Shown: positions 1 to 32,460 of the stretch, piece after piece
Layout: every line of letters begins with the position of its first letter
Position numbering within the stretch: the stretch's first letter is position 1
Origin: a virus
DNA: 32,460 bases
Virus record (IMG/VR): IMGVR_UViG_3300030117_000716
Coordinates: 1 to 32,460 of that record
Reading direction: 5' to 3' (one strand)
The notes under the pieces: model-generated
The model's database searches: none
Told to the model about the DNA's origin: nothing
Seen by the model: the letters and a program-made list of their open reading frames with translations, nothing else
Made by a program: the position numbers and the translations under genes

Positions 1-2
1 CT

Positions 3-815
3 AAAGGTCACAGTCAGGAAGGACAGCCACTATTTAAAAGAAGATTTATACCTGCTACATTATTTGATAATCCATATCTAGCAGAAGATGGTATGTATGA
101 AGCAAACTTACTTTCTTTACCAGAGAACCAAAGAAGGCAACTATTAGAAGGAAATTGGGATGTTAGTGAAGGAGCAGCTTTTCCAGAGTGGAACAGAACC
201 ATTCATGTTATTGAGCCTTACGATATACCTACTGGTTGGACTAAGTTCAGAGCCTGTGACTATGGCTACGGAAGTTATACAGGCGTTCTCTGGTTTGCAG
301 TTGCTCCTGACGAGCAGTTAGTTGTATACAGAGAACTATATGTTTCAAAAGTACTAGCAACTGATTTAGCTGATTTAGTGCTAGAAGCAGAGCAAGAAGA
401 TGGTAAGATACGTTATGGTGTACTAGACAGTTCTCTTTGGCATAAACGTGGAGATACAGGACCGTCATTAGCAGAGCAGATGATTATAAAAGGTTGCAGA
501 TGGCGACCATCAGATAGAAGCAGAGGTAGTAGAGTTGCAGGTAAAAATGAAATACACAGAAGATTACAAGTTGATGAGTTTACTGAACAACCTAGACTGG
601 TCTTTTTTAATACGTGTATTCATACTATCTCTCAGCTTCCTTCTGTTCCTTTAGATAAAAATAATCCAGAGGATGTAGACACAAAGTCTGAAGATCACTT
701 ATATGATGCCTTACGTTATGGTGTTATGACAAGACCAAGAAGTAGTTTATTTGATTACAATCCAGAAACACAAAAAACTGGATTTCAAGCAGCTGATGCA
801 ACATTTGGATATTAA
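3..815 (+). CDS. terL: Terminase large subunit, C-terminal part (5' end outside window)
   Basis: The reading frame is open from the first bases of the window, so the gene begins upstream; the first in-window ATG (93) is internal. The part seen is the nuclease half of the packaging motor, which cuts concatemeric DNA at the portal. Acidic residues in the order expected of an RNase H-like terminase nuclease are visible: ACDYGYG near 250, VLDSS near 420 and DHLYDALRYG near 694-723. The linker typical of terminases, with LPENQRRQLLEGNWD, precedes the nuclease. The ATPase domain is not in view. The gene ends 9 bases before the portal gene, the usual neighbour. Family assignment is firm; which packaging type (cos, pac or direct repeats) cannot be told from this part. 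Confidence 0.93.
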   Translation, partial: KGHSQEGQPLFKRRFIPATLFDNPYLAEDGMYEANLLSLPENQRRQLLEGNWDVSEGAAFPEWNRTIHVIEPYDIPTGWTKFRACDYGYGSYTGVLWFAVAPDEQLVVYRELYVSKVLATDLADLVLEAEQEDGKIRYGVLDSSLWHKRGDTGPSLAEQMIIKGCRWRPSDRSRGSRVAGKNEIHRRLQVDEFTEQPRLVFFNTCIHTISQLPSVPLDKNNPEDVDTKSEDHLYDALRYGVMTRPRSSLFDYNPETQKTGFQAADATFGY

Positions 816-824
816 GGATAAAAT

Positions 825-2960
825 ATGGCAGAAGATATAGAAAAAATAATAGTTGATTCAGAAGAAGCTTCTGGTTTGGAAGACATAAAAAAAGAAAGTT
901 ATGTAGATAATTCTGCAGGTCAAATAGAAAGATTTATTCAAGAAAGATTTAAAAAAGCTGAAACAGCTAGAAGAAGTGATGAAGAAAGATGGATAACAGC
1001 TTATAGAAACTATAGAGGTTTATATGGACCTGATGTTCAATTTACTTCTACAGAAAAATCTAGAGTATTTGTTAAAGTAACTAAAACAAAAGTTCTTGCT
1101 GCTTATGGACAAATAGTAGAAGTATTGTTTGGTGGTAATCGTTTTCCATTAGGTATTAATCCTACAACTCTTCCTGAAGGAGTAGAAGATACTGTTAGTT
1201 TTGAAACTAACACTGAAATAAAAAAAGCTTTAGGAGAAGTTGATACAAGTTCTGATGAAGAAAAAACTCTTAAACCCGGTGAAACTATGCCAGAGTTTAA
1301 TGAACGTGTAGGACCTCTTAAAGATGATCTTAGTCCTGTAGAAGAAGATGTAGAATTTAAACCCGGAAAAAGTCCATCTTCTGTTCAGTTTCACCCTGCA
1401 ATGATTGCAGCTAAAAAAATGGAAAAGAAAATACACGATCAATTAGAAGAGTCTAATGCTAAAAAACAACTAAGAGCTACTGCATTTGAAACTTCTTTAT
1501 TTGGTACTGGTATTATGAAAGGACCTTTTGCAGTTGATAAAGAATATCCTAATTGGAATGAAGATGGTGAATACGAGCCAGTATTTAAAACTATGCCACA
1601 AACATCTAATGTTTCTATTTGGAATTTTTATCCTGATCCAGATGCAAACAATATGGATGAAGCAGAGTATGTTGTAGAAAGACATAAAATGTCTCGTTCA
1701 CAATTACGTGCATTAAACAATAGACCATTTTTTAGATCTAATGCAATAGATAAAGCTTTAGATATAGGAGAGAACTATGATAAAAAATGGTGGGAACATG
1801 AAATGGATGAAAGTCGTCAAGAAAGTGATGCTTTTAGATTTGATGTTTTAGAGTTTTGGGGTTTTGTAGATCGTAAAATTATTGAAAATTATAATGTAGA
1901 TATACCTAAAGAGTTTTTAAAAAAAGATCAAGTTAGTATTAATGGTTGGATTTGTAATGGTTGTGTATTACGTTTAGTTATAAATCCTTTTACACCTGCA
2001 TATATTCCTTATTATGCAACACCTTATGAAATGAATCCTTATAATATTTTTGGGGTAGGTATTGCAGAAAACATGGATGATACGCAGACCTTAATGAATG
2101 GTTTTATGCGTATGTCAGTTGACAATGCTGCATTATCAGGAAACTTGTTAATAGAAGTAGATGAAACTAACCTAGTTCCCGGACAAGATCTTACAGTATA
2201 TCCCGGAAAAGTTTTTAGAAGACAAGGTGGTGCTCCCGGACAAGGAATCTTTGGAACTAAATTTCCTAATGTATCTAATGAAAATATGCAGATGTTTGAC
2301 AAAGCTAGGGTTCTTGCAGATGAATCTACTGGTTTTCCTTCGTTTGCTCATGGACAAACAGGTATACAGGGTGTAGGTAGAACTGCATCAGGTATCTCTA
2401 TGCTAATGAATGCAGCTAATGGTTCTATTCGTAATGTTATTAAGAATGTAGATGACTATCTATTAGGACCTTTAGGTAAAGCATTTTTTAGTTTTAATAT
2501 GCAGTTTGACTTTGATCCAGAAATAAAAGGTGATCTTGAAGTTAAAGCTCAAGGCACAGAAAGTTTAATGGCTAATGAAGTTAGAAGCCAGAGATTGATG
2601 CAGTTTATGCAGACAGTATCTAATCCTGCTCTTGCACCTTTTGCTAGAATGGATTACATTGTTAGAGAAATTGCAAAGAGTATGGATCTTGATCCTGACA
2701 AGGTAGCTAACTCTATGAGTCAAGCTGCTGTACAAGCAGAAATACTTAAGAAGTTTCAAGAAGCTAATCCACCTCCTGCACCTCCAGAGGGAATGATGCC
2801 ACCACAAGAAGGACAGCTACCTCAAGAGGGTGAGCCTCCTGCTCCTGCAGGTGGACAGGTAGAAGACACACAAGGTTCTGGTGGTGGAACTATAGGTACA
2901 GGATCAGTGCCAACTCCAGAAGAAGAAGGTTTTACTGGTAATCAAGGACCTATACAATAA
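825..2960 (+). CDS. Portal protein
   Basis: A 711-aa protein directly after the terminase, a size like the long portal proteins of podoviruses such as P22. It would form the dodecameric ring through which DNA enters and leaves the capsid. Recognisable stretches are FGTGIMKGP (about residue 226), NFYPDPDANNMDEAEYVVER (about 267) and the stem/crown region GVGRTASGISMLMNAANGSI (about 516). Residues from about 645 are Pro/Gly/Glu-rich and probably disordered. The start is supported by AAGGATAAAAT before the ATG. It contains five of the window's 15 Pro-Gly pairs, all written CCCGG. The stop codon overlaps the next start (TAATG). Confidence 0.9.
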   Translation: MAEDIEKIIVDSEEASGLEDIKKESYVDNSAGQIERFIQERFKKAETARRSDEERWITAYRNYRGLYGPDVQFTSTEKSRVFVKVTKTKVLAAYGQIVEVLFGGNRFPLGINPTTLPEGVEDTVSFETNTEIKKALGEVDTSSDEEKTLKPGETMPEFNERVGPLKDDLSPVEEDVEFKPGKSPSSVQFHPAMIAAKKMEKKIHDQLEESNAKKQLRATAFETSLFGTGIMKGPFAVDKEYPNWNEDGEYEPVFKTMPQTSNVSIWNFYPDPDANNMDEAEYVVERHKMSRSQLRALNNRPFFRSNAIDKALDIGENYDKKWWEHEMDESRQESDAFRFDVLEFWGFVDRKIIENYNVDIPKEFLKKDQVSINGWICNGCVLRLVINPFTPAYIPYYATPYEMNPYNIFGVGIAENMDDTQTLMNGFMRMSVDNAALSGNLLIEVDETNLVPGQDLTVYPGKVFRRQGGAPGQGIFGTKFPNVSNENMQMFDKARVLADESTGFPSFAHGQTGIQGVGRTASGISMLMNAANGSIRNVIKNVDDYLLGPLGKAFFSFNMQFDFDPEIKGDLEVKAQGTESLMANEVRSQRLMQFMQTVSNPALAPFARMDYIVREIAKSMDLDPDKVANSMSQAAVQAEILKKFQEANPPPAPPEGMMPPQEGQLPQEGEPPAPAGGQVEDTQGSGGGTIGTGSVPTPEEEGFTGNQGPIQ

Positions 2961-3172
2961 TGATAACATTAAGAAAGCTTACTACTGACAAAGAGCTATG
3001 GGATGCATTTGTAGAATACATAGATGATGCTATAGCTAAACAACATAAATCACTAGAGCAAGCAACAGAAGTTTCTATGATGTATAAACTACAGGGATCT
3101 ATTGCTTGTTTACGCAGAATGAAGTATCTTAGAGATGAGTTAAATAGTAATGCCAACAAAATTAAAGAATAA
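2960..3172 (+). CDS. Small helical protein of unknown function
   Basis: A 70-aa protein starting in the TAATG overlap with the portal stop, so it is probably translated by coupling. It is charged and looks largely helical (for example TDKELWDAFVEYIDDAI), with no membrane segment or signal peptide. Small proteins of this type directly after the portal are common in marine podoviruses, but I do not know a tested function. Its last 23 bases overlap the next gene in another frame. It may be a head-completion or portal-associated factor; that is a guess from position only. Confidence 0.7.
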   Translation: MITLRKLTTDKELWDAFVEYIDDAIAKQHKSLEQATEVSMMYKLQGSIACLRRMKYLRDELNSNANKIKE

Positions 3173-6100
3173 AACAAATCTTATTGTAAAAGAAACTGGT
3201 AAACCTGTTTTTAAATTAAATGGAGAACACGTTTCTGAAAAATCTGCTACGATTAAAATAGATGATTTTTATGTTAATCTACCCTCAATACATGGTAATA
3301 TGAGGTACAGTGAAGACGAACTTTATGATATGTTAATGAATAATAAAATAGAAGCAACAAGTGTTCATAAAAAACATAGTGATGCAATTAAGGCTGCAAA
3401 AAAAAGAAGTAAAAATTTAACTATTATAAAAGGTTCAGGATTTTATAAAGGTGGTTTAGCTAAATATATGGAAACAAAAAAACAAACAGAAGAAGCTTTT
3501 AATTTAAGTGATTTTTTTAAAGAAACATTTAAATTACAAGAACCACCTGCAATTAAATTTGGTAGAGAGTTAAAAGAAGAAGTTAAAAATTTAACAGGTA
3601 CAAATACTAAAGACAAAGGTATGTCTTACGCTGATTTAATTTTTGATAGTATACCTCTTAGTAATGTAGGTGATCCTGATGAGGAATATGAAACATCTAT
3701 GGAAACCTTATATAAAGCTTTTAATGATAATCCTAAAGATTTTTTAAAACAATTAATAACAGGTATAGGTGATAATCTTGGAATAAATAGACCTTCCTAT
3801 CTTTTTGGTGTACCTAGTGCTTTTTTAACCACAACACCATTAAAAGAAGATGCTTTATTAGAAAATCCATATGGATATGGTAAAGAAATTGTAACAGATA
3901 TAGCAACTAATGTCTATGATCTGTTTACAAAAACAGAAGATATGAGAGCACAACAAATATATGATAAATCTTTTAAAAATCTTACTGGTGAAGAACAAAA
4001 TAAAATTAGAGAAAGTATACTTGGAAATATAGTAACAACTGCAGAAGTTGCAGCTTTAGGTGGATTTACATATGGAGCAGCAAGAAGAGCTATAAGAGAA
4101 AATATTGCTAATCAAAACATAGATCATTCTCCAAATGCTTATATTAGTTCACCTAACACAACAAAAACAATTTTTACTTTTGATAAAAATGAAATTGTAG
4201 AAAAAGAAGTAGATGCTGATTATATATCTCCTTGGAAAATAGAAACTGAAGATAGTATATTTACTTTTAACTCTAATCCAATAAATAGAAATGTAGAAAA
4301 AAATATAGATTTTAATAAAGGTGTATTTACTTTTAGTCCTACAATAGAAGCATTAAATAATTTTCCAAACTACAGTACTTTAAAAAATAAACAGTTAATA
4401 GCACCAAGTAGTTTATGGACACATTTAACAAATTCTAAAATTAATAATAAAACGGTCTTAAAATCTGCAGGTGGTGAAAAAGTTTTTGCTCAAAAAGCTT
4501 TAGATTTTTATGTAGAACAAAATATTATAGATCCTAAACTTGTTAAAAATATAGATTTTGATTCTGACTCACCAAAAGAAATTTCTAAAATTTATGAACT
4601 TATAGAATCCTCTTTGTATAAATTTAATAAAGCTACAAAAAAAGCAAAAGCATTTCCTTTTTTAGATGATCCTAATGATATAAAGTATGAAGTTGATCTA
4701 GGTCACACAAAAAAATATTTTAGTTCTGCAGAAGATTTAGAAATTTATATACGAGAAACAAATAACGATTTTTTTAACACAATAAATAAAGCTTTAGTTT
4801 CAACTGCTCTAGGTGGAAGATCAATTGTTTATACTGTTGACTCTTATAAAAATTTTAATTCTCTTGATCCTACAATGGGTGGAACAGGTTTTGATCCTGC
4901 ATTATCTTTAGATCAATTACAAAGATATGATTTAGGTGATAGATCTGTTTTAAGATTATCAGATTCTCCTGTTTTTAATACAAATGTTGTTCCTTTTTCT
5001 AAAACTCAAACACAAGTTGAAATTGGTTTAAAAATGAGTGGTAATAATCAAAACAATTTTAATGTTGATTATAACGATAATTTTGATGATCTTCAAGGTA
5101 TCCTTGTTTTAAGAAATGCTGCAAATATTAAATCAGCAAATGTACAAGCAGTTAATTCTATTTTACCTTATACTAAAAAAATGAATATGGCTATTCAAGA
5201 ATATTTAAAAAATATAAGAATTAAAGGTGGTAAAACTGGAGTAACAACAAAATTTAATGAAGCTATATCTAACAGTATTTTTAACATAGAAAATAGATTA
5301 AAAGCTATAATAAAGAAAAATCCTGCATTAATACAGAATCGTTTTAAAGATCCATCCATTTATGGTGGAGAAAGTTTTCAACAATATGATCAATCAATCT
5401 TAACATTGCTTACAGATACTGAAATAGAAGATGTTAGTTTAGGACCTGTTAAAAGTCTTTTTTATACAAAAAAATTATTTGATTTAGGAATAACAGGAAA
5501 GTCTTTTAAAAAATCTTCTTTATCTAAAAAATTTCTTTCAGAGATACAAGAAGTATTTGATATAAACCTTCCTGAAGATTTTTTAGATGATTCTGTTTTA
5601 ACTTTTTTTTCAGAATTTGATAGCGTTTGGAATGACATTCAAAGAATACAAAGAAACTATGGTATAAATTTTCAAAATATTAGAAGTAAGGCAGAAGAAG
5701 ATTTAATACTAAAATATATGGAAGAAGTTAATTTGCAGGTAAACAAAAATACTGATCTTTCTCCTGTAGCAGGTGCTAAACGATCAAGCCTTAATTATGT
5801 ACATGGTTTTGGATCTGAAAGTTTAGGTCACATAAGATTTGCTTTAACACCAGATAGAGATTTACTTGTTATTAATGAAATACAATTTGATGTTCCTCAA
5901 AGTTTATATAAGATAGCACGAAGAGCAGGAGAGAGTATTGATCTTCCTAAAACAATTGTAAACTTTAAAGATCTACCAAATGATGTAAAAGATTATTTTA
6001 AACAAAAATTATTTAGTTATGCTTATCCAGACACTTTTGGAAAAGGAGATTCAGGTTATAAAATAGGAGCAAAAGATTTTAATTCTTTAAGATTAAGCAT

Positions 6101-6833
6101 GGGTGACATAAAACCACAATTTAATATTTTTGAACATAATGGTAAATTTTATGTTCAACCTGAAAAAGGTCGTTACTCTCTTGATGAAGGTGAAAATACT
6201 AAAGATTTTCTTGAAACTATATTTGATGATATAGATGAAATAAATAAAAGTTTTGTTAAAGAAAAAAAATATATAGTAGAGTTAAAAAGAGTTGAAGAAC
6301 AGGCAGATCCTGTAGATGCACCAGAAGTAGGACCAGACGATTATATATATGAGATACAATTTATAAAAGATCCTCAAACTAAATCAATGAGAGAAAGAGA
6401 AGGTAGAAAATTTTTAAAATTAGAAAAAGAATCTGGTAGATTACCTATAGCTGATATTCCTGATGCAATGGAAAAATTACTTTCTTCTTTAGTGGTTGAA
6501 GCACAAAGAAGAGGTTCTACTAAAATTGTTTTACCTCCAATAAGTAAAATACTAAAAGCTAGAGATGAAGGTGATGGTAAAATACCTTTAAGTATAAAAC
6601 CTATTTATACAAAATATTTTGATCAAGCTGTAGAAAATTTAATTAAAAAAGCTGATGGTAAAATAAAACCTATTTTTATTGATTTAGAATATAATACAGG
6701 AACTTACGGAGCTTTTAATTTAGAAACTGTTAAAGGTAAGGGTTTAGATATTAGCGATATAGTAAAAGATGTAGAAAAAGTAAAAGGAACAAAAACTTTA
6801 ACTGTTGGTTTAGCAAAAGGTGGGTTAATATAA
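3150..6833 (+). CDS. Large virion-associated protein (1227 aa), probable ejected or internal protein
   Basis: The start overlaps the preceding gene by 23 bases; the upstream Shine-Dalgarno is weak (GATGAG). Residues about 30-95 (YVNLPSIHG, YSEDELYDML, then an Ala/Lys-rich helix) resemble a small module often found at the ends of phage virion proteins. FYKGGLA follows at 98-104. Residues about 330-400 hold three FTF-containing strands (TIFTFD, SIFTFN, GVFTFS). The C-terminal third has GHIRFAL (about 893) followed by INEIQFD (E910, Q912, D914) and a helical segment (LLSSLVVEAQRRGSTKIVLP), a pattern that resembles the GHVRF...EEIQSD domain of large polyvalent phage proteins. The protein ends in LAKGGLI, whose codons also form the ribosome-binding site of the next gene. 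Very AT-rich. Function is inferred from size and position. Confidence 0.7.
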   Translation: MPTKLKNKTNLIVKETGKPVFKLNGEHVSEKSATIKIDDFYVNLPSIHGNMRYSEDELYDMLMNNKIEATSVHKKHSDAIKAAKKRSKNLTIIKGSGFYKGGLAKYMETKKQTEEAFNLSDFFKETFKLQEPPAIKFGRELKEEVKNLTGTNTKDKGMSYADLIFDSIPLSNVGDPDEEYETSMETLYKAFNDNPKDFLKQLITGIGDNLGINRPSYLFGVPSAFLTTTPLKEDALLENPYGYGKEIVTDIATNVYDLFTKTEDMRAQQIYDKSFKNLTGEEQNKIRESILGNIVTTAEVAALGGFTYGAARRAIRENIANQNIDHSPNAYISSPNTTKTIFTFDKNEIVEKEVDADYISPWKIETEDSIFTFNSNPINRNVEKNIDFNKGVFTFSPTIEALNNFPNYSTLKNKQLIAPSSLWTHLTNSKINNKTVLKSAGGEKVFAQKALDFYVEQNIIDPKLVKNIDFDSDSPKEISKIYELIESSLYKFNKATKKAKAFPFLDDPNDIKYEVDLGHTKKYFSSAEDLEIYIRETNNDFFNTINKALVSTALGGRSIVYTVDSYKNFNSLDPTMGGTGFDPALSLDQLQRYDLGDRSVLRLSDSPVFNTNVVPFSKTQTQVEIGLKMSGNNQNNFNVDYNDNFDDLQGILVLRNAANIKSANVQAVNSILPYTKKMNMAIQEYLKNIRIKGGKTGVTTKFNEAISNSIFNIENRLKAIIKKNPALIQNRFKDPSIYGGESFQQYDQSILTLLTDTEIEDVSLGPVKSLFYTKKLFDLGITGKSFKKSSLSKKFLSEIQEVFDINLPEDFLDDSVLTFFSEFDSVWNDIQRIQRNYGINFQNIRSKAEEDLILKYMEEVNLQVNKNTDLSPVAGAKRSSLNYVHGFGSESLGHIRFALTPDRDLLVINEIQFDVPQSLYKIARRAGESIDLPKTIVNFKDLPNDVKDYFKQKLFSYAYPDTFGKGDSGYKIGAKDFNSLRLSMGDIKPQFNIFEHNGKFYVQPEKGRYSLDEGENTKDFLETIFDDIDEINKSFVKEKKYIVELKRVEEQADPVDAPEVGPDDYIYEIQFIKDPQTKSMREREGRKFLKLEKESGRLPIADIPDAMEKLLSSLVVEAQRRGSTKIVLPPISKILKARDEGDGKIPLSIKPIYTKYFDQAVENLIKKADGKIKPIFIDLEYNTGTYGAFNLETVKGKGLDISDIVKDVEKVKGTKTLTVGLAKGGLI

Positions 6834-9484
6834 TGGACAAATCTAAATATCGTCTTTTGTATTTTATACCTCCTGAATTACGCAAACACGTAGAGTTTGT
6901 AAAAGGTTTACCTAGAATAATAGCAGACACTGTAACTAATCCTAATACTTATGCAACACTTAATCAGGTGTTAAATCCTGTTGAATGGGTTATAGCTCCA
7001 GTAAGGAATACACGTAAGTTTATTGATAGTGGTTATAAAGATATGGGTGCGTTAACTAACGCCACAATAGAGACTTTAGGATTAGCTGCTGGTCCTATAG
7101 CTCATAAATATGCTTCTACTCTATCTCCTGTAGCAAGTAAGGGTGTTAGTTCAGGAGTTAAATCTCTTCAAGAGTTAGTAATGCCTTTAGGTGCTTCTGA
7201 TGATGTAGCTGAAGAAATTTCTAAAAAAACAGGTGTAAATAGAAGACAGTTTATTGCAGGAACTGCAGCACTTGGAGCAGCATCAGGATTAAAAGGTGTA
7301 GGTGATATTTTTCCTACATCTAAAGTAATTAAAGCAACTGCTAAAAGTCCAATATTTAGTACAGTAGTAGATTTAAATTTATTAAAAGGAAAATTTAAAG
7401 CTAAAGCATTAAGATATGATGATATTTTACAAACATCAAAAGATATTGAATTCAATGAAGAAATAGGTAGCTTGCCTTCAACAATGAAAAAATATGATAA
7501 TGATTTAGTTAAATTTGAAGAAGACGCTTTAGCAAAACGAGAAGAACTGATGGATGTTGTTAATGCAATTGAAGCAGAACTTATGGAACTTACAGATAAT
7601 ATTGTAGCAGAAGGTATAGAGGGTGTATCAAAACTTAGTGAGGGACAATTAGTAAACTTGCGAAATACTTTTACTGATGAATATAATATTTATACTCGTG
7701 TTGGGGATTTTGATCATAGAATTTCTGCACCAGAAAATTTAGAAGCAGAAAAGATTATTAATAAAGCTTTAGAAAATAAAGGACTAATGAATTTAGATGA
7801 TTTTAGAAAAAGTAAACGTACTGTTAAAAATAGAAAAGAAGCAGGAGAACTAGGAATAGCTGGTGATTATGAATATGATTTTTATGGTAATTTAACAGAT
7901 GATAAACTTTCAGTAGTTGATGAATTTCATAGTTCTCTTAAAAAAGATTATAATAAAGGTGGACTAACAACAGATGAACAAACACAAAAAGAATTTAACA
8001 AGGGTGGAACAACAATGGAACAACAAATGAGCCTATTTGAAGAAGGTGGAATGAAAGATGATGGACTAGATAGAGATCCTGTTAGTGGTAATGAAATACC
8101 TCCGGGATCATTAGCTAAAGAAGTTCGTGATGATATACCTGCACAATTAAGTGATGGTGAATATGTTGTTCCTGCAGATGTTGTACAATATTATGGTGTA
8201 AAGTTTTTTGAAGATCTACGTAGAGAAGCTAAACGTGGTCTTGCACAAATGGAAGCTACAGGTAGAATAGGTGGTGAGCCTGTTGCAGTAGATATGACCA
8301 TGATAGCTTTTGGTAAACCAGATAAAAATAAGAAAGAAAAAAAATTTAAAGGTGGAGTTATAGGTTATACTAATGGTGGAGTTGCAGATGAAGTTTCACA
8401 AGTAGAAAAAGCTAGAACTTTTAGTGGTCCTAGTTATGGTGTTCTTGGTTTTACTCCTGATAGTCCTATTTATCAAACAGCTCAAGGTCAACCACAACAG
8501 GAAAAAACTACTATAACTTATTATCATTCACAAACTGGTGAATCAAAAGTAGTTACTTTTATTAATGGTGTTGTAACTCCTTCATCTGATTTAGAATTTA
8601 CTCAACCACCTTGGTCTATAAATAAACCAACTATAAAAACTCAAGTTTCTAAAAAAGATGATGATAGGGATAGAAAAGATTCACCTCCGGGTTGGGGAGC
8701 AGATCCTGAAAAATATGATTTTACTGGATGGGGTAAAGAAGATTGGGAGAGAGAAGTAAATAGCTTACTTAATCCTACAGGAGTCTTAGGTAGTACACTA
8801 GGACAGAATGCATTTTTTAGAGCAGCTAGTGTTGCTAATTCTTTTGCTGCTATAGAACTTGCTAAAGCTAAAAATGTAGACACGTCTAAGATGGAAGAAG
8901 CAGCTCAAAAAGCTTATGATGGTTTAGGTGTAATGGGAAAAATTATTGTAACAGGTACAAATAAACTTCTTATGGTAGGTGGAGAAGGTGCATATGCTGA
9001 AACTGTAGCACGAACTAATCCAACATATGCTAACTTAGGTATAGAAGATCCTACTTCTACTAATATTAAAGATGATAATAATAAAAGTAATGGTAATAAT
9101 AAACCTCCTTTAACAGAATCTGAAGAAGCATCTAGAGATTTTTATGATGATGAAAGAAGAGGTGCAAGCACAATAACAGGTAAAACATATGTTAATCCAG
9201 ATGGAGGAACATCTAGGACTGAAGACTTTGGTAAAGGAAGAGTTACTACAGTTAAAACTAAATCAGATACAAATACGGCTGCTAAAGAAAAGTTTGATAA
9301 AGCTATAACAACAGAAGATTATGGTGTATCTTTAGCTGAAGCTAATAAAGAATTTTCATCAAAAACAGAAACAACCTCTGATGATGATTATTATGTAGGA
9401 AATAAAGGAGGACTAGCAACAAAAACAAAATCAAAACCTAAGACAAGAAAACCTAGAGGTAAAGGACTAGGTATAAAAAAGTAA
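6833..9484 (+). CDS. Large virion-associated protein (883 aa), possibly two products from one frame
   Basis: Starts in a TAATG overlap with AAGGTGGG eight bases upstream. N-terminal part: hydrophobic and Pro-rich start, then a twin-arginine-like stretch NRRQFIAGTAALGAASGL (R137-R138). Residues about 430-485 contain DDIPAQLSDGEYVVPADVVQ and a helix RREAKRGLAQMEATGRIGG, a conserved module I recognise from many marine phage structural proteins but which has no function known to me. Six Gly-Gly motifs occur (376, 391, 405, 507, 515, 859). The region after about 520 is low-complexity, and the C-terminus is Lys/Arg-rich (KTKSKPKTRKPRGKG). An in-frame ATG at 8015 (M395) with a good Shine-Dalgarno could give a second, 489-aa product. 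Position before scaffold and capsid suggests a virion or head-assembly protein. Confidence 0.65.
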   Translation: MDKSKYRLLYFIPPELRKHVEFVKGLPRIIADTVTNPNTYATLNQVLNPVEWVIAPVRNTRKFIDSGYKDMGALTNATIETLGLAAGPIAHKYASTLSPVASKGVSSGVKSLQELVMPLGASDDVAEEISKKTGVNRRQFIAGTAALGAASGLKGVGDIFPTSKVIKATAKSPIFSTVVDLNLLKGKFKAKALRYDDILQTSKDIEFNEEIGSLPSTMKKYDNDLVKFEEDALAKREELMDVVNAIEAELMELTDNIVAEGIEGVSKLSEGQLVNLRNTFTDEYNIYTRVGDFDHRISAPENLEAEKIINKALENKGLMNLDDFRKSKRTVKNRKEAGELGIAGDYEYDFYGNLTDDKLSVVDEFHSSLKKDYNKGGLTTDEQTQKEFNKGGTTMEQQMSLFEEGGMKDDGLDRDPVSGNEIPPGSLAKEVRDDIPAQLSDGEYVVPADVVQYYGVKFFEDLRREAKRGLAQMEATGRIGGEPVAVDMTMIAFGKPDKNKKEKKFKGGVIGYTNGGVADEVSQVEKARTFSGPSYGVLGFTPDSPIYQTAQGQPQQEKTTITYYHSQTGESKVVTFINGVVTPSSDLEFTQPPWSINKPTIKTQVSKKDDDRDRKDSPPGWGADPEKYDFTGWGKEDWEREVNSLLNPTGVLGSTLGQNAFFRAASVANSFAAIELAKAKNVDTSKMEEAAQKAYDGLGVMGKIIVTGTNKLLMVGGEGAYAETVARTNPTYANLGIEDPTSTNIKDDNNKSNGNNKPPLTESEEASRDFYDDERRGASTITGKTYVNPDGGTSRTEDFGKGRVTTVKTKSDTNTAAKEKFDKAITTEDYGVSLAEANKEFSSKTETTSDDDYYVGNKGGLATKTKSKPKTRKPRGKGLGIKK
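8001..8017 (+). promoter_or_regulatory. Candidate internal ribosome-binding site and start codon
   Basis: AGGGTGG (8001-8007) is followed after seven bases by an in-frame ATG (8015-8017, M395 of the 883-aa protein). The protein from this point starts MEQQMSLFEEGG and runs straight into the conserved DPVSGNEIPPGSLAKE module, which looks like a natural N-terminus of related marine phage proteins. The spacing is ideal, but expression is not shown. Confidence 0.4.
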
Positions 9485-9493
9485 ATTGGCTAC

Positions 9494-9506
9494 TCAACAA
9501 TGTTGA
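9494..9506. repeat. Short dyad (TCAACA-A-TGTTGA) before the scaffold gene
   Basis: Two perfect 6-base arms around a single central base lie in the 41-base gap between the 883-aa gene and the scaffold gene, just upstream of its ribosome-binding site (AAGAAAGGA, about 9511-9519). It could be an operator or a small RNA hairpin (5-bp stem, 3-base loop). It may also be chance. Confidence 0.3.
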
Positions 9507-9525
9507 CCCCAAGAAAGGAAATAAA

Positions 9526-10395
9526 ATGCCAGAATTAGAAAATGTTGAAAAAGTAAAAACTGCAGGATATATGAGCAGAAGTAGAACAACTAATCAAGAT
9601 AGAATTAAAAAAGACGAAGAAGAACTAAAAAAACTTATGGAAGAAGGTAAAACTTCTGAAGAAGATACTCAGGAAAAAACTGAAGAAGTTAAACCAGAAG
9701 TTGAACTTAGTGATGAAGAAAAGTCTTTTAAAACTCGTTATGGAGATGTAAGAAGACACCTAGCTGCTAAAGAAAAAGAATACAATGCCAAAATTAAAGA
9801 GCTAGAGGATCAATTAGGTGAAAAAGAAAAACTTGTTCCACCTACTTCTGAAGAAGAACTATCTGCATGGGTACAAAAATACCCAGATGTAGCAGGTATA
9901 GTAGAAACTATAGCTGATAAACGAGCAAAACAAATGTTTGATAAGGCTAATATTCAACTAGAAGAACTTAGTAAAGCAAAAGAAGAAGCAACAAGGAGTC
10001 GTGCAGAGAATGAAATTAGGAAAGCACATTCAGACTTTGATGAACTACGTGATTCCGATCAATTTCATAATTGGGTTGAAGAACAACCTAGTTGGGTTCA
10101 AAATGCTTTGTATGAAAATACGGATGATGCTGCTTCAGTTGTACGTGTTCTTGATCTGTATAAAGTTGATAATGGACTTACGAGATCTGCTAAGAAAGAT
10201 AAAACAAAAGCTGCTGCCTCGTTGGTAGATAAAGGTAATAAACCTAGTGTAGATGTTTTAAATCAATCAGGTACAATTAAAGAATCTGATATTGCTAAAA
10301 TGTCTGACAGAGAATACGAGAAACATGCAGAAAAGATAAGAGAAGCTCATATGTCTGGTAAAATAATATATGATGTTTCAGGAAATGCACGATAA
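9526..10395 (+). CDS. Capsid scaffolding protein
   Basis: A 289-aa, highly charged, coiled-coil-rich protein immediately upstream of the major capsid gene, where podovirus scaffolds lie. Residues 25-70 are Lys/Glu-rich, followed by a helix around VRRHLAAKEKEYNAKIKELE, a conserved stretch EEELSAWVQKYPDVAGIVET, then HSDFDELRDSDQFHNWVEEQ and a Lys-rich tail. It would direct procapsid assembly and then leave. The start is set by AAGAAAGGAAATAAAATG. A separate prohead protease was not found in this window, so the scaffold may be released intact as in T7 and P22. The family call rests on composition, position and style rather than on a catalytic motif. Confidence 0.8.
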   Translation: MPELENVEKVKTAGYMSRSRTTNQDRIKKDEEELKKLMEEGKTSEEDTQEKTEEVKPEVELSDEEKSFKTRYGDVRRHLAAKEKEYNAKIKELEDQLGEKEKLVPPTSEEELSAWVQKYPDVAGIVETIADKRAKQMFDKANIQLEELSKAKEEATRSRAENEIRKAHSDFDELRDSDQFHNWVEEQPSWVQNALYENTDDAASVVRVLDLYKVDNGLTRSAKKDKTKAAASLVDKGNKPSVDVLNQSGTIKESDIAKMSDREYEKHAEKIREAHMSGKIIYDVSGNAR

Positions 10396-10399
10396 AGAC

Positions 10400-10427
10400 T
10401 TGACAAATAAGATTTTATCTGTATAAC
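10400..10427 (+). promoter_or_regulatory. Sigma70-type promoter upstream of the major capsid gene
   Basis: TTGACA (10400-10405), a perfect -35 box, is separated by 16 bases from TATAAC (10422-10427), five of six matches to the -10 consensus. It lies at the start of the only long gap in the late region, about 200 bases before the capsid start. This implies transcription by host-type RNA polymerase. Activity is inferred from consensus only. Confidence 0.6.
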
Positions 10428-10437
10428 TACCCCTTAG

Positions 10438-10469
10438 ACACAAAGCCTCTATTTAGACTACCTTTGTGT
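10438..10469 (+). repeat. Inverted repeat forming an RNA hairpin in the capsid leader
   Basis: ACACAAAG (10438-10445) and CTTTGTGT (10462-10469) are perfect complements around a 16-base loop, in which TCT and AGA can form a further short stem. No U-run follows, so it is not a typical terminator. It lies just after the promoter, near the expected 5' end of the transcript, as 5' stabilising hairpins do. Confidence 0.45.
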
Positions 10470-10478
10470 GTAAGTAAT

Positions 10479-10601
10479 ATGAAGACTAAACCAATAAAAG
10501 ACTACCTATATAAGTATAGACCCATTGACTTTAAGACTTGCTATCTTAATGTTATATGCACTCTAAAAAGTATAGCCTCTTCTAAGATGTTTAGCTTTTA
10601 A
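10479..10601 (+). CDS. Possible 40-aa small reading frame in the capsid leader
   Basis: ATG to TAA, 40 codons, beginning MKTKPIKDYLYKYRPIDF and ending KMFSF, lying wholly in the leader and ending 14 bases before the capsid Shine-Dalgarno. It has no convincing ribosome-binding site of its own. In sequence this AT-rich a frame of this length can stay open by chance, so it is listed only as a candidate leader peptide. Confidence 0.2.
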   Translation: MKTKPIKDYLYKYRPIDFKTCYLNVICTLKSIASSKMFSF

Positions 10602-10629
10602 ATAAGCCAAGCAATAGGAGGATTTTATT

Positions 10630-11727
10630 ATGGCTTTTACAACAGCGTCAGGTTACGGTAATTTACCTAATGGTAATTTTTCACCAGTAATCTACTCCAA
10701 ACAGGTACAGCTTGCATTTCGTAAAGCAACTGTTGTTGGAGATATAACTAACTCTGATTATTTTGGAGAAATTGCTAATCAAGGCGATACAGTCAGGATT
10801 ATTAAAGAACCTGAAATATCAGTTAAAGCGTATGCCAGAGGTACTACGGTTACTGCTCAAGATTTAGATGATGAGGACTTTAATCTCGTTGTTGATAAAT
10901 CAAACTACTATGCTTTTAAGATGGATGACATTGAAGAAGCACACAGTCATGTAAACTTTATGCAACTTGCTACTGATAGAGCTGCATATAGACTTGCTGA
11001 TCAGTATGATCAAGAGGTTTTAGCTTATATGTCTGGTTACGCACAGTCTAGCTTACATAGCACAACTGCTACGGTTAATACAAGTGTTAATGGTGCTAAA
11101 GCCATTTCTACTGCAGATTCAGATGAATTATTAGCTTCTATGAAAATAGACGCTACTGACTTCAGTTTAAATGACGGTGGTGCTGCTAACGCAGGGGAAG
11201 CTATTCCAATTAAACCTAGATTACCCGGAGCAACATCAATTGCAACGACAGATGCTACTCCTTTACGTGTTATTGCACGTATGAGTAGACTTCTTGATCA
11301 ACAGCAAGTTGATAAAGCAGATCGTTGGTTAGTCATTGATCCTGTATTCCATGAAGTTCTTATGGATGAAGACTCAAGATTAATGATTAATGATTATGCT
11401 GAAGGTCAGAATGCAGGTGGTGGAATTACGAATGGTCTACAGGTATCAAAACTTCACGGTTTTAATGTATACGTATCGTCTAACTTACCACAAGTAGGCT
11501 CTGGTCCTGCTCAATCAAGTTCAACACTACAGTCTACAAACTATGGTGTTATTGTTGCAGGTCATGGTTCTGCTGTAGCAACTGCCGAGCAGCTAAGTAA
11601 AACAGAAACATATCGTGATCCAGATTCATTTGCAGATATCGTAAGAGGTATGCATTTGTATGGTAGAAAGATACTTCGTCCAGAAGCTATCACTACAGCA
11701 CGTTATGTAACTGCAGCTGGCATATAA
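10630..11727 (+). CDS. Major capsid protein
   Basis: A 365-aa protein directly after the scaffold, with its own promoter and the strongest Shine-Dalgarno of the window (AGGAGG). It has the composition of an HK97-fold podovirus capsid protein: an N-terminal helix region (YSKQVQLAFRKATVVGDITN), a beta segment (GDTVRIIKEPEISVKAYARG), a long spine-like helix (NFMQLATDRAAYRLADQYDQ), and a C-terminal domain with DRWLVIDPVFHEVLMDE and LHGFNVYVSSNLP. GC content and codon use are slightly richer than in the flanking large proteins, as expected of a highly expressed gene. No N-terminal cleavage site was recognised. Confidence 0.87.
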   Translation: MAFTTASGYGNLPNGNFSPVIYSKQVQLAFRKATVVGDITNSDYFGEIANQGDTVRIIKEPEISVKAYARGTTVTAQDLDDEDFNLVVDKSNYYAFKMDDIEEAHSHVNFMQLATDRAAYRLADQYDQEVLAYMSGYAQSSLHSTTATVNTSVNGAKAISTADSDELLASMKIDATDFSLNDGGAANAGEAIPIKPRLPGATSIATTDATPLRVIARMSRLLDQQQVDKADRWLVIDPVFHEVLMDEDSRLMINDYAEGQNAGGGITNGLQVSKLHGFNVYVSSNLPQVGSGPAQSSSTLQSTNYGVIVAGHGSAVATAEQLSKTETYRDPDSFADIVRGMHLYGRKILRPEAITTARYVTAAGI

Positions 11728-11741
11728 GGGAGGATTGAATT

Positions 11742-12269
11742 ATGGCTACAGTTAGTACATTTAAAGTTGATGCTAGAGGTTCAGGTGGTCCAAAAAGACT
11801 ACCTTACATGGTTCAAACTACTATAGATTTTGGACATGCTGATCTTGATGCTCTTTCTGCAGGTGATATTGTGGAAGCAATAACTGTTCCTGCTGATACT
11901 TGTATTTTGTTTGCAGGTGCTGAGATGATTGAATCAGTTCAATCTGCTGCTGATGGTAATACTGTAAATTTAGGTATTACAGGCACAGACGTAGACGCTT
12001 ATGTTGCTGCTATTGATATAGATGATGATGCAAGTAATTTGTCATCTGGTATTGGTTATCTAACAGCTGCAGCTACAGCTGCTAATCCTATTCTTTTAGG
12101 GTCTGCTGATACGATTGATCTTGAACTTCAAGCAACATCAACTGCTCCTAATACAGGACAGATACGTATTTTTGCAATACTTATGGATGTGAGTCCAATA
12201 GGTAATGAAAGTACTGTTCATTTTGCAGCAGATGGTGCAGCAGAAGTAGATAGAGATCTACTTGCTTAA
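11742..12269 (+). CDS. Probable capsid decoration or auxiliary head protein
   Basis: A 175-aa Ala/Asp/Thr-rich, beta-strand-rich protein 14 bases after the capsid gene with a strong Shine-Dalgarno (GGGAGG). Segments such as GNTVNLGITGTDVDAYVA and TIDLELQATSTAPNTGQIRI look like a beta-sandwich. It shares a transcription unit with the capsid gene, closed by a terminator, so it is probably made in comparable amounts; a cement or decoration protein is the likeliest reading. No motif proves this, and another abundant structural role is possible. Confidence 0.6.
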   Translation: MATVSTFKVDARGSGGPKRLPYMVQTTIDFGHADLDALSAGDIVEAITVPADTCILFAGAEMIESVQSAADGNTVNLGITGTDVDAYVAAIDIDDDASNLSSGIGYLTAAATAANPILLGSADTIDLELQATSTAPNTGQIRIFAILMDVSPIGNESTVHFAADGAAEVDRDLLA

Positions 12270-12288
12270 TATAAGCATATGATTAGGG

Positions 12289-12316
12289 AGGGCAGGAAAA
12301 CTTGCCCTTTCTTTCA
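12289..12316 (+). terminator. Intrinsic terminator after the capsid and decoration genes
   Basis: AGGGCAGG (12289-12296), loop AAAA, then CTTGCCCT (12301-12308): an 8-bp stem with one G-U pair, followed by TTCTTTC. It lies 19 bases after the decoration stop. The tail is U-rich but interrupted by C, so termination may be partial, allowing reduced expression of the downstream tail genes. Confidence 0.7.
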
Positions 12317-12349
12317 CTATAACAGTAAAAATAGCCAGAAAGGTTTAAT

Positions 12350-13120
12350 ATGGCTACAAATTTTTTACAACTTACAAATGAGTTATTAAGAAGACTTAAT
12401 GAAGTAGTTTTAACAACAGATAACTTTGCTACAGCAAAAAATGTTCAAGCTTTAGCAAAAGATGCTATTAATAATTCCATACGTGAGATACTTCAAGACG
12501 GTCACCAATTTCCATTTTTAAAAGTTGCACAATCTCAGACACTAACGGCAGGTACAGGAACTTATGATTTTCCTTCAGATATGTCTACAGTGGATTGGGA
12601 TACTTTTTATTTACAAAAGCTTACTTCAGAATCTAATACAGCTAAATCTTTACCTGTAATATCTTTTGATTTTTACACTCAAAAATATAGAGGTATAGAA
12701 GATGCTGCAGGAGAAGGAGGTAGGTCAGCACCTAATATTGTTTATCAAACTTCAGAAGAAAAATTTGGTGTAACACCTATACCAAATGCTGCTTATGTTG
12801 TAGATTATGTTTACTATAAGTTTCCTAATCCTTTAGGTAAAAATGCAATTACAGATTCTGCTACAGATGGCACTGATAGCACATACGATACTCCCATCAT
12901 ACCTGAAAGATTTAATTATATCATTATTGATGGTGCTATGGTATACATGATGAGATTTAGATCAAACGAACAAAGTGCTCAAATTCATCAGGGTAAGTTT
13001 ATTCAAGGTATAAAAACTATGAGAAGAATTTTACTTGATGATGCATTATTTGTAAACTCAACAACAATTGCAAGACCTAAATTTTCAACACATATGTTAA
13101 GTGTTAGTAGTGGTTCTTAA
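12350..13120 (+). CDS. Tail adaptor, tail tubular protein A-like
   Basis: A 256-aa protein placed between the capsid unit and the nozzle-like protein, the usual place of the adaptor that joins portal to tail in short-tailed phages (gp11 in T7). The N-terminal half is helical (FLQLTNELLRRLNEV, NVQALAKDAINNSIREILQD), then come beta segments (TLTAGTGTYDFPSDM) and a long helical part around FNYIIIDGAMVYMMRFR. This helical start and beta/helical end match the general build of such adaptors. The start is preceded by GAAAGG. Assignment is by position and style, not by a diagnostic motif. Confidence 0.6.
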   Translation: MATNFLQLTNELLRRLNEVVLTTDNFATAKNVQALAKDAINNSIREILQDGHQFPFLKVAQSQTLTAGTGTYDFPSDMSTVDWDTFYLQKLTSESNTAKSLPVISFDFYTQKYRGIEDAAGEGGRSAPNIVYQTSEEKFGVTPIPNAAYVVDYVYYKFPNPLGKNAITDSATDGTDSTYDTPIIPERFNYIIIDGAMVYMMRFRSNEQSAQIHQGKFIQGIKTMRRILLDDALFVNSTTIARPKFSTHMLSVSSGS

Positions 13121-15565
13121 ATGGTAGATAGTGTACAAACTTTTAGAGCAGTTTGTGTAGGTGGTTTAAACACATCTAATAATGTTTTGTCTCAAGGTGC
13201 TGATCAACCGGGAAGTGCTACAGATTTATTAAACTATGAACCTGCATTAGAAGGTGGTTACAGAAGATTAAGTGGGTTTACTAATTCATATGGAACAGTA
13301 ACAGGCACAGGTTCAGTTTTAGGCGTTGCTGTTGTTAATGGAATACAGCAAGGTTTACTAGCAATGAGAAAACCTTCTTCAGGAAATAACTATTTACATT
13401 ATTGGAATTACTACTATCAATTTAATGTTGCCTCTGATGCTAATTTAACAGTCGGTGAAACAATTACAGAAAGAACAAGTGCAGGTGATTCATCTACAGC
13501 AACTCTCTTAACTGGAACATTAGTTTCAAAAAATTCAAATACTATTATAGTTAATTTTGGAAAACTTCCTTCTGCTGTATTTACAAATGGTAATGCTATA
13601 TCAGATGATGATTTTAGTACAAGTACTACATTAACTTCTGTTCCTGCTGTTATTGGTTGGGTAGAAATTACTTGTGATGTAATAGCTAATGATAGAGATG
13701 GTGTATCTGCTTCTGCTTCCATATCTGCAGGTAATAATGCTGTGATAGGTGGAGCTTTAGCTGATGGAGGAGCAGTTAATTTTGTTACAGCTGCTTCAGA
13801 ACAACCTAGACAAGTTACAATTTTTGGATCTGGAAATGAAACAGGTAGAACTTTTACTATTACTGGAACAGATAATTTAGATTTAGCAAAAGTTGAAGCT
13901 ATAGCAGGACCAAATAATACTACTGTTTCTACTTCAGGGTATTTTAAAACTGTTACTAGTGTGTCTGTTAGTATACCTACTCAAGTTATAGTTAAAGCAG
14001 GTGGTGATGAATCAAGCAGAAAATTTACTGTAACTGGAACAGACTCTGAAGATGCTACACTTGAAGAAGTAATTGATGGTCCTAATGCTTCAACCACAAC
14101 TGGAACTGAATTATTTAAAACTATTACTCAAATATCTGTTGATGATGCAACTGCAGGAGCTATAGAGGTAGGTACATCTTCAGATGATAATGGAATATGT
14201 GAATCACAAACTCCGGGAAGTGCAAGTAATTTAACTATTAACGGTGCTTTAGCTTCTACAGGAACAGTAAGTTTTGCTGCAGCGACTGCAGGAGCAATAG
14301 AAATAGGTTCAGGAACTGGTCAATTTAGACAGTCTAATCCTGTAATGACAGGTGTTACCAAAGTTAGAACTTCTGTAGTAGACTTTGGTGTAAAGAGATT
14401 AGTATTAACAGATGGTATTAATCCTGCAGCACTATATGATGATAGCAATGGTTATGTTCAAATAACAGATGCTAATGCTCCAACAGATCCTAAATTTTCT
14501 GAAGTTTACGCAAAGCATTTATTTTTAGCAGGAGATCCTTTAAAGCCACAAGAATTATTTTTTAGTTCTATAAGTAGTGAAACAGAATTTAGTCCTGCAC
14601 TAGGAGCAGGTGTTATTAATGTTGGTTTTGATATTGTTGCTTTAAAAGTTTTTCGTAATATTTTATATATATTTGGAACAAATTCAATTAAAAGAATAGT
14701 AGGTAATACTTCTATAGATTTTAAACTTGAAAACGTAACAAATAACTTAGGCTGTTTAGCTACAGATAGTGTTGTAGAAATAGGTGGAGATTTAATATTT
14801 TTAGCACCAGATGGTATAAGACCTATTGGTGGTACTAATAAAATTGGTGATGTTAATCTAGAAACTGTTTCTAAAAAAATACATACAACTGTTCAAGATT
14901 TAATAACTACAGAAGATTTATCTACACTATCTTCTGTTCTTATTCGTTCAAAATCTCAATTTAGATATTTATTTTCTTCAACAGATTCTAAAGGTTTATT
15001 AGGTGCATTAAGAGAAAGTGGCTCTGGGTATGGTTTTGAATTTAGTACTCTTGATGGTATAAATGTTACTTGTGCTAATAGTGGATATATAGGAACAGAT
15101 GAAATTATTGTTCATGGGGATAGTAATGGAAAAGTTTATGCACAAGAAAGTGGAACATCTTTTGATGGTGAAAATATTGTTAGTATATATCAAACACCTT
15201 TTGTGTATTTTCAAGACCCAAGACAAAGAAAGTTTTTTTATGAGTTAGCAGGTTATTTAAGATCTGAAGGTGTAAGTTCTTTATTAGTTTCTGTTGTTTA
15301 TGATTTTGGAGATGTTGATACACTTGATCCTGATAATTTAACATTACCTACTGTGACTCCTGCTGCTGAGTTTGGTGACACTAGGTATCAAGGTGCTGAC
15401 GGAACAACTTTTTCTTTATTTGATGGTAATCCATCTCCTGTAGAAAGTCTTTCATTTTCAGGTTCAGGAAAATCAATTTCTTTGCGTTTTGTTACAGATG
15501 GAACAGATCCAAGTCATAGCGTTCAAGGATATACAATTACTTACGGATTAGGAGATATAAGGTAA
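13121..15565 (+). CDS. Tail nozzle, tail tubular protein B-like, with internal repeat insertion
   Basis: An 814-aa protein starting directly after the previous stop. The N-terminus (GGLNTSNNVLSQ, DLLNYEPALEGGYRRLSGF) is the pattern I associate with podovirus nozzle proteins, which form the tail tip. The C-terminal half continues with propeller-like strands (HLFLAGDPLKPQELFFSS, GTNSIKRIVGN, LIFLAPDGIRPIGG). Residues about 200-400 are an insertion of beta-repeats, including an exact 57-residue tandem duplication (for example FTITGTD at 245 and FTVTGTD at 302). Two PG pairs are written CCGGG. The stop overlaps the fibre start (TAATG). Confidence 0.65.
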   Translation: MVDSVQTFRAVCVGGLNTSNNVLSQGADQPGSATDLLNYEPALEGGYRRLSGFTNSYGTVTGTGSVLGVAVVNGIQQGLLAMRKPSSGNNYLHYWNYYYQFNVASDANLTVGETITERTSAGDSSTATLLTGTLVSKNSNTIIVNFGKLPSAVFTNGNAISDDDFSTSTTLTSVPAVIGWVEITCDVIANDRDGVSASASISAGNNAVIGGALADGGAVNFVTAASEQPRQVTIFGSGNETGRTFTITGTDNLDLAKVEAIAGPNNTTVSTSGYFKTVTSVSVSIPTQVIVKAGGDESSRKFTVTGTDSEDATLEEVIDGPNASTTTGTELFKTITQISVDDATAGAIEVGTSSDDNGICESQTPGSASNLTINGALASTGTVSFAAATAGAIEIGSGTGQFRQSNPVMTGVTKVRTSVVDFGVKRLVLTDGINPAALYDDSNGYVQITDANAPTDPKFSEVYAKHLFLAGDPLKPQELFFSSISSETEFSPALGAGVINVGFDIVALKVFRNILYIFGTNSIKRIVGNTSIDFKLENVTNNLGCLATDSVVEIGGDLIFLAPDGIRPIGGTNKIGDVNLETVSKKIHTTVQDLITTEDLSTLSSVLIRSKSQFRYLFSSTDSKGLLGALRESGSGYGFEFSTLDGINVTCANSGYIGTDEIIVHGDSNGKVYAQESGTSFDGENIVSIYQTPFVYFQDPRQRKFFYELAGYLRSEGVSSLLVSVVYDFGDVDTLDPDNLTLPTVTPAAEFGDTRYQGADGTTFSLFDGNPSPVESLSFSGSGKSISLRFVTDGTDPSHSVQGYTITYGLGDIR
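13808..14149 (+). repeat. 57-residue tandem duplication inside the nozzle-like gene
   Basis: Copies at residues 230-286 and 287-343 align without gaps: R243/R300, FTITGTD/FTVTGTD, GPN at 263/320 and FKT at 275/332 are each 57 apart. Flanking half-units (GALA at 211 and 376; TAGAIEVG at 344 and TAGAIEIG at 389) extend the repeat family. The nucleotide copies have diverged, so the duplication is old. Confidence 0.8.
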
Positions 15566-18396
15566 TGGGACAAGGTTATACAAGAACTAATTTAGCAGAT
15601 ATTACTCCGGGAGCAGTTGTAAAATCTGCACCTATTAATGCTGAATTTAATGCTGTTGTAAGTGCTTTTGCATCTTCCACAGGGCACACACATGATGGAA
15701 CTTCTGCAGAAGGTGGTCCTATAACAAAGTTATTAGGTATGGCAATTACAATAGGAGATGCTACTGCAGGTACAGATATTGTTATTACATTTGATGGTGA
15801 GACAAATGATGGTGTATTAACGTGGATGGAAGATGAAGATTATTTTAAATTTTCAGATGATATTCTTATTAACAGTAATGAAAAATTACAGTTTAGAGAT
15901 ACAGGTATTTATATAAGTTCTAATGCAGATGGTGATTTAGATATTGTATCAGATGGAACAGCAGTTGATTCTATTAATATAGAGTCAGCAGGAGGTATAA
16001 CTCTTGATGCAGGTACAGCAGGTAGTGGTATTATTTATGAAGATGATGGTACTGAGATGTTGCGTATCTATAATAGTAGTAGTGATGTTTATATTGAATC
16101 AAAAGTTTCAGATAAAGATATTCTTATAAGAGGTAATGATGGTGGTAGTCCAGTAACTGCTGTTACCTTTGATATGTCAGCAGCAGGTAAAGCTACTTTT
16201 GGTGGTGGAATTACTTCTACAACTTTAGAAGCTACTGGTGGCATTACTTCTACAGCATCTGCAAATACGTTAGGTGCTACATCTTTTAATGATGCTGATG
16301 TTACTAATGTAGATACCATACGTTTAAAGAATATAGCAGGTGCTGTTGCTCCTACACCTATTTTCATTCTTGGCAGCACCACACTTGCAAATGGAGATTA
16401 TGACTTTGACATAGCAAGTCACGACGGATCAAATGGATTAAAGCTAGGGGGAACTCTTGTTACTGCTAGTGCAACTGAAATTAATTTAATAGCAGGTGGT
16501 ACAAGCAGGGGTACTACTGCTGTAGCTTCAGGTGATGGCATACTCATTAATGATGCAGGTACAATGCGTATGACTAATGTAGACACTGTATCAACTTACC
16601 TTGATTCAATTAGTGTAGGTGGTAGTAACATTGTAACAACAGGTGATTTAGATACTGGTTCTATTACTTCTGGATTTGGAAACATTGATATAGGTAGTAG
16701 CAACCTTACAGCTACAGGTACAATATCTTTAGGAGCTACAAGTTTTAATGATAATAATGTAACAAATGTAGGATCAATTGCTTTAGATACTATTACTAAT
16801 GATGGAACTGATATTACGTTAGATTCTAGTGGAGATATTATACTAGATGCTGCAGGTAATAATGTAACAATTAAATCTGGTGGAACATCTATACTTGATG
16901 TAGCAAATAATTCTTCTGACGTTGAATTAACTGTTAGTGTAGCTGACAAAAACTTTAAAATAAAAGGCACTGATAGTAGTTCAGCTATTACTGCTCTTGA
17001 TATAGATATGGCAGCAGCAGGTGCAGCAACCTTTAACGATAAAATTATAGCCACAGAATTAGATATTAGTGGTGATGTAGATATTGATGGAACTTTAGAA
17101 GCAGATGTAATAACTGTTAATGGAACTGCTCTTAATACTGTAATTGCAGGAGTTACTGTTACTAACGCTACTACTGCTGCTGTAGCAACTACAGTTACAA
17201 TTACAGATAATGAAAGTACAAATGAAGATAATGCTATTGTCTTTACTTCAGGTGGAGATGTAGATGGTGGTAATTTAGGGTTAGAAAGTGATGGCAATTT
17301 AACTTACAACCCAAGCACAGGAAAGCTTACTGCAACACAACTTGCAGGAGAATTACAAACAGCAGCTCAGACTAATGTAACTTCTTTAGGAACTTTAACT
17401 GCTCTTACTGTTGACAATCTTAATATAGATGGTAACACTATTATTTCTACTGACTCCAATGGAGATATTAATTTAACTCCTAATGGCACAGGTAAAGTAA
17501 ACATTACATCTACAAGCACTTTTAATACATTTCAACTAACTTCAGCAGATGATACAAATTCATCTGCACCAGATATGGTTTTTTTAAGAAATAGTTCAAG
17601 TCCTGCTGACAATGACTTTTTAGGAAGAATTGATTTTCAAGGTACAAATTCAGCAGCTGAAACTCATATTTATGGTGGTATTTTTAGTAGAGCTATGGAT
17701 GTTACAGATGGAACTGAAGATGGTCAAATACATTTTAGTACGTCTAAGGGTGGTACTTTAGATACAACAGGTGACTTGATTGTAAATTCAGCTCTTGTTT
17801 CAGCACCTAAAACAGGATTTTATTATAATGAAATTGCAAATGGTGCAGGTACTTTTTCTGGTCAAAGTTATTCTAGTTATACTGTAGCTAATATATTTAC
17901 TGATACTTATGATATTTATGATATTTATCTTAGAGATTGGTCATTTAATACTGACGATATAAATGTACGAATGGAACTTTTAGATTCAAGTGGTTCAGCA
18001 ATTACTGGTTTAACTTATGAATTTTATAATCTTTGGATAGGAACTAGTACTGGAGACCAATTTCAAACTGATGGTTCTGCTTCAAGTGTATCAACATCTG
18101 ACTGGATGATAAGTGGTAAGGATGAATTTTCTGTAGGAAATGAATCTGATGAAGGATTTAGTGGTCTTTTCAGACTTTTTAATACAAGAAATACTAATAA
18201 ACCTGTTCTAGGTCACGTAGTATATACAAATTATATGAGTGTTGATGGTTATGCTACACAAACATACGGTAGTACTTGGCTAAATACTACCACTGCTGCA
18301 GTTACTGGAGTTAAAATATTACCTTCATCAGGAACAATTAATAGTGGTACTGTAACAGTTTATGGTTATAAAAGCAGTGGTTTTAACCCTGCATAA
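15565..18396 (+). CDS. Tail fibre, receptor-binding protein
   Basis: A 943-aa protein. The N-terminus (YTRTNLADITPGAVVKSAPI) is the likely virion-attachment part, followed by GHTHDGT (40-46), an HxH motif seen in phage fibres. The shaft is Asp/Gly/Thr/Ser-rich with imperfect repeats: SSSDVYIESKVSDKDILI (about 171) matches NSSDVELTVSVADKNFKI (about 449), and TSFNDADVTNV (about 240) matches TSFNDNNVTNV (about 393). From about 720 the composition changes to an aromatic-rich domain (DTYDIYDIYLRDWSFNTDD) ending SGTINSGTVTVYGYK, which looks like a lectin-type beta-sandwich that would touch the host surface. No chaperone autocleavage motif or enzyme signature was recognised. Confidence 0.85.
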   Translation: MGQGYTRTNLADITPGAVVKSAPINAEFNAVVSAFASSTGHTHDGTSAEGGPITKLLGMAITIGDATAGTDIVITFDGETNDGVLTWMEDEDYFKFSDDILINSNEKLQFRDTGIYISSNADGDLDIVSDGTAVDSINIESAGGITLDAGTAGSGIIYEDDGTEMLRIYNSSSDVYIESKVSDKDILIRGNDGGSPVTAVTFDMSAAGKATFGGGITSTTLEATGGITSTASANTLGATSFNDADVTNVDTIRLKNIAGAVAPTPIFILGSTTLANGDYDFDIASHDGSNGLKLGGTLVTASATEINLIAGGTSRGTTAVASGDGILINDAGTMRMTNVDTVSTYLDSISVGGSNIVTTGDLDTGSITSGFGNIDIGSSNLTATGTISLGATSFNDNNVTNVGSIALDTITNDGTDITLDSSGDIILDAAGNNVTIKSGGTSILDVANNSSDVELTVSVADKNFKIKGTDSSSAITALDIDMAAAGAATFNDKIIATELDISGDVDIDGTLEADVITVNGTALNTVIAGVTVTNATTAAVATTVTITDNESTNEDNAIVFTSGGDVDGGNLGLESDGNLTYNPSTGKLTATQLAGELQTAAQTNVTSLGTLTALTVDNLNIDGNTIISTDSNGDINLTPNGTGKVNITSTSTFNTFQLTSADDTNSSAPDMVFLRNSSSPADNDFLGRIDFQGTNSAAETHIYGGIFSRAMDVTDGTEDGQIHFSTSKGGTLDTTGDLIVNSALVSAPKTGFYYNEIANGAGTFSGQSYSSYTVANIFTDTYDIYDIYLRDWSFNTDDINVRMELLDSSGSAITGLTYEFYNLWIGTSTGDQFQTDGSASSVSTSDWMISGKDEFSVGNESDEGFSGLFRLFNTRNTNKPVLGHVVYTNYMSVDGYATQTYGSTWLNTTTAAVTGVKILPSSGTINSGTVTVYGYKSSGFNPA

Positions 18397-18411
18397 ATAT
18401 AGGATTTTAAT

Positions 18412-18696
18412 ATGGTTGATATGTACAAAAGAGTTAATAATCAAGACGTTAAATTAACAGATGAAGAAGTTGCAGAATACAACAAGCGACAACAAGAGTG
18501 GTCAGATGGTGCAACTGAAAGAAAAAAATCTAAATTAAGAAATAAAAGAAAACCACTATTAGAGGAAGCTGATTGGCAAATTCATAAGATTGAAGATGCA
18601 GGTGGTAATTCTAGTTCTTGGAGAACCTATAGACAGGCTTTAAGAGACATAACAAATAGCCCTGACAATCCAACTTGGCCAACTAAACCATCTTAA
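18412..18696 (+). CDS. Phage tail or fibre assembly chaperone-like protein
   Basis: A 94-aa protein right after the fibre. Its C-terminal half has the pattern of the phage tail assembly chaperone family: LLEEADWQIHKIEDAGG, then SWRTYRQALRDIT and a final WPTKP. Such proteins often follow fibre genes and may help fibre folding or be displayed on it. A Shine-Dalgarno (AGGATTTTAAT) precedes the first ATG; a second ATG two codons on is also possible. Its stop overlaps the next start (TAATG). Confidence 0.65.
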   Translation: MVDMYKRVNNQDVKLTDEEVAEYNKRQQEWSDGATERKKSKLRNKRKPLLEEADWQIHKIEDAGGNSSSWRTYRQALRDITNSPDNPTWPTKPS

Positions 18697-19172
18697 TGTT
18701 TGATCCAATCACAATCGGTGCTTGTTTGACCACAGCAAGTACAGCTTTTGCAGGTCTAAAAAAAGCATTTCAGGCAGGTCGTGATATAGAACAAATGAGT
18801 GGTGATTTATCAAAGTGGATGGGTGCTGTATCTGATATAGAACAAAAAGAAAAACAAGCAAAAAACCCTCCTATCTTTCGTAAAGTTTTTGGATCAGTAG
18901 AGCAGGAAGCACTTGAAGCATTTGCTGCTAAGAAGAAACTAGAAGAACAAAGATATGAGCTTAAAACTTTTATTCAATTTTCTCATGGACATAAAGCTTG
19001 GGATGAGTTAATTGCAATGGAAGGTAAGATTAGAAAAGCAAGACAAGAGCAACTATACAGAAAGCAAGAGTTTAAAGATAGATGCATTGAAGGTTTATTT
19101 ATACTATTTTTAATTTGTACAATTATAGGTTTTGGTTGGCTTGTCTGGTATTTAAAATCAATTCAGGAGTAG
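18696..19172 (+). CDS. Small protein with C-terminal membrane segment, unknown
   Basis: A 158-aa protein. The N-terminal part is amphipathic (MFDPITIGACLTTASTAFAG), the centre is a charged helical region (QEALEAFAAKKKLEEQRYEL), and a single membrane helix lies near the C-terminus (LFILFLICTIIGFGWLVWYL, about 134-153). Similar proteins occur in many marine phages in this position, without a tested function that I know. With the next gene it could form a lysis-related pair, as it lies between tail and ejection genes. It is coupled to the previous gene by TAATG. Confidence 0.6.
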   Translation: MFDPITIGACLTTASTAFAGLKKAFQAGRDIEQMSGDLSKWMGAVSDIEQKEKQAKNPPIFRKVFGSVEQEALEAFAAKKKLEEQRYELKTFIQFSHGHKAWDELIAMEGKIRKARQEQLYRKQEFKDRCIEGLFILFLICTIIGFGWLVWYLKSIQE

Positions 19173-19175
19173 TAG

Positions 19176-19406
19176 ATGGAAATTAGTATGTGGATGTTTT
19201 GGAACATCATTTTAACATTAGTAATAGCTCCTGCTGTATGGGCATTCAGAGGACTCATACAGGAAGTAAAACGTATAGATATACTATTAAATAAAACAAG
19301 AGAAGAGTATGCTACACGTAAAGAACTTAGAGATGATCTTACACAAGTAATGGATGCACTACATAGATTAGAAGATAAACTAGATAAAGTATTAAGTAAG
19401 GATTAA
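19176..19406 (+). CDS. Small N-terminally anchored coiled-coil protein, possible holin or spanin-like
   Basis: A 76-aa protein with one membrane helix near the start (MFWNIILTLVIAPAVWAF) followed by a charged coiled coil (DDLTQVMDALHRLEDKLDKV). Size and topology fit a small single-helix holin or an inner-membrane spanin subunit, but no family motif decides this. It begins three bases after the previous stop. The cell-wall hydrolase lies far away on the other strand, so this gene and its neighbour are the best lysis-membrane candidates in the window. Confidence 0.5.
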   Translation: MEISMWMFWNIILTLVIAPAVWAFRGLIQEVKRIDILLNKTREEYATRKELRDDLTQVMDALHRLEDKLDKVLSKD

Positions 19407-19410
19407 ATAG

Positions 19411-22400
19411 ATGGCGAAAAGAGAAATAACAGCAAAAGAAGCTGCTAAAAGACTTAAAGCTTTTGGTTTTAAAGTTGGCACTGATAAAGATGGTAAGCCT
19501 ATTAAACCTAGTTGGACAGCTATAGATACTTTTGTCAAGAATAATCCAAAAGCTAAATCTGTGCTTAAAGCCAACAAAGGTGCATTTGTACAAAGAAGAT
19601 CAGGTTTTTCTAATGGTGGTATTACTGAAAAGCAAAGTATTTTATTAAAAACAGCAAATGATTTAAAAGCCCAAAAAGATGCAGGTAAGATAACTATGGG
19701 CGAATACTATCAAAAACTAAATGAAATACCTATTGATTCAGATAAAAATATTACTGGTGTTACAGATAATATTAAAAAAGCTAGACAAAACTATTTAAAA
19801 AGATTAATAGATTCAACAAAAGGATATTTAGAAAGCTCAAAAAAAGTTGAACAGAACTATAATCCTGTAGGTGAATCAGCCGAAGCTAAAAAAGCTAGGT
19901 TGGCACAATATAATTATAGTCCTCCTAAATCTTCAACTACTAAACCTGCTACTGGTAAATTTACTGCTACTACTCCTAAAACTACTACTGCAACAAAACC
20001 TCAATCTTCACCAGTATTGCCTAAATCTTCCACACCTTTAGGATCATCATCAGGCACAACAAAGAAGGCTAAGAGTATTGTAACAGGTGATCAAACTTAT
20101 TCAAATACTTATGGTATTGATAAACAAGCATTAGAAGATAATAAAGAAGCTGTTAAAGAATTTGCTGATCTTTATTATTTATCTATGCAAACTGGTGTAG
20201 ATGGTAATGCATATGATGCAGCTTTGAAAAAGTTAGGTATTAATACTGATGAGGCTTATGCAGGAGCTAAGACTAATATAGCTAAGGATATATTAAAAGC
20301 AGCAGGTTACAGTGTTGATGATTCAATAAATTTTTATGGTAATAAAGAAGAACCAAAAGATATAGGAGCTAAGATATTAAAAGATAGAATAGCAGATCTT
20401 GATAAAGCTAAAGCTAATCTTAAACCCGGACAAGTTCTTGAAAATAGTAATGTGGCTAATAGTCTTTATTTACAAAGAGAGTTAGAAAATAGGGGTTTAA
20501 ATTTTAAAGATGTTACAAGTGCTACTTATAGAGATGATTATACCTTAGATACTCTTCCAGAGGGTGATTTAATTTTTGATTCAGATGGTAAGTGGACAGG
20601 TAAAACAACTTCTCCGGGACTTAATACAGATAATAAAATAAATATTTTAGAATGGGATGTATCAGATCCTCCTCTTGGTTCTACTCCAAGAAGATCTGCT
20701 CCTGCTCCTGATATGCCAGCTGCTATTTCATTAGAACCTAGTCAAGAAGAAATTGATAGAGCTGCAGAAATATTTTCAAAAGATGGAACTGTAACATTAC
20801 CCACTGGTAGTTATGATTTACCATCAATAGAAACACCTACTATAAAAGCTCCTGAAGGAACAACAGCAGTAGATTCACCAACATTTGAAGGTAATATAGA
20901 TAGACAAACTGAACAGTTTAGACAAAGAGCAAAAGATCAAGCTCAACTGATACAGCCACAAACTCGTGCAGAAAAGATAGCAGCAGGTCAAAATGTAGGA
21001 AAACTTGAGCAAAGACTTTATCAAAACAGACAGGGTATGTCTACATATGTTCTTGGTGTATATAATAGTGAAGGTGTATGGACTCCTTCTCAACCTATAC
21101 CTCAAGGATATAGAGTAGCTAATGTAGGATTAGCACCTTATTTAGTAAGACAAGCTGCTGAAGCTCCTAAATTTAGTGATATAGAATCTGATGAGACAGG
21201 TACAAAAACTCCAGATAATATTGATCCTAGTACTGTTGTTAATCCTGAATATGGAAAACCTCAATTTGGTATGGGTAATAGACCTGTTCCAAAAGGTTAT
21301 TATTCTGGTCCTGCAGATGGTGTTCATAAGTATGGTGAAGGACCTTATGCAGAACAAACACAAGCCTTTTTAGATTCTATTGGAATGACGTTTGAAGAAT
21401 ATTCTCAAAGTAAAGATACTTATTATCAAGGTGGTATGATTAGAGGTTATGATAATGGTGGTATGCCTGAAACTTTTAATACAGATACATTTGCTGATCG
21501 TTTTCCTGTTGATCAAGTTCTTGATTCTGTTTCAAATGTTGTTCCTGATAATGCTACTTCTAAAGGAGATGAAACTAAGACACCTACAGTGACAGTTGCA
21601 GGAGAACCTCTTACCAAAGAACAGGTAGCACAAGGTCAAGCTGATCTTACTGCAGGTGCAGTATTAGATCCTGCAGGTACAGTAGTAGCAGCTCCTGTAT
21701 CACAGATTAATCCTGATGCAGAGGGCACAGTATTAGGTGCTACTACAGGTCAAGCTTTAGGAACTGCTCCTATTATTACTGATCCTGCACAGGTTGATAA
21801 AACAGTTACTGCAGACACTCCAACTAAACCTGATGTTACTAAAGTTACAACTCAGAAAGCAGAAGATAAAATAAAAACTGCACTTGAGGGTGGACTTGAC
21901 GTTCAAAAAATGTTAGATAATGTTAAAGGATCTTCATTTTATAAGCCTGAATATAATCCTGAAACAGGTAAAATAACAATTGAAGAACCTCGGTTAGAAA
22001 AAATGGTAGTGAGAATTGATGAAGATGGAAATGAAATTCCACAAGAACCTTTACCACCAGTTAAAAGAGAAGTTACTCCTGAAGAGTTTGCAGATATGTT
22101 TGGTGCTAATGTTGCAGACTTTACATCTGAAGGTGTACAAGCTGCTACATCTACTGGTCCTACTAAAGAAATAGAAGCACAGGAACAAGATACTACAAAG
22201 GTATCTGATCTTGAAGCAGCTCAAGGAACAGCTGCTGAAGCAGTTGCTGCTAAAAGAGAACTTCAAACAGGTGGGATTGATAGAGGTGCATTAGAAACTG
22301 CAATAGCTAGTACATTTCCACCTAATGCTTATGTAATGATGCCTAGATATGATGAAGAAAAAGGTGGATATGTAAACCCTCTTACTGGTGAAGTAAAATC

Positions 22401-23688
22401 AGAAAAAGAAATAGCAGAACAATATGGTTTAAATATTGAAGACTTTACAAGTCAAAGTGAACTTGTAGATGGTAGTGCAGTAGATCAAACTAAAGTAGAG
22501 GAAGTTTTTGGTACAGGAGAGGTACAAGCTGCTTCTATGAGAGATGAATTAGAAGAATTAGATAAAGAATTTCAAGGAGGTAATGTACCACTTTGGGCAG
22601 CGTCAAAAGTGCGTCAAGCTAAAGCAATAATGGCAGCAAGAGGTTTAAGTGCATCTAGTATGGCAGGTCAAGCTGTTATACAAGCTACTATGGAAGCATC
22701 ATTACCAATAGCACAAGTAGATACTGCTAATAAACAACAGATGGCTTTACTTGCAGCAGAGCAAAGAGCTAAGTTTTTGCAGATGGATTTTGATCAAGAG
22801 TTTCAAACTAAAGTTATGAATGCTGCAAAAGTTAGTGAAGTTGCTAATATGAACTTTACTGCAGAACAGCAGGTAGCTTTAGAGAATGCTAAGATGGCAC
22901 AGACTATGAATCTTGCTAACTTAAATAATAATCAAGCATTAGTTATGGCTGAAGCTGCTCAACTCTCTCAATTAGAAATGGCTAGTTTAAGTAATAGACA
23001 ACAAGCTCAAGTGCAAAATGCACAAAACTTTTTGCAAATAGATATGGCTAATCTTAATAACGAACAACAGACAGAAATATTTAAAGCACAAACTATTGCT
23101 AATACTATTTTGAGTGATACTGCTGCTACTAACGCATCTGAACAGTTTAATGCATCAAGTGAGAATCAAACTGAACAATTTTTTGCTACTTTAAAATCTC
23201 AAATTAGTCAATTTAATTCTGCACAAACAAATGCTATGTCACAGTTTAATGCAGGTGAAGCTAATGCTATACAAAAGTTTAACTCAGAGTTGCAAAATCA
23301 AAGAGAAATTTTTAATTCACAAATGTATGCACAAATAGCACAAGCTAATGCTAAATGGAGACAAGATACTACTACTATAAACAATGCTGCTGTTAACTCA
23401 AGCAACTTTCAATTTGCAAAAGATGTTAATGGTTTAACTAATAAAGCTATTGATGAGATTTGGCAAAGAGAAAGAGACTTAATGAGTTTTGCATTTACTT
23501 CTTCAGAAAGTGCTATGGAAAGAACAACTAGATTACTTCTTGGAGATAAGTCATTAGAAGGTATTAGAATACAAGCTGATGCACAAGAAGGGGTAGCTAA
23601 AACAAGTTTCTTTGCAAGATTGTTATTTGGTAATAAAGGTTTAAATATATTTGGTGAAGGTGGATTATTAAATCTAGGAGGAAGCTAA
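19411..23688 (+). CDS. Very large internal virion (ejection) protein, 1425 aa, with periodic helical repeats
   Basis: The N-terminus (ITAKEAAKRLKAFGFKV) is basic; FSNGGIT follows at 67. Residues about 170-225 are a Ser/Thr/Pro linker. Acidic Pro/Thr-rich segments continue to about 1060, with two related blocks (GANVADFTSEG and GLNIEDFTSQS). Residues about 1065-1110 (PLWAASKVRQAKAIMAARGL, SSMAGQAVIQATMEASLPIA) form a module I recognise from marine phage virion proteins. From 1125 come five 22-residue units and then six Phe at exact 11-residue steps, very Gln/Asn-rich, followed by a helical end. The build recalls T7 gp15/gp16-type ejection proteins, but sequence similarity is not claimed. Its end carries the AGGAGG of the next gene. 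Confidence 0.7.
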   Translation: MAKREITAKEAAKRLKAFGFKVGTDKDGKPIKPSWTAIDTFVKNNPKAKSVLKANKGAFVQRRSGFSNGGITEKQSILLKTANDLKAQKDAGKITMGEYYQKLNEIPIDSDKNITGVTDNIKKARQNYLKRLIDSTKGYLESSKKVEQNYNPVGESAEAKKARLAQYNYSPPKSSTTKPATGKFTATTPKTTTATKPQSSPVLPKSSTPLGSSSGTTKKAKSIVTGDQTYSNTYGIDKQALEDNKEAVKEFADLYYLSMQTGVDGNAYDAALKKLGINTDEAYAGAKTNIAKDILKAAGYSVDDSINFYGNKEEPKDIGAKILKDRIADLDKAKANLKPGQVLENSNVANSLYLQRELENRGLNFKDVTSATYRDDYTLDTLPEGDLIFDSDGKWTGKTTSPGLNTDNKINILEWDVSDPPLGSTPRRSAPAPDMPAAISLEPSQEEIDRAAEIFSKDGTVTLPTGSYDLPSIETPTIKAPEGTTAVDSPTFEGNIDRQTEQFRQRAKDQAQLIQPQTRAEKIAAGQNVGKLEQRLYQNRQGMSTYVLGVYNSEGVWTPSQPIPQGYRVANVGLAPYLVRQAAEAPKFSDIESDETGTKTPDNIDPSTVVNPEYGKPQFGMGNRPVPKGYYSGPADGVHKYGEGPYAEQTQAFLDSIGMTFEEYSQSKDTYYQGGMIRGYDNGGMPETFNTDTFADRFPVDQVLDSVSNVVPDNATSKGDETKTPTVTVAGEPLTKEQVAQGQADLTAGAVLDPAGTVVAAPVSQINPDAEGTVLGATTGQALGTAPIITDPAQVDKTVTADTPTKPDVTKVTTQKAEDKIKTALEGGLDVQKMLDNVKGSSFYKPEYNPETGKITIEEPRLEKMVVRIDEDGNEIPQEPLPPVKREVTPEEFADMFGANVADFTSEGVQAATSTGPTKEIEAQEQDTTKVSDLEAAQGTAAEAVAAKRELQTGGIDRGALETAIASTFPPNAYVMMPRYDEEKGGYVNPLTGEVKSEKEIAEQYGLNIEDFTSQSELVDGSAVDQTKVEEVFGTGEVQAASMRDELEELDKEFQGGNVPLWAASKVRQAKAIMAARGLSASSMAGQAVIQATMEASLPIAQVDTANKQQMALLAAEQRAKFLQMDFDQEFQTKVMNAAKVSEVANMNFTAEQQVALENAKMAQTMNLANLNNNQALVMAEAAQLSQLEMASLSNRQQAQVQNAQNFLQIDMANLNNEQQTEIFKAQTIANTILSDTAATNASEQFNASSENQTEQFFATLKSQISQFNSAQTNAMSQFNAGEANAIQKFNSELQNQREIFNSQMYAQIAQANAKWRQDTTTINNAAVNSSNFQFAKDVNGLTNKAIDEIWQRERDLMSFAFTSSESAMERTTRLLLGDKSLEGIRIQADAQEGVAKTSFFARLLFGNKGLNIFGEGGLLNLGGS
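22783..23319 (+). repeat. 22- and 11-residue periodic repeat region in the 1425-aa protein
   Basis: Five 22-residue units (residues 1125-1234) place MDFDQEF, MNFTAEQ, ANLNNNQ, ASLSNRQ and ANLNNEQ in exact register. Then Phe occurs at 1246, 1257, 1268, 1279, 1290 and 1301, each 11 residues apart, usually within QFN. The period of 11 (and 22) is that of hendecad coiled coils, which are straighter than heptad ones. Confidence 0.8.
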
Positions 23689-23912
23689 TGTCGTTAGAGT
23701 ATACAAAAAGACTTTTAGAATTAAGAGATTATGCTACAGATGTTTTAACAGAAAAAACTTCTGAAAAAAATAAATCTAATTCTTTAGTGAGTAGACCTAA
23801 CAATGAGGAAGAAGAAGAAGAAAATCCCATTGATGAAGTTCAAAAAAATGCTTTTTTAGAAGTAGTGATGTCAAATTTAGAATTAAAGGAAAAATTAGAT
23901 GACAGCGTTTGA
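23688..23912 (+). CDS. Small acidic protein of unknown function
   Basis: A 74-aa protein with a strong Shine-Dalgarno (AGGAGG, 23676-23681) inside the end of the previous gene and a TAATG overlap with it. It has a helical start (EYTKRLLELRDYATDVL), a disordered acidic middle with six consecutive Glu (about 39-44) and a helical end. Not recognised. Lying among virion protein genes it may be a small structural or assembly factor. It overlaps the next gene by 14 bases. Confidence 0.65.
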   Translation: MSLEYTKRLLELRDYATDVLTEKTSEKNKSNSLVSRPNNEEEEEENPIDEVQKNAFLEVVMSNLELKEKLDDSV

Positions 23913-24441
23913 TGCACCTATTGCAGGACAATCTTTAACAACAGAGTCAAAAGGAGCACCTTATGAAAGACCTCCTGAATATGTTGAGTTAAAAGATGTT
24001 TTAAATTTACATATGTCTAATTTAGCAGATAAAAATGCAATAGAAGATATAATTTATTTTAGTGAAATGGGTATGGATGTAAAAACATTAACGGAGGCTT
24101 TACTAAGAAGTGCTGTTTTAGAGGGAATGCATAGTATTGATAATAGTATTAATGCTGCTCCTGTTTTACATGAAAGAATTACAGGAATACTACACGCTTC
24201 TGGAATGGATTTTGATGAGGGTCTTGTTGATAAACAACAGGAACAAGGTTTAAAATATGCTAGAAGAATGGGTAGGGCATCTAAAGTTGTACAAGATGCT
24301 AATAATGTAGATACTTTTGAAGAACCAGATTTAGTTGAGCTTGCAGGAATGGTAGGAGAAGAACCACAACAAGAAACTGCAGAAGCAGAACAACAAGTTG
24401 AAGAGTCTGATGTTCAAGGTTTAATGAGTAGGAGAGCATAA
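23899..24441 (+). CDS. Conserved marine phage protein of unknown function
   Basis: A 180-aa protein starting MTAFDAPIAGQSLT, with a Pro-rich segment APYERPPEYVELKDVL and a mostly helical core (TLTEALLRSAVLEGMHSIDN, HERITGILHASGMDFDEG). The C-terminus is Glu/Gln-rich and probably disordered. I recognise the style from uncultured marine phage genomes, where it also lies among ejection protein genes, but know no function. It overlaps the preceding gene by 14 bases and ends one base before the next start. Confidence 0.65.
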   Translation: MTAFDAPIAGQSLTTESKGAPYERPPEYVELKDVLNLHMSNLADKNAIEDIIYFSEMGMDVKTLTEALLRSAVLEGMHSIDNSINAAPVLHERITGILHASGMDFDEGLVDKQQEQGLKYARRMGRASKVVQDANNVDTFEEPDLVELAGMVGEEPQQETAEAEQQVEESDVQGLMSRRA

Positions 24442-24442
24442 G

Positions 24443-25648
24443 ATGGTTGAATTTAGATGGGAAGGTTTAACTAAATACCAAGAGGAAGTAACACAAGAAA
24501 AAAGGTGGCAAGAAAAATTAGATATTGAAAAGAAAGATCAAGAGTTAAGAGAAAGAGAGCTTGAGTTAAAAGAAAAAACTTTAGATTTTAAAATTTTAAA
24601 ACAAGGTGAAGATCTTGCAGCAGAAGTTTTAAAATCTCTTGGTATTACTGCTTATGGATCACTATCTTCTAGTAATTCTAGTTCTAAATCTTCTAGTGGA
24701 GGTATTAATTTAGTTGATGGTAAAGTTGATCAGAGTAGTAATACAATTTTTAAGAACAAAATTAAGGATGCATATCCCGGAGTTACTGATGAAGCTTTTA
24801 CAAGACTACTAGAAAGCACTAACTTGCAACCTAATACAATGGAATTATTGTATAATGCTTTAAATAAAACTTCAGCAGCTAGAAAAAAAGATAATAGACC
24901 TGTTTTATCTAGAGAAGAAATAGGAACATTTTTAGATGATGCTATATTAACAGAGGGTAAACCTTTTGAAAATGTTATAGAAAAATTATCAAAAAGATTT
25001 CCAAATGGTATACCAGATGTTATTGAACAAGCAATTGGAAATATTGAAAACTTAGTAACTACTAGTGTTGACTTGGGTGCATTTGAAAATTTAAATCCAA
25101 TGGCAGATGCAAATGATTTAAAATTTGTAAGAGACGAAATGTTTAATACTTTAAATATAAGATTTGTAGAGTTTAGAAATAGAATTGCAAAAGCTTCTGA
25201 TAAATTAAATAATATAGATGATAAAAGCAAATCTAGATTAGATAAAGCATTAGAATCATATTTAAACACTTTAGGAAATGATTTTAGTACTATTAATAAA
25301 AAACAGGGAGATTATAAAAGAACTGAATTATTTTACAGACTTGGCACTAGTGATTTATTTAACAAAGTTATTCAAAATATACCCGGAAAAGATTTTCCAA
25401 ATAGTTTTAAAGATAGTCCTCTTTTTAAAAGACCAACACAATACTTTTTTATACCAGAAAATTTAGCAAAACAATCAGGTGCAAATAGTGTTGAAATTGC
25501 AAAAAGATTAACTGAACTAGGTATTCTTGAAGATTATAATCCTAAAAATCCTGATAATTTCTTTTCACAGTATAGAATAGAAGGACAAACAGGTAGTTAT
25601 CAAAACAAACCTGCTAATTTAGAACTTAATATTATTCCAGAAGGATAA
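24443..25648 (+). CDS. Probable internal virion protein, 401 aa
   Basis: The N-terminus is a long charged coiled coil (about 15-60, for example KKDQELRERELELKEKTLDF), followed by a Ser-rich linker (about 72-88). The remainder is helical and soluble (EEIGTFLDDAILTEG, PNGIPDVIEQAIGNIENL, FRNRIAKASDKLNNIDD) with no membrane segment. Both Pro-Gly pairs are written CCCGG. It is placed between a conserved helical protein and the 1295-aa protein, so an internal virion or ejection role is likely. No enzyme motif was found. Confidence 0.6.
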   Translation: MVEFRWEGLTKYQEEVTQEKRWQEKLDIEKKDQELRERELELKEKTLDFKILKQGEDLAAEVLKSLGITAYGSLSSSNSSSKSSSGGINLVDGKVDQSSNTIFKNKIKDAYPGVTDEAFTRLLESTNLQPNTMELLYNALNKTSAARKKDNRPVLSREEIGTFLDDAILTEGKPFENVIEKLSKRFPNGIPDVIEQAIGNIENLVTTSVDLGAFENLNPMADANDLKFVRDEMFNTLNIRFVEFRNRIAKASDKLNNIDDKSKSRLDKALESYLNTLGNDFSTINKKQGDYKRTELFYRLGTSDLFNKVIQNIPGKDFPNSFKDSPLFKRPTQYFFIPENLAKQSGANSVEIAKRLTELGILEDYNPKNPDNFFSQYRIEGQTGSYQNKPANLELNIIPEG

Positions 25649-25653
25649 AATTA

Positions 25654-28600
25654 ATGAGTGAAGTTATATCTAAGGATGACTTTCAGAAAGAATACTTTAA
25701 ATTATTTAAAGATCCTGTGTTTTCTATTGATGAAGAGGATAAAAAAGAAAGTCCTTTAACAGATGTTTTTGGAATTGAAATACAACCTGAAAAAAAAGAA
25801 ACACCTAAAATAAGTTATGATTTAGATGTTCTTAATGAACAGCTTAATCCACCTGATGAAAAAGGTTTTGTTAATATAAATAATTATGTTGACAACATGA
25901 TGGAAATGAGGTTAGCTTTTGAAGATAAAAAGATGCCTTATCCAAAAATGTTAGAGACAGGTCAAAAAATAAAAACAAATACGTTGACTCCAGAAGATAT
26001 TTATAATGATAAAACATTAATGAAAGCTGTAAGAAATTTTGTCAGTGCAAGGTATGGTCCTAATTTAATTGAAAGATTAACAGGACTTGACAATATGGGA
26101 ACTACTGCTGCTACAAATTTAGCTAGAAAGTTAAGAGGTTTTCAATACTTTAAAGATATGGATGATAGGAAGATCTTTGAAAGGTGGCAGAACCATATGA
26201 GATCTTGGGATGCAGGAAACTTATTTACAGTAGGTACTGAAGTAAATGCAGGTTTGTTAGCTACAGAAGAAGAGAGAGCTGCAATGAGTGCAGGTTATAT
26301 CCTTTTTGATTTACAGGATAATGTTTTTAAAGGTGCAATATCAGGAACTGGAAACTATAAAGAGATGGGAGATGCTCTTTACGATTATACTAAATCAACA
26401 GTATTTGATCCATTAAATTTAATGTCTTTTGGTTTAACTAAACTTCTTACATCACCTTTTGATAAACAAATAAAGACAAGTTTTAAACAAATGCAAAAGG
26501 GGTACTATAAGAGACTTATAAACTCTGGTGTTTCTAAAGAAGTTGCAAGAAAAAAAGTTAGAAATGCAATGTTTAATAGAAGCACACTTGCATCTACTTT
26601 AGCTTTTGTTCTTCCAGATTTAGCTCTTAGTGTTGGTGTAGATTTAACAGCACAGTTACAATTAATAAATGTGGGTAATCAAGAGGAACTTGATACTTTT
26701 AGAGCAGTAACAGTTGGATTAATAGGTACAGCTTTACCTCTTACAGTAGGTTTTGGAACTGTTACATATAGAAAACTTAAAGAACTTCCAATGTTTAAAA
26801 AGTATTTTTTAAACTATGAAGACATAATAGATTCTGTTCAAAAAAGTAAAAAGAAGTTTAGCACTGTAGTAAAAGAAAAAGTTTTATTACAAAAAAATAT
26901 TTTAATAGATGCTGTTGACAATACCTTTGGTGTCATATCAGGAAGTAATAAAGATTTGAAGAAGTGGGAGGAAGCTAAACAAGCAGCTATAAAGTTATTA
27001 AAGGATACAGGTAAACAAGATCAAGACATTGCAAACTCAGAAAACTTTTTAAGAGAATTTTTCTATGGTGTAAAAGATAAAAATGGAGATGTAATTACTA
27101 AAGGTTACATAGAAGCTTTGGTAGATGCAGGTTGGATGTTCAGTAAAGACTTACTAGATGACGATCAAAAAGCTACAAACATTCTTGCAGATACAATAAC
27201 GTATCTTGATGATGAAGTTATTGAAAGAATAATGAAAGCTTATGAAGCTAAAACTGGTATAAGTCTTAACCTAGATTACAATGGGCAAGCTCTTAAATCA
27301 AGATACATAACATTAGCATCAACAGGTGCTAAAGTTAATCAGATAACATCTGCCGCAGTGAGGAGTAATTTTTCTTTACATAAAGATATGCAAAAATCCA
27401 TAATTGATATGTCTCAACATAGATTTGGTAGAGGTGGTATTTATCAAGATGAACTTCTTGATACACCTAAACGAGGTAGATTTCTTTTAGGAACATATAA
27501 GAGACTTTTAACTGCTCACCCTGCAACAACAGGAGCAAACCTAAGAGGTTTTGTTGCTCTAAGTTTAGCTGACCAAGCTGCAGAAGCTTTTACGAGTGCT
27601 GTAAATATAGCACAGTCAGGTCTTTATAAAGTTCTAGGTGATCAAGACAAGGCCACATATTATGCTAGACAGTCTTATGGAAACTTTATGAGTTCCCTTA
27701 GAAGAGGTATCTCTGTTCTTGATCCTTCTTTAAATGTGGCTTATGCAAGAATAATATTAGACTTAAATCCTAAAGTTTACTCTAGAATATTCAGAGACAT
27801 AGCAGGTGATGGTGGTCCTTTAGAAAGTCTTTCATTATTTAATATGGATAGTAAAACTAATCCTGTGTTGAGTAAACTAGATTCTTTTACAAAAGGAGTT
27901 TCACACATAAGTCTTAATAGATTACAAGATGAATACACAAAATTATTTGCTTTTTCTAATAACTTAAATAAAAGAATTATGCAGAAATATGGTGTAAGTC
28001 CTAAAGCATTTTTTACAGCTGCAGAAAATTCTGGTTTAATAAATACAAAAGAATTTTTAGATGAAGTTTTAATGCCAGCTGCTTATCAAACTGGAAGACA
28101 GACAGGTTCAGTAAATTGGTCTACAATAAATAAAGGAAAAGGTAAAAACTTTTTTAGGGAAGTTGCTTCAGGTGTTGAATTTATTACTAATAAAACACCT
28201 GCAGGTATACTAGTTCCATTTGGTAGTTTTATGAATACTGTTCTAGCTACCTTTGGAGACTATTCAGGTTTTAATTTTTTAAGATTTAGTGTAGAAAAAT
28301 CTCTAGGTAAAAAACTTGATCCAGAAAGTCAAGTTATACATGAAGCTTTTGGTAAGATGGCTGTTGGTTGGACTTATCTTATGTATAGAACATTTTATGA
28401 TGTTAGTGGTAATGGAAACTCTGCTATAGAAAAAGTTGCAACTGGAAGAAGTTACAATCAAAACAGAGATGATGTAGGTGGTCTTAATGATTCTCAATTT
28501 GATTGGCCTATCAATCAAGTTGAAATGGCAGCACAAGTTTTAGCACACGCTATTAGTGGAGATGGTAGAGATGTTATGAGGGATATGAGAAACTTAAATC

Positions 28601-29541
28601 CTCTTGATGGATCTCTTGCTAATTACATTACAGAAAACTTTAACGCTTCTAATATTCCTGCTGAATTACTTAAAGAATTAAGTTTGTCTTTAGGTGTATC
28701 AGCTATTAGAGATACAGATAAATTTTTTCAATCAATAAGTCAGTCAATATATGATCTTTCCATATCTGCTCAAGCAGATGGAGGTTTGTCGCCATCTCAC
28801 AGAGATATTATTAATATAATAGCTGATGGTATGGGAAAAATTATACAAGGATCTTTAAGACCTGCTGAACCTTATGATGTTATTAATAACTTATTTACTA
28901 ATGATGGAAAGATACCTGATCTTAGACAAGGTAATCAAAGATTTAATGCAGCATTTAAATATATTGATGGTATGTTTAGTGAAAATTTACCTGATAGATA
29001 TTTTATTACTCAAGGTTATGAGAAAAGAAAAAATTTAGATGTGTCTAAAATATTGTTTATGGGTAGAAGAATGCCTCCAAATACATTAGGTATGATGATG
29101 TTGAAATCTGCTGAATATAAAGATTGGAAATTTTCTCAGTGGAAAGGAGATCCAGAGGTAAAGAATGCAATGGATAAAATTGCAGCTCCTATTTTTGAAT
29201 CAATAGCTGCTAAAGTTTACAGTAAAAATACAGATTTTTTTAGAAAAGATTTTAAAGATAAAGTTGGAATTGTAAAGTATATAGAAAAAAAACTTAAAGA
29301 AAGAGTTAAAGAAAGATTTATTAATTTTGCACCTCAATATCTACAAACTATAGCTTACATTTCAAAACAACCTAGAAAGAAAATAGCAGAAGCTAAAGCT
29401 CAATATGATGTATCAGGTTACGACTTAGATGAGATACTTAATATGCCTGATGGTTTAGAGGTACTAGAATCTATTAAATTTTTCTTAAAAGAATATGACG
29501 AGAGAGAATTCAGAAGATTAGATTTTAATAATCCATTTTAA
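25654..29541 (+). CDS. Very large internal virion (ejection) protein, 1295 aa
   Basis: The last + strand gene. Its ribosome-binding site (AGAAGGATAAA) lies in the end of the previous gene. The N-terminal 130 residues are acidic and probably extended. A hydrophobic pair at about 310-326 and 348-366 (TLASTLAFVLPDLALSVGV; TVGLIGTALPLTVGFGTV) could insert in a membrane. The long C-terminal part is helical and includes PAGILVPFGSFMNTVLATFG, a style known from large phage polyvalent or ejection proteins. Size and last-gene position match T7 gp16-type proteins that help DNA cross the cell envelope; no N-terminal lysozyme domain is seen. It ends in a 4-base convergent overlap with the - strand operon. 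Confidence 0.65.
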   Translation: MSEVISKDDFQKEYFKLFKDPVFSIDEEDKKESPLTDVFGIEIQPEKKETPKISYDLDVLNEQLNPPDEKGFVNINNYVDNMMEMRLAFEDKKMPYPKMLETGQKIKTNTLTPEDIYNDKTLMKAVRNFVSARYGPNLIERLTGLDNMGTTAATNLARKLRGFQYFKDMDDRKIFERWQNHMRSWDAGNLFTVGTEVNAGLLATEEERAAMSAGYILFDLQDNVFKGAISGTGNYKEMGDALYDYTKSTVFDPLNLMSFGLTKLLTSPFDKQIKTSFKQMQKGYYKRLINSGVSKEVARKKVRNAMFNRSTLASTLAFVLPDLALSVGVDLTAQLQLINVGNQEELDTFRAVTVGLIGTALPLTVGFGTVTYRKLKELPMFKKYFLNYEDIIDSVQKSKKKFSTVVKEKVLLQKNILIDAVDNTFGVISGSNKDLKKWEEAKQAAIKLLKDTGKQDQDIANSENFLREFFYGVKDKNGDVITKGYIEALVDAGWMFSKDLLDDDQKATNILADTITYLDDEVIERIMKAYEAKTGISLNLDYNGQALKSRYITLASTGAKVNQITSAAVRSNFSLHKDMQKSIIDMSQHRFGRGGIYQDELLDTPKRGRFLLGTYKRLLTAHPATTGANLRGFVALSLADQAAEAFTSAVNIAQSGLYKVLGDQDKATYYARQSYGNFMSSLRRGISVLDPSLNVAYARIILDLNPKVYSRIFRDIAGDGGPLESLSLFNMDSKTNPVLSKLDSFTKGVSHISLNRLQDEYTKLFAFSNNLNKRIMQKYGVSPKAFFTAAENSGLINTKEFLDEVLMPAAYQTGRQTGSVNWSTINKGKGKNFFREVASGVEFITNKTPAGILVPFGSFMNTVLATFGDYSGFNFLRFSVEKSLGKKLDPESQVIHEAFGKMAVGWTYLMYRTFYDVSGNGNSAIEKVATGRSYNQNRDDVGGLNDSQFDWPINQVEMAAQVLAHAISGDGRDVMRDMRNLNPLDGSLANYITENFNASNIPAELLKELSLSLGVSAIRDTDKFFQSISQSIYDLSISAQADGGLSPSHRDIINIIADGMGKIIQGSLRPAEPYDVINNLFTNDGKIPDLRQGNQRFNAAFKYIDGMFSENLPDRYFITQGYEKRKNLDVSKILFMGRRMPPNTLGMMMLKSAEYKDWKFSQWKGDPEVKNAMDKIAAPIFESIAAKVYSKNTDFFRKDFKDKVGIVKYIEKKLKERVKERFINFAPQYLQTIAYISKQPRKKIAEAKAQYDVSGYDLDEILNMPDGLEVLESIKFFLKEYDEREFRRLDFNNPF

Positions 29542-29750
29542 CCCTCTTCTAACATCTTGTCTGCCCACTCATAAGCTTCTCTTACTACGTCTTTTTTGTT
29601 AGACCAACTAGGACTTCTGGCTATTATACCAGATAGTGCCTGACCTGCTAGAAACCTTCTTGTCGTAAGAACCTTGTCGTTACTGTTGGTCTTAATCATA
29701 CGTAACTTGTTAAAGTTTTTAGCCTCTTGTTCTAGGTTCTTGTACTTCAT
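29538..29750 (-). CDS. Small protein of unknown function after the cell-wall hydrolase
   Basis: A 70-aa basic, helical protein starting directly at the stop of the hydrolase gene (TAGATG), with a Shine-Dalgarno (GGGAGAAG) in that gene's end, so it is translationally coupled. Sequence such as TTRRFLAGQALSGIIARS has a moderately hydrophobic stretch but no clear membrane helix. Not recognised. Coupling to the endolysin hints at a lysis-related or late role. It ends in a 4-base overlap with the + strand 1295-aa gene. Confidence 0.65.
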   Translation of the reverse strand: MKYKNLEQEAKNFNKLRMIKTNSNDKVLTTRRFLAGQALSGIIARSPSWSNKKDVVREAYEWADKMLEEG

Positions 29751-30167
29751 CTACTTCTCCCACCTATAGAAAATATGTTTACCTATTCTAGCTACTCTCT
29801 TTAGAGTCTTTGCCCAATAAGGATTGACAGAGATAGCATGGTAGTGTGTTGCTCCTTCTGTTAAGTCTGTTGTCTTACCATCACGCACAGATCTGGCAAC
29901 ACTTAAAGCAATCTCCCAAGATTTTTTATTGTGTGGTTTATCTGTAGCTCCATCACAATACCAACTGAATTGACAACGATTTTCTTTCATTGTTCCATCA
30001 GGATTCTTTTCCCCTTGTTTAACAACTTCACAAATTGTATCTGGATATCTATCGTCATTAACCCTGTTAATAACAACTTGTGCTACTGCTATCTGCTCTA
30101 CAATGCTCTGGCTTCTAGCCTCATAGTAGACATTGAGAGCAAGACAAACAAGAGCCTCTGCTAACAT
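29751..30167 (-). CDS. SleB-like cell-wall hydrolase, probable endolysin
   Basis: A 138-aa protein of the SleB-type hydrolase family (a lysozyme-like fold cleaving peptidoglycan glycan strands). The characteristic helix ALVCLALNVYYEARSQS carries the expected catalytic Glu16, followed by EQIAVAQVVINRVND, CQFSWYCDG and GATHYHA. There is no signal peptide, so it would need a holin to reach the wall. Length fits a single catalytic domain. Its start overlaps the DUF3310 stop (TAATG). It could in principle be a virion enzyme, but the small size and non-structural operon favour an endolysin. Confidence 0.85.
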   Translation of the reverse strand: MLAEALVCLALNVYYEARSQSIVEQIAVAQVVINRVNDDRYPDTICEVVKQGEKNPDGTMKENRCQFSWYCDGATDKPHNKKSWEIALSVARSVRDGKTTDLTEGATHYHAISVNPYWAKTLKRVARIGKHIFYRWEK

Positions 30168-30556
30168 TACTTATGCTTTTCTTTCAGGGCATCTACCATT
30201 TTGTTGAGATAGTATTGTGCCTTTTCCATATCTTGTACAGGTTTTCCCTTGTAATTGTACCTGTGTTGATACTTAATAACATTACCATGACAATAATCTA
30301 TGAAACCCTGTAGTCCTAAAACCTGTCTCATATAGTCAATGCATTCTAGTCCACCATTAAGAGTGTAGTGAGGTGGTTTATTCACAGGATCATACTCACC
30401 TGTAAACTTTGTGTGGTCAAGTGTGGTATCTGATGTTACTGTCACTGTATCTGTCATCTCTTCTCCATTGCAATCTTCACATTCATAACACTTCATATCG
30501 TCATCAAGATAGTTGCCACACATATAGCAAATTTCTTTTGGGTAGATAGCAGTCAT
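30167..30556 (-). CDS. DUF3310-family protein with N-terminal zinc ribbon
   Basis: A 129-aa protein. The C-terminal part has the family signature: VNKPPHY (58-64), a Gly then ECIDYM (71-76), GFIDYCHGNVIKY (84-96), KGKPVQD and KAQYYLNKM. To my knowledge this family includes T7 gp1.7, described as a nucleotide kinase, so a role in nucleotide metabolism next to the reductase is plausible. The N-terminus adds cysteines C10, C13, C23, C26 and C29 in a zinc-ribbon-like spacing. Its Shine-Dalgarno (AGGAG) lies in the last codons of the reductase gene, whose stop precedes the ATG by one base. Confidence 0.8.
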   Translation of the reverse strand: MTAIYPKEICYMCGNYLDDDMKCYECEDCNGEEMTDTVTVTSDTTLDHTKFTGEYDPVNKPPHYTLNGGLECIDYMRQVLGLQGFIDYCHGNVIKYQHRYNYKGKPVQDMEKAQYYLNKMVDALKEKHK

Positions 30557-30557
30557 G

Positions 30558-32460
30558 TTAAGCTCCTATGTCTACGATCTCACAGCTATCCCCACTACAA
30601 GCCATTGTCTGACTACCTGCAGTATTATCAACTGACTCATAATCTCGTAGCTTAGACCAATCAATTCTAGTTTTCATTTTAAGAAGCATAGCATCATACT
30701 CATCTTCTGTACACTCCTGATAAGGTGCTTGCTGATAAACATGATCTGAGTGTGGTAAAAAAGACACACCTGACATTTTATCAAAATGTTTAAACACAAA
30801 TGCTCCAACGTCAAGCCACTCTTCTTCTTTAACTGTAACAGTAATAGAAGGTTTATGCTCACACCAATGCTCTTGATAGATCAACCAGATTTCTAACTGT
30901 TCAATAGCAGATAGATCATTTCTAAGTCTAGAACCTGAAGGTGACATCATTGGAAAACTAAATACAGTTGTTGTGTCAGGTTTCATTACACAAGGTTCAC
31001 TTGGTACACCCTGATCTATCATAAACTTTGTAAGTGGGTCTTTGTTATCTCCCCTAACTGTTCTAATGTAGTATCTACTGTGTCTAGCGTGAATACCACT
31101 TGCTGAATCACATAGCTGTGATACTGTGCCTGATGGTTTAACACAGGTAATAGCTGTGCTCTCTTCTATACCAAACTTTTTAGCATACTTTTTGTTTGTA
31201 TCTATAGCTATCTGCTTTAATCTTGTAAGTCTTTCTCTCATGTTCACAAGAAAACAATTTGTATGTATGTTATCCATGATACCTGTAAGACTTACACCAA
31301 GTAATCTTTCTTCCTGTGTGTTACTTTTCCATATCTTTCTTAGGTAGGGGAAGGCAGTAAGAGTAGCTTGTGCAGTACCTAAGATAGTAGCTAATCTTAC
31401 TTTACGATCTAGGTCTTCATCTGTGTCATGCTCCTTGATCACAACTTCAGTTAAGTTACAGAACTGATGAGGTCTAAGAATAATCTCACTACAGGGATTA
31501 GTGCCAAACTCATAGTCTGGATTTCTTCTTCCATTCTTAGCTGCTTGCTTTTGTGCAGATACCCTGTTGAAAATACCTCTCTCACCTGACTTTGATTCTA
31601 CCAATGAAGTCCACTCTCGTAGGAATGTTTCTGAATCAGGTTTGTCTGTATAAGCTACAGAGTTATTAGATAGTGCCATGTGTGGTGCAGTTTCCCACCA
31701 CTGTCCTGTCTTAGCATGACGCATACGTATGTCAGAAAGGTTGCTGAGAGAGATCATGGCAGATCTACGTACACCACCTACTACTACAATCTCGCCTATC
31801 TTACACATGATACTGTGGCACTCATAGCTATTAAGTTTTCTACCTGTAGCACCCTTGAACATATTGATTGTGAACTTAAACAAATCAACAAGAGGAGCAG
31901 GTCCTGATGCTCTACCACCAAATGTTTTTAATCTAGCACCTGCAGGTCTGATCATACTAACATCATAGTCAGGAACTTCACCTGCATATAATAGTGCAAC
32001 TAACATTCTGAATGCCTTTGCCCAACCTTCCTTACTATCTCTAACAACAATCGTTGTCTGACTTTTAAATAACCTCTCTGGTATCTCTGGAAGTTTATCT
32101 ATGTATTGTCTCTCAACAGAGAAGCCTACACCTGTGCCACACAACAGTATATACATAGCTTCATCAAAAGATTTAGGATCATTGACAGGTAGATAGGAGC
32201 AGTTATACCCTGCAGTATTATCTCTGTCTAGTGCAGGTCCTGCAGTCATCAAGGCTCTCATAGATGGCATAACGTCAAGATTGTAGATAGCATTCCAGAT
32301 CTCATCTGTTGTCTTCTTGTCAAGACCTGTCTTGTCTGCCATGTAGTCTACATAACGTGTTACTGTTTCAGTCCACGTTTCTCTTCTTCCTTCTTCTTCC
32401 AACCAACGTGCATAACGAGAGGTGGCAATAAAGTTTTGATAATCTGTAGGTAAAGCGTTA
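30558..32460 (-). CDS. Adenosylcobalamin-dependent class II ribonucleotide reductase, monomeric type (5' end outside window)
   Basis: Reduces ribonucleotides to deoxyribonucleotides for phage DNA synthesis, using host B12 and no separate radical subunit. Seen: YNCSYLPV, GGVRRSAMISL, NPCSEI with a second Cys 11 residues after the first (NPC...FC, as Cys408/Cys419 of the Lactobacillus leichmannii enzyme) and Glu two after it, CVKPSGT, and a C-terminal CSGDSC pair spaced five apart like Cys731/Cys736. The frame stays open to the window end and includes IATSRYARWLEEEGRRETW, homologous to the N-terminal region, so only a short N-terminal piece is missing; the TTG at 32402 is not the start. More GC-rich than the structural genes. 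Confidence 0.92.
   Translation of the reverse strand, partial: NALPTDYQNFIATSRYARWLEEEGRRETWTETVTRYVDYMADKTGLDKKTTDEIWNAIYNLDVMPSMRALMTAGPALDRDNTAGYNCSYLPVNDPKSFDEAMYILLCGTGVGFSVERQYIDKLPEIPERLFKSQTTIVVRDSKEGWAKAFRMLVALLYAGEVPDYDVSMIRPAGARLKTFGGRASGPAPLVDLFKFTINMFKGATGRKLNSYECHSIMCKIGEIVVVGGVRRSAMISLSNLSDIRMRHAKTGQWWETAPHMALSNNSVAYTDKPDSETFLREWTSLVESKSGERGIFNRVSAQKQAAKNGRRNPDYEFGTNPCSEIILRPHQFCNLTEVVIKEHDTDEDLDRKVRLATILGTAQATLTAFPYLRKIWKSNTQEERLLGVSLTGIMDNIHTNCFLVNMRERLTRLKQIAIDTNKKYAKKFGIEESTAITCVKPSGTVSQLCDSASGIHARHSRYYIRTVRGDNKDPLTKFMIDQGVPSEPCVMKPDTTTVFSFPMMSPSGSRLRNDLSAIEQLEIWLIYQEHWCEHKPSITVTVKEEEWLDVGAFVFKHFDKMSGVSFLPHSDHVYQQAPYQECTEDEYDAMLLKMKTRIDWSKLRDYESVDNTAGSQTMACSGDSCEIVDIGA

What the first reader, a model, noticed from the sequence alone, without database searches (positions are those of the whole stretch)
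22783..23319. Exact 22- then 11-residue periodicity: a hendecad rod in the 1425-aa protein
Five gapless 22-residue units (residues 1125-1234) are followed by Phe at 1246, 1257, 1268, 1279, 1290 and 1301, each exactly 11 apart, in a Gln/Asn-rich background. An 11-residue period gives a nearly straight coiled coil. In a probable ejected protein this could form a trans-envelope tube or a rod inside the capsid. The switch from 22 to 11 suggests growth by unit duplication followed by divergence.
Basis: partly seen in the sequence, partly recalled or inferred. Interest (0 to 1): 0.65.

Follow-up and report, generated by a model that had tools for sequence, protein, structure and literature searches.

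The report
Quantised helical arm in marine podovirus
A large, unnamed virion-type protein of abundant marine short-tailed phages ends in a helical arm whose length changes between phages only in exact 11-residue steps (22 and even 110 in its first part), which points to a modular, length-adjustable part that probably serves DNA delivery; the predicted fold is a stack of short helices followed by one long helix, not a simple straight rod.

Summary
The periodicity is real and exactly placed: 22-residue units at 1125-1234, then Phe every 11 residues at 1246-1301. The window is a fragment of an HMO-2011-type podovirus. The 1425-aa protein is the ortholog of HMO-2011 phage1322_25 and CHOED_013; only its last ~370 residues are conserved.

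Across relatives the distance between two conserved anchors flanking the repeats is always 8 modulo 11: 173/173 distinct sequences, then 54/54 fetched after the rule was set (19 lengths, 10 to 70 hendecads). Flanking regions show no such rule. The first arm varies mostly in 22-residue steps, in long members in 110; the Phe arm in 11s.

The straight-rod reading is only half right. In 79% of 1822 22-mers there is a helix-start capping box (4% and 2% at control positions). AlphaFold of a 60-hendecad relative gives a ~16-residue helix plus ~6-residue loop per 22-mer (alpha-solenoid), then one 122-residue helix over the Phe region. The window's own model is all-helical but low-confidence.

Gene position (block like SU10's ejected gp20-24) suggests an internal or ejected protein; no homology or proteomics proves it. 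Sequence libraries and PDB gave no described family; BFVD matches are mainly evident relatives.

The parts
19411..23688 (+). 1425-aa protein carrying the repeats; ortholog of HMO-2011 phage1322_25 and CHOED_013
19411..22440 (+). residues 1-1010: lineage-specific N-part, low Q/N, Pro 5-8%, with [FY]xxGG motifs; not conserved (protein length in relatives 459-1425 aa)
22558..22725 (+). residues 1050-1105: N-anchor (W A ... ARGLSASSMAGQA ... PIAQ), conserved helical hairpin
22738..23133 (+). residues 1110-1241: 22-residue units (starting 1110, 1132, 1154, 1176, 1198) and the transition unit 1220-1241; helix-loop solenoid inferred from capping boxes and from the AF2 model of relative L205
23134..23331 (+). 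residues 1242-1307: six hendecads of consensus xxQFNAxxxN with Phe at 1246+11k; uninterrupted helix
23332..23556 (+). residues 1308-1382: C-anchor (NAKWRQ ... IWQRERDLMSFAF ...)
23557..23685 (+). residues 1383-1425: variable tail; Peptidase_S74 in some relatives
23899..24441 (+). 180-aa downstream gene of the same conserved block
24443..25648 (+). 401-aa downstream gene of the block
25654..29541 (+). 1295-aa downstream gene of the block, last before the strand switch; two hydrophobic segments

Best explanation
The region is the conserved C-terminal module of an uncharacterised podovirus virion protein, most likely one of the internal proteins ejected with the DNA. It has five parts: a helical hairpin anchor; an arm of 22-residue helix-loop units that stack as a single-layer alpha-solenoid; an uninterrupted hendecad helix with one Phe per 11 residues; a second helical anchor; and a variable tail. 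Arm length evolves by gain or loss of whole units (22 residues, in long members 110; 11 in the Phe helix), so every helix keeps its facing. Shown: the periodicity, the length rule, the different chemistry of the two arms, conservation and synteny. Predicted: helix-loop versus continuous helix. Inferred: virion-internal location, ejection, and a role as a length-adjustable spacer or stack in the delivery apparatus.
For: Spacing is 8 mod 11 in 173/173 relatives (two spurious double-anchor hits removed after inspection) and in 54/54 held-out ones with five new lengths. Lengths of the flanks scatter over all residues mod 11. At least 21 length changes on an anchor-only tree. The N-arm is odd-numbered in nearly all lineages, i.e. 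it changes by 22, and runs 13/23/33/43/53/63 and 19/29/39/49 hendecads in two lineages; the C-arm runs mostly 5-11. Capping box [STND]xx[QE] in 1437/1822 22-mers against 80/1822 and 25/1425 at control positions. AF2 of L205: 16-residue helices every 22 residues, pLDDT about 80-90 over much of residues 170-480, then helix 630-751. AF2 of the window: all helix, no strand, 90-residue helix over the Phe region. Two opposite hydrophobic seams in 173/173 rods, as expected for a helix packed between two neighbours. Gene order repeat protein - ~180 aa - 400-900 aa - very large protein - strand switch is conserved and resembles SU10 gp20-24, which are present in virions and absent from genome-release intermediates (PMC9509320).
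Against: No sequence or profile link to T7 gp13-16 or SU10 gp20-24. No virion proteomics for any relative was found. The window's own AF2 model has pLDDT about 50 in the 22-mer region and shows loops in only some units. The L205 model rests on 10 sequences, two of its five models score far lower (43 against 65), and AF2 can favour solenoids for any tandem repeat. Oligomeric state could not be tested.
Confidence: 0.5

Rival explanations
1. One reading: the whole repeat region is a nearly straight hendecad coiled coil that assembles into an alpha-helical tube or rod for DNA passage, like the phiX174 pilot protein H, with an amide-lined lumen.
For: Repeat region is Q/N-rich (29% in the window), Pro 0.4% across rods; length quantised in 11s; bifaceted helix; the three hendecads of phiX174 H (PMC7354561) fit the rod profile in one register only, shuffle p about 0.004.
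Against: Helix N-caps in 79% of 22-mers; AF2 solenoid in L205; 117 nm of helix in 70-hendecad members against a 71-nm capsid in MQM1; the profile scan is not specific, since unrelated helical proteins score as high or higher. It may still hold for the Phe/11 arm alone.
Confidence: 0.2
2. The protein is an external trimeric appendage (fibre- or needle-like) and the Phe/11 helix is its coiled-coil stalk.
For: Three isolates carry a C-terminal Peptidase_S74 domain, in known cases an intramolecular chaperone of trimeric fibres and spikes (general knowledge); the gene follows tail-fibre genes in HMO-2011.
Against: S74 also sits on Salmonella phage 7-11 gp20, annotated as a DNA ejection protein and related to SU10 gp22 of the ejected set; S74 is absent from the window protein and from the other relatives scanned; two opposite seams do not fit a one-stripe trimer; no receptor-binding-type tip was found.
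Confidence: 0.15
3. A ruler analogous to the tail tape measure: unit number sets the length of a virion or periplasmic structure.
For: Tape measure proteins of some siphophages have 11-residue repeats marked by Trp/Phe, with unit duplications and losses (PMC3271669; PMC5099701), the same theme as the Phe arm.
Against: Podoviruses have no long tail (9 nm in MQM1); unit number varies several-fold between contigs of about 53-58 kb; no structure is known to scale with it.
Confidence: 0.1
4. The length rule is only a by-product of recombination between repeats and has no structural meaning.
For: Long members show 110-residue higher-order copies with up to 84% DNA identity in a 150-nt window, so unequal recombination does occur.
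Against: Repeats in the window are too diverged for a DNA array, yet not one off-register length occurs in 227 sequences, while flanks vary freely.
Confidence: 0.1

Closest known systems
HMO-2011 phage1322_25 / CHOED_013 / CRP phage orthologs (hypothetical proteins)
   Same: Same gene, same C-terminal module and gene neighbourhood
   Different: Annotated only as hypothetical; unit numbers differ (15 in CHOED, 20 in HMO-2011, 28 in HTVC115P against 19 here); the long N-part differs
Siphophage tail tape measure proteins with 11-residue Trp/Phe repeats (PMC3271669, PMC5099701)
   Same: 11-residue period marked by aromatics, whole-unit duplication or loss, helical
   Different: Podovirus without a long tail; here a 22-residue helix-loop arm precedes; no sequence match
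phiX174 DNA pilot protein H (PMC7354561)
   Same: Hendecads, Gln/Asn-rich helix; DNA delivery is the known role of H
   Different: H is short (121-residue tube) and has no helix-loop 22-mers; no homology shown; a tube is unproven here
SU10 ejection proteins gp20-24 and 7-11 gp20 (phrog_4287/6121)
   Same: Gene position; S74 cap shared by some members
   Different: No profile similarity once S74 is removed; no 11-residue period detected
Exchangeable apolipoproteins (from memory)
   Same: Tandem 22-mers built on an 11-mer theme
   Different: One lipid-binding face, Pro-punctuated; eukaryotic; not tested here

Membership tests
phage1322_25/CHOED_013 ortholog group | Conserved C-terminal module with both anchors | tested here: met
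phage1322_25/CHOED_013 ortholog group | Position upstream of the ~180-aa, 400-900-aa and very large genes | tested here: met
Tail tape measure protein | 11-residue aromatic repeats, whole-unit length changes | tested here: met
Tail tape measure protein | Sets the length of a long tail | tested here: not met
   podovirus gene set with portal and SU10-type adaptor; related MQM1 tail is 9 nm; no TMP profile hit on this ORF
phiX174 H-type DNA tube | Hendecad helix in the same register | tested here: inconclusive
   one register fits, but the scan is not specific
phiX174 H-type DNA tube | Oligomeric alpha-helical tube | not testable with these tools
   no multimer prediction or experiment available
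Podovirus ejection protein | Homology to known ejection proteins (T7 gp14-16, SU10 gp20-24) | tested here: not met
   no PHROG hit
Podovirus ejection protein | In the virion, lost on genome release | not testable with these tools
   no proteomics found
Peptidase_S74 fibre | S74 domain on this protein | tested here: not met
   absent from the window protein; present in CRP-3, CRP-738 and CRP-235

The most novel reading that the evidence does not exclude
A previously undescribed single-layer alpha-solenoid of 22-residue helix-loop units, fused to a hendecad helix, whose unit number (in 110-residue quanta) tunes the reach of the genome-delivery apparatus of short-tailed phages: a ruler in a phage class thought to need none.
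Probability: 0.2. Interest if true: 0.75.

Novelty: new variant of a known kind. Interest (0 to 1): 0.55.

Why it matters
[quoted passage not shown] An exact length rule over 227 sequences is a rare, quantitative constraint: it gives a clean deletion test (remove 22 or 110 residues versus an off-register number) of whether unit number sets something physical in genome delivery.

Tried and rejected
PHROGs, Pfam and NCBIfam on the protein and its module: no family. The phrog_6121/4287 'ejection protein' hits of S74-bearing relatives vanish once S74 is cut off. PDB sequence searches: nothing. Foldseek PDB: nothing significant for either model; BFVD: mainly evident relatives. hhalign against the SU10/7-11 family: probability 0.3%. 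HMM against T7 gp13-16 and SU10 gp20-24: nothing convincing. A hydrophobic membrane-inserting C-tail: not consistent across relatives. DNA-level tandem array in the window: none. Free pairwise gap lengths as a test of the rule: uninformative because repeats align ambiguously. Downstream genes of ten relatives: no ejection-protein family; the only clear hits are two 'virion structural protein' families for Slicky01. A first mid-anchor script and a first tail script failed and were redone. I first favoured a phiX174-H-like tube on the seam geometry and dropped it.

Full report
WHAT WAS CLAIMED. Five gapless 22-residue units at 1125-1234 of a 1425-aa protein, then Phe every 11 residues from 1246 to 1301; read as a hendecad rod.

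OBSERVATION. Confirmed in detail. The ORF is 19411-23688 on the + strand. Phe positions are exact. Self-identity peaks at lag 22 in 1125-1234 and at lags 33, 44, 11 and 22 in 1235-1312; the maximum over 1125-1312 was reached in 0 of 5000 shuffles, and the Phe register has p about 4e-4 with any period of 7-15 allowed. The DNA has no 33/66-nt tandem array, so the units are old.

CONTEXT. The window is a 32,460-base viral fragment with terminase, a large portal, major capsid and SU10-type adaptor genes, a late block, then a strand switch to a cell-wall hydrolase, DUF3310 and ribonucleotide reductase. Portal and repeat protein both point to the HMO-2011 group and its wider kin: CRP roseophages, pelagiphages HTVC033P/103P/104P/115P, Vibrio CHOED, Aeromonas MQM1, Pseudoalteromonas Slicky01, Sinorhizobium phiM6, Rhizobium phages. 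The protein is the ortholog of phage1322_25 and CHOED_013. Only about residues 1017-1420 are conserved; complete relatives run from 459 to 1425 aa because the N-part is lineage-specific.

THE LENGTH RULE. Two conserved anchors flank the repeats: the N-anchor (...ARGLSASSMAGQA...PIAQ) and the C-anchor (NAxWRQ...IWQRERD). Their distance was 8 mod 11 in every one of 22 regex matches. With profile anchors, 175 distinct sequences gave residue 8 without exception. On inspection two of these were second C-anchor hits inside proteins already counted and were dropped, leaving 173 rods with 14 lengths, 12 to 60 hendecads. Sequences fetched afterwards served as a held-out set: 54 of 54 obey, with five new lengths including 10 and 70 hendecads. 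Lengths before and after the anchors in the same proteins scatter over all residues mod 11. A tree built from the anchors alone needs at least 21 length changes (its forks are poorly resolved).

TWO ARMS, TWO STEPS. A recognisable boundary hendecad splits the region. The Phe arm runs mostly 5-11 hendecads (one outlier of 4, in a 28-hendecad sequence, may be a misassigned boundary). The first arm is odd-numbered in hendecads in nearly all lineages, so it changes by 22 residues. The exceptions are the 19-hendecad set to which the window belongs, one hendecad shorter near the N-anchor, and two single sequences. In long members the first arm takes the values 13, 23, 33, 43, 53, 63 and 19, 29, 39, 49, i.e. 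steps of 110 residues. The strongest self-identity lag in the longest members is 110 (0.53 in L205), with up to 84% DNA identity in a 150-nt window at lag 330 in L208: growth by a five-unit higher-order repeat.

FOLD. AF2 of the window module (63 sequences): all helix, no strand, mean pLDDT 67; a 90-residue helix over the Phe region at about 80, the 22-mer region only about 50. AF2 of the 60-hendecad relative L205 (10 sequences): a ~16-residue helix and a ~6-residue loop in each 22-mer, pLDDT about 80-90 over much of residues 170-480, then one 122-residue helix over the Phe arm; mean 64.8, with model scores of 64.8, 64.4, 58.5, 43.5 and 42.8. Independent of AF2, the helix-start capping box [STND]xx[QE] lies at the predicted helix starts in 1437 of 1822 22-mers (79%), against 4% at the equivalent positions of the first half-unit and 2% in Phe-arm hendecads. 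The Phe arm has consensus xxQFNAxxxN with Phe 81%. Over whole rods the second harmonic of hydrophobicity around the helix exceeds the first in 173/173 (medians 1.79 against 0.56; shuffled 0.54 and 0.50), i.e. two opposite hydrophobic seams, as expected for a helix packed between two neighbours. A phase-permutation test on the 11 phase means was not significant.

FUNCTION. The repeat gene is followed by a ~180-aa, a 400-900-aa and a very large gene before the strand switch, with small insertions in some phages. SU10 has a comparable block, gp20-24, whose products are in the virion and absent from genome-release intermediates (PMC9509320). Salmonella phage 7-11 gp20, related to SU10 gp22, carries a C-terminal S74 domain, as do the repeat proteins of CRP-3, CRP-738 and CRP-235. 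That is an analogy of position and of one accessory domain only: profile comparisons find no homology to SU10 or T7 ejection proteins. I therefore infer, without proof, an internal and probably ejected protein.

RIVALS. A phiX174-H-like tube is attractive for the Gln/Asn-rich helix, and the H hendecads fit the rod profile in one register only, but the same scan scores unrelated helical proteins as high; capping boxes, the L205 model and a nominal 117-nm helix in 70-hendecad members speak against a straight rod through the first arm. An external S74-capped trimer, a tape-measure-like ruler and a pure recombination by-product are set out in their own sections.

VERDICT. Real, exact and family-wide. 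The straight-rod interpretation is half right. The length rule and the predicted 22-residue helix-loop solenoid are, as far as the libraries searched here show, undescribed; the function remains inferred.

Noticed in passing
L205, L208, L209, L210, L225 (repeat region): Higher-order 110-residue (330-nt) block of five 22-mers, present in several copies in long members; lag-110 identity up to 0.53.
   Followed up: yes
L033:4563-6422, L041:3412-5826, L046:3127-5661: Repeat proteins of CRP-3, CRP-738 and CRP-235 end in Peptidase_S74; that of CRP-235 also has an N-terminal LysM domain.
   Followed up: partly
window 6833-9484: 883-aa protein with [FY]xxGG motifs and 'DDIPAQLSDGEYVVPADVVQYYG'; weak tape-measure profile hit (phrog_3547).
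   Followed up: no
window 3150-6833, 6833-9484, 19411-22440: [FY]xxGG-type motifs recur in three different proteins of the block (e.g. GFYKGGLA, GYTNGGVA, GFSNGGIT).
   Followed up: partly
L215, L216, L217: Relatives on short contigs of bacterial MAGs (Maricaulis, Campylobacteraceae), possibly phage contigs in the bins.
   Followed up: partly
window 15565-18396: 943-aa protein without PHROG or Pfam hit; by reading its sequence it looks fibre-like.
   Followed up: no
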